This document shows, one piece after another, positions 1 through 64,000 of a stretch of DNA of 64,000 nucleotides (its first letter is position 1; every line of letters begins with the position of its first letter). The position numbers and the translations under genes were made by a program. The stretch lies in contig JWIH01000024.1 of assembly GCA_000814665.1 (NCBI GenBank), positions 368,755-432,754 of the forward strand, given 5' to 3'. Under the pieces are notes generated by a model that saw only the letters and a list, made by a program, of their open reading frames with translations, was not told the origin of the DNA and did not search any database. The stretch is from Pseudoalteromonas flavipulchra NCIMB 2033 = ATCC BAA-314 (GTDB lineage: Bacteria > Pseudomonadota > Gammaproteobacteria > Enterobacterales > Alteromonadaceae).

Positions 1-664
1 TCAGCATCCAGTATACTTGGTCGTAGATAACGTAGAGCGGTTTGGCGTTTATCGCTCTGCGGCGCGCGTTTTCTGCGACAACCATGTTGCAGATTTCACT
101 GAGCTGTTGCTTTGAAAACATGGAGCCGTTCGGGTTTTGCGGTGAGCATAAGGTGATAAGGCGCGCGTCAGATATATGCGCATTAAGCTGTTCCGCTGTA
201 GGTAAAAACTGATTTGCTTCGCTGGTTTCAATTGGCACGTGCTTGCCACCACACATGGTGGTGTAAAACATGTTATTCCAAGAAGGCACAGGGTAGATCA
301 CCTTGTCATCTGCGCTTACCGTAGCGAGCATTGCAGAATACAGCAAAGGCCTTGCACCGCCAGAGATCAGCATCTCCGTATCTGGGTTGTAGCTGACGTT
401 AAAGCGCTTTTTAGTTTGTTTTGCTACCTCATCGCGAAGTGATAATACCCCCTCAAGCGGGGGATAATCGTTATGCTTGTTCTCGTAAGCTTGCTGGATC
501 TGTGCGGTAAGGTAGTCGGGCATCGGAAATTGTTGCGTGTCAAAATCTCCAATGATCAAATCACAAATTTCCTTCCCCTTTGCAAGCTGCTCCTGCACGT
601 AAAATTCAAGGTGAATAATGTCCGAGTAATCAAGTGCATTGGCTAAATTCGATAAGTTTTCCAT
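1..664 (-). CDS. PLP-dependent aminotransferase, class I/II (C-terminus beyond window)
   Basis: Reading leftward from ATG at 664, an open frame of 221 codons runs off the window edge, so only the N-terminal part is visible. It starts MENLSNLANALDYSDI and contains the fold-type I segments ISGGARPLLYSAM (cofactor phosphate region) and LCSPQNPNGSMFS, the usual xPxNPxG loop of class I/II aminotransferases. The Schiff-base lysine lies in the missing part. An AAGGAG ribosome site precedes the ATG by about 12 nt. It is the last visible gene of a leftward operon, 49 bp after the cysteine desulfurase. The family transfers amino groups between amino acids and 2-oxo acids; with an amino acid oxidase operon divergent to it, a role in amino acid or oxo acid supply is plausible but inferred. 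Substrate cannot be read. Confidence 0.85.
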   Translation of the reverse strand, partial: MENLSNLANALDYSDIIHLEFYVQEQLAKGKEICDLIIGDFDTQQFPMPDYLTAQIQQAYENKHNDYPPLEGVLSLRDEVAKQTKKRFNVSYNPDTEMLISGGARPLLYSAMLATVSADDKVIYPVPSWNNMFYTTMCGGKHVPIETSEANQFLPTAEQLNAHISDARLITLCSPQNPNGSMFSKQQLSEICNMVVAENARRRAINAKPLYVIYDQVYWML

Positions 665-713
665 TGTTATATTTTTCTCCTTAAGTATTTGTTGCGGAAT
701 AATTTAGTTTTAT

Positions 714-1922
714 TTAGACACGCAAAGTTAGCGCTGCGACTTCTCTAACCTTGTTGAGTGCGAAGTCAATTTCGGCTTCTGTAGTATGTCTGCCTAGGCT
801 AAAGCGGATGGTTGCCTGTGCCAGTTCATCCGATAGCCCAAGTGCGGTTAATACGTGGCTTGGCGATAGATTGCTTGACGAACAAGCTGAGCCAGTACTG
901 ACTGAAATGCTTTTCTTTAATAAGCTCAGCATTTTTTTACCGTCGGTGTCTTGAAAAGAGACATTACAAACATGGGGGAGTCTTTCCTCGCTCATGCCAT
1001 TGACTTGCACCTGTTGCAGTTCCAGTAAACCATCTTCTAGCTTGTCTCTTAGCTGCTCAACTTTGTCAATTGCGCCATTGCTCAGTTCTCGCTGGGCAAG
1101 TTCCACAGCCTTGGCAAAACCAACAATGCCAGGCACATTTAACGTGCCACCACGTAGCCCTTGCTCGCTTCCACCACCGGTGATCTGCGGTCTAATATCA
1201 ACCACTCTATTGCCATGCTGATGTCTTAAATACAGGCCGCCAACCCCTTTAGGGCCATAAATTTTGTGTGCCGAGCAAGTTAAAATATCAATAGGGCAAG
1301 TGGTCAGATTGATATCGACCTTGCCTAGCGCTTGTGTGGCGTCAGACATAAATAGAATGTCATGTTGCTTAGCGATAAAGGCAATGTCGTCGATTGGATT
1401 AATGGTGCCAATTTCGTTATTTGCGTACATCACGGTGATTAAAATCGTTTCAGGTGTGATTGCAGCCTTCATCGCATCGATATCAAAGCTGCCATCTGGT
1501 AGCGGCTCAAGATAAGAAACGCGAGCGCCTTCATGTTCTAGATCTCTAAGTGTTGCAAGCGTTGCAGGGTGCTCAATCGAGGAGGTAATAATGTGCTTGC
1601 CTTTGTGATTACAAGCACGAAACACGCCGCGGATCCCCAAGTTGTTGCTTTCAGTCGCGCCAGAAGTAAAGATAAAATTTTCAGGTTGTGCGCCAAGGGC
1701 ATCAGCAATTTTTTCACGCGCTTGTTCGACCGCTTTATGGGCGTTCCAACCATGTAAACCATACATGCTCGCAGCATTACCAAAGTCGTTACAAAAGTAA
1801 GGTAACATGGCTTGTAACACTGCTTCGTCGCACGGTGTTGTGGCGTTATGATCTAAATAGATAGGAAAGCGTAGCGACGCTTCCGTGGTGGACTTACTCT
1901 CTAGTGCTGTAATGAGTGACAT
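714..1922 (-). CDS. Cysteine desulfurase, NifS/IscS family
   Basis: 402 residues, the usual family length. The class V aminotransferase fold is recognisable: YLDHNATTPCDEAV near residue 22, TSGATESNN near 86, the PLP lysine K220 in CSAHKIYGPKG, and catalytic Cys347 in STGSACSSSNLSPSHV. The enzyme removes sulfur from L-cysteine as a persulfide on the active-site Cys and releases alanine. GGAG stands 7 nt before ATG. It lies between the 286-aa unknown gene (58 bp upstream) and the aminotransferase (49 bp downstream), with no iscU, iscA, sufE or thiI nearby. That argues for a dedicated pathway role, for example sulfur delivery to a small molecule, rather than housekeeping Fe-S assembly. The fold assignment is firm; the special role is inference. 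Confidence 0.92.
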   Translation of the reverse strand: MSLITALESKSTTEASLRFPIYLDHNATTPCDEAVLQAMLPYFCNDFGNAASMYGLHGWNAHKAVEQAREKIADALGAQPENFIFTSGATESNNLGIRGVFRACNHKGKHIITSSIEHPATLATLRDLEHEGARVSYLEPLPDGSFDIDAMKAAITPETILITVMYANNEIGTINPIDDIAFIAKQHDILFMSDATQALGKVDINLTTCPIDILTCSAHKIYGPKGVGGLYLRHQHGNRVVDIRPQITGGGSEQGLRGGTLNVPGIVGFAKAVELAQRELSNGAIDKVEQLRDKLEDGLLELQQVQVNGMSEERLPHVCNVSFQDTDGKKMLSLLKKSISVSTGSACSSSNLSPSHVLTALGLSDELAQATIRFSLGRHTTEAEIDFALNKVREVAALTLRV

Positions 1923-1980
1923 AAAAAATCTCCGTATAAAATTGGGGCAACAGTCAAATTGAAGCGGATAAATGCGTGCG

Positions 1981-2841
1981 TTACGCTTCGCAAGCTTCGG
2001 CTAGGGTGCTGGTTTGGGTGTTAATGGAATAATCTTCCATATCAAAGTCAGACAAGAAGATATTGGAGATCTTAACGATATTGTCGCCAAGGCTTTCGTC
2101 TTGTAGGAAAAGTCCTAATGCTACTTCAGTACCGTTCACGACTTTGTGAAAGTCATCCATTTCAGAGAAGTCCATAATGTGGAATACCCCTGCCTGAGGG
2201 TTCATTTTCAGTGCTTTTTGGTATGTATCTTTATAGTGCTGCGCCATGATAAGCGGGCATTTTGCAGTCCATATATCCTTATCTTTTGATTCAGCTAAAA
2301 CGATGTCTACTCCCTTACTGTTTTCGAATATAATTTTAGTTACACCGTTGCTCGTTGCGAGTGACAATTGTGGGAAACTTGCTAAATCTTGCGCGATGAT
2401 TTTACGTAAAGATTGGATCCCACGGTTTTTACAATTGCGCTCACCCTGAAGTACTAAGCGGTCGCGTTTTACAATACTGTAATCACTTAATATGGCTTCT
2501 AGCTCGTCAGGTAATGGCGCAAGCCCTTGGCTGTCGGTGGTCATTGCTGGGGATGCAGAAATATCACAAGACTCACTACCGCACTGTAAGCCCAGATCGT
2601 CTATCAACACGCCAAGCACCACTTTAAGTTTTTTCTTGTGCTCTAGAATCGCGTTGTTAGCAACATTTAACACCTTTACCATTGAATCTATTGAGAATTC
2701 GGTAGCGGAATAACGCGGATCAAAATGCCCACCTTCTAGATAAAAGGCGGAGACAGTCGGGTAGTGTTCAGCGACATCCATACGGATCATCTCTAGGAGT
2801 TTTTGCTCTACTTTTCCAACCATTTTTTCTTTTAATTTCAT
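1981..2841 (-). CDS. Unrecognised 286-aa protein, first gene of leftward operon
   Basis: I do not recognise this family. The protein is soluble-looking, with no signal peptide or membrane span. Its N-terminus is charged (MKLKEKMVGKVEQKLL). It holds two cysteine-containing patches (GLQCGSESCD near residue 105 and GERNCKNRGIQ near 133) and a C-terminal half rich in D and E (LLFLQDESLG-like and SDFDMEDYS). An alternative start exists at Met7; neither has a strong Shine-Dalgarno, so the upstream ATG was kept. It leads an operon with a cysteine desulfurase and an aminotransferase and is divergent from an oxidase operon. The cysteine pairs could suit a sulfur acceptor or metal binding, but this is speculation. 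Confidence 0.75.
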   Translation of the reverse strand: MKLKEKMVGKVEQKLLEMIRMDVAEHYPTVSAFYLEGGHFDPRYSATEFSIDSMVKVLNVANNAILEHKKKLKVVLGVLIDDLGLQCGSESCDISASPAMTTDSQGLAPLPDELEAILSDYSIVKRDRLVLQGERNCKNRGIQSLRKIIAQDLASFPQLSLATSNGVTKIIFENSKGVDIVLAESKDKDIWTAKCPLIMAQHYKDTYQKALKMNPQAGVFHIMDFSEMDDFHKVVNGTEVALGLFLQDESLGDNIVKISNIFLSDFDMEDYSINTQTSTLAEACEA

Positions 2842-3488
2842 TTCGTTAGTCTCTATCTGTAGTTGTGTTAAAGGTGTTTAATACCTTTGAGTAACGGCCT
2901 AATTAGTTTGTTTACCGACAAGCATGTGCCAAAGCGGTAACGCACGAAGTAATTAATTTCCATGCCCTACTAACAAAGTGAGGTTAATAAAAAGTCAACT
3001 TCACCTTAAGGATGAATCTGCCAAGTTAAATAACTGTAAAGATTGCCACGGTGGTAAGGTCAATGTTTGTTTGCGTAAAAATTGAGTTTTTTAGAAGTTT
3101 TTTTGTGAAACTTTCATTTCAATTGTTTTAATCGAGTCAGCGCTAATTGGTGAAAAAGAAAACCAAGATCATGCTAAGTGACTTGTTTAATTAATAAACA
3201 TCTTTTAGGCGGAATAAGAAGTAAGTAGGACTATGCGGATTTCTTCACCGAGTTGAGTCATTGCCGTTTGCACGGCATTTGCGTTAATCAAAATAAATGC
3301 GATTAGCTAAGCTAAAACATTGGGTTACATATCTATGTTGATTTAGTGAAAAGTGGTTTTTGTAGTTGCTGTAATGTCTCTGTAATGTCTCTGTAATGTC
3401 TCTGTAATCTCTTGTAACTCGGTGTAATAGATAAAATCACGACCCTTAAATATGCTTTTAAAGTAATAGCTTAAAGGAGCATATTAAA
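2842..3488. promoter_or_regulatory. Divergent intergenic regulatory region
   Basis: This 647-bp non-coding, AT-rich stretch separates the leftward desulfurase operon from the rightward oxidase operon and must hold both promoters. I see no ORF or RNA gene. A short perfect inverted repeat, TGCCGT-ttgc-ACGGCA, lies at 3262-3277 without a following T tract, so it is more likely an operator or structural element than a terminator. A ladder of TGTAA motifs (listed separately) occupies the right side. No promoter boxes were assigned. Confidence 0.6.
3361..3427 (+). promoter_or_regulatory. TGTAA ladder, probable multi-site regulator binding region
   Basis: TGTAA begins at 3370, 3381, 3392, 3403, 3413 and 3423, giving spacings of 11, 11, 11, 10 and 10 bp; a variant TGTAG stands at 3361. 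The first units form a perfect 11-bp tandem repeat of TGTAATGTCTC. Head-to-tail motifs one helical turn apart are typical of OmpR/PhoB-type winged-helix regulators, which bind cooperatively on one DNA face. The block ends 61 bp before the oxidase start codon, a suitable place for promoter control. Simple slippage could also expand such a repeat, but the last two units differ in sequence and keep the TGTAA and the phase. Confidence 0.5.
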
Positions 3489-5363
3489 ATGAATAAAGAA
3501 CTAGATATTGCCATTGTGGGTGGCGGTGTATCAGGTGTCTATAGTGCATGGCGTCTTCAACAAGAGCTTGGTGATACACATCGCATAGGCTTATTTGAGT
3601 ATAGCGATCGTATCGGTGGTCGTTTGTACAGTCGCACGCTTCCGGGGTTGCCCAACGTTGTGGCTGAGCTTGGTGGAATGCGCTTTATTCCTGACGATCA
3701 TGTGATGGTGAGTACGCTGGTGGATGAGCTAAAACTCCAAACCAAAGACTTCCCAATGGGCTCAAAGCTGCCGTTATACCCTTCAAATGCAGAAAGCTCT
3801 CCTGAAGCAGGCAGTGAAAACAACCTCTTTTACCTGCGCGGACAATATTTTAGATATCGTGATTTCGCAGAATGCCCAGACAAAATCCCATACAAGCTTG
3901 AAGAAACAGAGCGAGGCTATGGACCGGAAGATCTTCAAGTTAAGGTCATGAACCTCATCTGCCCGGGATTTGCCGATATGTCTCTTGCAGAGCAGATGAA
4001 AGTCAAAGTGTTTGGCAAGGAAATCTGGCGCTTTGGCTTTTGGAACTTGCTTGAGCATGTGTTGAGTAACGAAGCATACCTGTTTATGAAAGAAGCAGGG
4101 GGCTACGATGCTAATGTGGCGAATGCCAGCGCGGTTACTCAGCTGCCTGCCACTGAATATAGCGATGATACGGTATTTAAGACCCTAAAAGATGGTTTCC
4201 AGGCGTTACCGCTGAAGTTATGTGAAGAGTTTGCAGCGGCACCGGGCTGCCTTGACCGCTGTAAGCGCGTTAACATGTTGCATCGACTTGCAAAAATTGA
4301 GCTGCACCATTGTGGCGAGTATCGTTATGAACTCACTTTTCAACCAACACAAGTGAATAGCAGTGGGAAAGTGGTTGATAAAGAGGCTCCAGCGTACAGC
4401 GTTAAAGTGAAGCGGCTTATTTTGGCTATGCCAAGGCGCTCGCTTGAGCTGATTGAATCGCCGTTCTTTGACGACCCTTGGTTAAAAGAAAACATTCCGT
4501 CTGTACTTATCCAAAAAGCGATTAAGATGTTTATGGCTTACGAGCAACCTTGGTGGCGCAGTTTAGGCCTTGTTGCTGGGCGCTCTGTCACTGACTTACC
4601 AATCCGTCAAACTTATTACATGGGCACGGAATGCGATCAAAAAGAATGCCTTGAATACGAGACCAACGAAAAAGGCGAACAGGTGTGTAAAGTAGAGCAT
4701 ACCTATGGTGAGCCTAATACCAACTCGCTGCTAATGGCTTCTTACAATGATATTGGCACTATCCCTTACTGGAAAGGTTTAGAAAAGGGCGAGCATTACC
4801 AAGGCTATATGCCAGCCTATGGTGCACAAGGTTATACCGAAAATGAGATAGTACCTAAAAACCAGTATCAAATTACCACCGGGATGGTTGAAGCGGCACA
4901 TCGCCAAATTCAAGCGTTACATAATCAAAAAGCACTCCCAATGCCATATTCTGCTATCTACCAAGAATGGGGGGATGACCCTTATGGCGGTGGCTGGCAT
5001 GAGTGGAAAGCCAATTATCGTCTCGATGAGATCATGTGCAGAATGCGCCACCCGGTTGCGAGTGAAGAAATCTATATTGTTGGCGAAGCGTACTCCTATG
5101 AACAAGGCTGGGTTGAAGGAGCGTTAAATACGGCTGAATCAACATTGGCTGAGTTCTTTGCTTTACCAACGCCTAATTGGTTATCCAAAGACAAAGCCCA
5201 GTATGAACAGTGGCTTGAGTCACACTACAACTACTTACCAGTAGATTGCCGTAAAGGTGGCTGCTCGTGTCAACATTCTGAGCAACAGCCAAATGCCAGT
5301 TCGGACACGCTAGACGAAGTCACTGAGTTCGCTTATCGAGGTATTAATCATGAGTACCGCTAA
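3489..5363 (+). CDS. FAD-dependent L-amino acid oxidase / amine oxidase family protein
   Basis: 624 residues. The N-terminus carries the dinucleotide-binding motif IVGGGVSGVYSAW (GGGVSG at 11-16), then a GG-type motif (YSDRIGGRLYSRT) and AELGGMRFIP, typical of flavin monoamine oxidases and L-amino acid oxidases. The C-terminal FAD motif is IYIVGEAYSYEQGWVEGAL. Such enzymes oxidise an L-amino acid to the 2-oxo acid with NH3 and H2O2. The start is supported by AAAGGAGC 8 nt before ATG. No signal peptide is visible, so it is probably cytoplasmic. The last 14 bp overlap the next gene, a ThDP decarboxylase that would use the 2-oxo acid. The C-terminus has a cysteine-rich patch (CRKGGCSCQHS) after the conserved domain. 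Substrate is not readable; aromatic amino acids are a guess from family relatives. Confidence 0.88.
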   Translation: MNKELDIAIVGGGVSGVYSAWRLQQELGDTHRIGLFEYSDRIGGRLYSRTLPGLPNVVAELGGMRFIPDDHVMVSTLVDELKLQTKDFPMGSKLPLYPSNAESSPEAGSENNLFYLRGQYFRYRDFAECPDKIPYKLEETERGYGPEDLQVKVMNLICPGFADMSLAEQMKVKVFGKEIWRFGFWNLLEHVLSNEAYLFMKEAGGYDANVANASAVTQLPATEYSDDTVFKTLKDGFQALPLKLCEEFAAAPGCLDRCKRVNMLHRLAKIELHHCGEYRYELTFQPTQVNSSGKVVDKEAPAYSVKVKRLILAMPRRSLELIESPFFDDPWLKENIPSVLIQKAIKMFMAYEQPWWRSLGLVAGRSVTDLPIRQTYYMGTECDQKECLEYETNEKGEQVCKVEHTYGEPNTNSLLMASYNDIGTIPYWKGLEKGEHYQGYMPAYGAQGYTENEIVPKNQYQITTGMVEAAHRQIQALHNQKALPMPYSAIYQEWGDDPYGGGWHEWKANYRLDEIMCRMRHPVASEEIYIVGEAYSYEQGWVEGALNTAESTLAEFFALPTPNWLSKDKAQYEQWLESHYNYLPVDCRKGGCSCQHSEQQPNASSDTLDEVTEFAYRGINHEYR

Positions 5364-7113
5364 TTTTAAGGTTGCTGACCATTTACTGTGGCGGTTAAAG
5401 CAGTTGGGCCTTGATAAGGTGTTTCAAGTGCCTGGTGACTATGTGCAAGAATTTATGACTGCTCTTGATAACTTTCCTGGTATTGATGCAATAGGTGATG
5501 TAACCGAGCTAGGGGCAGGCTACGCGGCGGATGGATATGCAAGATACCGAGGTATTGGCGCGGTGTCTGTGCAATACGGCGTTGGCACGTTCAGCGTATT
5601 AAACGCCATCGCCGGCGCTTATGTCGAGCGTAATCCTGTTGTCGTTATATCGGCAAGTCCGTCGGCTGAAAACCGTGTAGATATTGAAGAAACAGGCGTG
5701 TTATTTCATCACTCTACCGGCGACTATAGCGCAGATAAAAAGGTGTTTGAAAATGTCACTGTCGCCAGTGAAATTCTTTCGGATCCCGCTTCTGCTCCTG
5801 ACATTATTGACAATGCGTTACGCCTTGCCATGAGTGAAAAGCGGCCTATTTATCTAGAAGCATGGCAAAACGTGTGGGGCGCAGCTTGTGATAAACCAGA
5901 TGGCCATTTAGTGATCCCAAGACCTGCATCTAATCCTACGATGATGGCAAATTTACTCGATAAAGTAATCAACCGACTCAAAGAAGCTGAGAAGCCGTTG
6001 GTATTATTAGGCATAGAGATCACGCGACTTGGCATACAAAGGGAAGTTGAGAGCTTGCTCTGTACTCTCAATATTCCGTATACCACGACCACGCTAGCCA
6101 AATCAGTATTAAGTGAGGCGCAAGGGCTTGGGAAGGAGTTGTTTGTTGGCACCTATGCGGGTGAAGCATCATGGCCTGAAACGTTTGATTTTGTTAGTAA
6201 ACGAGATTGCATTTTAGCGTTGGGCGCGATATTCACCGACGATTACCTGACCATGTTAAAAACGCAAGGTAACGAATTGATCCGCGTGAATATGGGCAAA
6301 GCAAGAATTGGTAACTGCGAGCGTTTTAGTGGTATCGATTTAGCACAGTTTATTGATGATTTAACGGTGTATATTGAGCATTACCCGATGCAGCATCGTG
6401 CGCTTTGCTCGTTGCCGGAAAACCCCTATTTGATAAGTCCCGTACAAGATTGCGATACCATCAGCTACGAAAACTTCTTTTGCACATACCAAAAGCAGCT
6501 AGCCCAATGCCAAAAGGTGCGTGACTTCAACCTTATTTTAGGTGAAAGCTCTTCGCTTTATATGGCGGCTCGTTTAACTGGTATTGATGAAAGTCGCTTT
6601 ATTAGTGACGCTGCTTGGGGGTCGTTAGGTCATGAAACCGGTTGTTCACTCGGCACAGCCTTGGCTGACAATCGGCGTAGTGTAGTGGTTGCCGGCGACG
6701 GTGGGTTTATGATGATGTGTCAAACACTGTCTACCATTAGCCATAACAAACTCAATACTGCAGTGTTTGTAATGAGTAACCAAGTGTATGCAATTGAGCA
6801 GTCGTTCGTTGATATCTGTGCGTTTACTCCTGCGGGCGCATTTGCACCATTTGATGATCTGCATCGTTGGGACTATAAATCATTAGCGAATGCGTATTCT
6901 GTTGAATATTTGAATGTAGAGACCGTCGCGGATCTAAATGAGGTTTTTGCTGCGCTTCATGAAAACCCAAGTAAGCCATATCTCATTAAAGTCAATATTG
7001 ATAAAAAAGATCTCGCACCGGCGATACAAGATCTCGCCGAAGCCATTACGGGTAACAAAGTGGACGACTGTCCATGTGGAAATAGCACAGCGCAAGGAAA
7101 CAACAATGCCTAA
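5350..7113 (+). CDS. ThDP-dependent 2-oxo acid decarboxylase (pyruvate/indolepyruvate decarboxylase family)
   Basis: 587 residues. The N-terminal pyrimidine-binding domain has VFQVPGDY and the cofactor-activating Glu53 in TELGAGYAADGYAR. FHHSTGDYSADKKVF carries the HH pair typical of 2-keto acid decarboxylases. The C-terminal pyrophosphate domain has the GDG motif at 449-451 (VVAGDGGFMMMCQ) and a downstream SNQVYAIEQ segment. Decarboxylases of this type convert branched or aromatic 2-oxo acids to aldehydes. ATG at 5350 lies inside the end of the oxidase gene, so the two are translationally coupled. That supports a relay: oxidase makes the oxo acid, this enzyme makes the aldehyde. The C-terminal tail (DDCPCGNSTAQ) is unconserved. 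A ligase (benzaldehyde lyase-type) activity cannot be excluded. Confidence 0.88.
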   Translation: MSTANFKVADHLLWRLKQLGLDKVFQVPGDYVQEFMTALDNFPGIDAIGDVTELGAGYAADGYARYRGIGAVSVQYGVGTFSVLNAIAGAYVERNPVVVISASPSAENRVDIEETGVLFHHSTGDYSADKKVFENVTVASEILSDPASAPDIIDNALRLAMSEKRPIYLEAWQNVWGAACDKPDGHLVIPRPASNPTMMANLLDKVINRLKEAEKPLVLLGIEITRLGIQREVESLLCTLNIPYTTTTLAKSVLSEAQGLGKELFVGTYAGEASWPETFDFVSKRDCILALGAIFTDDYLTMLKTQGNELIRVNMGKARIGNCERFSGIDLAQFIDDLTVYIEHYPMQHRALCSLPENPYLISPVQDCDTISYENFFCTYQKQLAQCQKVRDFNLILGESSSLYMAARLTGIDESRFISDAAWGSLGHETGCSLGTALADNRRSVVVAGDGGFMMMCQTLSTISHNKLNTAVFVMSNQVYAIEQSFVDICAFTPAGAFAPFDDLHRWDYKSLANAYSVEYLNVETVADLNEVFAALHENPSKPYLIKVNIDKKDLAPAIQDLAEAITGNKVDDCPCGNSTAQGNNNA

Positions 7114-8881
7114 ACAATCCAATAAGCCAATTCCTGAATCTCAGTTAGAAGAAGCACAAAAGCGTATCGACCGCTATTGGCGCGCGACACAAGGATTTAT
7201 ACTCGCGTTAGAAAGCAAGCATGGCTTTTCTGCAAAGCAGTTGCTTACTTTATTGCCAACGGGGGGGACTTCGATGGAGCGCTTTAGAGAATATCAAGCT
7301 AAAGCGCTTATCTTTAACACACGGTTTCAGTTTTCGCCCTCGGTGATTGTGATGTGTAATAACACCGATGATGTAATGCGCGCCTATCAAGAGGCGATAG
7401 CGTTTAACTTACCCATTCGGGTGCGCTCTGGCGGCCATGATCACGAAGGGGAGTGTAGCGGCACAGATGTGGTGCTACTGGATTTAAGCGGTTTAAAAGA
7501 CTTCTCCATTGAGAAAGAAGGCGATGACTATATCGCTCATATTGGTTCTGGATATCGCTTTTATCAATTAGTCCCAAAGCTTGCAGAATCTGGTTATAAA
7601 GATATTCCACCGTTAACCATTCCACATGGCACTTGCGCCACGGTTGGGTTAGCTGGGTATATTCAAGGCGGTGGTTGGGGCCCGTGGACGCGAGCAAAGG
7701 GGATGTGCTGTGAGTCACTCGTTGGTGCGACTGTTATTTTGCAAGATGGCTCGAGAGTTGAAGTCTCTGAAACTGAAAACGAAGATATCTTATGGGCGCT
7801 ACGCGGAGGCGGGGCGTTAAGTTATGGAATCGTAACGGAGTTTAGAGTTAAAGCTTTTGAGCTACCCGATGAAATCCACCGCTTTGAAATTAACTGGAAT
7901 AATGAGGCGGTTGGCTCTACAGACTTAGCAACTTGGCAGCTGCTCAGCCAGTGGGAAGATGCGATTAACGATACGGGAAAGGATACCGAGAACTTAGTTG
8001 GTACTAACCTAAAAATCAACGCCATACCAGATGTTAGCGAGTGTAAAAAATCATCTGGTTACGAAAAAGCGTTAGCGCACCCAAGCACTATGTACGGCTA
8101 TTGGCAAGGCTCCGAAAAGGCGCTGGTTCAGTTTGCTAAGCAGTATTTTCCTGCTGCTAAAGTGCAGGTGACGGGCACGGACACCAAGCAGAATTATAGT
8201 GAAGCATTGATGTCTGACTGGTCACGAAACTCCTTGGCTAATCTCAAAAAACTGGGATTAAAAGGAACGTTAGCTGCAAGCCTTGATGGGGAACCATTTA
8301 CACCAGATTTTGATGCCCCAGCGCCACACAAGATCACCTCAAAGCTAGTGCGTGAGTCTGGCCTTACTGAACAAGGCAAGTTGGCGCTATTGCGTTCACT
8401 CACATCGCCTTTACTGTTTGCACAAAATGCCCCACTTGGACTATTTAGTTACGTCACTTTAGGAGCCATTTCGGGTAAGTTTTATGCCAATGATACGTGT
8501 GATGATGCTAAGAAGCGTGTTGCCTTTCCTTATACTACTGCGCAGTACACCATTCAATACCAAACTTGGTGGAATACCGAGTTAAAATACGACGGCAGTT
8601 ACGACAGCAAACGCCTTGGTCAAGCAAATCCAGTATACCGCTATGTAAACCGTGCACTTGATTGGATTGAAGTTAGCCGCGACACCACTATTGAAGGGGC
8701 ATACGGCGCGTTTATCAGCTTTAAAGACGCATCCATCCCGACGAAGACCTACTTCCAAGAGAATTATGAAAAACTCATTGAAATCAAAGAGGAGCATTCG
8801 GGTTTCACAGTTAAATTAGACTGTGGTAAAAAGGTTTACGTTAACTTTAATCGCCTAAGAACCCGTAAGACAATTATTTAA
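7106..8881 (+). CDS. FAD-linked oxidase, berberine-bridge/GOOX type (bicovalent flavin)
   Basis: 591 residues from ATG 7106, which overlaps the previous stop by 8 bp and has AAGGA 7 nt upstream; a longer in-frame extension from 6938 lies wholly inside the preceding gene and is rejected. The PCMH-type FAD domain is clear: RVRSGGHDHEGECSG places His111, and IPHGTCATVGLAGY places Cys177, the positions that form 8-alpha-histidyl and 6-S-cysteinyl bonds in gluco-oligosaccharide oxidase and berberine bridge enzyme. GGGWGPWTR follows. The C-terminus has a BBE-like end (YKS-type GAYGAFISFKD, then YFQENYEKL). Such enzymes perform two-electron oxidations or oxidative cyclisations with O2. As third gene of the oxidase-decarboxylase operon it probably acts on the aldehyde or a condensation product of it. 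No secretion signal is seen. Confidence 0.88.
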   Translation: MPKQSNKPIPESQLEEAQKRIDRYWRATQGFILALESKHGFSAKQLLTLLPTGGTSMERFREYQAKALIFNTRFQFSPSVIVMCNNTDDVMRAYQEAIAFNLPIRVRSGGHDHEGECSGTDVVLLDLSGLKDFSIEKEGDDYIAHIGSGYRFYQLVPKLAESGYKDIPPLTIPHGTCATVGLAGYIQGGGWGPWTRAKGMCCESLVGATVILQDGSRVEVSETENEDILWALRGGGALSYGIVTEFRVKAFELPDEIHRFEINWNNEAVGSTDLATWQLLSQWEDAINDTGKDTENLVGTNLKINAIPDVSECKKSSGYEKALAHPSTMYGYWQGSEKALVQFAKQYFPAAKVQVTGTDTKQNYSEALMSDWSRNSLANLKKLGLKGTLAASLDGEPFTPDFDAPAPHKITSKLVRESGLTEQGKLALLRSLTSPLLFAQNAPLGLFSYVTLGAISGKFYANDTCDDAKKRVAFPYTTAQYTIQYQTWWNTELKYDGSYDSKRLGQANPVYRYVNRALDWIEVSRDTTIEGAYGAFISFKDASIPTKTYFQENYEKLIEIKEEHSGFTVKLDCGKKVYVNFNRLRTRKTII

Positions 8882-8899
8882 CAGTGTTAAATACGAAGA

Positions 8900-8925
8900 G
8901 CAAAAAGCCAGTATCGGCTTTTTGC
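8900..8925 (+). terminator. Rho-independent terminator after oxidase operon
   Basis: A perfect 10-bp stem GCAAAAAGCC / GGCTTTTTGC with a 6-nt loop begins 19 bp after the stop codon of the berberine-bridge-type gene and is followed by a T-rich tract. It closes the three-gene operon. Confidence 0.85.
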
Positions 8926-8942
8926 TTGGTTTCACCTTGAGG

Positions 8943-9893
8943 TAGGAGATGTTTTACACAGCGACTTTGTTATTTTTATATTGAATTTTTGGCTGGTGAG
9001 ATGAGGGGATTTCTTCATCAAAAATTCGTTGAAAAACATAAACCCTCGGCGGGTAAATCGCCTCCTACAAGCCTATTTACGCTACACAGTAGGAGCTGTT
9101 TTACACAGCGATCTTGTTGTTTTTATATTGAATTTTTGGCTGGTGAGATGAGGGGATTTCTTCATCAAAAATTCGTTGGAAAACATAAACTGCTCGGCGA
9201 GTGAATCGCCTCCTACACGCCTATTTACGCTACGTAGTAGGAGCTGTTTTACACAGCGATCTTGTTGTTTTTATATTGGATTTTTGGCTGGTGAGATGAG
9301 GGGATTTCTTCATTAAAAATTCGTTGGAAAACATAAACTGCTCGGCGAGTGAATCGCCTCCTACAAGTATGACTTCACTACCGAGTAGGAGCTGTTTTAC
9401 ACAGCGATCTTGTTGTTTTTATATTGGATTTTTGGCCGGTGAGATGAGGGAATTTCTTCATCAAAAATTCGTTGGAAAACATAAACTGCTCGGCGAATGA
9501 ATCGCCTCCTACAAGCATGACTTCACTACAGGGAGGAGCTGTTTCACACAGCGATCTTGTTGTTTTTATATTGGATTTTTGGCCGGTGAGATAAGGGGAT
9601 TTCTTCATCACAAATTCGTTGGAAAACATAAACTGCTCGGCGAATGAATCGCCTCCTACAAGCATGACTTTACTACAGGGTAGGAGCTGTTTCACACAGC
9701 AATTTTGTTGTTTTTATATTGGATTTTTCGCTGGTGAGGTGAAAGGGTTTCTTCAACGAGTATCTGTCGAAAAACATAAACCCTCGGCGGGTAAATCGCC
9801 TCCTACAAGCCTATTTACGCTACGCAGTAGGAGCTGTTTTACACAGCGATCTTGTCGCTTTTATCATGTGCTTTACGCTGCGGCCTTGAAAGC
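8943..9893. repeat. Tandem BIME/REP array, about six units of ~148 bp plus a partial
   Basis: Units begin with (G)TAGGAG at 8943, 9090, 9238, 9386, 9533, 9681 and 9838 (the last truncated), so the period is 147-148 bp, with one longer unit. Each begins with a REP-like palindrome, GTAGGAG followed by hairpin GCTGT-tttac-ACAGC and GATC. Each ends with the same head on the other strand: reversed, it reads GTAGGAG then GCGA-ttcac-TCGC. Each unit is therefore two inverted REPs around a linker of about 90 bp, a BIME layout. Units differ by scattered substitutions, most in the trailing linker (CCTATTTACGCTACG versus CATGACTTCACTAC). Short ORFs crossing the array are repeat artefacts. The array sits between a terminator and a convergent gene end. 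Confidence 0.85.
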
Positions 9894-9896
9894 ATT

Positions 9897-10454
9897 TTAA
9901 ATATCTAACACCACCACTTCCATTTGGTCTTGCGCATCATAAGGCTGGATCTGCATTTTTATTTGGCTCTCAGAAAGCAACTCCAGCTGACCTTCTGCGG
10001 CTTTGTATTTGCTATGAACGACCTTTACCGCATGAAGACCAAACCCGATTTCTCGCTCTAAGCGTAAAACTAAACCATATGAGGTGGTGGCACCACCGTT
10101 GGTTCGGTAAAGCACATAGCTATCGTCATTGATGTTTAGTCGATTAAGTTCGGCAAAGGAGTTGTCAACGCCGCTTCGTTTGATCTCGGAATAATCACCA
10201 GCGGCAAAGATGAATACGATGAAACTCGGCACTGCTGCGGCCAAAGCGACTAAGAAGCCAGACACTTTGAGTAACTTGGTGTGTCGAAATAACGACCACA
10301 GCAACACAGAAGCGGGTAAGGTGATAGCCAGTATCATAACGAAAAGGTAATTATGCTGAGGAGCCGCAAATCTTAATTCCCAAGGCAAATTACTCATATT
10401 TAGGGTGACTAGTAACACAACAATGACCAGCGCAATACTTGAAAGCAGTTTCAT
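9897..10454 (-). CDS. Small membrane protein of unknown function
   Basis: 185 residues. Three hydrophobic segments are visible at about 4-20, 36-56 and 63-88; the rest is a soluble C-terminal domain of about 95 residues ending QDQMEVVVLDI. No family was recognised. The stop codon lies directly at the edge of the REP array, which could act as 3' end structure for this transcript. A 52-bp gap separates it from the DUF2000-like gene upstream in the same direction, so the two may be cotranscribed. Confidence 0.65.
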   Translation of the reverse strand: MKLLSSIALVIVVLLVTLNMSNLPWELRFAAPQHNYLFVMILAITLPASVLLWSLFRHTKLLKVSGFLVALAAAVPSFIVFIFAAGDYSEIKRSGVDNSFAELNRLNINDDSYVLYRTNGGATTSYGLVLRLEREIGFGLHAVKVVHSKYKAAEGQLELLSESQIKMQIQPYDAQDQMEVVVLDI

Positions 10455-10506
10455 CTATTAAACCTAAATTACAACCAAATCAGTAAGACCGAAAATAAAC
10501 CTATTA

Positions 10507-10950
10507 CTATTTAAACAAACTGAATTTCCCAGTAAATTCTTTAAGCTCTGTGCTATCGCCAAACATGCAAATGCCAAAGTACTCTAAGTCTTGTTCAGGT
10601 GTTTCTGCGGTGGCGCTTACTTGCTGTTCGGATGTGCCAACAATCATGGTATCTGTAAAATCGGTAAAGGGGATGTTCCGAGCCTCAAGCTCTGCTCGCA
10701 CTTTTCTGATTTTATTACTATTATCCGCTTTAAGCACAATAAAAGGGTAGTGCGAAATCGATGGGTGAATGCCGCCATCTTTGTCTTGGTACGGTAAAAA
10801 ACAGAGCTCATCGGTATTACCAATTTGGTCAATGAGCCCAGCGCTCATATGGCCAAGCGCATTAAAAAGCCGACCAAGTTCAACTTTTTTATTGAGCACA
10901 GCAACAAATCGCTTTGAGTTTTCGTCCGGTAAAACGGAAAAATCAGTCAT
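10507..10950 (-). CDS. DUF2000-like protein
   Basis: 147 residues from ATG 10950, chosen over an upstream ATG at 10986 because AAGGA stands about 6 nt before it and nothing suitable precedes the other. The pattern KRFVAVLNKKVELGRLFNALGHM, HPSISHYPFIVL and LEARNIPFTDFTDTMI matches my memory of the DUF2000 family, which has a fold like peptidyl-tRNA hydrolase 2. Biochemical function is unknown. Cytoplasmic, no signal. Confidence 0.7.
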   Translation of the reverse strand: MTDFSVLPDENSKRFVAVLNKKVELGRLFNALGHMSAGLIDQIGNTDELCFLPYQDKDGGIHPSISHYPFIVLKADNSNKIRKVRAELEARNIPFTDFTDTMIVGTSEQQVSATAETPEQDLEYFGICMFGDSTELKEFTGKFSLFK

Positions 10951-11049
10951 AGACTTCCTTGAGTTAAAAAAGAGGCGCTTAACCATATCATAATAAAGCG
11001 ATCACCGCGCCTCGGTGTCGATAATTGATTGTAATTCCTTAAAACTTTC

Positions 11050-12063
11050 CTAAGGAGAGACAGTAAATTTTGTTAGGCCAATCAGTTGTCCTGAATTGGT
11101 GACAACGTGCACCTCCCACTTACCTGTTGAGTCGGCGGGAAAGTTGGTTTTATGGCTCCAAGCACGATAGCCTTCCTCGCGTCCACCGCTAATATTTAAG
11201 GGGATTCGGTCAACCACTTGTTTGTTGTGTACCCATACGTGAAAGATTTTTTCGTTTAGTCCTCGAGGTGCTTTTACCGCACTCCAACTGTATAAGCCTT
11301 GTTCGTGAAGCGAATGGGTATCGAGGTGTTGGATACTGTTCATTGGCTTTCGTTGTTGCCTATCAACCTCATAAGCCAGTGCTATGTCGGTGAGTCGTAA
11401 GGCCGCAGGGGGAACCCAGCTACGTAACTGCCACAAGCCAGCGCTAAGTGCACTTAGTAGCAGAGCCAATAAGGGAAAACGCCACCACCTTGCGTGTGGC
11501 ATGACATTACCAAGACTCGGTAGGGTAAGAATAATGGCGGTGACTAGCGCTATTTGTATACTTTGGTCAGTTGTCAGGTGAAGCAAAATAGGAAGCGTAA
11601 CTGAAATCACAACAAATAAGGCAAAATTATGGAATACCATAAACAGCACATTGTGCCGGGCTAGCTTTTTGTAATATATCGGGTCCACAACGGAGATCAA
11701 CGCGCAGAGTGCAATTAAGCAGGTAAATGCAGCCTGTGGATGATTCCATGTTGTGGCAGCCAAGAAAAAAGGTAGTGCGAAGAATAGACTTTCCTGTTGC
11801 ACCATTTGTAGGGCAAAGCGCATAAAGTTGGGTGACAACAAAATACCAAAACGTTGCTCCACTTGGTCGCGAAGCCAGTTATCAATAATAAGCCACAGCC
11901 AACTGGTGAGTAAAAGCAGAGCGATGATCTGTGAAAACGACTCTTTCCGTTCAACTAAAATAAAGCTCGCTATACCGCTACAAAAAGCCAGCGCTGCCAT
12001 CAGGCCCGGCCACTTCTGCATCATCAAAATAAATTTTGTTATTAGGTTTTTGAAATAACGCAT
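11050..12063 (-). CDS. Membrane protein with DUF2914-like C-terminal domain (DUF5924/DUF2914)
   Basis: 337 residues. The N-terminal two thirds contain about six to seven hydrophobic segments (first at about 20-38, last at about 200-215). The C-terminal part, from about residue 225, is a periplasmic-type beta-rich domain with TIALAYEVDRQQRKP-like start, GLYSWSAVKAP, HVWVHNKQVVDRIPL, SGGREEGYRAWSHK and GKWEVHVVTNSGQLIG, the pattern of DUF2914. The combination is a known conserved hypothetical in marine gammaproteobacteria. Function unknown. No upstream Shine-Dalgarno of note; the ATG at 12063 is the first start in frame. Confidence 0.72.
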   Translation of the reverse strand: MRYFKNLITKFILMMQKWPGLMAALAFCSGIASFILVERKESFSQIIALLLLTSWLWLIIDNWLRDQVEQRFGILLSPNFMRFALQMVQQESLFFALPFFLAATTWNHPQAAFTCLIALCALISVVDPIYYKKLARHNVLFMVFHNFALFVVISVTLPILLHLTTDQSIQIALVTAIILTLPSLGNVMPHARWWRFPLLALLLSALSAGLWQLRSWVPPAALRLTDIALAYEVDRQQRKPMNSIQHLDTHSLHEQGLYSWSAVKAPRGLNEKIFHVWVHNKQVVDRIPLNISGGREEGYRAWSHKTNFPADSTGKWEVHVVTNSGQLIGLTKFTVSP

Positions 12064-12319
12064 GGAAATCGAAATTGCTTGCTGATTTTACCATTGAAGC
12101 ATCTTAACCATGAATGCAATATGAGCTTGAATACTTTAAAGATTTGTACGTTTAGCATTCGCAAGGGGAGTGGACAGGAGGTTTTCAGTTGTTGACTTTA
12201 GATACGCGAGATATTTAGTGTGAGCGCAAAGTCTATCAACCTGTGTTTTTCGTTGACGCAAACATTGGTTGGCTGAAGTACAGAGTTGACATGTTGCGCT
12301 TTGACCCCAGTCTAGCAGT

Positions 12320-12784
12320 TTATAGTTTACTGATTAGCGTTTCAGACTTGCCAATCAATTCGCTTGAGTCTTTACCTGTTTTTTGATGGATAGTAACGAA
12401 ATACTCGATTGGATATTTCAGCCTGGAAAGTACCATTTTAGGTGCATTGAGGCTTTTATCTACAGGCGTAGGCCAAGTAATAGAAACGCTTCCAGTCGTA
12501 TCGTTAAGAATGCAAGGGTGACTTGTACCTTTGAAGCTAGTTACGGATGTCCCATCGATGTTGGCAAATAAAACTGAGCAAATATATAGCTTGTTTTCTG
12601 GACTGAAATTCTCAATGGCGTAATCGAAAGAAATCTTAATTTCATGTTTTCGTTGCTGTAAGTTGCCAATTTCTTCAACTTCCAGATTGGACAGTGATGC
12701 AGTGCTTAATTCTATTTTAGAATAATCTATCGTTGCGCAACCACTGAGGATGAGCAGTGATGCTAAAATAGGTAATACTTTCAT
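12320..12784 (-). CDS. Predicted outer-membrane/periplasmic lipoprotein, unknown function
   Basis: 154 residues from ATG 12784, with AAGGAG about 8 nt upstream. The earlier in-frame ATG at 12850 would place extra residues before the signal and is rejected. The N-terminus MKVLPILASLLILSGCATID is a textbook type II signal peptide with lipobox LSGC (Cys17). The mature part is hydrophilic with beta-strand-like repeats of alternating residues (KLYICSVLFANIDG, HPCILNDTTG). No family recognised. It stands alone, with 256 bp of apparently empty sequence on the 3' side of the membrane gene before it. Confidence 0.75.
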   Translation of the reverse strand: MKVLPILASLLILSGCATIDYSKIELSTASLSNLEVEEIGNLQQRKHEIKISFDYAIENFSPENKLYICSVLFANIDGTSVTSFKGTSHPCILNDTTGSVSITWPTPVDKSLNAPKMVLSRLKYPIEYFVTIHQKTGKDSSELIGKSETLISKL

Positions 12785-12932
12785 TATTTTCTCCTTAAAA
12801 TAAAGTCTGTAATAAGTAGTTAAAACCTTCCATAATTTGCTCTTGTCCAAAGCCTATTTAATGAAAGATAACGTGACGTGCAGATTTGCATGATAGGAAA
12901 GGTAACGAAAAATTAAATTTTTGTCACTATAT

Positions 12933-13514
12933 TTATACAAATAAGCTATACATCGCAGGTTTTAGCGGCTGTAAATGTGTTTTGATTTTAGCGCGAATGT
13001 CACTCGACTGGTTTTGGCTTAACTTAAAAGCGCCATGCATCGTATTGATTTTAATCTTGAAAAAGTTAATGGCGTTAAACAGCGATTGGCGTTGATTGGC
13101 AGGCACGCTATCAAGCTGCCAATCACTATTTGAAAACTGCTCAAAATGCGTTATTTGTGCTTGCATTGACGCGTATTTTTCATCATCAGTAGCAATAAGC
13201 GCGAGCTCACCTTCAACTATCACATTTGCGTACAACCACGTGGGGAGCTTTATGTCAGGGATAACCGCGGGTGAGAGGTAATGATCTTCACAGTGGAAAA
13301 CTGCTTGAATAACACCGTCCGCGTGGAAAATTGGGTTATCTTTTGTAGCGTGTCCAAGTAAATAAGCATGGTCTTCACTTAATGTTAGCGGTACAAAAAC
13401 GGTGTTTATCTTGCCTTCCTGTATCACCGTCAGCGTAGCCAGCGGATGTTTTGTGATCACAGATCTGAGTATGTTTGGATTGCTTTCAACGTAGTAATTT
13501 CTTGGGTAACTCAT
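12933..13514 (-). CDS. PaiB-like FMN-binding protein (negative transcriptional regulator family)
   Basis: 193 residues, close to the PaiB family length. It begins MSYPRNYYVESNPNIL and has LGHATKDNPIFHADG, VFHCEDHYLSPAV, LPTWLYANV and MHGAFKLSQNQS, segments that fit the PaiB/FMN-binding split-barrel fold. In Bacillus, paiB is paired with an acetyltransferase gene paiA. Here the gene overlaps the upstream GNAT gene by 4 bp (ATGA), the same pairing, so translational coupling is likely. Flavin binding and any regulatory role are inferred from the family. Confidence 0.8.
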   Translation of the reverse strand: MSYPRNYYVESNPNILRSVITKHPLATLTVIQEGKINTVFVPLTLSEDHAYLLGHATKDNPIFHADGVIQAVFHCEDHYLSPAVIPDIKLPTWLYANVIVEGELALIATDDEKYASMQAQITHFEQFSNSDWQLDSVPANQRQSLFNAINFFKIKINTMHGAFKLSQNQSSDIRAKIKTHLQPLKPAMYSLFV

Positions 13515-14152
13515 AACTTTTCCTCCAACCTCGCTTTCACTTCAGGCCACATCTCGTCGGTGATGGCAAATCGTGCCGTATTACGATAACTTCCGTCAGG
13601 CAGGCGCCTATCTTTTAACGACAAGCCTTCAAAATGGGCACCTAGGCGTGCGATGGCATTACGAGACTTATGATTACATTCATGCGTTTGAAATTGCACA
13701 CGTACCAATCCAATCGCTTCAAAGGCATATTTGAGCAACAGGTATTTGGCGTGGGTATTAACATGCGTGCGTTGAAATTCAGTACCAATAAAAGTGTGGC
13801 CGATTTCGGCACTTAGGTTGAGTTTATCAAGTCTAAACAAGCGGCTATTACCAGCCAGTTTACCTGAGTCTTTATCAATGATTGCAACAACCAGTTGTTC
13901 GCTTTCGTCAAACTGCGCAGAGCCGTAAAACCATTGCTCTATGGTTTTTTGATCGCGACAATAATTATTAAATACCCATTTCCAGATCTCAGTTTTTTTG
14001 CCTCGAGCCAATAACTCAGGTAAATGCGCGGCTTCAAGTGGGGTGAGCTTAACGCGATTGGATTCTAGCGTTTGTTTTGAAAACATCAATATTTCATTCA
14101 TTCTGTGTTTTAATGCTTGCATATTGCGCTGATTTTGGTTGATATAAAACAA
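13511..14152 (-). CDS. GNAT-family N-acetyltransferase (RimJ/RimL-like)
   Basis: 213 residues with the RimJ/RimL pattern: LTPLEAAHLPELLARG at the start, LAGNSRLFRLDKLNLSAEIGHTFIG in the middle, then QRTHVNTHAKYLLLKYAFEA (acetyl-CoA binding region) and ECNHKSRNAIARLGAHFEG at the end. It overlaps the paiB-like gene by 4 bp and is divergent, 29 bp apart, from a MocR-type regulator that probably controls it. The start could also be Met11 or Met18; the first ATG was used. Substrate unknown; small amines or protein N-termini are possible. Confidence 0.82.
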   Translation of the reverse strand: MFYINQNQRNMQALKHRMNEILMFSKQTLESNRVKLTPLEAAHLPELLARGKKTEIWKWVFNNYCRDQKTIEQWFYGSAQFDESEQLVVAIIDKDSGKLAGNSRLFRLDKLNLSAEIGHTFIGTEFQRTHVNTHAKYLLLKYAFEAIGLVRVQFQTHECNHKSRNAIARLGAHFEGLSLKDRRLPDGSYRNTARFAITDEMWPEVKARLEEKL

Positions 14153-14181
14153 CCAGATTTAATAATTTAATTAGACCAGTT

Positions 14182-15639
14182 TTGATTTCTATTAGCCCAG
14201 AAATACAGTCTCAAGATGCTAAGCATAAACGCTTAGCAGATGTTTTACGCTGCGCCATTACTGAGGGTAAGCTCACACCCGGTGACAAACTTCCTTCTGC
14301 CCGAAAGCTGGCTGAGTTACATGGTATGAACCGGCACACGGTGATGAATGCCCTACAAAACTTGGTAGCTGAAGGCTGGCTAGTGGTTAAAGAGCGTAGC
14401 GGTTATCGAGTCAATACTGAACTGCCTATTTTCAGTAGCCAACAGATAACTTCAGAGGTGCCTTCTACACCACAAATCGTACCGCAATTTGCTAAAACAC
14501 TGACCCCAGTAAGCAGCACTAAGCGTACGGCCTACCGCTATAGTTTTGCAGGGGGCTTACCAGATCTTCATGCCTTTCCCTATGATGAGTTTAAGCGGTT
14601 TTTGGTAAAGGCGTGTCGCAAAACCAATGTCAGTCATTTTCACTATTCAGACATTGCGGGGTGCGAGTTACTGAAATCCCAAATTCAGGCGTATTTGCGC
14701 AGAGCGAGGGGACTAGTATGTGATGATTTACTGATTTGTAATGGCTCCCAAGAAGCGCTCTCATTGGTGGCAAATGCATTTATTAACCCTGGTGATGGTG
14801 TTGCCATCGAGATGCTTGGTTATCCACCTGCGCGACACGCCTTTACCAATGCGGGCGCTGAAGTTTTTGCATTAGCCCAAGACGCAGAAGGCATTAAAGT
14901 GGAGGCCTTGGCCCGCTGCCTTGAACAAAACAAGGTGAAGCTGCTGTATTTAACTCCTCTACATCAATATCCCACTACAGTGACTTTATCTGTACCAAGG
15001 CGCATGGCGATTTATCAGCTGTGCCAGCAGTATGGCGTGTTTATTATTGAAGACGATTACGATCATGAGTTTCATTATCTCTGCCCGCCGTTGCAGCCGA
15101 TGGCGGCAAGTGACCCAAGTGGTATTGTGATTTATATTTCTACCTTCTCAAAAATCATGTTTGCTGGTGCTCGTGTGGGTTATATGAGTGCGCGGGCAGA
15201 TGTACTTGCGCAATTGGTGGCACGTAAGCAGCTACTTAATCACAAAAATGATGCCCTTACCCAGTTGGCTGTGGCTTACTGGATGGAAGAGGGCGGGCTT
15301 GAGCGCCATTTACGCCGCATGACCAAAGCCTATCAAGTACGCCATCAGGCGATGGCGCAGCACCTAAGCGAGCTTAAAGCCAAATTAGATATCGACTTTG
15401 AAATGCCACAAGGCGGTATGGCGTATTGGGTAAACAGCAAACGCGACGTCTCGAGATTATCTGAAAAAGCGCTTGAAAAAGGGATTTACGTACAATGTGA
15501 GCCTGAATTTACCCTCGATAAGGCTAGTAGTTTAAGTCATATTCGCTTAGGCTTTGCGGCGCAAGAAGTCGAGCAACAGCAAGCTGGGCTGAGTGAGTTA
15601 TTTGCTTTGGTCGCAGAGCTGGAGAAAAATCATGAATAA
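14182..15639 (+). CDS. MocR-type transcriptional regulator (GntR HTH + aminotransferase-like domain)
   Basis: 485 residues. The N-terminal GntR winged helix spans about 15-80 (LADVLRCAITEGKLTPGDKL, PSARKLAELHGMNRHTVM). After a short linker comes a fold-type I aminotransferase-like domain with NGSQEALSLVANAFI, IEDDYDHEF and the PLP lysine in STFSKIMFAGARVGYM. MocR proteins sense PLP or PLP-amino acid adducts and regulate adjacent genes. The start is TTG at 14182 with no clear Shine-Dalgarno; the intergenic gap to the divergent GNAT gene is only 29 bp, so the operator probably overlaps both starts. It overlaps the next small gene by 8 bp. Confidence 0.87.
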   Translation: MISISPEIQSQDAKHKRLADVLRCAITEGKLTPGDKLPSARKLAELHGMNRHTVMNALQNLVAEGWLVVKERSGYRVNTELPIFSSQQITSEVPSTPQIVPQFAKTLTPVSSTKRTAYRYSFAGGLPDLHAFPYDEFKRFLVKACRKTNVSHFHYSDIAGCELLKSQIQAYLRRARGLVCDDLLICNGSQEALSLVANAFINPGDGVAIEMLGYPPARHAFTNAGAEVFALAQDAEGIKVEALARCLEQNKVKLLYLTPLHQYPTTVTLSVPRRMAIYQLCQQYGVFIIEDDYDHEFHYLCPPLQPMAASDPSGIVIYISTFSKIMFAGARVGYMSARADVLAQLVARKQLLNHKNDALTQLAVAYWMEEGGLERHLRRMTKAYQVRHQAMAQHLSELKAKLDIDFEMPQGGMAYWVNSKRDVSRLSEKALEKGIYVQCEPEFTLDKASSLSHIRLGFAAQEVEQQQAGLSELFALVAELEKNHE

Positions 15640-15949
15640 GCAACAAGCACTGGCCGAATTTGTTACATTCGGCCCACACAAAGCGCAGGCGTTAAATATA
15701 CTATTGAGCGATAACAGCGCAGTATCGCTTGCTATCAGCAAGGCGATGTTAAGTGTGGTATTAGCAAAATATCTCAGCGGTGAAATCGACGAAGATGACC
15801 TCGAAAATTGGGCTGGGTTTGTTGAACTGCGTGACGAGATTGATTGCACCCTGATAGAAGATTACCTCTATGCGTTGAATAATCCAGAGCTGATGGGTGG
15901 AATTAACCTCGATTCCATCGGTAACATGTTGAAACTCATTAAAGGTTAA
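15632..15949 (+). CDS. Small acidic protein of unknown function
   Basis: 105 residues from ATG 15632, which has GGAG about 8 nt upstream and overlaps the MocR stop by 8 bp; an earlier start inside the regulator was rejected. Largely helical and acidic (SGEIDEDDLENWAGFVELRDE), no signal or membrane span. No family recognised. Cotranscription with the regulator and the following secreted protein is likely, given the 17-bp gap. Confidence 0.7.
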   Translation: MNKQQALAEFVTFGPHKAQALNILLSDNSAVSLAISKAMLSVVLAKYLSGEIDEDDLENWAGFVELRDEIDCTLIEDYLYALNNPELMGGINLDSIGNMLKLIKG

Positions 15950-15966
15950 ACACAAAAGGAAATACC

Positions 15967-16371
15967 ATGAGATTAATAGCGGCTGCATTGTTTTTATTAA
16001 ATTGCCAAATCGCGTTGGCGGGAGGAGGTGTATGTGAAAACCCTATCTCAACCATAGACATCAACGAGTGTGCAATGAGCGAGCTTAACGTCAGAACTGA
16101 AACACTTGAACGTTACTACCAAAAAAGCCTTGAACATAATGCTTTTGATGAGCAACTGGTAGAAGCGATTAAAGCCTCGCAGTTGGCGTGGCAAAGCTAT
16201 CTCGATGCACACTGCGGCGCGGTATATACCCAATGGCGAGAAGGTACTATTCGCGGTGTGATGGCACTTGAATGTCGTAAGGAATTAGTAAAAACCAGAA
16301 CCCATACTCTTTGGGCTAACTTTTTGACTTATATGGATAGTACGCCTCCTGTGCTGCCAGAACCTGAGTAA
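15967..16371 (+). CDS. Secreted LprI-like (DUF1311) protein
   Basis: 134 residues with a Sec signal peptide (MRLIAAALFLLNCQIALAGG, cleavage probably after ALA). The mature domain has four cysteines and the pattern INECAMSELNVRTETLERYY, ASQLAWQSYLDAHCGAVY and GVMALECRKELVKTRTHTL, which fits the lysozyme-inhibitor LprI N-terminal/DUF1311 family. Expected location is the periplasm. The AAAGGA ribosome site stands 7 nt before ATG. Lysozyme inhibition is only one member's activity, so function here is inferred weakly. Confidence 0.78.
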   Translation: MRLIAAALFLLNCQIALAGGGVCENPISTIDINECAMSELNVRTETLERYYQKSLEHNAFDEQLVEAIKASQLAWQSYLDAHCGAVYTQWREGTIRGVMALECRKELVKTRTHTLWANFLTYMDSTPPVLPEPE

Positions 16372-16441
16372 ACGCGTGGTTGTGGCGATAACTTTTCAAT
16401 CGCCTCTTGGGGATATTATTCCTGCAGTGGTTGTGCCTAAC

Positions 16442-17131
16442 TTAGTCGGGAGCGACCACTGATGATGTCTTATTCCTCAATAGCATCACGCCTATTCCAA
16501 TAAACCATAGGATTTGTCCGAGACCAAATATAGCCGTAGTAATCTCAAAGAATGGGTTCTTGGCAAGGAAAGATAGACCTGAAAATAAAGTTAAAATCCC
16601 TGCTAGACTCACAAGCAAACCCCAATAATGAAGCTGTGGGCTAAATATTTTATGTTTGAGACCGACGCAACTGATTGTAAGCACCCAAATCGCGCCAACC
16701 AATTCAATGCCACCGCCAAGTGCATCTACCACTATCGAAATGGTGCGATTGATCGTTAATGCAAGCGAAGGATCCATCTCATGAAATTTTGCAATCGCTT
16801 CAATGCTGGTTAAAAAAACCATGGTACTGGCAAGGACAATCGCCGCCCAAATATAGCCAACAACGCTAGCAAACTTCATACAGTCAGGTGACATTGTGTG
16901 AAAGCGTTGATGAATTGCTTGCACCAACACAATCAGGGCAAAACTGAAAATAATCCCAATCACGATATAACCAAGAAAAAAGGTATCGCGATTTTGCACA
17001 AAAAAATCTAGATATAACGCTGGCGTATTGTGCTCACTTGAGTCCAAAACCCCAAAAAATAGAACAAAGCCGAACAGATAAGTCGCGGCTTCTGTGAGTG
17101 CAGCAACACCTCCCCATTTTTGTAATGACAT
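16442..17131 (-). CDS. DUF4386-like integral membrane protein
   Basis: 229 residues with about six hydrophobic segments (about 11-27, 50-72, 88-108, 125-150, 165-185, 195-215). The layout and start MSLQKWGGVAALTEAATYLFGF resemble DUF4386 proteins, which have no known function. It converges on the LprI-like gene with a 70-bp gap. No partner gene in the same direction. Confidence 0.65.
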   Translation of the reverse strand: MSLQKWGGVAALTEAATYLFGFVLFFGVLDSSEHNTPALYLDFFVQNRDTFFLGYIVIGIIFSFALIVLVQAIHQRFHTMSPDCMKFASVVGYIWAAIVLASTMVFLTSIEAIAKFHEMDPSLALTINRTISIVVDALGGGIELVGAIWVLTISCVGLKHKIFSPQLHYWGLLVSLAGILTLFSGLSFLAKNPFFEITTAIFGLGQILWFIGIGVMLLRNKTSSVVAPD

Positions 17132-17262
17132 AGTACACCTGTAAAACTCGTTTATTATTGTTGTATCCAGTTTAGCAACATATTAAGCATCAACTCCAGA
17201 ATAGGGCGTGTTAATTTGTAACAATAGTTTATTGAGCAGGGAAGGGGATTCGGGAGAGGAGA

Positions 17263-17284
17263 AGAGCACCGATAGGTGCCCTCT
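17263..17284 (-). terminator. Possible hairpin terminator of the protease gene
   Basis: GAGCACC-gata-GGTGC(C)CTC forms a stem with one bulge just past the stop codon of the leftward protease. The downstream strand is TTCTCCTC-like rather than a clean T run, so this is tentative. Confidence 0.35.
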
Positions 17285-17292
17285 AAGCCATA

Positions 17293-18432
17293 TTAAAGAT
17301 GAACGATGCTATCTGCATTGCCATCAGGATCGTTCGATGCTTTACCATCAGTACCTGGGTTACCATTTCGCATCATGATCACAGCACAGGCCGCAGGTGA
17401 AGCCATTGAAGTGCCTGACATCGTCGTTGTTCCGCCACCATTTTTCAGTGATAAAATGCCAACACCAGGAGCTGCATAGTCTACAGGTGGGTTGCCATAG
17501 TTTGAAAAGCTTGCAAAACGGTCATTTGAATCGGTCGCTGAAATAGTGAATACACGGTTGTGTGAAGCACTAGCTGGAGATACATTTGCCGCGTGCTGGC
17601 TTTCGTTACCAGCGGCTACCACAAAGAAAGCACCAGATTGTTGAGCTGCGCTTTCAACAGCATCATTTAGCTCTTGGTTGAAGCCGCCACCCAAGCTCAT
17701 ATTTGCGCAGTCGCCAGGATTTGCATTGACCGCAACGTGATCGACACCAGCTAAAACACCTGACCAGCTGCCAGAGCCGCGAGCATCTAACACTTTTACT
17801 GGAACTACAGTGGTGCCCGCTGCAACACCCACTACATCAATATCGTTATCGAGCGCGCCAATCGTACCCGCTACGTGTGTGCCGTGGCCGTTGCCGTCGT
17901 CCATACCTGCATTTCTACCGCTAGAAAATGCAGAGAAACCGCGGCTTGCGTCAACGTTTAAATCTTGATGATCTAAGTCGATACCAGTATCAATAACCCA
18001 AGCGGTATAACCGTTGCCATTCACAGGACCGCCAACACGCGTTACGCTCCAAGGTGTTGTTTGTGGGTTATTACCACCACCTGGTTTTCCCTTTGCCTTT
18101 GCCGGGCTTGCATACACTTTACCATCGGGAGTAAAGCGCATCACATCGCTATTTCCTGCAAACGCGGATTTAGCTTTGTCACAGCTCATGTTCACAGCCA
18201 TGCCTTTAATGGTATTTTTATAGACATGTTTCGCTTGTGCATTCGCTTTTGCGACCATGCCACGCGCTTTACCTTAAACATCAAACTTTGACATATCATC
18301 TTTAAAACGCACGATGCAGGTATTCGCAATTTCCGCATCCACGGCTGCGCCTTGATACGTTGCATCTTGTGCAAAAACGGTAGTAGCACCAAACGTCGAC
18401 ATGATGGACAAAGTAAGTAGTGTTTTTTTCAT
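17293..18432 (-). pseudogene. Subtilisin-family (S8) secreted protease interrupted by a stop codon
   Basis: From ATG 18432 the frame encodes a signal peptide (MKKTLLTLSIMSTFGATTVFA) and the start of an inhibitor-I9-like propeptide (TCIVRFKDDMSKFDV), then TAA at 18274-18276 (codon 53). The same frame continues without shift as GKARGMVAKANAQAKHVY and through the whole catalytic domain. The triad is present: Asp in WVIDTGIDLDHQD, His in GNGHGTHVAGTIG, Ser in MSGTSMASPAACAV. A single C-to-T change in a CAA codon would explain the stop. Restart at the later ATG (18258) would give a 321-aa protein with no signal peptide, unlikely to be secreted. Function if intact: extracellular serine protease. 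Confidence 0.82.
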
Positions 18433-18816
18433 CTTATTGTTCCTATTTATAATTATTTTAAAATTAACCTTTGAAACAGGTTGGTAACAAAGTTAGCTGT
18501 ATATTAATAATTGTCAAAGGTAGAACGAAAAAAATATCTACTTTTTCCTATTTAGGTGCATAAATGAGTAGTATTTTGATTTTAACTTATCCAATCAAGT
18601 TGAGTTTACGCGCTGTATTGGAGTGGGTGTGTTGTTAGTATTGGGCTGCATTCTAGTACTTAACTTGAGATTGGATGAAGAATGAGCAAACTTATTGTAT
18701 TTAAAATTTGCCTTAATCACCCGCAGCTCAGATTACTTAATACATTAATGAATGGGGGGATTGGAAAGGAAAAAATAAAAGAAAAAATAAGTGACATATA
18801 TGGACGCTCAGCTGCT
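18433..18816. other. Intergenic region with a possible gene fragment abutting the IS
   Basis: AT-rich DNA upstream of the protease, including its promoter. An open frame from ATG 18682 (MSKLIVFKICLNHPQLRLL..., then NGGIGKEKIKEKISDIYGR) reads rightward into the end of the IS3-family element at 18817. It may be the 5' remnant of a gene cut by the insertion, but no family was recognised and it lacks a good ribosome site. Confidence 0.3.
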
Positions 18817-18824
18817 TGTAGTAG

Positions 18825-19987
<1,163 letters not shown>

Positions 19988-20051
19988 TGGGCACCTCTAG
20001 TTGAGTGGTAATGATACCACCTAAAATAGTGTCCGGGTTTATTGAACCACA

Positions 20052-20916
20052 ACATACTGACTACCGTTCTTGCACCGAGAAACAGGTTTTTCCTTAATGT
20101 ATTGCCTCGTCTTTTGGGGATATGACCTATCTTGGCTTTTCCGCCTGATGAGTGCTGGGTCGGTGTAACACCTGCACATGCCGCCGCCCCTCTGGCATCA
20201 CTAAATTGTGAAGTATTGCCTAGAAAGGATAGCAGCTCTATCGCGGTAATTGGGCCAACGCCTTCTAATGCCATTAAGCGCTGGCAACTGTCATTTTGCT
20301 TGGTTATCGCTTCAACTTGTTTATGTAACTGTGCTTTAGCGTCGCATTGTGTTTTATATAGGTCATAACTCACCGCGAGTGCTTGTTTTAATGCGATAGG
20401 TAGCGCATTTTCAGCATCTTCTAAAATATCTGGAACGACTTGTGTTAACGCAGCATCGCCTTGATTAATGACAATACCAAACTCTAATAGCAAGCCACGT
20501 ATTTGATTTGAAAGCTGAGTCTTTTGTTTATCTATTAAGGCTCTCGCTTGACTCAATGATTGTAACGTTTGCTCTTCAACTGTCATGATTTTACAGGGCT
20601 TCACGTTATATGCTTGGCTTGCACTGGCAATAGCGAGGACATCATTTGCATCGGTTTTTTGGCCTTGCCTAAACGCTTTTACGAACTTAGGGGGAAGCAA
20701 CATGACATCATGCCCCAGTGACAGTGCTTTTCGAGCAATATGCTGGGCGCTACCACAAGCTTCCATCACGACCTTTGAACCCTCGGCTTTTGCTAGCAAC
20801 TCAAGCATAGGTTCGCGTTTCATTGGCTTATTAAACTTGAGTTTATTGCCTTTCAGCTGTGCTACTTGGAAAATGTTTTTCGCCAAGTCGATAGCAATTA
20901 AATTAGACTGTGTCAT
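20052..20916 (-). pseudogene. IS110-family transposase, 3' end lost to the IS3 insertion
   Basis: ATG at 20916 (AAGGAG about 8 nt upstream) begins MTQSNLIAIDLAKNIFQVAQ, the DEDD-type N-terminus (Asp in AIDLAK). It continues with VVMEACGSAQHIARKALSLG, KFVKAFRQGQKTDANDVLAI and the Transposase_20 region (LMALEGVGPITAIELLSFLG, GAAACAGVTPTQHSSGGKAK). The frame then runs through RRGNTLRKNLFLGARTVVSM into the IS3 element at 20051, so the C-terminal residues are missing. Residues upstream of Met in the longer frame belong to the interrupted RAYT gene, not to this protein. Confidence 0.85.
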
Positions 20917-20997
20917 GTATGGACTCCTTATTTGGTAAAAGTGTTTTGCAATATCTTTATACCGTACTCTCCCGATAAGGGGGAGGAGTCCATACAT
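20915..20997. repeat. Perfect 14-bp inverted repeat at the 5' end of the IS110-like element
   Basis: ATGTATGGACTCCT (20915-20928) and its exact reverse complement (20984-20997) flank 55 bp immediately upstream of and overlapping the transposase start codon. The outer copy coincides with the apparent junction between the element and the interrupted RAYT gene, so it probably marks the element end; the inner copy contains the start codon and spacing to the ribosome site, and could regulate translation or bind transposase. Confidence 0.55.
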
Positions 20998-21350
20998 CTC
21001 CGACTCGCTGAGTGGCTCACCTTCAATAAATTTTTGGCTTATCCAATTATCTTTAAACAACTTGTGCCATCGTATGACAATCGCTTCATCCGACAGGCGT
21101 TAGCCTTTCTATCATCAACATATAAAACAATGTGAGTGTGATTATTCATCACAGCATAAGCACAGATATCAATACAAAACACAGACCCCAACATCAGGAG
21201 CTTTTCTTCAACCCAATCTCGGCGGTGCTCATATGATTTTCCGGTAAATTTATCTTCACCGCACAGAAAGGCGCGCCTTACGCAACGGGAGATACAGTGG
21301 TAGTATTTGGTGTCGGTTAAACTGATTTGTCTTTTACGGGCAGTTGCCAT
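20998..21350 (-). pseudogene. REP-associated tyrosine transposase (RAYT, Y1_Tnp) fragment, frameshifted and truncated
   Basis: From ATG 21350 the frame reads MATARKRQISLTDTKYYHCI, RCVRRAFLCGEDKFTGKSYE and YAVMNNHTHIVLYVDD, the typical start of IS200-like RAYT proteins; NHTHIVL holds the metal-binding His pair of the HUH nuclease. After KANA the frame breaks: the expected continuation (SDEAIVIRWHKLFKDNWISQ, then KFIEGEPLSESEM) is in the neighbouring frame, consistent with loss of one G in a TGG codon near 21090. The IS110-like element then interrupts it near 20998, before the catalytic Tyr region. RAYTs mobilise REP sequences; a REP array is present at 8943-9893. Confidence 0.8.
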
Positions 21351-21854
21351 AGTTTGGTTTCTTCAATCCTTTGAGTGCAGAGTTAAAGCTTAGGTGATAT
21401 CTTTAGAAGGTGCAAATTAATGGTGGGTGTTAGCGATTTGGTGTTCTAAATGCTCGGAACTGCCTGAGCGAGGGCAGTTTACTGTGCCCGAACACCTCGA
21501 GATCTTTCCAGCCTTCACAACCAGATAAAACTGCCGAGATGATAAGAAATAAAACATCAGCAAGATCATGATGTAGATTGATAGAAGGATACTTATCTTC
21601 AACAAGTTCAAGGTGGCTAAATAACGACATAATTAACAAGTAGATAGTGATAATGTGGGCGTTATTAGATCAGAAAAAGACCGGGTGTTAAAGCCTTTTT
21701 ACAAAGTGCGATCCTGCCGTGATTATTCCACATCTTTCTATGATCGCTGCAATTAAAGTACAAAAATTATTTTATAATGTATTGAAAATTTTATATACAA
21801 GTCCATAGTAGAGGGAGCTATCATCTAACATTTTCAAGAAGAAGGAATCACACA
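21351..21854. other. Intergenic region with nested inverted repeat
   Basis: No credible gene; short frames here lack ribosome sites and protein-like composition. At 21440-21496 an outer inverted repeat GGTGTTC / GAACACC encloses an inner one AACTGCC / GGCAGTT, a palindrome of about 57 bp next to the RAYT gene. The rest is AT-rich and includes the promoter zone of the SnoaL-like gene, with AAGGAA before its ATG. Confidence 0.5.
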
Positions 21855-22322
21855 ATGAAAGCAACTCTCGCAATAATACTTTCATTTGCATTTGTTGCAA
21901 CATGCTCCGCTCAAGAATCACAACTTAATTTGAAAGATTTCGCACAGCAGTATTTTGATAAAATGACCGCTACTCAAGCACCAACAGCGAGCGAGAAAGA
22001 AATTGAGGCTTACTTAGCGTTACTGACAGATGATGTGGGTCATTCTCATTTACCTTGGGTAACTGACGATTCACGGCAACCGAATGGAAAAGCTCTTAAG
22101 CGAAAAGGCATGATGTTTTATTTAGGTGCGCACACGAATTACAGTGCCGAACTCTTAGATGTATTTGTATTCAACAGCTCAGCGATAGCAATTAGATACA
22201 AAAACTATGCGAAAGGTATCCACCCTGAAACCAAACGGCCAATTGAGTATAGCCAAACCATGATGGAAGTGCTAGAAATTGAAGATGACAAGGTTGCTGT
22301 AATTCGTAAATATCATGAATAA
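21855..22322 (+). CDS. Secreted SnoaL/NTF2-like protein
   Basis: 155 residues with a Sec signal peptide (MKATLAIILSFAFVATCSAQ; cleavage after CSA). The mature part, FAQQYFDKMTATQAPTASEK, then IEAYLALLTDDVGHSHLPWV, MFYLGAHTNYSAELLDVFV and YSQTMMEVLEIEDDKVAVI, fits a cone-shaped NTF2/SnoaL fold. Such domains bind or isomerise small ligands; function here is unknown. It is intact despite lying between mobile-element relics. Confidence 0.75.
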   Translation: MKATLAIILSFAFVATCSAQESQLNLKDFAQQYFDKMTATQAPTASEKEIEAYLALLTDDVGHSHLPWVTDDSRQPNGKALKRKGMMFYLGAHTNYSAELLDVFVFNSSAIAIRYKNYAKGIHPETKRPIEYSQTMMEVLEIEDDKVAVIRKYHE

Positions 22323-22345
22323 GCAGCAGCCCTTTTACACTTTGT

Positions 22346-23176
22346 TGTAGTTCAATGAACTTGGACACTATTTTAGAGGATATCATTAGCATTCGACTAA
22401 AGGTATCGGATGGCAAAAAAGTGTCGAACATTTAGTAAAGAAGTTAAACTTGAAGCAGCTTGTTTATTTTTGGATAAAGGCTACTTTCTCCGAGATGCAT
22501 GTCACTTTTTGGATGTAGGTGAAATCGTTTTAAAGTGCTGAGGCAACAACTTAGGCTTGAACGCGACGGTGAAACGCCTAAGTACAAAGTTTTGCTCCCG
22601 AGCAACAAGAGATTCAAGAGGTTAAAACCAGAATCAACGTCAAAGAGATTGAACTTAGAGCACAACTAGATACTTGCTTCAACCTCAGTCGAGGCTTTGC
22701 GGATAGTCGTAAACTTTCAGTAATGCTTGCGGATTTAGATATTGATGCTGGTTTAATTAAGGTCAGGAGGGTAACGCGTGATGTGCAACTTGTGTCAAAA
22801 AAGAACAGGAGCACACACTAATAAAGTAGCGCTGAATGAACGTTCTGATATATCAAACCTGCTAAATCGAGAGTTCGATCTGCAAAATCCAAATCAAATG
22901 TGGTGTGGAGATATTGCAGTAGACATTGATTTATACGCGAAGCGAGTTGTCGGGTGGGCGATTTCAGAAAAGCCAGATGCTATTAGATAGAGCATATTAA
23001 CAAAGAGGCAAGCTTAGAGGAGCTATGTTGCATTTAAATAAGGTGAGCAAGATGTTAGCATTTACTTGGTGAACTATTACAACTGGGAAGGTCGCATAGT
23101 TTTATAACGAGATTCAAGCTCCAGCTGTAGCAGAAGAAAAACTTAATTTACTGTGTGGAATTGGTCAACTACTACA
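22346..23176 (+). mobile_element. Decayed, internally deleted copy of the same IS3-family element
   Basis: The left end TGTAGTTCAATGAACTTGG then ACACTATTTTAGAGG matches the right end of the intact IS at 18817-20051, and the right end (GTCAACTACTACA at 23164-23176) matches its left end, so the copy is inverted relative to it. Within it, ATG 22410 starts an orfA relic (KKCRTFSKEVKLEAACLFLD, YFLRDACHFLDVGEIVL, stop). OrfB pieces follow (IDVKEIELRAQLDTCFNLSR, NLLNREFDLQNPNQMWCGDI, VDIDLYAKRVVGWAISEKP) in shifting frames. About 400 bp are missing compared with the intact element. Non-functional. Confidence 0.85.
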
Positions 23177-23514
23177 GAGAGAAGGATTGACCGAATTGAT
23201 TTTTGAAAACTAGCCCAATGGTTAAGTTGAGAATACCGTTGCTATATAAGATTCTTAATGATGAAGTAGATAAGGTGGCGAGACCTAACCAACCTAAAAC
23301 ATGGGTAGTTGATGGTAAATCCGATAATGGAAACGTATTAGGACTGCTTACTATTGCAATGAGTGGGTAGTCCCGACATATGAGTCATGTGGTTGTTCAT
23401 CTGAAACAAATCTGTATATGAGGTATGAAGCCAGAAATATTGTTACTTCACGTTAAAATTATGTCGCTTTGGCTGTTAGCTATCATTAAAGGAGCACCGA
23501 GTGAGAAATAGTTC
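23177..23514. other. Non-coding stretch between IS relics
   Basis: No gene seen. A short open segment near 23219-23370 (MVKLRIPLLYKILNDEVDKV, then ARPNQPKTWVVDG) could be a remnant of an unknown gene, ended by a TAG. I cannot assign it. Confidence 0.35.
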
Positions 23515-23880
23515 GACTACGTTTGGTTTTTTACTCTACTAAAGACAAGTGAAAGTTGGATGTACCTTGCTGTTGGAATGAATTTATATTATCGTCGAAC
23601 TGTTGGCAGGCATGATGACTGGTTTAGTTATAAAAGACGTGATTTAGGCTTTTAACCTGAGAAAGACAGTCTAGGATTTAATGCTTAATTCTGACTATAC
23701 GAATAAGCGATACCGTAAGTTGCTAAAGCAATTTGGTATGCGAGCAAGCATGGGGGCTCGTTGTGATAGCGCTGTTGCTGACTAGGTGAGACATTACAAT
23801 TTAGAGAGACTGTAGTCAGCTAATAATGATCAGCCACACGCTGAGTATGAAAATGTTTTAAGAAAAGTGTTCGGCTGGAG
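23515..23880 (+). pseudogene. Relic of a different IS3-family OrfB
   Basis: Broken frames keep recognisable OrfB blocks: TSESWMYLAVGMNLYYRRTVG (Asp and DDE context mutated), then NKRYRKLLKQFGMRASMGAR, CDSAVAD in place of CWDNAVAE, and a final VLRKVFGW. These match IS3-family OrfB of the TSESWMYLAVVMDLYSRR type, not the element at 18817-20051. Many stops and a deletion show it is long dead. Confidence 0.7.
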
Positions 23881-24023
23881 TTGACCAGAAAATTCAAGCA
23901 ATGGTGCAAGTAGTTTAACGTTATGCCTATTTGTTTGATATTAATAGTTTTTACAAGCTTATTTGTAGCTATTTAATCGTGCACAGTTATTTTTTTTGCT
24001 TATTAATTAATAAGGAATAGTAA

Positions 24024-24833
24024 GTGGATTATACCGACGATATTATAATTGATAGTCCAAAGTTACATTGGCCAATGGCCGAATACACAAAAGGGCATGA
24101 ACCTCACTTTCTTTTTATAATTACACCGCCTTATTCGGGTAGTACTGCTTTGGCAGAAATTTTAAATACGAGCAATAAAACGATGCTTTTGCATGAAAGT
24201 GGTGAAGGTCAGTGGCTTGTTCCTGGCCTATGTGAGGATGATAGATGGAATAGCAATAAGGTTATAGATTATGCATCTGTCAAATCTGTTTGGTTAAATC
24301 AATATCAAAAAACAAAAGCTCAAAATCCAAGTGTAAAAGTTGTAGTTGAAAAGAGCCCGTCCAATATGGTGAGGATAAAAACGCTTGCTAGTCAATTTGA
24401 TTCTTGTTCATTTTTGGCAAATAACCGAGACCCTTATGCAAATTGCGCGAGTACTCTGTATCGTCATCATGAAGCGGATGAGCTTTCTCAAAACGAAAGG
24501 CTGGAGATACTTTCGGTCATGGCAGCAGCATGGTTGAAAAGAAGTATGACCATTTTAGAACTCGTTACTTCACTCAATATCCCGTTGGTTACTTATGAGA
24601 ATTTTTGCGAAGACCCAATGATTCTATCTAGGGTGTTGGAGTTACCTGAAGGAGTAGCTGAGAGTATTGATCCGTATGCAAAAGTTCAGGTGAAAGACTA
24701 TATGACCAATCAAATAGTCAATAAAAATGATATACAAATCAACCGACTATCATCAGCGGAAATCTCACATTTAAGTAGCATTTTTGATTGTTACTCTTTC
24801 TTATTGGAGCATTTTAACTACAAGATTCTATAA
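24024..24833 (+). CDS. PAPS-dependent sulfotransferase family protein
   Basis: 269 residues from GTG 24024, with AAGGA 7 nt upstream. FIITPPYSGSTALAEIL (31-47) is the 5'-phosphosulfate-binding loop, VVVEKSPSNMVRIKTL (106-121) and LANNRDPYANCASTLYRH (131-148) match the EKSP and 3'-phosphate-binding regions of sulfotransferases. The family moves sulfate from PAPS to a hydroxyl or amine. It is the first gene of the rightward biosynthetic region, but a terminator at 25004-25028 separates it from the desaturase, so it is probably a separate transcript. Likely substrates are the Tyr, Ser or Thr hydroxyls of the NRPS product, or a glycolipid; inferred only from position. Confidence 0.8.
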   Translation: MDYTDDIIIDSPKLHWPMAEYTKGHEPHFLFIITPPYSGSTALAEILNTSNKTMLLHESGEGQWLVPGLCEDDRWNSNKVIDYASVKSVWLNQYQKTKAQNPSVKVVVEKSPSNMVRIKTLASQFDSCSFLANNRDPYANCASTLYRHHEADELSQNERLEILSVMAAAWLKRSMTILELVTSLNIPLVTYENFCEDPMILSRVLELPEGVAESIDPYAKVQVKDYMTNQIVNKNDIQINRLSSAEISHLSSIFDCYSFLLEHFNYKIL

Positions 24834-24864
24834 GGAATGTCTAAATAGTGAACACTAAAAAAAC

Positions 24865-24880
24865 ATCTCATGCGTGAGAT
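24865..24880. repeat. Short perfect hairpin after sulfotransferase
   Basis: ATCTCA-tgcg-TGAGAT follows an A-rich run 31 bp after the sulfotransferase stop. On the minus strand it would be followed by T residues; no gene on that strand needs it, so it may be a weak bidirectional terminator. Confidence 0.3.
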
Positions 24881-25003
24881 TCTTCCGATGTTAAAGAGGA
24901 GCACTTATTTGGTTCTATCACTGACATAGTAGCGTCGTGAGCCTTTAAAGTTTTTAAGCTGAGTTATTATAAGATACTCACTTCTGTCTAATCAATTAGC
25001 GTA

Positions 25004-25028
25004 AGGCTGTATTCTAATACAGCTTTTT
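25004..25028 (+). terminator. Rho-independent terminator between sulfotransferase and desaturase
   Basis: The stem AGGCTGTATT/AATACAGCTT (perfect over GCTGTATT/AATACAGC) with a tight loop is followed directly by TTTTT. It lies 170 bp after the sulfotransferase stop and 55 bp before the desaturase start. Confidence 0.7.
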
Positions 25029-25082
25029 AAAGACAAATATTTTGCAAAAATAAAAATTATTACATTAGATTCAAGGATATTT

Positions 25083-26138
25083 ATGAGTAATGCCAATTCA
25101 TCTCTGGATATGAAAATATCCAGAGAAACACTGAGGAAGATATCAAAACTCAAACGTGACAATTATAGTTGTCTATTAATAATTCTTTTTAACTGTTTAA
25201 TAGTTGCTGTTTCTATATATGTGTGTGTTGTAGTTTCTTACATATTTTATCCTCTGGCTGTGATATTGATTGGTTCTGTGCATCGAGTTTTCGCAAATTT
25301 GTTGCATGAAACCTCACATAATACATTCGCAGAAAACAAAATACTCAATCATATTGGTGGCACTTACCTCTCTAGTTATTTAGTATTTCATATGGCTGTT
25401 CCATACAAATGTTCTCACATGAAGCACCACAGTCACCTAGGAGATAGACAAGAAGATCCTGACTTTGAGTTTCATATTAGCTGTGGGCTATATGATAATT
25501 CTCAGCCAGTTCATTGGTTTATTATCAAAAATATTTTACTGTCTATGATTGGGTATAGATCCATTCAGTACATCAAATACATATTTAAGGATAGAATCTT
25601 TTTTGATATGACCGGTCAGTCAGATAAAACAAAACGTGAAGCGCTTCGAGAGCGCTGGGCCTTCTTCGTTTATTGGGCCGTATTGGCGTCCTTAATTGTA
25701 TATTTTGGAGTTATCACTGAGTTTATTTTGTTTTGGCTTGTGCCTATGTTTACCGCTGGAATAACGATCGGCTGGCTGGCAGAGCTAGCAGAACATTATC
25801 CGCTGCCGGAATTAGAAAAAGAGAGTTTGTTTTTAACTCGTAATCGAAATGGAACTTGGCTAGAAAACTTTATAATTGGAAGGCACGGAGACAGGTATCA
25901 TCTTATCCATCATTTAGCGCCTAATATTCCCTGTTATAAATACAAAGCAGCCCATCAAGCGTTATTAAATGAAGAAGCCTATCGTAATTGGAATGATATG
26001 TGTGGCGGAATTTTTACGTGGCGTAATGACAAAGAAGAGAGCTTAATTTCATTTATAATCAAATATAGAGATTGGCAAAAAACAAACCCTGATAGTGAAT
26101 CATTTTGTACGTATTTAATTCAAAAGCAGGCTAGTTAA
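25083..26138 (+). CDS. Membrane fatty acid desaturase-like di-iron oxygenase
   Basis: 351 residues with hydrophobic spans at about 30-65, 95-106, 190-225 and the three histidine boxes of the FA_desaturase family: LLHETSHN (H75, H79), HMKHHSH (112-118) and HLIHH (273-277). These ligate a di-iron centre that desaturates or hydroxylates acyl chains or, in some natural-product clusters, amino acid side chains. It starts at ATG 25083 with AAGGAT 5 nt upstream and is followed at 111 bp by the acylase gene. In this cluster it could modify the N-terminal acyl group or the peptide itself; which one cannot be read. Confidence 0.85.
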   Translation: MSNANSSLDMKISRETLRKISKLKRDNYSCLLIILFNCLIVAVSIYVCVVVSYIFYPLAVILIGSVHRVFANLLHETSHNTFAENKILNHIGGTYLSSYLVFHMAVPYKCSHMKHHSHLGDRQEDPDFEFHISCGLYDNSQPVHWFIIKNILLSMIGYRSIQYIKYIFKDRIFFDMTGQSDKTKREALRERWAFFVYWAVLASLIVYFGVITEFILFWLVPMFTAGITIGWLAELAEHYPLPELEKESLFLTRNRNGTWLENFIIGRHGDRYHLIHHLAPNIPCYKYKAAHQALLNEEAYRNWNDMCGGIFTWRNDKEESLISFIIKYRDWQKTNPDSESFCTYLIQKQAS

Positions 26139-26249
26139 ATGATTAGTTTCAGTGCTTAACCAAAAAAATGCTATGTAGAACATGGAAATATATAGTCTAA
26201 ACATTGAATAGAAGTTAGTTGATTACTTCTTTTTATAGGAACATTTATA

Positions 26250-28691
26250 GTGTTAAAAAAACCATTACTTAGTCGATTTATTTTTCTTATTCTATTGCCG
26301 TTAGTCGCATTCTTAACTTGGCTAGGCTTTATTGCTCTTAGTAGTTTACCAAAGACAGACGGCAGTTTTGAAGTGTCTGGTATAGAAGCTCCGGTAGAAG
26401 TATTGAGGGATGACTGGGGCGTTGTTTTTATAGAAGCTAACTCAGATAAAGATGCTTTTTTTACTATGGGATATTTGCAAGCTCAAGAGCGATTATGGCA
26501 ACTTGAAATACAAAAACGTATGGCAGGCGGCCGTTTAAGTGAAGTGTTTGGCAAAAGTATGGTTGAGCAAGATGTTTTTATGCGTAGTTTGGGTCTATAT
26601 TCCGCAGCAGAAGCCGCTTTTGACAGCTTATCACCTGATGCAAAAATAGCTTTAACCTCATATGCTAATGGTGTGAATGCTTGGATTGATGAATCAGATG
26701 CGTTACCTTCAGAATTTATGATGTTTGACATTCAGCCTCAATATTGGAAAGAAGTTGATTCGTTAGCATGGATAAAGGTTTTTGCACTAAATTTAGGGGG
26801 GAACTACCTCGATGAGTTGGAGCACTATGCTGCATCTCAAGTACTTGATAATGACAAACTACATTTTATTTATCCCGACCTCAAAGGGGAGACTTCGCCG
26901 ACAGAGGTAGCTAGTTTTTCGATCGAAAGTGGCTATTTAGCGTTAGCAAATGAGCTTTTTAATAAACAGAACATGCAACTACAACTAGGTGGAAAATTTG
27001 TAGGAAGTAATGCGTGGGCTGTCAGTGGGAAAGTAAGCAGTAGCGGAGCTACCATACTAGCAAATGATCCACACCTAGGATTACAGATCCCATCGTACTG
27101 GTTTTTTGCCAACATAAAGGGAGAAGAAATTAATGCAAAAGGTGCGGCTTTAGTAGGGCTTCCCGTGATTTTGTTTGGACAAAATACGCACATTGCTTGG
27201 GGAGGCACTAATTTAGGAGCTGATGTTCAAGACCTTTTTGTGGAACAAGTTAACGTTCATAATCCGGAACAGTACTTAGTCAATGGAAAGTGGCAAGCCA
27301 TTTCCGAAAGAACTGAGTTGATCTCAGTGAAGCAAGACTTTCCTGCTGCGATGAATAAACCACTTAAGCCCTTAAAAGTAAAAGTAAGAAGTACGCGTAA
27401 TGGCCCAATAATAAGTGATGTATATGGCTTGATCGAAAACCCTGTTGCTTTACGTTGGACTGCTCTTGATCCTGATGACACGAGTTTTCAAGCATTCTAT
27501 GAGTTGAATTATGCGAATGACTGGGACGACTTTAAAAGCTCTGCAAATAGTTTAGTCGCTCCAGCGTTAAATCTATTGTATGCAGATAACGATGGCCTAA
27601 TAGGGCTTGTCGCAGCAGGTAAAATACCGGTACGTAAAACAGGTAAAGGGTTACTGCCATCTATCGGTTGGGATGATAGGTTTCAATGGCAAGGCTTTAT
27701 ACCTAGAAAGCAGTTACCTGAAATTAAGGATCCTCATTCAGGGTACATCGTATCAGCCAATGATAAAGCCTTTAGTGACGATTACCCTTATTTTATCAGT
27801 GCCAAATGGGCACCAACAGCTCGAGCTGAGCGAATTAGTGAATTGCTAGCGAATAAGTTAGAGTCTAATAGTAAGGTGACGATGATAGACAATGCGACGA
27901 TTCAGGGTGATATAAAAGATTTGGCTGTAGCATCAATACTGCCATTATTGAAAGAGGTTCACTGCGAAACCACCACTCAATGCCAGGCAATAGAAGTGAT
28001 TAAAAATTGGGACGGCAATATGACTAAATCACACGTAGCGCCGACAATAGTGACCGTCTGGCTTGATCATCTTCGTCAGACTTTATTGCTTGAAGATCTT
28101 CAAGCGCCATACAATAAGCTAGAACTTGACATGTTTTTAGGCAGGATCATAGGTAACCTAACAATTAGTCAAATGTTGGACATGCTTAGCACAGGACAAG
28201 AACATTGGTGTGATGGACCTAACTCTAGTAGTCATTCAAATTGTAATGGCGTGTTACTTTCGTCTTTGGATAGCGCTATCGAAGAGCTTACCAAACTGGC
28301 AGGAGATGATATAGAAGGTTGGATTTGGGGGGAGTTGCATAAAACGGTTTACCAGCACCAGCCAATTAGCCAAATAAAGTTACTTAAAGGGATTTTCGAG
28401 CGAAGTATCAATAATGGTGGCAGTGTGAATAGTGTAAATGTTGCTAATGCATCTTATCAACCATCTCAAGGCTATGAGCAAAGCTTTGGTGCAGGTTTTA
28501 GACAGATAATATCATTGGGTGGTGCGAGCGGGGAACACTGGTTTATGAATAGTACTGGGCAGTCCGGCAATATTTTGAGTAAACATTATGATGACATGGT
28601 TGAGCCTTTTAATAATCTAGAATATGCAACTCTTCCTTGGTTGTTAGTAAGCAAAAATCAAAAGTTAAGTTTATTACCCAAAAATAAATAA
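26250..28691 (+). CDS. Penicillin acylase-family Ntn hydrolase, membrane-anchored/periplasmic
   Basis: 813 residues from GTG 26250. The N-terminal hydrophobic segment (about 8-30) is a signal anchor or signal peptide for the periplasm. The alpha chain has the usual GVVFIEANSDKDAFFTMGYL, QAQERLWQLEIQKRMAGGRL. FVGSNAWAVSG places the autocatalytic nucleophile Ser253, where the precursor is cut into alpha and beta chains; ILANDPHLGLQIPSYWF and AWGGTNLGADVQDL follow. The family includes PvdQ, which deacylates pyoverdine precursor after export, and AHL acylases. It stands 11 bp before a PvdE-like exporter, so removal of an acyl chain from the exported peptide is the most likely role; quorum-signal or self-protection hydrolysis is an alternative. 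Confidence 0.88.
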   Translation: MLKKPLLSRFIFLILLPLVAFLTWLGFIALSSLPKTDGSFEVSGIEAPVEVLRDDWGVVFIEANSDKDAFFTMGYLQAQERLWQLEIQKRMAGGRLSEVFGKSMVEQDVFMRSLGLYSAAEAAFDSLSPDAKIALTSYANGVNAWIDESDALPSEFMMFDIQPQYWKEVDSLAWIKVFALNLGGNYLDELEHYAASQVLDNDKLHFIYPDLKGETSPTEVASFSIESGYLALANELFNKQNMQLQLGGKFVGSNAWAVSGKVSSSGATILANDPHLGLQIPSYWFFANIKGEEINAKGAALVGLPVILFGQNTHIAWGGTNLGADVQDLFVEQVNVHNPEQYLVNGKWQAISERTELISVKQDFPAAMNKPLKPLKVKVRSTRNGPIISDVYGLIENPVALRWTALDPDDTSFQAFYELNYANDWDDFKSSANSLVAPALNLLYADNDGLIGLVAAGKIPVRKTGKGLLPSIGWDDRFQWQGFIPRKQLPEIKDPHSGYIVSANDKAFSDDYPYFISAKWAPTARAERISELLANKLESNSKVTMIDNATIQGDIKDLAVASILPLLKEVHCETTTQCQAIEVIKNWDGNMTKSHVAPTIVTVWLDHLRQTLLLEDLQAPYNKLELDMFLGRIIGNLTISQMLDMLSTGQEHWCDGPNSSSHSNCNGVLLSSLDSAIEELTKLAGDDIEGWIWGELHKTVYQHQPISQIKLLKGIFERSINNGGSVNSVNVANASYQPSQGYEQSFGAGFRQIISLGGASGEHWFMNSTGQSGNILSKHYDDMVEPFNNLEYATLPWLLVSKNQKLSLLPKNK

Positions 28692-28702
28692 AGGCCTAGT
28701 TA

Positions 28703-30409
28703 ATGAAATTATTTGATGCATTTATCCATAGGTCGCCAAACAAACTGTTTGCTGCGATAGTTTTTGGTTCATTAGCTGGTGTTGCGTACAGCTTGCTTAT
28801 CCCTATAGTGTTAAACAGTATCACTGGAGATAGTCGTTTTGTTGCCGAAGATACAGCTAATGCTATCGTATTCGGTATTGAAGTAGCTAACCAGAGTTTT
28901 GCCACTGCGTTCTTGATTATTTGCTTATTTATATTTTTTGCTAGAACATTTTCCCAAATAACGTTAACAAGGTTAGCGCTTGATGTGACTTCTGATCTGC
29001 GCAAAGACATTTATCAAAATATAGCAAAAGCTTCGTTAATTAATTTAGAAAATGTTGGTTCGCCTAAGCTGCTAGCGACAATCACTAAGGACGTTGAAGA
29101 CATAATGAGAGGCGTGAAAGTGTTGCCTGATTTGATTATTTCAATGGTTACTATTGTTAGTATGCTGAGTTTTTTGTTGCTATTAAATGCTGAAGCCTTT
29201 GGTTTTGTGTTGGCGGCTATTCTATTTGGTGCATTAACTTATCAAATTCCAATGTTAATTGGGCGTAATTACTTTATCAAAGCCAGAGAGAGGGTTGATG
29301 ATTTGCATGAGGGCATTCGAGGCTTAATTTATGGCGCTAAGGAATTAAAGCTCAATACAAGTCGAAAAGAGCATTATCATCAAGTTGAGTTAAATGATGC
29401 AGAGTCTGGCTTGATTAAAACACAAAAGACAGCTTTGGCAATTGTTCGTAGCGCGATGAACTATGGTGACCTTATTGGCTTTTTTGTTATTGGAGTCATT
29501 ACGTTCGTATTTGTTAATTACAGTGATATTAGTAGCGAAGAGCTGATTGGCGTCATAATGGCAATGTTATATGTTACCGGCCCTGTCGGGTCGATTTTAA
29601 ATACTTTTCCAGAGTTGTCTATGGCAAAAGTTTCATTGCGAAAAATAACACATTTACGAAAGCTATTAGCAGAAGAAGCGTTTAATGAGTCAGTCGAGCC
29701 GATAAAACCTTGGCAGTCAATTACAGTTAAAAACTTGCGTTTTATTTATCCTAGTCAGGAAGAGGATACATCATTCTCTGTTGGACCTGTTTCACTTCAA
29801 CTCAAGAAAGGGCAGGTTACTTTTATCGTGGGTGGTAATGGTTCGGGGAAATCTACATTAGGCAAAATGCTTACCATGCACTATTTACCAACAGCGGGCA
29901 GCATTAGCTTTGATGATGTCGAAGTAACAAAAGATAATATTAATAGTTACCGGCAATGTATTTCATCTATTTATTCAGACTATTACCTATTTCAAAGCCT
30001 GCATGGCTTAGGTAACAAATTAGATGAAGACAAAGTACAGAAGTATTTAACCAAATTAAAGCTGCAAGACAAAGTGACAATAGAAAATGGCCGCTTTTCT
30101 ACACTTAAGCTATCGGATGGACAAAGAAAAAGATTAGCACTCCTAGTGGCTTATTTAGAAGAAAAGGATTTGTATCTGTTTGATGAGTGGGCGGCGGATC
30201 AGGACCCTGACTTTAAACACTTTTTTTATTATGAATTGCTAAAGGAATTAAGAGAGGCTGGAAAAGCCGTGATAGTAATAAGTCACGATGATAGATACTT
30301 CGACCTTGCCGATCAGGTCATTGTAATGGAAAGGGGGCTGCGCAGAGACGAGTCCAGTGTGACTATTCCTACCGAGGCGCCAGAAGAAAAACAAGAGGAA
30401 TTTGTGTGA
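28703..30409 (+). CDS. Cyclic-peptide export ABC transporter (PvdE/SyrD type, fused TMD-NBD)
   Basis: 568 residues. About six membrane segments cover 1-300. The nucleotide-binding domain has Walker A GGNGSGKST (377-385), signature LSDGQRKR (from 470) and Walker B LYLFDEWAADQDP near 490-503. The DEWAADQDP form is typical of the cyclic-peptide exporter group that includes PvdE and SyrD. It moves NRPS products, often acylated, across the inner membrane. It lies 11 bp after the acylase and overlaps the first NRPS by 4 bp (GTGA), so these are one transcription unit with coupled translation. Confidence 0.9.
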   Translation: MKLFDAFIHRSPNKLFAAIVFGSLAGVAYSLLIPIVLNSITGDSRFVAEDTANAIVFGIEVANQSFATAFLIICLFIFFARTFSQITLTRLALDVTSDLRKDIYQNIAKASLINLENVGSPKLLATITKDVEDIMRGVKVLPDLIISMVTIVSMLSFLLLLNAEAFGFVLAAILFGALTYQIPMLIGRNYFIKARERVDDLHEGIRGLIYGAKELKLNTSRKEHYHQVELNDAESGLIKTQKTALAIVRSAMNYGDLIGFFVIGVITFVFVNYSDISSEELIGVIMAMLYVTGPVGSILNTFPELSMAKVSLRKITHLRKLLAEEAFNESVEPIKPWQSITVKNLRFIYPSQEEDTSFSVGPVSLQLKKGQVTFIVGGNGSGKSTLGKMLTMHYLPTAGSISFDDVEVTKDNINSYRQCISSIYSDYYLFQSLHGLGNKLDEDKVQKYLTKLKLQDKVTIENGRFSTLKLSDGQRKRLALLVAYLEEKDLYLFDEWAADQDPDFKHFFYYELLKELREAGKAVIVISHDDRYFDLADQVIVMERGLRRDESSVTIPTEAPEEKQEEFV

Positions 30410-33400
30410 ACATCCATATGATCCCAAATAAAATAGCCTTGACTTCAACCCAACGAGATATTTACTTTGCCCAGCTTAGATATCCTGCCAACCCATTGTA
30501 TAATATTGGTGGCTTTATTCGTTTTAAAAATATAGACCCAAAGCGTGTGCAACGAGCGCATGCTCAGATGGTACGAAATCACGACGCGTTTGGCATACGT
30601 ATTCTGTCAGAAGAAAGCGGTTTAGGGCAATATTTAACTCAAGTGCGTGATACGAGTTTACCGATAGTAGATTTTAGTGATAAGTCTGAGAGCGAAATTG
30701 ATTTATGGTTAGATAAACAGTTTCAAACACCATTTGAAATCCATGACGAACCTTTGTTTCGTTCTTTCTTGATAAAAATGGCCAAACGACATTACCGTTA
30801 TGTATCATTAGCTCACCATATAGCGGTCGACGGCTGGGGATTTGCAAATCTCGCTAGGTTGATTGGTGTTTATTATAATCAAGACTTGGCTGGCAAAAGT
30901 GCACCTGAGTTGGAAATCAGCTGGCCTGATATCGTCGAACTGGATAAGTCATATGTAAGTAGTACGAAATACCAAAACGATAAAGCATATTGGCAAGAAA
31001 ACCTTAAGGATTTATCTACTGAGCCACTTTTTTCGCCAGATTTGAATGTGTCTTATGAAGGCGAGGACTGCATTCCAAGTCGTAGGGAAATTAGCGTTTT
31101 ACCGAAAGAAAAAGTTGTTGCATTGAAAAAGGCAGCAGCCGAATTAAACATCGCTTTCCCGCAATTGTTACTTTCAGCTTACGCACTATATTGGATATTG
31201 TCATATCGAAAAAAAGAATTAACGATAGGTGTTCCCGTTCATAATCGTAGTGGTCATAAACAAAAGTCTAAACTAGGTGTTTTTACTAGTATGAGCCCTT
31301 TACGATTAAACCTAGATGGTACGAATAGTTTTAAGTCAATCGCGGTGGAGATATCATCGCAAATAAAGCGAAATTTTCGTCATACAAAATTTCCTATTGG
31401 CGACATTTATAGTTGTATTAGTCGTTCCGCACAGAGAGCACCTTTGTATGATGTTGCATTTAATTTTCTGCATCTGGATAGTGATATAGAAATCGAAGGG
31501 CAAACAGCTGATCTTGTGTATTGGTCACACAGTCACGAACAAACACCAGCGATGCTCAATGTTTGGGAATACGGTGCAACCGACTATGTTGAGTTGCAAC
31601 TCGATCACAGCTTAAAATGGCTCTCGCAATTGGCAGCAAGGCGTGTACTTGACGGCATTGTTAAAATATTGGAGCAGGTATTAGTCAACCCTGTTATGTC
31701 AATTGACAGGCTTGATACTTTTGGTGAACAAGAGCGGGCGTTGTTAAGTCACCTTTCAACACCTTCACTTTTGCCAAATAAGTTAGGCCAAGACTCAATT
31801 ATTAGCGCTTTTGAACACCAAGTTTTACAGACCCCAGATAAGATAGCCGTACTTGATAGTCAACATGAAGTAAGCTTTGTTGAGTTGAATATAAAGGCTA
31901 ATCAATACGCAAGAGTATTACAAAACAGTGGAGTGGTTTGCGCAGATATAGTCGGTGTTTCTTTAACGAGAGATAAGGACTTACCCGCAATTTTATTGGC
32001 TATTTTTAAACTAGGGGCTGCTTATGTTGCTCTTGACCCTTCAATTCCAGAGCATCGTCTTGCGTCAATTGTTAACGACAGTGGCTTGAAACATGTCGCT
32101 GTGAGTGAGCAAGTTACTTTTCCGCGTTTGTCTAATTATCAAATTGTTGAGTTAAGTTCGGAAAAGGTCGTTGAATTGAATGGAGAGAATCTTAATTTAA
32201 CTTATTCACCTAACGATCTTGCTTACTTAATTTATACGTCTGGTTCGACTGGTATACCAAAAGGGGTGGAGATCTGTCATAAGAACTTAATGGCTTTGAT
32301 TAATTGGTCTTTAGAAGAGTTTAGCAAGAGTGAGCTTCGTTGTGTCCTTGCAAGTACTTCGTTAAGTTTCGATTTATCTGCATTTGAGTTGTTCGTCCCT
32401 TTGTCGTCGGGAAATTGTATATATGTAGTCGAAAACGCGCTGGAAGCGATGAGTACGTGTCCTGTGGTGTCTATGATAAACACCGTTCCCTCCGCGATGA
32501 AAGTATGGTTGGAGCACAGAAATATCCCTAAATCTGTCGTTGCTATAAATCTTGCAGGGGAGCCATTGCCAATGGCTCTTGTAAACGATATCTTCGAACA
32601 AAACTCAAGTCAGACTGTGCGAAATTTGTATGGGCCCTCTGAGGATACGACATATTCAACTTGTATGGCTTATACCGAAAAGGTACACATTTCCCCCGCC
32701 ATTGGTAAAGTCATTAGTGGTAGTTGTGCCCTTATATTAGATCAGAGAGGGAAGGAGCTACCTGTTGGACATATAGGAGAACTTTACCTTGGAGGTAGTG
32801 GCGTAGCCAGAGGTTACCGAAACCTTTCTCAATTAACAGATGAAAGGTTTCTTTTTCTTAAAGCAAGCGACAATGAATCTATGAAATGGTATCGCACTGG
32901 TGACCTCGTGCGATTGGATGATGACGGTATTTTGCATTATGTTGGCAGAATCGATGAGCAGATCAAACTGAACGGTTTTAGAATAGAGACTAATGAAATT
33001 TCAACTGTATTGACTCAATATCCCAGTATTAATGATGCGCTTGTCGTTGCTAAAGTTCAATCAGAGCATAAGTTTTTGGTAGCTTATTACTGCGCAGCAC
33101 AACCTATTGATAATAAGTTGCTATTTGAGCATATTAGTAAAATATTACCAATGTATATGGTGCCTCAACATTTTTGTTTTTTAGCAGAGTTTCCGCTGAA
33201 CAAAAATGGTAAAATAGATAAAACCAAATTACCTGATATTAAAGTAGAAAGTTTAACTGAGGCGTTTGTTGCCAAAAACGAAGTCGAACGGATGTTGTTG
33301 ACTCTATGGCAAGATTTGTTAGGTGTCCAATCAATTCCTATTGATCAGAGCTTATTTGAATTAGGTGGTAGCTCGCTGTTGGCAATGAGAATGTTGGCTT

Positions 33401-36400
33401 TAATCAATGAGACTTTTGCGACACAATTTACACTTGTACAATTGTTTTCACATGATACTTTGCCAAAGCAGTCAACACTTCTTCAACAAAACTGCGTCAA
33501 AAAGCATCAAGTTGTAATCAAGCGCATTGACTCAAACCGCGCTCCACTTTCGTTGGCTCAAAAACGTATTTGGTTCACTGAGCAAATGGCTGGTAATCAA
33601 ACGATGAATAACATGGTGATTTCCTATAGGTTATCAGGTGCTCTCAACGTTGCAAAACTAAGACAAGCACTTGCAGATGTGGTTAAGAATAATGCAATAT
33701 TGAGAACGACTTATCATCTAGATCATGAGTTGCCTTATCAGTTGGTAAGACATAATGCTTCCGTTGAGTTCGTTGTTGATAAACTGCCCGCAGGCGATAT
33801 GAAAGATGTCCTAAATGATCTTTATGCCCAGAGGTTAAATAGCAAGTTTGACTTAGAGTCAGATACCATGTTGCGGGCCCATCTGTTCACAGAAGATGCT
33901 AGTACTAGTTACCTATTTCTTTCCTCTCATCATATTGCGTTGGATGGTTATTCGATTAATCTCTTGCTTAAAGAGTTGTCTGATATTTATGACTGCAATC
34001 TTAGTGGCAATAGGCGTGATTGTGATTTACCGCTAGAAGCGCCAGAGTATGGCGATTTTGCGACGTGGCAAAACGAAAATAAGCATCAAATTGATATAGA
34101 TTTTTGGCAAACTAAGCTTGAAGGGGCGCCAAATTTGCATGGGTTGCCCTTGGATAATCCAAGATTAAATAATACTCGCATTGATGGACGATGCTCGCGT
34201 ACATTTGTCGATGACCAAACAACTAAACAGTTGATCAAACTGTGTGAACAGCACAAGCTGACTCTTTCTAGCATACTGTTTAGTTTGTATAGTTATCTGC
34301 TGATGGTATACAGCCGCCAGCAAGATATTATTATCGGTATTCCTGTGCTAGGTAGAGAGCATACTAGCTTGCAAAAAGTGTACGGTGTATTTATTAATAT
34401 GCTGCCAATCCGAGTTCAGGCTAAGCACAATGAGTCACTTGTGAATTGGATGAGCTCTATACAGTCTGAACTTTTCGACGCTTTACCTCACCAGTCGACA
34501 CCGTTTGAGCAATTAGTTGAACAATTAGCCACGGCTCATGATTCGAGCTATGCACCTATATTTCAGATCATGTTTAATTATCAAGAATATAGTTTCGATA
34601 ATATGACATTACGGGAAGTATGCAGTGAACGATTAGTGCATGAACATAGTGCTGTGAAGTATGATCTAGAACTTCATGTAAACACCATGTCGGATGGGTT
34701 AGAACTTAGTTGGTTATACAACCAAGCTATATTCGATAGCACTACAATCAAGCAATGGCAGAATAGTTTTGAACTGTTGCTAAATACCTTTGTGTCAACC
34801 CCAGAAGCCAGCCTACACGAGTTAAACTTACTTAGCAGATTAGATTCAAGCAAACTGGTCCAGTGGAACAAAAGCAGTCGTGTACAAAATGCTGAGAAAA
34901 ACTTCCTTGCAGCAATTTATCAAAATTTTGATTCGACAAGTATAGCGTTCGTAATGGGAAAGGATGTGATGTCATATAAGCAAGTGGGTGAGCTGTGCAC
35001 CCACTTTGCAAAGTCAATTTTAGCGGCTGGTGTCACTCAAGGAGATGTGGTTGGGATTATGTTACCGCGTGGTCAAGTGTTGCAATGTAGTATGCTTGCC
35101 ACGATGCTACTGGGGGTAACATTTGTTCCTTTGCCAATAAATTTTAATGACACGCGATTAGCTTACATTATTAAAGACAGTGGCATTAGTCATATTATTA
35201 CCAAAGATGAAGTTCGAGCGAGCAAGTTGTCGTGTTCGACTTTGATACAAGTGCGTGATATTGAGAATTATGATTTAGTCGCTTCAACAACAAAAGCGCT
35301 GCCAATCCGTCAATTTCATCCAGATGCAACGGCCTATATTTTATATACGTCGGGCTCGACAGGAAGCCCCAAAGGGGTGCCGATACACTACGGTGCTTTA
35401 AACAACTTTTTAAACGCAATGTTATTGGCGTTAGACTTAGGTAATGCGAAAACTTGGTTGGCCTTAACTACTAATTCTTTTGATATTTCACTTCTAGAAT
35501 GGCTAGCGCCTCTAATTAGAGCAGATCGTTGTGTACTCGTTAGTGATGAGCAAGCTGCTGACCCTTTATTATTAAAAGAGTATATCGAACAACATGAAGT
35601 CGATGTTATTCAAGCTACCCCATCAAGGTGGCGGCAAATGATAGAATCAGGCTGGCAAGGAGGTAAGCGTTTAACTCTATTAACAGGTGGTGAGGCTCTA
35701 GATACACATTTGCAGCAATTACTGTCTGAGCGAAGTGGTACATTATTCAATTGCTATGGACCAACAGAGGCAACAATTTGGTCCTGTATAAACAGAGTAG
35801 ACAGTCAGGCTAGTGAACGATGCCGCTTAGCCTTAGGGAAAAGTTTAAGCAATTATATCCATGCTGTAGTTGACGAAAATAATCGATTGTTACCCATGGG
35901 AGCTATCGGAGAACTAGTAATCAGCGGTGTCAGTGTTACAAACGATTATCACAACTTACCTGAGTTATCTGCAACACGTTTTTTTGTTTGTCAACAGCAT
36001 CCATATCAAGGGAAGCGCTTTTATTTGACTGGAGATTTGGTTCGTTTAGACGGCTCGGGTCGTCTGAATTATATAGGCCGAATTGACAACCAAATTAAAA
36101 TTAGAGGGACTTTAGTTGAGCCAACAGAGGTTCAAGGGGCGCTGTGTTCATTGCCAGAGGTTAACCAAGCTTTCGTTTGTGCATTTGATAACGGGCGAGA
36201 GCAAGAGCTTGCTGCATATTTAGTGCTAAACGAAATAGCTTCTCTTGTTGATATACGAAATGCGCTACTAAAAATACTGCCCGACTATTTAGTCCCTTCT
36301 AGATTTGAGGTTTTCGATGAGATGCCGCTTACCAGTAACGGAAAAATTGATATTAAGGCGTTACCAAGCTTCAGCAGGCAAATGATTGTTGAACCAACTT

Positions 36401-36693
36401 TGGCTCAAGGAAAGACTCAGAAAATACTTGTTTCTCTATGGTGCAGTGAACTTGATGGAATCAATAAAAATGTATGCGTAGAAACAGACTTTTACTCGCT
36501 GGGTGGAAATTCTATGCATGTGGTTAGGTTAGTACGAAAGATTAATCAGCACTTTGACTTTATCGAGTTTTCGGTAGCAGATTTTTTGGCTGATAGTCGG
36601 ATAACAACGATTGCCTCGCTATTAGATGAACGTACTTTCTATCAAAATTTGACGAGTGACGCGAGCGAATATAGCAGTATAACTGTGATCTAA
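30406..36693 (+). CDS. NRPS1: C-A-T-C-A-T, predicted Ala then Gly
   Basis: 2095 residues. Module 1: condensation (about 5-430, AHHIAVDGWG with HH at 137-138), adenylation (about 470-960; YTSGSTGIPKG, FDLSAFELF, NLYGPSEDTTYS), carrier protein with LGGSS (Ser990). Module 2: condensation (about 1050-1480; HHIALDG at 1175), adenylation (about 1500-1955; FDISLLEWL, YGPTEATIW), carrier LGGNS (Ser2036). The binding-pocket codes read by eye are DLFNNALTYK (a known Ala code) and DILQLGCIWK (close to the Gly code DILQLGLIWK). An N-terminal C domain in the first NRPS suggests a starter C that loads a fatty acyl group. There is no TubC docking domain here. Start GTG 30406 overlaps the exporter stop; ATG 30418 is an alternative. 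Confidence 0.9.
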   Translation: MNIHMIPNKIALTSTQRDIYFAQLRYPANPLYNIGGFIRFKNIDPKRVQRAHAQMVRNHDAFGIRILSEESGLGQYLTQVRDTSLPIVDFSDKSESEIDLWLDKQFQTPFEIHDEPLFRSFLIKMAKRHYRYVSLAHHIAVDGWGFANLARLIGVYYNQDLAGKSAPELEISWPDIVELDKSYVSSTKYQNDKAYWQENLKDLSTEPLFSPDLNVSYEGEDCIPSRREISVLPKEKVVALKKAAAELNIAFPQLLLSAYALYWILSYRKKELTIGVPVHNRSGHKQKSKLGVFTSMSPLRLNLDGTNSFKSIAVEISSQIKRNFRHTKFPIGDIYSCISRSAQRAPLYDVAFNFLHLDSDIEIEGQTADLVYWSHSHEQTPAMLNVWEYGATDYVELQLDHSLKWLSQLAARRVLDGIVKILEQVLVNPVMSIDRLDTFGEQERALLSHLSTPSLLPNKLGQDSIISAFEHQVLQTPDKIAVLDSQHEVSFVELNIKANQYARVLQNSGVVCADIVGVSLTRDKDLPAILLAIFKLGAAYVALDPSIPEHRLASIVNDSGLKHVAVSEQVTFPRLSNYQIVELSSEKVVELNGENLNLTYSPNDLAYLIYTSGSTGIPKGVEICHKNLMALINWSLEEFSKSELRCVLASTSLSFDLSAFELFVPLSSGNCIYVVENALEAMSTCPVVSMINTVPSAMKVWLEHRNIPKSVVAINLAGEPLPMALVNDIFEQNSSQTVRNLYGPSEDTTYSTCMAYTEKVHISPAIGKVISGSCALILDQRGKELPVGHIGELYLGGSGVARGYRNLSQLTDERFLFLKASDNESMKWYRTGDLVRLDDDGILHYVGRIDEQIKLNGFRIETNEISTVLTQYPSINDALVVAKVQSEHKFLVAYYCAAQPIDNKLLFEHISKILPMYMVPQHFCFLAEFPLNKNGKIDKTKLPDIKVESLTEAFVAKNEVERMLLTLWQDLLGVQSIPIDQSLFELGGSSLLAMRMLALINETFATQFTLVQLFSHDTLPKQSTLLQQNCVKKHQVVIKRIDSNRAPLSLAQKRIWFTEQMAGNQTMNNMVISYRLSGALNVAKLRQALADVVKNNAILRTTYHLDHELPYQLVRHNASVEFVVDKLPAGDMKDVLNDLYAQRLNSKFDLESDTMLRAHLFTEDASTSYLFLSSHHIALDGYSINLLLKELSDIYDCNLSGNRRDCDLPLEAPEYGDFATWQNENKHQIDIDFWQTKLEGAPNLHGLPLDNPRLNNTRIDGRCSRTFVDDQTTKQLIKLCEQHKLTLSSILFSLYSYLLMVYSRQQDIIIGIPVLGREHTSLQKVYGVFINMLPIRVQAKHNESLVNWMSSIQSELFDALPHQSTPFEQLVEQLATAHDSSYAPIFQIMFNYQEYSFDNMTLREVCSERLVHEHSAVKYDLELHVNTMSDGLELSWLYNQAIFDSTTIKQWQNSFELLLNTFVSTPEASLHELNLLSRLDSSKLVQWNKSSRVQNAEKNFLAAIYQNFDSTSIAFVMGKDVMSYKQVGELCTHFAKSILAAGVTQGDVVGIMLPRGQVLQCSMLATMLLGVTFVPLPINFNDTRLAYIIKDSGISHIITKDEVRASKLSCSTLIQVRDIENYDLVASTTKALPIRQFHPDATAYILYTSGSTGSPKGVPIHYGALNNFLNAMLLALDLGNAKTWLALTTNSFDISLLEWLAPLIRADRCVLVSDEQAADPLLLKEYIEQHEVDVIQATPSRWRQMIESGWQGGKRLTLLTGGEALDTHLQQLLSERSGTLFNCYGPTEATIWSCINRVDSQASERCRLALGKSLSNYIHAVVDENNRLLPMGAIGELVISGVSVTNDYHNLPELSATRFFVCQQHPYQGKRFYLTGDLVRLDGSGRLNYIGRIDNQIKIRGTLVEPTEVQGALCSLPEVNQAFVCAFDNGREQELAAYLVLNEIASLVDIRNALLKILPDYLVPSRFEVFDEMPLTSNGKIDIKALPSFSRQMIVEPTLAQGKTQKILVSLWCSELDGINKNVCVETDFYSLGGNSMHVVRLVRKINQHFDFIEFSVADFLADSRITTIASLLDERTFYQNLTSDASEYSSITVI

Positions 36694-36779
36694 CAGAAAT
36701 AAAAAGATGTTTTGTACTCAGTCAGTTTTGACGGCGATACGAAGTGTGTTGAAAATAAAAATAAACAGAATTTATCACT

Positions 36780-39700
36780 ATGAATAACCAAGATATCGAA
36801 AAAGAAGAGTGTCATTTTTACTCAAGAAGTCATGAAAAATTAGTTGCAGAGCTTGCTAAAGATAAAAATAAAGCTGTAAAAGTAGCGACTGAAGTTGAAC
36901 AACGACCTTTTCCAAAATTTGCTCTGGCCGAATTAGAATTATTTGAGATAAGTCCGTGGCCATTAGTTATCTCGCAGAAGTGGGAAGAACGCTTTGATAA
37001 ATTCATAAAAGGAATTGGTCCAATATTGTGGAAGTCACTCTTGCTATATTTTGGTGATGATGCCGAAAAGTTTGCTGATAACACTGGACTCCCCGTTGTA
37101 GTTCTAAATATTCTCAAGGAGGCAACACTGGACCCTTACAATTTATTTGTTAGGCATGATGTGATGGTAAGTGGCAATGAGATCAAATTATTGGAAGTCA
37201 ATGCAGGCACTGCGATTGGTGGTTGGGAATTGAGTTTAATTGAACGGCGAATGGCGGATGCATTGCACTTGATGACTGGTCTTGATTCTGATTCTGTTGC
37301 AGCAGCCTTGATATTTGAAAAGCTCTTTAATAGCTTGGCAACACAAATTAAAAGACTTAAAACACCTTACCATACAGGTAATATTCTTTTTGTTTTTGAA
37401 CGAGAGCCTCCGCAGGATCTACTAAGACTGATTGGTAAACAATTACAAGAATATTACGTTAATAGTTCAGATTATGTGGCTGGAGAGGTTATTTTAACCA
37501 GCGGAAGCCTGGGGATTAGTTTTGGGGAAGAGGGTGAAGTCCGGTTTAATGGTACGGTGATTAACGGATTGCTGATGGCTGGTGCTAGTCTTGGTGTTTC
37601 TCTAACGCTCGCTGAGGTTAGCGGACATTTAGTTTTTCCTGATAGTTTTATTTATAAAATACTCGGTCAAAAAGCATTACTCGCTTTACCTCATAAACCT
37701 CAAGTAAAAGCAAAACTGGCTAGTAATGAGCGTGAATTTGTTGATAGGCATATACCTTTTACCGTCACAATGGATGAAGAAAAAGTAGAGTTTCGGGGAC
37801 AAATTAGCGATTTAGCATCACTTTTGAGCGCACGACGTTCGGATTTTGTCATTAAAAAGTCCAGTTCTCTAGCTGGTAAGGATGTATATGTAGGTTGTTT
37901 TACTGAGCCAGAATTGTGGCAAGAATTAATAGAAATACTCTGTGGTAATGCACATTGGGTCGCACAAGAATATTGTGAGGCGGACAAATTCTTAGCCGCC
38001 GATAAATCCTGTAAAGTGGTTAAGTATACGCCGGTTTGGGGGGTTTTTGGCTTTGAAAATAGTTATTGTGGCGCTTTTGTAAGAGCTAGTATTGACTCAA
38101 CTGAGGAAGGGAACGGAGTGATTAACTCTGCAACTGGGGCGTTGGAATTTGCGGTATTAGAGGAACAAAATAGTCAGACCGAAGAAGTTGGAGAACATCA
38201 CTCAATTGATATTGCAGCGAGAGGAAACAGCTATAAGCTTGCTGCTTCTTATGGTCAATTAACCGATCAACTTGTTCAAAATAAATCGAAATTGGCACCG
38301 TTAGTTTCTGCTTTGTCAGAGCGTCGCTTTCCAGAATTTGCTCAGCGTGGATTAAATACATATCCATTAAGCCATTGGCCCTTGTTGATTGATCAAAACA
38401 CTACTTCTAAGTTTGAAACATTCGTACAAAACTTTGAGTCGTTAATACGCCATGTTGTTGACTATTGTTTTGTTGAAAACTTGCAAAGTTGGAAAGATTA
38501 CTTCGGTCAAGGGCAATTCTTACTTTCTCTATTTTCAGAGCAAGAAGTGAATTATGATAACTTGCTTATTAGACACGACACCCTTATCAGTAATGGTACG
38601 GTTAAGATGTTAGAAGCAAATGTTGGTTGTTCAATTGGTGGCTGGGAAATAGATTTATTTGAGGCGTCTACTTTAGACGCTGTCGAAAAGCTCTTACCAA
38701 TCGACAGGAGTAATTTTGCTGCGAGGCCTTTCTTAAAAAATCTTTTTAATCACTTTTCTGCGGCGATAGAAAGATTATCGTTGGCAAACAAAAGTCGCAA
38801 TGTGTTGTTTGTTTCTAAGCCAATGGAGCCTCACTTAGAAGAGTTATTTCAACAACAACTACAGCAGATGTATCAGTCGCAAAATGATTACTTGGGAGGC
38901 GAGGTTCTTTTTGGAACTGACCCACATCAAATTACATTTGAACAAGACAATACATTAACTTATCAAGGAAGGGCGTTTAATGCGCTAGTTATGCCTAATT
39001 TAAGTGCTTACCCTGAGTTAGCTTTTAATATCACCCGAGCGGTAATTGAAGGGTATGTTATAAGTGCTGATAGCCCTATGTTTGAGTTACTCGGTAATAA
39101 AGCAATGATGGCGCTATTTCACGAGGAGGATGTTAAAAACTCCCTTCCTGATTTACTTCGAGACTTTGTTGATTCCAGCATTCCATATACTGTAAAACTA
39201 GATAGTCCCGCGGTTAGTTTTGACGGAAAAGCCTGCTCTATAAAAGATTTATTATTATGTTATCAAGATCGGTTTGTCCTCAAAAAAACAGATTCTTCTC
39301 ATGGTGTTGATGTCTATATTGGACGATTTTGTGATAAGGCAGAATGGCAAAAGCTGGTCTTACAACTTTTGGGAAGTCCAGAGTGGATAGCGCAAGAGTA
39401 TTGTGAACCTGATAGCGTAATTGGTGCAGATTACTTATCCAATGTTTCAGAGTTTTTACCTGTATGGGGATTATTTTCAGTTGAAGGACATTATGCAGGG
39501 GCACAAGTTCGAGCTGAAGACGTAAATCATAGGCATGGTGTCGTTAATACGCATCAAGGAGCTAGTGTATTTGTAGTTTTGGAAGACAAAAGTCCTCTTG
39601 CTAAAATATCCAATACTGCAAGCGATGCAAAAAAAAGCGCTACCAATATGCTTTATTCTGAAACATTTGCAGCTATGAGCGATTTTTATACAAGAAAAGG

Positions 39701-41021
39701 AACTCATACCGGTCATGTATTACCGTTTACTTTGGATGGCTTACCTAAGTTTATGGGATTTCATGAGGAGTTACATTACTTACCATTAGTTGTGTCTCAA
39801 AAGTTAGTTTTAGATTTCGAAGGTCTTATTTTGGGTTACCCAGGCGTTGTACTGCGAGCAATTCAGAGCATGTTACCTGATGAACAGACTTTTATTGAAT
39901 TGCTGGATGAGTCACCTTTGCTTTTTGACGTGATGAGGGATTACGCCCCCAATCCTGCCGAACTAATGTTTAGATTCGATATTCATTGTGATGGCGAACA
40001 ATTAACTATGCTGGAAGCTAACTTAGGTACAGTGATAGGTGGTTGGGAGGCTGACTGGTTAGAGCCAAGGGTGAGAGCACGTATTGCTGAATTTGAAGAG
40101 CAAAGCGAGCCCGAACTATATTACCGTCAAGTTACGCCTCAGATGTTCCGCAGTTTAATTGACTGTATTCTCGAAATGAAGCGAGAAAATGCAACGGGCA
40201 TTATTTTGATTGGAACTGAAGCTGAAAGAAGTGAAGAATGGCTTAGCTTTGAAAGTGCACTTGAGCAGGTATTTGGTTCGGTCAAAAAAGGTGGATATGA
40301 CCATGGGCGTCTTATTTTTTTCCACGAATGGCAAGAACTTGATTTTTCTTCACAGGGGAAAGTTTTTTACCAAGAAAGTGAAGTTGATACCGTATTTACG
40401 GTAACTCCTCGATTGGAAAATCAAAAGGTAGGATTGTTAAATGCACAATTGATGTCAGCCTATTTAGCTAAAAACCTGGTTTTCCCTGACTCTCCGTTAC
40501 ACCAAGTCTTTGGTAACAAGTTAGTGATGCCTTTGCTCCATGACTACAAGAACTCCGGTGAAGCAAGTAACGAGGATATTGCATTTATTGAGCGGTACAT
40601 TCCTTGGTCGGCTAGGTTGAATTCGTTACTGCAAGAACGTCATATCGACAAATTGGAACAGGTTAAGCTACACCGTCAAGATTACGTATTGAAAAAATCA
40701 GCTTCTAGTAAGGGGAGTGATGTTGTGGTTGGTAAGTACAGCGGGCAAACCCAATGGTTGGAGGCAATAGAAAGAGCGTGTGTTGAGGATGATTGGCTTG
40801 TGCAGCGCTATAGCCCAGCGTCAAAAGTTTATCTGCCTGATAGGGGAGAATTAATCGAGAATGACATGGTTTTGGCCGTATATGGTATGAGAGATCGTTA
40901 CAGTGGTGCTTGGGCAAGGTTAGTGCGCAAATGTGATACAGGGGTTATCAATGTTGGTACCGGCGCTGTACCAATGTTAGTTCTTGAAGAGCTTAAACAA
41001 CAGCAAATCGTAATTATTTGA
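36780..41021 (+). CDS. Three tandem ATP-grasp-like repeats in one protein, unknown function
   Basis: 1413 residues made of three copies of a unit of about 470 residues. Equivalent motifs recur: LLEVNAGTAIGGWE (from 138), MLEANVGCSIGGWE (from 611), MLEANLGTVIGGWE (from 1078). Each repeat also has an ILGQKALLAL/LLGNKAMMAL/VFGNKLVMPL segment, a lysine-serine strand FVIKKSSSLAGKDVYVG / FVLKKTDSSHGVDVYIG / YVLKKSASSKGSDVVVG, and a hinge-like WVAQEYCEAD / WIAQEYCEPD / WLVQRYSPAS. This order resembles preATP-grasp/ATP-grasp carboxylate-amine ligases, but I know no named family with this triple layout. Each repeat starts with a similar PLxxSQK-like segment. It sits between NRPS1 (86 bp) and NRPS2 (12 bp), so it probably modifies or extends the peptide or makes a building block. 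Repeat 3 has the most changed hinge. Confidence 0.8.
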   Translation: MNNQDIEKEECHFYSRSHEKLVAELAKDKNKAVKVATEVEQRPFPKFALAELELFEISPWPLVISQKWEERFDKFIKGIGPILWKSLLLYFGDDAEKFADNTGLPVVVLNILKEATLDPYNLFVRHDVMVSGNEIKLLEVNAGTAIGGWELSLIERRMADALHLMTGLDSDSVAAALIFEKLFNSLATQIKRLKTPYHTGNILFVFEREPPQDLLRLIGKQLQEYYVNSSDYVAGEVILTSGSLGISFGEEGEVRFNGTVINGLLMAGASLGVSLTLAEVSGHLVFPDSFIYKILGQKALLALPHKPQVKAKLASNEREFVDRHIPFTVTMDEEKVEFRGQISDLASLLSARRSDFVIKKSSSLAGKDVYVGCFTEPELWQELIEILCGNAHWVAQEYCEADKFLAADKSCKVVKYTPVWGVFGFENSYCGAFVRASIDSTEEGNGVINSATGALEFAVLEEQNSQTEEVGEHHSIDIAARGNSYKLAASYGQLTDQLVQNKSKLAPLVSALSERRFPEFAQRGLNTYPLSHWPLLIDQNTTSKFETFVQNFESLIRHVVDYCFVENLQSWKDYFGQGQFLLSLFSEQEVNYDNLLIRHDTLISNGTVKMLEANVGCSIGGWEIDLFEASTLDAVEKLLPIDRSNFAARPFLKNLFNHFSAAIERLSLANKSRNVLFVSKPMEPHLEELFQQQLQQMYQSQNDYLGGEVLFGTDPHQITFEQDNTLTYQGRAFNALVMPNLSAYPELAFNITRAVIEGYVISADSPMFELLGNKAMMALFHEEDVKNSLPDLLRDFVDSSIPYTVKLDSPAVSFDGKACSIKDLLLCYQDRFVLKKTDSSHGVDVYIGRFCDKAEWQKLVLQLLGSPEWIAQEYCEPDSVIGADYLSNVSEFLPVWGLFSVEGHYAGAQVRAEDVNHRHGVVNTHQGASVFVVLEDKSPLAKISNTASDAKKSATNMLYSETFAAMSDFYTRKGTHTGHVLPFTLDGLPKFMGFHEELHYLPLVVSQKLVLDFEGLILGYPGVVLRAIQSMLPDEQTFIELLDESPLLFDVMRDYAPNPAELMFRFDIHCDGEQLTMLEANLGTVIGGWEADWLEPRVRARIAEFEEQSEPELYYRQVTPQMFRSLIDCILEMKRENATGIILIGTEAERSEEWLSFESALEQVFGSVKKGGYDHGRLIFFHEWQELDFSSQGKVFYQESEVDTVFTVTPRLENQKVGLLNAQLMSAYLAKNLVFPDSPLHQVFGNKLVMPLLHDYKNSGEASNEDIAFIERYIPWSARLNSLLQERHIDKLEQVKLHRQDYVLKKSASSKGSDVVVGKYSGQTQWLEAIERACVEDDWLVQRYSPASKVYLPDRGELIENDMVLAVYGMRDRYSGAWARLVRKCDTGVINVGTGAVPMLVLEELKQQQIVII

Positions 41022-41032
41022 AGGTAGTAAAG

Positions 41033-44000
41033 ATGGAAATTAAAGAAATATTAGAGAAAAGCGTTGCGGCTGGATTACGGATTACGCTAAACCAACAAAA
41101 CCTTCAAATTCACAGTGATGCACCGCCAGAACCTGAGCTATTGGCGATGATCAAGCAGCATAAACCGGCTATCGTGGCCTTTTTGCAAAAACATATAAGT
41201 GATGTCAAACAAACCGATGAGATTGCTGTAGTTAATGTGGATAATGGCTTTCCGCTGTCTATGCAACAACAAAGTTTGCACTTTATTGGACAATTATATT
41301 CTGATCATAGTCAGTACAATTTATGCCGGGTTTTTTCTTATCAAGGGCAGCTGGATATTAATGTAGCAAACCAAACTATTCATTATTTGGTTAATAGACA
41401 TCCAATGTTGAGCTTACGCTTTGATGAACATGAAGGGGAAGTTTCACAACAGTTTGTCGATCTTGCTTCGGTATCTGTGCGCAGTGAAAGTGGAAATATA
41501 GAAAGTATTTTATTGAATGAACAGAAGCATCAGTTTGCGTTAGATGGTACACCGCTGATTCGTGTTATTCATGTTCCAATCGATGATAAAAGTGGTTGGT
41601 TATTGTTTAATTTGCCACACCGTGTGGTTGATGGGAAATCAATATCAATTGTTACTCAAGAGTTCGTGGAAGTATACCAAGCGATCTCGCAAGGTAGAGA
41701 AGCGTCATTGCCAGCACTGCCTATCAGGTATAGCGATTACGTCGCGTGGCAAAACAGCCCAGAACAGTTGAAAAAACACAGCGATGAATTACATTATTGG
41801 TTAAATAACTTACAGGAGTATCCACCGCTTCATTCTCTTCAGTGTGACTTTCAACGACCTGCAATAAAGTCAACCGATGGAAAGATGTTCACGACAGAGC
41901 TCTCGGCAGAAATGAACCAGCGCATTGATGCGTTTTGCAAAGTAAATGCTGTGACACCGTTTATTTTGCTGCAAACTTTAATGGCTGTGTTAGTTAGTCG
42001 CTATAGCGGCGAAAAAGAGGTGGTTATTGGGACGCCGGTTGAATGCCGAAGCCACAAGCAGCTCGAAAATTTGGTTGGTTTATTTGCAAATAGCGTAGCG
42101 ATTAAGAGTTCAATAAGTCGCAATATATCGTTTCGTGAACAGCTCGAAAATAATAAATTGCAAATACAACAAGCGATGTCGAATCAAGATGTCCCTTTGA
42201 GAAAAGTAGTTGAAAGTGTTAACCCAGACAGAGCAATGAGTCACTCACCTTTATTTCAATTATTTTTTAGCTTAGATAATGACTCTATCAATGATATTTT
42301 GCTTGATTCAGTAACACTCACTCCCGTATCACTTGGTGAAACCACGAGTAAATTTGACCTAGAACTAATGATAAAAAGGGGAGATAAGAAATCATTAGTT
42401 AATTGGCATTACGATCATAGGTTATTTACCGAGACGTCAATAGCTTCCTTTGCTCAAAGTTATTTGCAGTTGTTGGAGGAAGTACTCGATAATGTTGAAG
42501 TTCAATGCGAACAACTGGATTTAGACAGAAGCAGAGTGATACCTATAGCACTAGATCAGTCTGAAGGAGAGCTCTTACATAAATTGATAGAGCATCAAGC
42601 AGAGCGTTATCCAGACAAAGTCGCTATTGAAGGTGCTGATTCAAATATCAGCTACAAAGCTCTTAATGAAAAGGCAAACCAAGTTGCTCATTTCTTAATT
42701 AAGCAAAAGTTAAGTGCAGATGAATTTGTTGGGGTGTGTATTGAGCGAAGTATTGCGTCAGTCATTGCTATTCTAGGGGTTCTTAAAGCTGGTATTGCCT
42801 ATTTACCAATTGATCCAAAACTACCTCAAGCTCGCCGTCAATACATTGTGAACGATGCTAAGATTTCACTGGTTTTGAGTGAGTTAAATGAAGACTTTTG
42901 GACATCGGTCAGTTTGTCAGACATCTTGCAAAGAGAGTATGCGACTTGCAATCCAAATATTGTTATACACCCTGAAAGTACGGCATATGCTATATATACT
43001 TCAGGCTCAACTGGTAACCCTAAAGCGGCGGCGATAAGTCATAGTAATGTATTTGCATTACTCAAAGGCTGTAACCGTCACTATGGTTTGAATGAACAAG
43101 ACAGAGTTACTAATTTCCACTCTACATCATTCGATTTTTCAGTGTGGGAAATTTTCTCAGCGCTTACCAACGGCGCTACGTTATACATAGTACCAGAGCC
43201 ACTTAAGTTAGATATTCGTTTGCTCACTAAATATATTACAGACAATGAAATAACCTTATTAAGCTTAACCCCGTCAGTATTTTACTTATTTGCAGATGAA
43301 ATGCTGAAGCAAGGTAAAGCTCACAAGCTTCGTTATGTTGTGTTGGGTGGTGAAGCATTAGATAAACAGAAAATTCTTCCTTGGCTTGAAAGTCAGCATG
43401 ACGGACAAGTACGTTTGATTAATATGTACGGAATTACCGAAACTACAGTACATGTGACTTTTCATGAGGTAACTCTTGATTCGAGTGACGCTTCTATCGG
43501 CGTTCCAATAGATGGTTATGAAGCGTATGTGGTCAATGAGCAAGGTAGCTTGCAACCTTGCAATGCTGTTGGAGAATTATGGATCGCGGGTAAAGGAGTT
43601 GCTAAAGGGTACTTAAATCGTGAGCAGTTAAATCGTGATAAATTTTCAGTGGTTGATCTAGGTGGCTACTCTAAACGAGTTTACAAAACAGGAGATTTAG
43701 CCTGCTGGAGCCCTGACGGAAGTTTGCGTTATTTAGGTAGACGTGATCAGCAAATTAAAATTAGAGGCTATCGGATTGAGCCTGGAGAGGTAGAAGCTGC
43801 AATACTGTCTTTAACTGAAGTCACAGGAACGGTAGTTGATAAAATAACATGCTCTACAGGTGAGCAGTTGGTCGCCTTTGTTAAGTGTAATTCTTCGAAA
43901 ATAAAAAATATAAACGAAGTGATTAGCGCTAAAGTGAAGCAGTCTTTGCCTGCATATATGGTTCCTAACATCATTAAAGTAATCGAAGAAATACCTGTTA

Positions 44001-47000
44001 CTCGCAATGGTAAAGTAGACAAACAGCGACTAATGGATACATTACAAGATACGGCTTTTGTTGAACGACTACCTTTATCTACAAATACAGAAGTTGAACT
44101 TGCAAATATATGGAAAGAGTTGATTGGTGTTTCACAAGTATTTGCAGATGATAACTTTTTTTCGCTAGGAGGACATTCGCTCGTTATTGCTAAACTGATC
44201 GCGTTAATAGAACGCCAATTCGGTAAATCGCTTTCATTGACGTCTGTTTACGAAAACCCTCAACTTGCAGATCTCGCTCGTGTAATTGATGCGGCCAATT
44301 CAGAGAAACATATTATCGACAAGGTAAATGCACAGGTTGATGTTGAACCGACTCCAATGCAAAGCTCAATGTGGCTTGCATGTCAGATAGAAGAAAATTC
44401 GAGCAAATATAATATTCCAGTCACGCTAAAACTTGAGGGTACGGTAGATCAACAAGCTATTGTTGATGCATTGACCTCGATCGTTGAGCGTCATGAATCG
44501 TTGAGAACTCGGTTTTTGAAACGCGATGACAAATTGATTACTCAAGTTAACCCTGATATCAGTTTACAACATGAGTTTGTAGATCTAAGTGATCTAAGTC
44601 CAAACCTAAGGTTTGAAGCGCTCGCTGAGCATAAACGAATTGAAGGAGAGCGCAATTTCGATCTCAGTTCAGATACATTGATAAGAAGTCGGTTATTAAA
44701 ATTTGAACCACTCGAGTATTATTTATTGTTAACGGTTCATCATCTGGCTTGTGATGCATGGTCAATCGATATTTTGTTTGATGAATTTAGCCAATTATAT
44801 AATTGGACACACGATCGTCATACGCCAAAACTACCAAAATTAGATATACAATATTGTGACTACGCGGCGTGGTATAACGAGAAAAATACGTCGGCAGATA
44901 TAGGAAAAAGCAAATCGTTTTGGCAGCAAGAACTGGCAGGAGCACCCTTGGTTCATAGCTTACCTTTGGACTTTGCGAGGGAAAAGTTGGTCAATAATGA
45001 AGCCGCTTATCATAAACAAGTGATTGGCGGTAAAGTGTATAGAGGATTAAAAGAGTTGGCACAAAGAGAAGCGCACTCTTTGTTTAATGTCGTTCAGCCA
45101 CTGATAGCTTTACTATTAGCCCAACTAAGCAACGAAGATGATATCTTGATGTTATGTCCGTTTGCAGGGAGAGGTAATAATCAAACGGAAAATCTGATCG
45201 GTTTATTTAACCAAAACATTATTTATCGTACCACCCTATCAGCTAACGCTAGCTTTTCAGAATTGATATCAGACAGTCACGCGTGGTTTAAAAGGGCTGT
45301 TGAGCACCTAAACATCGCTCATGATGAGGTTGTCAAAAGTGTGGCTCCACTGCGTCAATACGGATTTACACCTTTGTGTCAGGTAGCTCTAAACTTTTTA
45401 GTAAAATCATCGCCAAAGCCCCAACTCAACGAGGTAGTCTGGACTGATATTTCACAAGAGTACGGTATTCAAGATTTAGATCTGCATTTTACTATTGTAG
45501 ATACTGGAGAAGCGCTAGAGGTTCGGTGGCTATATAAAAAGTCTCTTTTCAAAAATGATACCATCTGTAATTGGGCAGATAAATTAGCAGCGCTCAGCGC
45601 TGTGACTGTAAATAATTCTGAAAAACCACTGGCTCAATGGCCTTCTTCTTCGTGGAAACATTATGAAAAGTTAAATAGCTTGTCTTTGTTTCCTACTGAA
45701 AGTGCAAACTATATTCATGAAGCGGTAGAGAAGATGGCTGATAAGTTTGCAGACAAAGTTGCAATCGTTGCACAAGACGCTCAGTTAGACTACAAAACAT
45801 TGAATGATACGGCAAATCAATATGCTGCGTGCTTGATCGACAAAGGGGTAAAACCTGGACAGTACGTCGGAATCTGTGCTGAGCGCAATACTAACTTTGT
45901 TATAGCAATGCTTGCAGTACTAAAAGCTGGTGGCGCTTACGTTCCTCTTGTTCCAGATTTACCAGAAGATTATTTGGAAAATATTGCGTCAGACGCCGAA
46001 ATAGACATTATTCTGACGGAGCAGGCTTTGTTACAGAAGTTTAATTTTCTGTCGTATAAACGAGTTATTCCAACAGATATGGCTTTTAGAAAAGTACTTT
46101 TAGCCAAGTACTCTACCGACAATGTAAAGCTAGAATTGCAACCTACCTCAGTACAACCTGCTTATGTGATTTATACTTCAGGTTCTACAGGTAAACCTAA
46201 AGGTGTAGAAGTCAGCCACAATGCGCTCGGTAACTTTGTTAAGCATGACCAGAAATTACTAGGAATGGATCAGCATAGCCGGTTACTTAATGTGTTCTCC
46301 TTCAGTTTTGATCCCGCTTCAGGCGTAATTTTTTCAGGGCTCACTGCGGGGGCTTCAATTAATATATGCCCGACACATGAAGAACTAGCTCCTTATATCG
46401 AAGAACACAAGCTAACTCACTTGATTTTCCCAACAGCCCTTGCGGCAGCTACGCCAGTAGGAGATTGGCCACATGTCAAAGTAGTGAGCGCTGGGGGAGA
46501 GGCCTGTTCTCCATCGCTCTCTCAAAAATGGGGAAATCAGTTTGAGTTTTTTAATCTATACGGACCTACAGAAGCAACTATTTACGCGTTAAGTGATAAA
46601 TATGTTGCAGGCAAAAAGTTGACGATAGGTAAACCGATAAGTCACTCTGGATGCTACATAATAAACAAGCTCGGCCAGATTGTTGATGTTGGTCAAGTCG
46701 GCGAGTTGGTTATATTTGGAGCTAGTGTCGGGACGAGGTATTTAGATAACGAGTTAAATGAAGTTAAATACTCCGTGATACAAACACCTAGAGGCCCTGA
46801 AAAGGTTTATAAAACAGGTGACTTAGCACTGCTAAATGAAGATGGAAATGTCGAATATAAAGGAAGAATAGATTCACAATTAAAAATACATGGCTACAGA
46901 ATAGAGCCTGCACAAGTTGAGGCTCAAATAATGACGCTACCTGAAATTAAAGAGGTAGCTGTAGTGGTACATAAGCCTGAAAAGGGTGAACCACAACTTG

Positions 47001-47458
47001 TTGCCTATTATAGCTCAAGTGACGGCAGCAATATGTTTGATTTTGATTCTCATCTAGAGGGGAAATTACCACATTGGATGTTGCCGTCATCGTTCATTTA
47101 TGTAGAGGCATTGCCACTGACTATAAATGGTAAATTAGATGTCAAAGCGCTCCCTCAGCCTTTATTGGAAAAAACAGAGATGGTTCTGCCAAAAAGCCAA
47201 TTAGAGCAGGAAGTGAAAAATATTTGGTGTGAAATACTATCACTTGAAGATATGTCGATGTCCGATGACTTTTTAAATGTTGGGGGAAGTTCCTTAACGG
47301 CTATGGTTTTGGTTAACCAAATAAAAAGTAAGTATAAGATTGATATTAAAGTGAAAGATTTATTTGAACATTCAACCCCTACTAAGTTTGCAGAGTTACT
47401 TGAATCATTAAACGATAGCGTTGAAGAGGTTGAGCATGCAGTTGAGATGGAGTGGTAA
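41033..47458 (+). CDS. NRPS2: TubC dock-C-A-T-C-A-T, predicted Thr then unknown
   Basis: 2141 residues from ATG 41033 (AAGG about 8 nt upstream; a TTG at 41018 is rejected). Residues 1-55 (ILEKSVAAGLRITLNQQNLQ) form a TubC-type N-terminal docking domain. Module 1: C domain with PHRVVDGK (His196; the first His of HHxxxDG is Pro), A domain with IYTSGSTGNPKAAAISH (the usual KG is KA) and FDFSVWE, MYGITETTVHV; code DFWSVGMVHK, close to Thr DFWNIGMVHK; carrier LGGHS (Ser1049). Module 2: C domain HHLACDAW (1236), A domain with FDPASGVIF and LYGPTEATIYA, code about DPGLSGLIYK, which matches no code I know; carrier VGGSS (Ser2087). The C-terminus is acidic, suited to pair with the next docking domain. 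Confidence 0.9.
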   Translation: MEIKEILEKSVAAGLRITLNQQNLQIHSDAPPEPELLAMIKQHKPAIVAFLQKHISDVKQTDEIAVVNVDNGFPLSMQQQSLHFIGQLYSDHSQYNLCRVFSYQGQLDINVANQTIHYLVNRHPMLSLRFDEHEGEVSQQFVDLASVSVRSESGNIESILLNEQKHQFALDGTPLIRVIHVPIDDKSGWLLFNLPHRVVDGKSISIVTQEFVEVYQAISQGREASLPALPIRYSDYVAWQNSPEQLKKHSDELHYWLNNLQEYPPLHSLQCDFQRPAIKSTDGKMFTTELSAEMNQRIDAFCKVNAVTPFILLQTLMAVLVSRYSGEKEVVIGTPVECRSHKQLENLVGLFANSVAIKSSISRNISFREQLENNKLQIQQAMSNQDVPLRKVVESVNPDRAMSHSPLFQLFFSLDNDSINDILLDSVTLTPVSLGETTSKFDLELMIKRGDKKSLVNWHYDHRLFTETSIASFAQSYLQLLEEVLDNVEVQCEQLDLDRSRVIPIALDQSEGELLHKLIEHQAERYPDKVAIEGADSNISYKALNEKANQVAHFLIKQKLSADEFVGVCIERSIASVIAILGVLKAGIAYLPIDPKLPQARRQYIVNDAKISLVLSELNEDFWTSVSLSDILQREYATCNPNIVIHPESTAYAIYTSGSTGNPKAAAISHSNVFALLKGCNRHYGLNEQDRVTNFHSTSFDFSVWEIFSALTNGATLYIVPEPLKLDIRLLTKYITDNEITLLSLTPSVFYLFADEMLKQGKAHKLRYVVLGGEALDKQKILPWLESQHDGQVRLINMYGITETTVHVTFHEVTLDSSDASIGVPIDGYEAYVVNEQGSLQPCNAVGELWIAGKGVAKGYLNREQLNRDKFSVVDLGGYSKRVYKTGDLACWSPDGSLRYLGRRDQQIKIRGYRIEPGEVEAAILSLTEVTGTVVDKITCSTGEQLVAFVKCNSSKIKNINEVISAKVKQSLPAYMVPNIIKVIEEIPVTRNGKVDKQRLMDTLQDTAFVERLPLSTNTEVELANIWKELIGVSQVFADDNFFSLGGHSLVIAKLIALIERQFGKSLSLTSVYENPQLADLARVIDAANSEKHIIDKVNAQVDVEPTPMQSSMWLACQIEENSSKYNIPVTLKLEGTVDQQAIVDALTSIVERHESLRTRFLKRDDKLITQVNPDISLQHEFVDLSDLSPNLRFEALAEHKRIEGERNFDLSSDTLIRSRLLKFEPLEYYLLLTVHHLACDAWSIDILFDEFSQLYNWTHDRHTPKLPKLDIQYCDYAAWYNEKNTSADIGKSKSFWQQELAGAPLVHSLPLDFAREKLVNNEAAYHKQVIGGKVYRGLKELAQREAHSLFNVVQPLIALLLAQLSNEDDILMLCPFAGRGNNQTENLIGLFNQNIIYRTTLSANASFSELISDSHAWFKRAVEHLNIAHDEVVKSVAPLRQYGFTPLCQVALNFLVKSSPKPQLNEVVWTDISQEYGIQDLDLHFTIVDTGEALEVRWLYKKSLFKNDTICNWADKLAALSAVTVNNSEKPLAQWPSSSWKHYEKLNSLSLFPTESANYIHEAVEKMADKFADKVAIVAQDAQLDYKTLNDTANQYAACLIDKGVKPGQYVGICAERNTNFVIAMLAVLKAGGAYVPLVPDLPEDYLENIASDAEIDIILTEQALLQKFNFLSYKRVIPTDMAFRKVLLAKYSTDNVKLELQPTSVQPAYVIYTSGSTGKPKGVEVSHNALGNFVKHDQKLLGMDQHSRLLNVFSFSFDPASGVIFSGLTAGASINICPTHEELAPYIEEHKLTHLIFPTALAAATPVGDWPHVKVVSAGGEACSPSLSQKWGNQFEFFNLYGPTEATIYALSDKYVAGKKLTIGKPISHSGCYIINKLGQIVDVGQVGELVIFGASVGTRYLDNELNEVKYSVIQTPRGPEKVYKTGDLALLNEDGNVEYKGRIDSQLKIHGYRIEPAQVEAQIMTLPEIKEVAVVVHKPEKGEPQLVAYYSSSDGSNMFDFDSHLEGKLPHWMLPSSFIYVEALPLTINGKLDVKALPQPLLEKTEMVLPKSQLEQEVKNIWCEILSLEDMSMSDDFLNVGGSSLTAMVLVNQIKSKYKIDIKVKDLFEHSTPTKFAELLESLNDSVEEVEHAVEMEW

Positions 47459-47459
47459 A

Positions 47460-50400
47460 ATGCAAACTAATAATAATTTTGAACATGTACAAGTTTTCTT
47501 GTCAGAATTAAATCAATTGGGAATACAGCTATTTTTAGCAGATGGAAAACTAAAAAGTAAGAGTAAAGCTGATGCAATAACACCAGAAATAGCTAAACGC
47601 ATAGGAGCGTTGAAAGAAGAGCTGATTAGCTATTTATCAAGCCATGTTTTCGACTCGGGTAATATCACTGCTGTTAACAGGCAAGGCTTATTAAAAGCTT
47701 CATATGCTCAAAATCGTTTATATTTTGTAGATGCTCTAGAGCAACAGTCAAATCATTATCACAATATCGTCGCGTTGGACTTGAAAGGTACACTTGATTC
47801 AGCAGCGCTAGAGCAGTCATTAAATGATTTGATAGAAAGGCATGAAATTTTACATAGTGTTTACTGTGAGCATGAAGGAGAGGTATACCAGAGTGTTCAG
47901 CCAGGACGAAAATTAGTATTAAGCCAGGTTGAAATAGCATCTAATGAAAATGAAGTGCTTAACTTGATCGCAACCGAGGCCGACGTTCATTTCGATCTAT
48001 CGAAAGACTTATTGCTGAAATGCATTCTAGCAAAACATGATAAAGAGCATCATACGTTAATTATCGTGCAACACCATATAACATCAGATGGTCGGTCTGC
48101 CGATATTTTTGTTGCAGAATTAGGAGAGTTGTATCGCGCTAAGGTGACAGGTACATCTCCACAATTACCAGAGTTAACTCTCCAATATGCTGACTTCGCT
48201 CATTGGCAAAAGCACCCGGCTAACATTCAAGCTATGCCTAGTTTGCTAGAGTATTGGGACAAACAACTTGAAGGATTACCACAAGTTCACAGTTTAAATT
48301 TGTGTTATAAACGGCCAATACAAAGAACTTTTGAGGGAAGGTCTTTAGATCAGCCCTTCGAACATACAGTATATAAAGGTGTAAAGGACATTTGTTCAGC
48401 TTTTAATGTTACCCCCTTTATGTTGTTAAACTCGGTGTTTGCAGCGTTAATAGCAAGGTATAGTAATCATCAGGACATTGCTATTGGTACACCTGTTTCT
48501 GGCAGAAACTTGCAATGTCAAAATATGATAGGACTCTTTGTGAACAGCGTAGTACAAAGATTCAAAGTAGACTTAAAGGAACCTTTTACGCAATTTTTAG
48601 CGCATAGTCGAGCTATGATGAGTGAGGCGTTGAGCCACGCTGATGCACCATTTGAAAAGGTTGTTGAGCGAGTCAATCCAGAGCGAAGTAGTAGTCATGA
48701 GCCATTATTTCAAATTCAATTTTCTTATGAGAATATCGATGGAAGAACGCTTAAATTACCAGGGTTGCAAATTCAACCCTTAAATATCAAGGCGAAAGTA
48801 AGTCGATTTGATTTAGAGTTAGCGATTGTTGAGAAGGAAGGTGAATTTCACGCAGTTTGGACTTATAACAAAAATTTATTTCAACACGATAGAATCGTTT
48901 CGTTATCTCAACATTACAAAAATATAATTGAAGCCATCATTGCAAACCCTGAGTTACCAATAGAATCTTATCCTTTGATGAATGATGCACAAACCTTAGC
49001 ATTGCAGGAAAAGACAAAGCCAGAACAAAGCTTTATTAGTGATTGCGATAGTGACAAAACACTCCATGAACTATTTATTGACTCTGTGATTCGAACGCCA
49101 GAGGCTATTGCAGTGTGTGATGAACAAGGGGAGATTAGCTACCGTTCGCTATTTGACTCAGCAGCTAGCTTGGCTAAGATAATAAAACCAAAGATTACGG
49201 CAGAAGAGCTTGTTGCTGTTCGATTGCCAAAAGGTCGTGGACAAGCGATCGCAACACTCGCTGTTGTTATGGCTGGTGGGGCGTATTTACCCGTAGAGGT
49301 TGACTGGCCCTGTGCTCGCTGTGAAGGCATATTTGAACAAGCACAGTGCCGCATACTTATAGGGCAGGAAGCATCGGGCCAATTAGCGCATATAAAGGAA
49401 TTCATTGATATAGATAAGCTTGTCGTTGTGCCAGAGGAACCTTCAAAATGGCAAAATGATGTTCAGTCAAAACGCTTGGCTTATGTTATTTTTACTTCAG
49501 GGTCTACAGGAAAACCGAAAGGTGTGGCAATAGAGCATAGGATGGCTGTAAACACCATTCTTGACATTAACGCCCGTTTTGCCGTTACTAATCATGATAG
49601 TGTGTTGGTTGTCTCTGCATTAAGCTTTGATCTTTCAGTTTACGATATTTTTGGCTTACTCGCCTGTGGCGGCCGGGTTGTATTTCCGCAACAAGATCAA
49701 GCGAAAGAGCCTGCCCACTGGTTAGCATGTGTAGAAAAGTTCGGCATCAGTATTTGGGATACGGTACCAGTATCTGCTGGTATGCTCGTCGACCAATTGG
49801 TATACCAAAATCGAAAGAGCACAGCGTCTTTGCGCCATATTTTAATGAGTGGTGACTGGGTTCCACCTACACTACCTCCTATGCTTAAAGAGCATTTTCC
49901 AGGTGTACGTACTCATAGTTTGGGGGGGGCGACAGAAGGGTCTATTTGGTCAATTCACTATGATATTCATGAAGATACCACTCAATGGTCTAGTATCCCT
50001 TATGGTAAACCAATTACAAATCAAAGGTTTTTGATACTGAACGATGCACTAGTACCTTGTCCAATTGGTGTAGACGGAGAGCTATTCATAGCCGGTGAAG
50101 GCGTAGCGAGAGAATATTATAAGGCTGAACAACTCACGCGTGAGAGATTTATACACCATCCTGTGACTAATCAGCGGTTATATCGTACGGGTGATATTGG
50201 TCGTTATCGTGATGATGGCAACATCATTTTTGTTGGCCGTGTAGATCAACAGGTAAAAGTTAGAGGATATCGCATTGAGCTGGGCGAGATAGAAGTTCAA
50301 TTAAATAAAATTACAGCAGTAGAAAAAGCGATTGTTAGAATTGTTGGTGAAGGAAGCCAGTCACGTATTACCGCTTACATACAACCTAATATTGGTGACA

Positions 50401-53400
50401 TGGTTTGGATTGAGAAATCAGATGAACGAGATTTCTTTGAGCAAATAAAAGCGATTTTAGCTACTACATTGGCAGATTACATGTTGCCGTCAATTTTCGT
50501 AACTGTCATGAAGTTTCCTTTAACGGCCAATGGAAAAGTTGACTTTAAAGCACTGCCTCAAGCAGAAGAAGTTACAGATAAACCAATCGTTTTACCTAAA
50601 ACACCCCTACAAACAACAATGTGTAAAGTATTCTGTTCTGCCCTGCAAATAGACACGATAAGTATAGACGACGATTTTTTTGCAAAAGGAGGACACTCTT
50701 TACTCGCTAGTAAAATTGTGAATGAGTTATGTGCCCAGATAGGACTTCAGATTCCACTTCGAGTGCTATTTGAAAACCCGACAATTGAGCAATTTAGTAA
50801 ACATGTTGCTACTCTCAACAAAGAAGCTAACGTGAACCAGCTGATTCAACCTGATACTAACCCGGTTAAAACGCCGTCATTTGCTCAAGCTCGAATGTGG
50901 TTTGATGAAAGGTTAGAAGGCAATTCATGCAAGTATAATATGGCGGCGGCATTTGAATTTGAAGGTGACTTAGATGTATTAAGGTTATCAAAAGCGTTTA
51001 ATACAGTCGTTGAGCGAAGGGATGTATTAAGGAGTCGGTTTTTTCTTGTAGATGGCGAATTAAAAGTAGATTTTCATGACGATTCTACGTGCGAGTTTAC
51101 CCAAGAAGATATCTCTCATTTTGATACATCAATTCAGCAAGATAGACTAAAAGCCATTTCTCGAGCGCATGTAATGACGCCTTTTGATTTGGCAAAAGAT
51201 ATATTGCTTAAAGTTAAAGTCGTTAAATTGAGTGAAGGTCGTCATTTGCTATTGGTATGCGTCCACCATATCGCTGCGGATGGGCTTTCTGTAGAGATAC
51301 TTACCAATGAGGTTATTGGCTGTTATAAGAATAATGAAGAGGAAGTTAACACGTCTGCAATTAGCTACTACGATTACGCTCGGTGGCAACGAGAGCAATT
51401 GACAGAAGAAAAAATTAACAGGCATATTGACTTTTGGCGTGGTTATTTGTCGCAAGCTCCAAAAGTCCATGGCTTACCATTAAAAAATAGTCGTCCAGCA
51501 CATCAAACTTTTGCTGCGACCTCTAAATATTTCCGCATTGAAGAAAACGTGTATCAAACATTGAAGTCTTATTGTGTGAAACAAAAGGTGACATTGTTTA
51601 GCGTATTGCAAACATCATTTGCAGTATTGCTGTCTAGCTATAGCCAAGATAGAAGTATCGTAATTGGCACACCTTTTAATGGCAGAGAACAGCAACAATT
51701 AACCGATATCGTTGGCTTGTTTTTAAACCTGATCCCAATTCATACACACTTTGAATTAGAGCAAACATTTAATGAGCTATTAAAGATTAATGGTCAAGGA
51801 ATATTGTCAGCTTTTGAGCATAACCAACTGCCATTTGAGCATATTGTGGAAGCGTTAGATGTGAAGCCCAGCTTGAGCCATAATGCGTTGTGCCAAATAA
51901 AGTTTGTGCTGCAAAACTATCAGACTGGTGAGCTAAACGTGCCGGATATGAAAATAATGGCAAAACAGCTAGACAATGAGGTTACTCGGTTCGATCTAGA
52001 CTTGACTGCAATGGAAGATGCAGATGGTATCTCATTAGAGTGGACATTTAAGGATGAATTATTCAGTCCAGCTTTAATAGAGAAAATGGCTCTCGGGTAC
52101 AATCAGTTGCTTGAAAACATATGCCGTGATCCAGATGTAGCAATTCAGCAGCTTCTACCTAACGAAAACTCGTTTTTGATTGACGGTAATGAAAACAATA
52201 TAGACAGAGAAAAAACCGTCATAGAGCTATTTAGTGATGTGTTGAAACACTCAGAACATAAAATAGCGATTACTGATGAACTTGGCGAGTATAGTTATTT
52301 ACAGGTGCATAACCGAGCAATAAGACTTGCTGCAGCCTTAGAGCAAATGGAAGTTGGAGCTAATTGTACCGTTGCGATTTTAAGTACTAGGAAAGCACAT
52401 TTATTAGTAAGTATGTTAGGCATCATGATGAGTGGTGCGAGTTACATTCCTATTGAACCAAGCTTAAATCAAAACCGAATCGAAGCTATTTTGATTGATG
52501 CGGATGTTGATGTGGTATTGGTTGAGGAGTCATTTGCTGAGCAGAATGCGTTATCAAGTGTCGATTATTTTACACTTGATGATTGTTTTTCTGAGGGCTG
52601 GTTTGAAGAATATGCTCAAGATAGCATAGATGTAGCGTTTCCTAATCCAAATGATACTGCATATATTGTTTATACATCAGGGTCAACAGGAACCCCAAAA
52701 GGTGTGGAAATTTCACATAGGGCGCTCACAGATTATTGTGTATATGCCCGAGAAAACTATTACAAAGACTGTTCAATAGGTAGTTTTGTCGTTACTTCTC
52801 ATGGTTTTGATATTTCTGTGCCATCACTGTTACTCCCCTTACTCTGTGGTGATCAGGTGATACTGTCGACACCAAATAAAGAAATAGAGCAGTTGGCAGA
52901 ATATGTATCAAACCCTTCGAATAGTCCTGTATTGGTAAGAATGACGCCTATGCATGTAGTAGCACTAAACATGCTCTTGGAAAATAAAGAGGTTAACGAA
53001 ACTCCCCATGTGTTTGTAATAGGGGGCGAGCAGCTATACTTTGAAATGGTCAACAAATTAAAACATAGGCTACGTAAAGCTAAAATCTATAATCATTACG
53101 GCCCAAGTGAATCAACGGTTGGTTGTCTGATATACCCAATAGTTGGGGAGAACACGATTTCTAGTGGCCCTGTGCCTATCGGTAGACCGATGGAAAATAC
53201 CTCCGTATTAGTTTTAGACCACAAAGGGCGAGAAGTACCTTTTGGTGGTAAAGGTGAATTATGGGTGAGTGGGCCTTGTTTGGCAAAGGGGTATGTTAAT
53301 CAGCCTGAGTTAACTGCAGACAAATTTTCTTATCGTGATCAAGTAAGGTATTACAAGACAGGAGATCTCGTTTCAGTGAATGAAAGTGGTCAACTTGTCT

Positions 53401-55373
53401 TTATCTCACGCATTGATAACCAAGTCAGTATAGATGGTTTTCGAATAGAGTTGAACGATATCCGTTCTAATATTATAGCTTGCGAAGTTGTTGATAATTG
53501 TGCTGTAAATACTGTCGAAGTAGAAGGTAGAACAAGAGTTGTAGCGTACGTTATATATAGCGACTCGGAGCAAACAGTAGAGCAATTGGAACAGCACCTC
53601 TTATTAGAGTTAAAGAAACGGTTACCTAAATACATGATGCCTTGGGCTATTGTTCAAGTGGAAAGCATTGCTACAAATCAGAATGGTAAAATCGATTTTG
53701 ATGCTTTACCGCTACCAAAGGAAGAGCAAAAACCTCGTGAGGTGGTAGAGCCTAAAACTGAGTTAGAAACTTTACTTTGCCATATTTTTACTAAGGTTCT
53801 TGGACGAACAATAATTAGTATTGAGGATAACTTTTTTAATTTAGGCGGTGATTCAATCTCAGCAATACAAGCTGTTGCAGAAGGACAGAAAAAAGGTGTC
53901 AAATTCTCTCTACAAACACTATTTGACTATCCAACAGTTAAAGAATTATCAACTATGGTAGAAGAACCAGATAAACTGCAACCTAATCAAAAGAGTGAAG
54001 GGGAAAGTCTGTTGTTGCCTATGCAGCAGCAATTTTTTAACAGAAAGTTAGTTAATGAACATCACTACAACCAATCTATTTTATTAACTGTACCAGAGTC
54101 TTTAAACCTAAAAGTATTGAGACAGATGTTTGAATGTTTGGTCAATACCCATGACTCACTGAGACAGTATAGTGTTGATGATAAAATGTACTTTGAACCA
54201 AACGAGGGCGAACTGTTAGATAAAGCGATAAGTTATTCCTCGATGAAGAATATGAAAGCGGAAATTGATGCACTTCAATCAAGTTTTAATTTAAGCCAGC
54301 CTCCGTTGTTTAAAGTTTGTCTTTTTGAAGATAATGGGCAGCCGGAAAGGTTGTTTATTGTTCTCCATCATTTGTTAGTAGATGGTATGTCGTGGCGCTT
54401 AATGTTGGACGATCTGAATTGCTTGTTTGAACAAATTGAGCAAAACTCTTCTTTAGAGCTCATACCACAAACGCTCTCTTTAAAACAGTGGAGTGAACAT
54501 GTTGAGCGATATAGCCAATCCATTGAATTTGAAAAAGAGTCTAGTTACTGGCATAGTCAACTTGCTAAAAAGGTCGACAATTGGCCTCATCGTATCGTAA
54601 ATTTCGATGCTAATACGCAAAATGAACTGATCTCGCTTCAGTTTGAGCTGGATGAAATAATGAGTAATGAGCTTGTAAGTGCTGCTAACACAGCTTATAG
54701 AACAGGCACGCAAGAATTACTGCTTTCTGGAGTAATACTCGCATTAAATTTATGGACAGAAAATAATCGTTTTATTACCTATTTAGAAGGCCATGGTAGA
54801 GAAACATTGGATGAGGTAACTCCAAGTCGATTAATGGGATGGTTAACGACCTACTACCCTGTGCACATTGATATATCTCAATGCACTAATACAGGGGAGG
54901 TGATCAAGGTAGTCAAAGAAAGTATGCGCGTTGTACCTTCCAATGGACTTGGCTTTGGGTTGTTAAATAAACAGGGTTCTGTGATTCAAAATCAAGAATT
55001 GGCTGTTGAATTCAATTATCTTGGTCAATTTGATGCGACATTTTCTGATAATAGTGCCTTTGGCGTTGCTCAAGAAAACCGAGGTAATGAGCGTTGTCCT
55101 ATGCAACAGCAAAGAAACGGTATCTATATAAATGCGGTTTTAATTGATGGTACGTTGAAGTTTTATTTGTCGATTGACACAGCGAAGGTAAATAAATCGT
55201 CAGCTTTTGATTTGTTGGCGCTTATGCGTACTCAAGTTGAGCTTATCGCTACACACTGTTTGATGGTGCTAGAGCTTATTGATAACGAACCTGAAAATTC
55301 TGCACGGTTGGATAACCATTCAATGGCAAATTCTACAGAAGAAGAACAAAATATTGAGGAATTTACAATTTGA
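47460..55373 (+). CDS. NRPS3: TubC dock-C-A-T-C-A-T-E, predicted Cys then acidic residue (D)
   Basis: 2637 residues from ATG 47460, one base after the previous stop and with GGAG upstream. Residues 1-55 (VFLSELNQLGIQLFLADGKL) are a TubC docking domain. Module 1: C domain HHITSDGRS (205), A domain FDLSVYDIF, SLGGATEGSIWSI, code DLYDLSLIWK, one change from the Cys code DLYNLSLIWK; carrier GGHS (Ser1080). The C domain is ordinary, not a heterocyclisation (Cy) domain. Module 2: C domain HHIAADGLS (1269), A domain FDISVPSLL, HYGPSESTVGCL, code about DIPRVGHVGK, partly like Asp DLTKVGHIGK; carrier LGGDS (Ser2132). The final domain is an epimerase (HHLLVDGMSWRL at 2303, YLEGHGRE, FNYLGQF), so residue six is probably D. 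Confidence 0.9.
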   Translation: MQTNNNFEHVQVFLSELNQLGIQLFLADGKLKSKSKADAITPEIAKRIGALKEELISYLSSHVFDSGNITAVNRQGLLKASYAQNRLYFVDALEQQSNHYHNIVALDLKGTLDSAALEQSLNDLIERHEILHSVYCEHEGEVYQSVQPGRKLVLSQVEIASNENEVLNLIATEADVHFDLSKDLLLKCILAKHDKEHHTLIIVQHHITSDGRSADIFVAELGELYRAKVTGTSPQLPELTLQYADFAHWQKHPANIQAMPSLLEYWDKQLEGLPQVHSLNLCYKRPIQRTFEGRSLDQPFEHTVYKGVKDICSAFNVTPFMLLNSVFAALIARYSNHQDIAIGTPVSGRNLQCQNMIGLFVNSVVQRFKVDLKEPFTQFLAHSRAMMSEALSHADAPFEKVVERVNPERSSSHEPLFQIQFSYENIDGRTLKLPGLQIQPLNIKAKVSRFDLELAIVEKEGEFHAVWTYNKNLFQHDRIVSLSQHYKNIIEAIIANPELPIESYPLMNDAQTLALQEKTKPEQSFISDCDSDKTLHELFIDSVIRTPEAIAVCDEQGEISYRSLFDSAASLAKIIKPKITAEELVAVRLPKGRGQAIATLAVVMAGGAYLPVEVDWPCARCEGIFEQAQCRILIGQEASGQLAHIKEFIDIDKLVVVPEEPSKWQNDVQSKRLAYVIFTSGSTGKPKGVAIEHRMAVNTILDINARFAVTNHDSVLVVSALSFDLSVYDIFGLLACGGRVVFPQQDQAKEPAHWLACVEKFGISIWDTVPVSAGMLVDQLVYQNRKSTASLRHILMSGDWVPPTLPPMLKEHFPGVRTHSLGGATEGSIWSIHYDIHEDTTQWSSIPYGKPITNQRFLILNDALVPCPIGVDGELFIAGEGVAREYYKAEQLTRERFIHHPVTNQRLYRTGDIGRYRDDGNIIFVGRVDQQVKVRGYRIELGEIEVQLNKITAVEKAIVRIVGEGSQSRITAYIQPNIGDMVWIEKSDERDFFEQIKAILATTLADYMLPSIFVTVMKFPLTANGKVDFKALPQAEEVTDKPIVLPKTPLQTTMCKVFCSALQIDTISIDDDFFAKGGHSLLASKIVNELCAQIGLQIPLRVLFENPTIEQFSKHVATLNKEANVNQLIQPDTNPVKTPSFAQARMWFDERLEGNSCKYNMAAAFEFEGDLDVLRLSKAFNTVVERRDVLRSRFFLVDGELKVDFHDDSTCEFTQEDISHFDTSIQQDRLKAISRAHVMTPFDLAKDILLKVKVVKLSEGRHLLLVCVHHIAADGLSVEILTNEVIGCYKNNEEEVNTSAISYYDYARWQREQLTEEKINRHIDFWRGYLSQAPKVHGLPLKNSRPAHQTFAATSKYFRIEENVYQTLKSYCVKQKVTLFSVLQTSFAVLLSSYSQDRSIVIGTPFNGREQQQLTDIVGLFLNLIPIHTHFELEQTFNELLKINGQGILSAFEHNQLPFEHIVEALDVKPSLSHNALCQIKFVLQNYQTGELNVPDMKIMAKQLDNEVTRFDLDLTAMEDADGISLEWTFKDELFSPALIEKMALGYNQLLENICRDPDVAIQQLLPNENSFLIDGNENNIDREKTVIELFSDVLKHSEHKIAITDELGEYSYLQVHNRAIRLAAALEQMEVGANCTVAILSTRKAHLLVSMLGIMMSGASYIPIEPSLNQNRIEAILIDADVDVVLVEESFAEQNALSSVDYFTLDDCFSEGWFEEYAQDSIDVAFPNPNDTAYIVYTSGSTGTPKGVEISHRALTDYCVYARENYYKDCSIGSFVVTSHGFDISVPSLLLPLLCGDQVILSTPNKEIEQLAEYVSNPSNSPVLVRMTPMHVVALNMLLENKEVNETPHVFVIGGEQLYFEMVNKLKHRLRKAKIYNHYGPSESTVGCLIYPIVGENTISSGPVPIGRPMENTSVLVLDHKGREVPFGGKGELWVSGPCLAKGYVNQPELTADKFSYRDQVRYYKTGDLVSVNESGQLVFISRIDNQVSIDGFRIELNDIRSNIIACEVVDNCAVNTVEVEGRTRVVAYVIYSDSEQTVEQLEQHLLLELKKRLPKYMMPWAIVQVESIATNQNGKIDFDALPLPKEEQKPREVVEPKTELETLLCHIFTKVLGRTIISIEDNFFNLGGDSISAIQAVAEGQKKGVKFSLQTLFDYPTVKELSTMVEEPDKLQPNQKSEGESLLLPMQQQFFNRKLVNEHHYNQSILLTVPESLNLKVLRQMFECLVNTHDSLRQYSVDDKMYFEPNEGELLDKAISYSSMKNMKAEIDALQSSFNLSQPPLFKVCLFEDNGQPERLFIVLHHLLVDGMSWRLMLDDLNCLFEQIEQNSSLELIPQTLSLKQWSEHVERYSQSIEFEKESSYWHSQLAKKVDNWPHRIVNFDANTQNELISLQFELDEIMSNELVSAANTAYRTGTQELLLSGVILALNLWTENNRFITYLEGHGRETLDEVTPSRLMGWLTTYYPVHIDISQCTNTGEVIKVVKESMRVVPSNGLGFGLLNKQGSVIQNQELAVEFNYLGQFDATFSDNSAFGVAQENRGNERCPMQQQRNGIYINAVLIDGTLKFYLSIDTAKVNKSSAFDLLALMRTQVELIATHCLMVLELIDNEPENSARLDNHSMANSTEEEQNIEEFTI

Positions 55374-58300
55374 ATACGTTCAATCTGTTAAGAGAGCTAA
55401 GAGCAAATGGCGTTAAAATTTTTCTTGAGAGAGAGAATATTCGCATTGGTGCTGCTAAAGGCAAAATATCTCAGCAACAACTTGAGTTGCTAAAGCAAAA
55501 CAAATCTGAGCTAATAAGTTTATTAAAAGAAGAGCAACGGTTGCTTGCAGAACAAAAGAATATTCAAACTTTAACGGTTTCTGACTTCCTGCTTGCAACT
55601 GTCACTTCAAGTCAGCTTAGTGCATGGCAAGAGAAGTATGAAATCGAAGATATATATGCTGCAACCTCTATGCAAGCTGGGATGATCTTTCATAGTCTAA
55701 AAGACAAAGGGGCCTCTTTGTATGTTAACCAACTTTGGTGTCGACTTGATAAGTCTATAGATTTAGATGACATGAAATTGGCTTGGGAGTTCCTTTTACA
55801 GCAACACTCGATATTTCGTACAGCTTTTGTTGGTCAAGAATCGCAGTTGCAGCAATTAGTTTGCAAATCGTCCGATATTCCATGGAGTAACTACGATCAC
55901 ACACATTTGAGTGAGGCTGAGCATGAGCTACAATTTCAACAGTTTTTGGAAAATGATCAGTTAGTAGAGTTTGATTTTGAACATCCTCCTTTATTAAGGG
56001 TTGCGACGTTTAATTTAGCTGATGGTAGTCACCGAATGGTATGGACATACCATCATGCGTTAGTGGACGGCTGGTGTTCTAACTTGGTATTGCAAGGCTT
56101 GATTGAAAATTACAAGACAATACAACAAGGGAAGTCTCCGAGGAAGGTTGCGTTAGAGAGTGATTACAAGCGCTATATTCATTGGTTATCCAAGCAAGAT
56201 CACAAAGAAACTGCAAGTTATTGGCGCAATAAATTACAGCCGCTCAATCACTTAGTTTTATTAGCTGACCAAGATCAGGGGGGGGCTCCGAGGTTTAACG
56301 CATGTAAGATTAATCTATCAGAACGTCTAACTGAACAATTAAACCAGTGTTGTCGTAATCAAAGTATTACACTAAACAGTTTAGTGATGGGCGCTTGGGC
56401 ATTATTAGTTCACAAAGAAAGTAATAGTAACATAATCAGTTTTGGTGCTACGGTAGCTGGTAGGCCTGCGACGTTAAGAAATGTTGAAAAGACAATTGGA
56501 TTATTCATAAATAGTATTCCTGTTGTTAGCCAGTTCACAGGAGAGGGCTCGTTAGTAGACTGGTGTAAAAGTATTCAAGATTATCTTGTCCAAAGCAATG
56601 AACATAGTTACTACCCTCTGACAGAAATTCAAAAGCAAGCGCCTATTAATGGCAAATTATTTGAGTCTTTAGTTGTTTTCGAAAACTACCTAGTAGAAAA
56701 AAATGACTCAGATGAAACACCCTTTGTTCAAGATGTTGGTCACAAAAACCAAACAAGTCAGCCCTTAGCGTTAGTTGTATTACCTGCTGTTTCACTTGGC
56801 TTTCATTTAGGTTATCAGCAGCAATTATTTTCAGATAAAAAAGCTAAGCACTTATTGGACGAGCTTCAAAGTATATTGGAAGTTTTTGCTCACTCTGAGC
56901 CTAAGGCATCCATTAGTCAGATGTTGAATTCATTGGGCGTAGTGAATAGAGAAACGGTAACTGTATTGGAAGGAAGGGATAGGGAAGAGGTATTACACCG
57001 CTGGAATGATACACAGCTTGATTACCCTAAAGACTTACTTTTGCATCAATTGTTTGAGTCCCAAGTTAGTAAATCACCTGATAGAGTCGCGTTAACTTTC
57101 AAAGGCAGTAGCCTGACTTATGCTGAGCTTAATGATAAAGCTAATCAAGCGGCTAAATTACTTAGACGAAACTATTTTGAGAAATATAGTCACGATATGC
57201 CTGCGGAAACCTTAGTTGGTTTATATTTTGAACGTGGTTTTGAAATGGTGGTGGGGATCTTAGCCTGCTTAAAAGCTGGTGCTACCTATGTGCCCATCTC
57301 TCCCGACTTTCCTCCTGCAAGAACGCAGTACATAGTGGACGATACAAATACTTCATTTATTCTGTCGCAATCTTCGCTCATACCTAAACTAGATATTGAA
57401 TTATCAGATATGATAAATGGTCCTGATTTAATTGAATTAGATCTAGTAATGAGTAGTGCTGATGAATCAATAGCACCTTTTGTTAGTGATGTCAGTTCCT
57501 GTAATCTCGCATACGTAATTTACACTTCAGGTACTACAGGAAACCCTAAAGGTGTAATGATTGAGCATTGCAATGCCGTACACCTTGTTTATGCTCAACA
57601 ACTAGCTTTTCATGCGTCCGAATGTCAGCGTTCATTACTGTTCGCAAGCTATACCTTTGACGCGTCTGTATCAGAGCTGTTTATTGGGCTAAGCAATGGT
57701 CATGAGGTGTTTATTTGTAGTGATGAAGATCGCGAAGCCGATAACTTAAGAAAGTTAATTCAGAATAACAATATTGACTTAGCAACCATACCACCTGCAT
57801 TGCTACAAATTATGGCAGAACAAGGGGGGTTAGCATTAAAAGTCCTCGTATCAGCCGGTGAAACTCCAGCTAAAGGTGTCCTAGAAACGTTTCGTAAGAA
57901 TTCATGCGTCATTAATGCTTATGGTCCAACGGAATCAACTGTTTGTGCGAGTACTCATAAATATCAGTGTGAAGGGGATGACGCACTTATTGGGTTGCCA
58001 ATTCGAAATGTCTTACTTTATGTTCTAGATGAACAATTACAGCCAGTGCCCAATGGTACGCAAGGTGAATTGTACATAGGGGGCGCAGGACTGGCTCGAG
58101 GGTATTTAAATCGAGCAGAGCTCACGGCGGAGCGCTTTATTGACAACCCGTTTGTAGATGATGCGGCAAGGGCATTGGGCTATACCCGGTTATATAAAAC
58201 GGGGGATGTGGTACGTCGTCGAGAGGATGGCAATATAGAGTATTTAGGGCGTAACGATTTCCAAGTAAAGATCCGCGGCTATCGCATAGAGTTAGGTGAG

Positions 58301-61300
58301 ATAGAAGCGGTGTTGTGTGAGGAGACATCAGTACGTCAAGCAGCTGTGATAGACCGAGCCAGAGATGATGGTAGTGTGTATTTAGTGGCGTATGTGGTGA
58401 TGCAAGAAGGGCAGACGTGTGACTCGACACACTTAGTGTCGCAGTTAGGCGCAAAACTGCCAGAGTATATGATACCGAGCCACATAGTCACGTTAAGCAC
58501 ACTACCGCTGACGTTAAACGGCAAGTTAGATAGACGCGCATTACCGGCTCCGGAGATAGACAGCGAAGAGTTTGTGGCGCCTCGTAATGAGACAGAGCAA
58601 GCATTGTGTCAGGTGTGGCAAGATGTGTTGGGGTTAGCGCAGGTGGGCATAGAGGATAACTTCTTCCGCTTGGGTGGGGACTCCATTGTATGTATACAGT
58701 TGGTATCACGTCTGCGTCAGGCCGGTTATGTTTGTCAGGTAAAAGACATCTTTAATGCCCCAACCATTGCGCAGTTGTCTTGTTTATTAGCAGACAACAT
58801 GCTGAACGGAGTTGCTCAGGTTGAAGCTGAGCAAGGCGAATTGGTTGGGACATTTGATTTATTACCCATTCAGCAATGGTTTTTTGATAAGGCATTACCA
58901 GCACCTCATCATTGGAATCAAGCCTTTATGGTACGTCTTCCTAGCACAGTAAGCCCCCAAGCATTGCAAGCTGGGCTCGAAGCGCTAGTTGCGAGACACG
59001 ATATGTTGCGCTGTCGATTTATCGATAATAAACAACAGTATTATGGGATGGATGAGGTAAACACCGAGCTGTTAACATTAGACGTTAGTAACTTAGATGA
59101 GGCGCAGTTACACCAGCAACTTACAGCTTTTCAGTCCGAGTTTGATTACCAGTTTGGGCCATTATGGTGTGCTGTACACTTAACGGGCTATGACGATGGA
59201 AGTGCTCGATTGTTTATGGCGTTACACCATCTGATTGTGGATGCTGTTTCTTGGCGTATTTTAGTAGATGACTTGAGCATGATTATGCAAGGGCATACAC
59301 TGCCAGATAAAACAAGTAGTTATCGCCAGTGGGTTCATGCATTAAAGGCATTAGAACCAGATACAGAAGAAATACGGTATTGGCAGGGGGTTATGGCAAC
59401 CCCTTGCAGTTTGCCAACTGCTGAAGAAACAATCATGGTTGATGTATTACAACAGTCTTCAGAAGTAACAGCGCATCTATTACGAGATACTAACGAAGGT
59501 TTTAATACCGAGATTAATGATGTGTTGTTGAGCGCTATGGTATTAGCGTTAAGTGAAACACTGGGTGAGCAAGCGTATACGCTAGGATTAGAAGGACACG
59601 GTAGAGAGCCAATGGACGAAACATTGGACTTATCGCGTACTATAGGTTGGTTTACCACACTGTATCCAGTGCGTTTGTTAGGACAAGAAACCGTTGCGGA
59701 TACGTTAATTGCAACGAAGGAAACATTACGTCAGGTGCCAAATAAAGGATTAGGGTTTGGTGCGCTGCGTAACAAAGGTGAACTTGGGGGAGCCTTGCCA
59801 GCTATCATGTTTAACTACCTCGGCCAATTTGGAGATGGCTCAGGACAAGTTGAAGATTGGTCTTTGGTAGGAGAAGATGTGGGCATGACTAACGCTGCAG
59901 GCAACGAAGACAGTGCACTGTTGAGTGTTACTGGCGCGATATATGAGGGACGCTTGCGCTTTAAAGTGGTAAGTCGACTATCTGAGTTAGTGCATCACAA
60001 CTTTAATGAGGCGTTTACATCAGCGTTAGCAGCGGTTGTGGCAGCAGGGTGTGCGCAAGCCAAGCTAGGGGGGCGTAAAACGCCGAGTGATTACGGGGTT
60101 CCGACATTGTCAGCTGCTCGTTTGCAGTATTTACAAAAGACGCATGACATTGAAGCCTTATACCCTGCCAGCAGCTTACAGCAGGGCTTTATCTACTATC
60201 ACCTGAATGAGCCAGACGACGATGCGTATAGAGTCCAAGTATTATTAGATTATCATTGTGCTTTGAATATTGCGCACTACCGTCAAGCATGGCAAATGGC
60301 GTCACTGCGTTTCCCCAGTTTACGCGTATGCTTTGATTGGCAAGATACCCTAGTACAAATAGTGACTTCAGGGGTTAGCCTAACCGACGAGCACTTTAGT
60401 GTGGTTGACATTAGTCAATTGGCGTCAGATGTACAGGAGCAAGAAATCGAGCGGTTGCAGCAAGAGGCACGGATGATTGGCTTTGACTTGAGTCGTCCGG
60501 GACTGGTTAGGTTAACCATCGTTAAACGAAGCGATACCTTGTACACGGTGATTAAAACAGAGCATCACAGTATTTCGGATGGCTGGAGTGGGCCGGTACT
60601 GGGGCAAGCGGTACACGAATATTATGAAGCATTGCAAGCAGGTCTCACGTGTGAGATAAAACCAGATCAGGCTTACTTAAATGCACAGGCTTACCAAATG
60701 AGCCGTCAGGCGCAAAGTGAAGCATTTTGGCAAGCACAAAAGCAGCAGTATGGTGAAGCAAATGATCTAAGAGGCTTGTTTGATAGTTCAGTTGAACTGG
60801 CGGATAGCCACCTTAATACGGCTCCTAAGGAGCAGGCCTTGGAGCTAACAGGGAATGCATTAGCTCAGTTGAAGAACATGTGTCGGGAAAGCGGGACGAC
60901 GGTGAATGTTGCGTTGCAGTTTGCTTGGCACTACTTACTTCACGGCTATACCCAAGATAATCAAACATTAGTGGGGACAACAGTATCAGGTCGTGATTTA
61001 CCGATTGAGGGTATTGAGTCGAGTGTCGGTTTATACATCAATACGTTACCACTTTCGGTGTCGTGGGATGAACAGCAGAGCGTTGAAGGCGTTTTACAAT
61101 CAATTCAGCAAAGTATCGCGATGTTGAACAGTCATAGTGCGATATCGTTGGCGAAGTTACAGGAAGGGGGGCACCGCTTATTCCACAGCTTAGTCGTATT
61201 TGAAAACTACCCAAGAACGGCCTTAGAGGGGGCAGAAGGGATCATCAATCAGGTTCATTTTAGGAAATCAGTGGAGAAAATGGACTATCCGCTCACATTA

Positions 61301-64000
61301 CGTGCGTTTGAGCGTGATGAGAGCTTAGTGATGGCCTTGTGTTACAACGGAGATTGGCTAAGCAACAAGCAAGCAACGCGTTTATTGTCTCAGGTAATGC
61401 GTATTCTCACGCAATTACCCCAGGTGGAGAGGTTATCTCAGTTATGTCTATTGGATGAGCAAGAGCGCACTGCGACCTTATTAGAAGGTAACGATACACA
61501 AGCGACTTATCCCATTCATGGTACTCTGGTGAGTGAGTTTGAACGACAAGTATTAGCAAGCCCAGAGCATATCGCTTTAGAGATGGGTGGGGTCCAATTG
61601 AGTTATCAGCAACTTGATGCGCAGGCGAATCAGCTTGCACGAGAGTTGCGTGATAGGTATCAGCAGCGCCATAGGCAAGCGATGCCAGCGAATACCTTGA
61701 TTGGTCTGTATATGGACAGAAGCGTCGAAATGATGGTTGCGGTGTTAGCTGTGCTGAAAGCAGGGGGGGCATATGTGCCAATTTCACCAGAATTTCCAGC
61801 AGAGCGAACGGCCTTTATCCTAAAAGATACGGGGTGTCCGTTTGTCTTAACGCATGCGGCAGGTGCAGAAGCCTTGCAAGGCGGATTAGCAGAGCAAGAG
61901 TGCGCAGCAGAATGGTTAGCCGTTGAACAAGTGATGAAGCATACTGTGGCCAGCGATACAGCACTGCCGTTGAAAGCAGGGCCAGAAGATCTAGCATATG
62001 TTATTTATACCTCAGGAACGACAGGGCAGCCGAAAGGGGTAATGATAGCGCATCGTGCAATAGTTAATCGTATCAACTGGATGCAAAAACGCTACCCGTT
62101 AAGTAGTGAAGACAAAGTATTACAAAAGACGCCTTACATTTTTGATGTATCAGTATGGGAGTTATTTTGGGCGCACTGGGCAGGCGCCTCGTTGGTGATG
62201 GCAGCACCTGATGTGCATAGACAGCCAGAAGCCTTGCATACATTGATAGAAGAGGCAGGAGTGACAACATTACACTTCGTGCCTTCGATGTTAGCGGCAT
62301 TTTGTGCAGAGATGTCGAGTGAAGGTAAGGTATTACCGCGCAGTGTTAAGCAAGTTTTTAGTAGTGGAGAGGCACTGCAGGTGAGTCATGTGGATGCTTT
62401 TTATGGTTTAGGGCAGCATGATGCGGTATTACACAATTTATATGGCCCAACGGAAGCGTCAGTGGATGTGAGTTATTTTGACACACGAGAAGCGTTTACG
62501 AGCCATGTACCGATAGGCAAAGCGATAGATAACACGCAACTCTATATCCTTAACAAACAATTACAGCCAATGCCCAATGGTACGCAAGGTGAATTGTACA
62601 TAGGGGGCGCAGGACTGGCTCGAGGGTATTTAAATCGAGCAGAGCTCACGGCGGAGCGCTTTATTGACAACCCGTTTGTAGATGATGCGGCAAGGGCATT
62701 GGGCTATACCCGGTTATATAAAACGGGGGATGTGGTACGTCGTCGAGAGGATGGCAATATAGAGTATTTAGGGCGTAACGATTTCCAAGTAAAGATCCGC
62801 GGCTATCGCATAGAGTTAGGTGAGATAGAAGCGGTGTTGTGTGAGGAGACATCAGTACGTCAAGCAGCTGTGATAGACCGAGCCAGAGATGATGGTAGTG
62901 TGTATTTAGTGGCGTATGTGGTGATGCAAGAAGGGCAGACGTGTGACTCGACACACTTAGTGTCGCAGTTAGGCGCAACACTGCCAGAGTATATGATACC
63001 GAGCCACATAGTCACGTTAAGCACACTACCGCTGACGTTAAACGGCAAGTTAGATAGACGCGCATTACCGGCCCCGGAGATAGACAGCGAAGAGTTTGTG
63101 GCGCCTCGTAATGAGACAGAGCAAGCATTGTGTCAGGTGTGGCAAGATGTGTTGGGGTTAGCGCAGGTGGGCATAGAGGATAACTTCTTCCGCTTGGGTG
63201 GGGACTCCATTGTATGTATACAGTTGGTATCACGTCTGCGTCAGGCCGGTTATGTTTGTCAGGTAAAAGACATCTTTAATGCCCCAACCATTGCGCAGTT
63301 GTCTTGTTTATTAGCAGACAACATGCTGAACGGAGTTGCTCAGGTTGAAGCTGAGCAAGGCGAATTGGTTGGGACATTTGATTTATTACCCATTCAGCAA
63401 TGGTTTTTTGATAAGGCATTACCAGCACCTCATCATTGGAATCAAGCCTTTATGGTACGTCTTCCTAGCACAGTAAGCCCCCAAGCATTGCAAGCTGGGC
63501 TCGAAGCGCTAGTTGCGAGACACGATATGTTGCGCTGTCGATTTATCGATAATAAACAACAGTATTATGGGATGGATGAGGTAAACACCGAGCTGTTAAC
63601 ATTAGACGTTAGTAACTTAGATGAGGCGCAGTTACACCAGCAACTTACAGCTTTTCAGTCCGAGTTTGATTACCAGTTTGGGCCATTATGGTGTGCTGTA
63701 CACTTAACGGGCTATGACGATGGAAGTGCTCGATTGTTTATGGCGTTACACCATCTGATTGTGGATGCTGTTTCTTGGCGTATTTTAGTAGATGACTTGA
63801 GCATGATTATGCAAGGGCATACACTGCCAGATAAAACAAGTAGTTATCGCCAGTGGGTTCATGCATTAAAGGCATTAGAACCAGATACAGAAGAAATACG
63901 GTATTGGCAGGGGGTTATGGCAACCCCTTGCAGTTTGCCAACTGCTGAAGAAACAATCATGGTTGATGTATTACAACAGTCTTCAGAAGTAACAGCGCAT
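55370..64000 (+). CDS. NRPS4: TubC dock-C-A-T-E-C-A-T-E..., predicted D-Tyr then D-Ser (runs off window)
   Basis: Start TTG 55370 overlaps the previous stop (TTGA), GAGGAA about 9 nt upstream; 2877 codons are visible. Residues 1-60 are a TubC docking domain (LRELRANGVKIFLERENIRI). Module 1: C domain of the type that follows an epimerase (DIYAATSMQAGMIFHSL; HHALVDGW at 228), A domain (TSGTTGNPKG near 718, FDASVSELF, AYGPTESTVCA; code DASTVAAVCK, a known Tyr code), carrier LGGDS (Ser1105), epimerase (HHLIVDAVSW at 1286, LEGHGRE, FNYLGQF). Module 2: C domain (HHSISDGW at 1732), A domain (FDVSVWELF, LYGPTEASVDV; code DVWHFSLVDK, Ser type), carrier (Ser2613), epimerase beginning. Sequence from 58032 onward is visibly G+C-richer than before. 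No thioesterase has been reached. Confidence 0.9.
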   Translation, partial: MNTFNLLRELRANGVKIFLERENIRIGAAKGKISQQQLELLKQNKSELISLLKEEQRLLAEQKNIQTLTVSDFLLATVTSSQLSAWQEKYEIEDIYAATSMQAGMIFHSLKDKGASLYVNQLWCRLDKSIDLDDMKLAWEFLLQQHSIFRTAFVGQESQLQQLVCKSSDIPWSNYDHTHLSEAEHELQFQQFLENDQLVEFDFEHPPLLRVATFNLADGSHRMVWTYHHALVDGWCSNLVLQGLIENYKTIQQGKSPRKVALESDYKRYIHWLSKQDHKETASYWRNKLQPLNHLVLLADQDQGGAPRFNACKINLSERLTEQLNQCCRNQSITLNSLVMGAWALLVHKESNSNIISFGATVAGRPATLRNVEKTIGLFINSIPVVSQFTGEGSLVDWCKSIQDYLVQSNEHSYYPLTEIQKQAPINGKLFESLVVFENYLVEKNDSDETPFVQDVGHKNQTSQPLALVVLPAVSLGFHLGYQQQLFSDKKAKHLLDELQSILEVFAHSEPKASISQMLNSLGVVNRETVTVLEGRDREEVLHRWNDTQLDYPKDLLLHQLFESQVSKSPDRVALTFKGSSLTYAELNDKANQAAKLLRRNYFEKYSHDMPAETLVGLYFERGFEMVVGILACLKAGATYVPISPDFPPARTQYIVDDTNTSFILSQSSLIPKLDIELSDMINGPDLIELDLVMSSADESIAPFVSDVSSCNLAYVIYTSGTTGNPKGVMIEHCNAVHLVYAQQLAFHASECQRSLLFASYTFDASVSELFIGLSNGHEVFICSDEDREADNLRKLIQNNNIDLATIPPALLQIMAEQGGLALKVLVSAGETPAKGVLETFRKNSCVINAYGPTESTVCASTHKYQCEGDDALIGLPIRNVLLYVLDEQLQPVPNGTQGELYIGGAGLARGYLNRAELTAERFIDNPFVDDAARALGYTRLYKTGDVVRRREDGNIEYLGRNDFQVKIRGYRIELGEIEAVLCEETSVRQAAVIDRARDDGSVYLVAYVVMQEGQTCDSTHLVSQLGAKLPEYMIPSHIVTLSTLPLTLNGKLDRRALPAPEIDSEEFVAPRNETEQALCQVWQDVLGLAQVGIEDNFFRLGGDSIVCIQLVSRLRQAGYVCQVKDIFNAPTIAQLSCLLADNMLNGVAQVEAEQGELVGTFDLLPIQQWFFDKALPAPHHWNQAFMVRLPSTVSPQALQAGLEALVARHDMLRCRFIDNKQQYYGMDEVNTELLTLDVSNLDEAQLHQQLTAFQSEFDYQFGPLWCAVHLTGYDDGSARLFMALHHLIVDAVSWRILVDDLSMIMQGHTLPDKTSSYRQWVHALKALEPDTEEIRYWQGVMATPCSLPTAEETIMVDVLQQSSEVTAHLLRDTNEGFNTEINDVLLSAMVLALSETLGEQAYTLGLEGHGREPMDETLDLSRTIGWFTTLYPVRLLGQETVADTLIATKETLRQVPNKGLGFGALRNKGELGGALPAIMFNYLGQFGDGSGQVEDWSLVGEDVGMTNAAGNEDSALLSVTGAIYEGRLRFKVVSRLSELVHHNFNEAFTSALAAVVAAGCAQAKLGGRKTPSDYGVPTLSAARLQYLQKTHDIEALYPASSLQQGFIYYHLNEPDDDAYRVQVLLDYHCALNIAHYRQAWQMASLRFPSLRVCFDWQDTLVQIVTSGVSLTDEHFSVVDISQLASDVQEQEIERLQQEARMIGFDLSRPGLVRLTIVKRSDTLYTVIKTEHHSISDGWSGPVLGQAVHEYYEALQAGLTCEIKPDQAYLNAQAYQMSRQAQSEAFWQAQKQQYGEANDLRGLFDSSVELADSHLNTAPKEQALELTGNALAQLKNMCRESGTTVNVALQFAWHYLLHGYTQDNQTLVGTTVSGRDLPIEGIESSVGLYINTLPLSVSWDEQQSVEGVLQSIQQSIAMLNSHSAISLAKLQEGGHRLFHSLVVFENYPRTALEGAEGIINQVHFRKSVEKMDYPLTLRAFERDESLVMALCYNGDWLSNKQATRLLSQVMRILTQLPQVERLSQLCLLDEQERTATLLEGNDTQATYPIHGTLVSEFERQVLASPEHIALEMGGVQLSYQQLDAQANQLARELRDRYQQRHRQAMPANTLIGLYMDRSVEMMVAVLAVLKAGGAYVPISPEFPAERTAFILKDTGCPFVLTHAAGAEALQGGLAEQECAAEWLAVEQVMKHTVASDTALPLKAGPEDLAYVIYTSGTTGQPKGVMIAHRAIVNRINWMQKRYPLSSEDKVLQKTPYIFDVSVWELFWAHWAGASLVMAAPDVHRQPEALHTLIEEAGVTTLHFVPSMLAAFCAEMSSEGKVLPRSVKQVFSSGEALQVSHVDAFYGLGQHDAVLHNLYGPTEASVDVSYFDTREAFTSHVPIGKAIDNTQLYILNKQLQPMPNGTQGELYIGGAGLARGYLNRAELTAERFIDNPFVDDAARALGYTRLYKTGDVVRRREDGNIEYLGRNDFQVKIRGYRIELGEIEAVLCEETSVRQAAVIDRARDDGSVYLVAYVVMQEGQTCDSTHLVSQLGATLPEYMIPSHIVTLSTLPLTLNGKLDRRALPAPEIDSEEFVAPRNETEQALCQVWQDVLGLAQVGIEDNFFRLGGDSIVCIQLVSRLRQAGYVCQVKDIFNAPTIAQLSCLLADNMLNGVAQVEAEQGELVGTFDLLPIQQWFFDKALPAPHHWNQAFMVRLPSTVSPQALQAGLEALVARHDMLRCRFIDNKQQYYGMDEVNTELLTLDVSNLDEAQLHQQLTAFQSEFDYQFGPLWCAVHLTGYDDGSARLFMALHHLIVDAVSWRILVDDLSMIMQGHTLPDKTSSYRQWVHALKALEPDTEEIRYWQGVMATPCSLPTAEETIMVDVLQQSSEVTAH
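58032..59476 (+). repeat. Module repeat copy 1: end of A domain, T and E (>=1.44 kb)
   Basis: Nearly identical to 62556-64000 at a constant offset of 4524 bp (1508 codons, in frame). It starts between A-domain cores A5 and A6 and spans the rest of the A domain, the carrier and the start of the epimerase. By eye I found three differences: G/A at 58046, K-to-T in the GAKLPEYM segment, and T/C in the ALPAPEID codons. Its true right end may extend beyond what the window allows to be compared. Confidence 0.93.
62556..64000 (+). repeat. Module repeat copy 2 (continues past window end)
   Basis: Second copy of the segment at 58032-59476. Upstream of 62556 the two A domains diverge completely and carry different specificity codes (Tyr versus Ser), while everything after is almost identical, as expected of recent duplication or gene conversion. 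Confidence 0.93.

What the first reader, a model, noticed from the sequence alone, without database searches (positions are those of the whole stretch)
36780..41021. Triple tandem ATP-grasp-like protein inside an NRPS operon
Seen: three collinear repeats of about 470 aa with matching LEANxGxxIGGWE, GNKxxxxL, KKSxSxxGxDVxVG and AQEYCE-like motifs (E139, E612, E1079; spacing 473 and 467). Known: ATP-grasp enzymes ligate carboxylates to amines through acyl-phosphates. Inferred: one polypeptide with three ligase units between NRPS genes could add several residues to, or crosslink, the assembly-line product, or build a peptide cap. Repeat 3 has a changed hinge (VQRYSPAS), so it may be degenerate or of different specificity. 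I know no described NRPS system with this architecture.
Basis: partly seen in the sequence, partly recalled or inferred. Interest (0 to 1): 0.85.

Follow-up and report, generated by a model that had tools for sequence, protein, structure and literature searches.

The report
Triple ligase docked on peptide assembly line
A bacterial protein made of three linked amide-bond-forming enzymes sits between peptide assembly-line genes, and its tail resembles the plug by which the assembly-line proteins connect, which suggests that it is recruited to the line to add extra building blocks.

The parts
36780..38213 (+). ATP-grasp ligase unit R1 (aa 1-478)
   Evidence: AlphaFold2 model and fold searches
38214..39620 (+). 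ATP-grasp ligase unit R2 (aa 479-947), nearest relative of R1
   Evidence: not modelled
39621..41018 (+). ATP-grasp ligase unit R3 (aa 948-1413), catalytic residues intact, groups with single ligases of other clusters
   Evidence: not modelled:
40998..41018 (+). C-terminal tail QQQIVII, putative docking motif (SLiM)
30406..36693 (+). first NRPS subunit, C-A(Ala)-T-C-A(Gly)-T; ends in ...SSITVI (36673-36690)
   Evidence: two PP-binding domains
41018..47458 (+). NRPS subunit downstream: bHDD-C-A(Thr)-T-C-A(unassigned)-T; a likelier ATG start lies at 41033
41039..41188 (+). N-terminal beta-hairpin (TubC_N-like) docking domain of the ligase-junction class
   Evidence: (TubC_N E 3.6e-4, 21 bits, cut-off 26), (+23.1)
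47421..55373 (+). NRPS subunit with bHDD; A codes Cys-like and Asp-like
55370..64000 (+). NRPS subunit with bHDD; A codes Tyr and Ser; runs off the contig end
28703..30409 (+). cyclic-peptide-type ABC exporter (TIGR01194)
26250..28691 (+). penicillin-amidase family acylase, distantly PvdQ-like
25083..26138 (+). fatty-acid-desaturase-like hydroxylase, nearest NCBIfam GntB (below its cut-off)
24024..24833 (+). sulfotransferase

Best explanation
ORF 36780-41021 is a chain of three working ATP-grasp amide ligases of the glutathione-synthetase/GspS kind. It is a part of the NRPS assembly line rather than a bystander: its C-terminal tail (QQQIVII) resembles the docking tail of the NRPS subunit in front of it (SSITVI), so that it can bind the beta-hairpin docking domain of the next NRPS subunit. 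Docked there, each unit phosphorylates a carboxylate with ATP and joins it to an amine, without a thioester. In most relatives at such junctions the substrate would be the free alpha-carboxylate of an Asp/Glu residue that the preceding module has built in through its side chain; the ligase would start a branch there. Two or three units in one chain would allow two or three ligations while using one docking site. Calculated: fold, catalytic residues, tail and docking-domain class, code association. Inferred: docking, reaction, substrate, order of units.
Against: The window's preceding module has a Gly code (DILQLGCIW), as has G104a, so the free-carboxylate step does not fit here. The window tails and its bHDD are about neutral, not charge-paired; tail charge is positive in only 7 of 11 ligases and 8 of 10 upstream NRPS. 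G072_36928 sits at a junction without a tail; its and G435's tails do not resemble the partner (scores -3 and -1). G280 has a docking domain of the ligase class but its ligase gene lies elsewhere and has no tail. All nine post-ligase C domains rank in the upper half (1 to 54 of 123), so some shared ancestry of the downstream NRPS is possible. The tests ignore relatedness between clusters and were made after seeing the pattern. One bHDD would have to serve both the NRPS tail and the ligase tail. The R1 model is moderate (pLDDT 64, pTM 0.60), with low Foldseek TM-scores (0.25-0.39 on the model's length in the 40 leading rows). No binding or activity data.
Confidence: 0.5

Rival explanations
1. 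Free-standing ligase: the protein makes a small pseudo-peptide building block from free acids and amines (as Cp1B does), which an unusual A domain then loads; the tail is of no importance.
For: Cp1B acts on free small molecules, and dapdiamides are made by free-standing ligases (PMC12568646, passages). Distant relatives lie in stretches with no NRPS gene listed (the plasmid gene tables are incomplete). Unusual A codes next to the ligase could equally mean an unusual loaded monomer. Several ligase genes without tails lie apart from junctions.
Against: Position before a docking-domain NRPS in 11 of 19 ligase genes and tail likeness to the NRPS in front; a docking-domain class of its own.
Confidence: 0.25
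2. GspS/YjfC-like polyamine conjugation: the units add spermidine or another polyamine to a carboxylate of the peptide, on the line or after release.
For: The nearest bacterial folds are GspS, YjfC and YgiC, which join peptides to polyamines (YgiC/YjfC as cited in PMC12568646; GspS recalled).
Against: Equal fold scores to Cp1B and glutathione synthetases, which use amino acids (Cp1B). Polyamine genes nearby were not searched for.
Confidence: 0.12
3. Non-catalytic plug: the protein occupies the docking domain and gates transfer between subunits; the ATP-grasp fold is a leftover.
For: Tail likeness alone would suit a competitor.
Against: Catalytic residues kept in all three repeats and in 25 of 25 units at seven columns.
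Confidence: 0.05

Closest known systems
Cp1B, E-64 ATP-grasp ligase (PDB 9cjn; PMC12568646, passages seen)
   Different: Single ligase, fungal, NRPS-independent, free small substrates; no docking tail mentioned in the passages seen; 13% identity in the structural alignment
E. coli GspS, YjfC and YgiC (peptide-polyamine ligases)
   Different: One ligase domain each, no NRPS link (recalled); PF03738 score of the window protein is below its cut-off (24 against 29.3 bits)
Eukaryotic-type glutathione/homoglutathione synthetase
   Different: Dipeptide substrate, one unit, no NRPS link (recalled)
SLiM / beta-hairpin docking of NRPS subunits (review PMC9113145, passages seen)
   Same: Short C-terminal tail, N-terminal beta-hairpin domain, charged and hydrophobic contacts; the review reports SLiMs also on oxidases and heterocyclisation domains, and promiscuous SLiM use
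   Different: The passages name no ATP-grasp protein as a SLiM bearer; here ligase and NRPS carry like tails in front of one docking domain
Pyoverdine-type set (PvdQ acylase, PvdE exporter; recalled)
   Same: Penicillin-amidase family protein and TIGR01194 exporter next to the NRPS
   Different: PvdQ model score far below cut-off (71.7 against 950 bits); no pyoverdine pathway claimed

Membership tests
ATP-grasp ligases, glutathione-synthetase/GspS type | fold | tested here: met
ATP-grasp ligases, glutathione-synthetase/GspS type | catalytic and metal-ligand residues | tested here: met
   in all three repeats
ATP-grasp ligases, glutathione-synthetase/GspS type | ATP-dependent amide ligase activity | not testable with these tools
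   needs an enzyme assay
Pfam PF03738 GSP_synth | score above curated cut-off | tested here: not met
   24 against 29.3 bits; 1 of 15 units even at E 0.01
SLiM / beta-hairpin NRPS docking | beta-hairpin docking domain at the N terminus of the downstream subunit | tested here: met
   TubC_N E 3.6e-4 (below curated cut-off, 21 against 26 bits); own profile E 3e-17 (seeded with this very sequence)
SLiM / beta-hairpin NRPS docking | short hydrophobic C-terminal tail on the upstream partner | tested here: met
SLiM / beta-hairpin NRPS docking | opposite charges across the contact | tested here: inconclusive
   met on average over junctions, the window junction is about neutral
SLiM / beta-hairpin NRPS docking | physical binding | not testable with these tools
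   needs ITC or NMR
Graspetide synthetases | ribosomal precursor peptide gene nearby | not tested
   small ORFs were not examined

The most novel reading that the evidence does not exclude
Docked ATP-grasp ligases form a further, thioester-independent kind of NRPS step: they plug into subunit junctions by copying the NRPS docking tail and build branches on side-chain-linked acidic residues, the number of fused units setting the number of ligations (up to three in the window).
Probability: 0.22. Interest if true: 0.85.

Novelty: new variant of a known kind. Interest (0 to 1): 0.66.

Why it matters
If the docking is real, an ATP-grasp ligase is recruited to an NRPS junction by the same plug as the synthetases use. 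That would give a route to branched or side-chain-amidated nonribosomal peptides, a marker for genome mining (tail plus docking-domain class), and a portable part: a ligase given such a tail might be aimed at a chosen junction. Split, double and triple forms in relatives offer natural test cases.

Tried and rejected
Repeat 3 degenerate: rejected on conserved residues. Three repeats by plain triplication: neither shown nor excluded; the tree puts R3 with single ligases (82/87), but the AU test does not reject R1+R2+R3 as one clade (p 0.168) nor the two units of G012/G088 as one (p 0.092). An early reading that the units fall into two position classes (support 85 each) held only in part in the careful tree.

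C domains after the ligase as a separate class: not found (9 among 123, ranks 1, 4, 7, 9, 13, 31, 35, 51, 54); all nine lie in the upper half.

Full cluster of the window: not obtained. The window ends at the contig end, and no exact overlap of 21 to 127 bases with the other loci held was found. The organism was not identified.

The reference codes for side-chain-activated Glu (McyE DPRHSGVVGK) and beta-Ala are recalled; a text search for four such strings found nothing, and passages of one review gave no support either way. The nearest-substrate table and the GrsA numbering are recalled as well.

An A-domain search of the genus at E 1e-100 was too strict to count DPR codes elsewhere: 2 of 107, the source cluster and its near twin. 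Phage records: no match. Plasmids: 6 records, all under 60% identity and none with 80% cover. Weak relatives in G027, G121, G127, G1300 and most phylum hits were not followed.

Rows dropped: G088 (near twin of G012) from the junction, code and C-domain counts; 6 of 127 A domains without full code; four divergent units from the careful tree; L016 is not among the 19 ligase genes because an overlapping ORF was kept; L016 and G841 (partial gene) enter only the tail count. For the own-genome control I fetched stretches of 9 contigs; other contigs with A-domain hits (C8, C13, C14, C18) were not fetched.

Full report
Observation. ORF 36780-41021 (+) encodes 1413 aa. BLASTP between the repeats gives 34% (E 8e-92), 26% (E 3e-42) and 24% (E 3e-30). 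It lies between two NRPS ORFs on the same strand, behind a sulfotransferase, a desaturase-like hydroxylase, a penicillin-amidase family protein distantly like PvdQ and a cyclic-peptide exporter. The contig ends at the window end, so the cluster is incomplete.

Catalytic residues. Of 25 units, 25 keep R125, D127, E139, N141, K359, Q396 and N449 (numbers of repeat 1), 24 keep K298 and 24 keep R435; the three window repeats keep all of them. In the HMMER alignment R125, D127, E139, N141, K298 and R435 fall on GspS R316, D318, E330, N332, K498 and R598 (roles in GspS recalled; some of those aligned pieces have negative scores of their own). For Cp1B the paper names R139, D141, E163 and N165 as likely involved in making the acyl phosphate, with alanine changes that abolish or weaken activity (PMC12568646, passages); I equate these by pattern only. 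Repeat 3 is therefore not degenerate by these marks.

Spread. With profile A2, 9 of 108 genus genomes have a match at E 1e-6, the own genome included; 8 of 108 with the whole protein; 9 of 394 in the order; 36 of 398 in the phylum, most of them weak and partial; at E 1e-30 5 of 40 in the family of G361, 1 of 294 in the family of G761, 2 of 369 in the class. The one scan of genome contigs gave Lysobacter enzymogenes and Luteimonas. Most ligases are single; G012 and its near twin G088 have a double (951 aa), G033 has two neighbouring genes and a third farther off, G072 and G104a have two genes far apart. The triple was seen only in the window. Twelve of 17 regions (G088 included) have the amidase; three of the other five are short contigs. 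The own genome also has an amidase/exporter/NRPS cluster without a ligase nearby (contig C24; the only ligase match of the genome is the window's).

Tails and docking domains. Ten NRPS in front of a ligase and eleven ligases were compared with 32 NRPS-to-NRPS junctions (same strand, under 6 kb, next NRPS with a beta-hairpin docking domain; G088 left out). Mean net charge of the last ten residues is +1.6, +1.1 and -2.8 (permutation p 5e-5, the floor of 20,000 shuffles); it is positive in 8 of 10, 7 of 11 and 3 of 32. The docking domains after a ligase are more acidic. I saw the pattern before testing it, and related clusters are not independent, so these p values are not blind. A ligase's last five residues resemble those of its own upstream NRPS more than shuffled partners do (8.5 against 4.8, one-sided p 5e-4; 11 pairs from 10 junctions, two of them with negative scores): NKISL/NKVTL in G379, RQITL/NKVTL in G761, SITVI/QIVII in the window. 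Profiles trained without the cluster under test place 10 of 10 post-ligase docking domains in their own class (+16.5 to +53.8; window +23.1) against 3 of 32 others. Of 13 docking domains (10 different sequences) in NRPS stretches from the own genome's other contigs, 11 are negative and 2 weakly positive (+6.0, +9.6), below the lowest ligase-junction value. The C domains right behind do not separate from other C domains, though all nine rank in the upper half, so the docking class is not simply inherited with the whole NRPS. Tails are on 10 of 11 ligases before such an NRPS and on 3 of 10 others (p 0.008, judged by eye). The review of docking domains reports that the last five SLiM residues make the contact, with salt bridges and a hydrophobic face, and that SLiMs can be promiscuous and also occur on oxidases (PMC9113145, passages). 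This fits, but the window junction itself is about neutral in charge.

Substrate hint. A-domain codes were read against GrsA numbering (recalled stretch). Next to a ligase, 7 of 10 modules have DPR.. or IRWVFSLSD codes; elsewhere 4 of 111 (Fisher p 6e-7; 121 of 127 domains with full code; class chosen after seeing the data). DPR.. is like the McyE code for side-chain-activated Glu, and IRWVFSLSD like a beta-alanine code with an arginine (both recalled, not confirmed). If so, the growing chain carries a free alpha-carboxylate just where the ligase docks. The window and G104a have a Gly code instead, and G033 has DSMHVGGMA. For the window the substrate is therefore open.

Unit classes. The careful tree pairs R1 with R2 (95/94) and puts R3 in a group of ten with single ligases, the second unit of G012/G088 and one gene of G033 (82/87). 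This suggests a core ligase (R3) with two added ones, but the AU test does not exclude a plain triplication (p 0.168).

Mechanism. I think it most likely that the protein is recruited to the junction by its NRPS-like tail and joins amines to a carboxylate of the carrier-bound peptide through acyl phosphates, with one docking site serving several units. Shown by calculation: fold family (repeat 1), residues, tail and docking-domain association, code association. Inferred: binding, reaction on the line, substrate, branching, order.

Literature. Searches for ATP-grasp together with NRPS, Pseudoalteromonas, glutathionylspermidine synthase, docking domain, short linear motif and branched-peptide terms showed no such system in their listings (one search listed 20 of 69). 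Passages only were seen of PMC12568646, PMC9113145, PMC11355689 and PMC11253843. Only open-access papers are held, so novelty is provisional.

Noticed in passing
L092:12858-13859 (+); L081:4836-5807 (-): Luciferase-like monooxygenase domains (PF00296, E 2e-47 and 4e-46) inserted in Gly-type A domains directly downstream of the ligase genes in G761 and G033.
   Followed up: partly
L114:11212 onwards (G280, position 71212 of the joined region): An NRPS docking domain of the ligase-junction class (+25.1) behind a basic NRPS tail, though the ligase gene found in this cluster lies some 60 kb away and has no tail.
   Followed up: no
L138-L140 (own contig C24): Second amidase/exporter/NRPS cluster in the window's genome, without ligase, with acidic tails.
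   Followed up: partly
window 18825-21060: Transposase ORFs (rve/HTH_21, HTH_Tnp_1, IS110 type) upstream of the cluster.
   Followed up: no
window 25083-26138: Hydroxylase nearest to guanitoxin GntB arginine hydroxylase (E 6e-82, 276 against a cut-off of 380 bits), though no Arg code was read among the eight A domains in the window (one is unassigned, and the cluster is incomplete).
   Followed up: no
L122:10228-11637: Distant ligase relative on Pantoea agglomerans plasmids in a small cluster with a further ATP-grasp, ThiF, TauD and diaminobutyrate transaminase genes.
   Followed up: no
L082:16415-19999 and on into L098 (G033): NRPS ORF with a run of about five carrier-domain hits in a row.
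   Followed up: no
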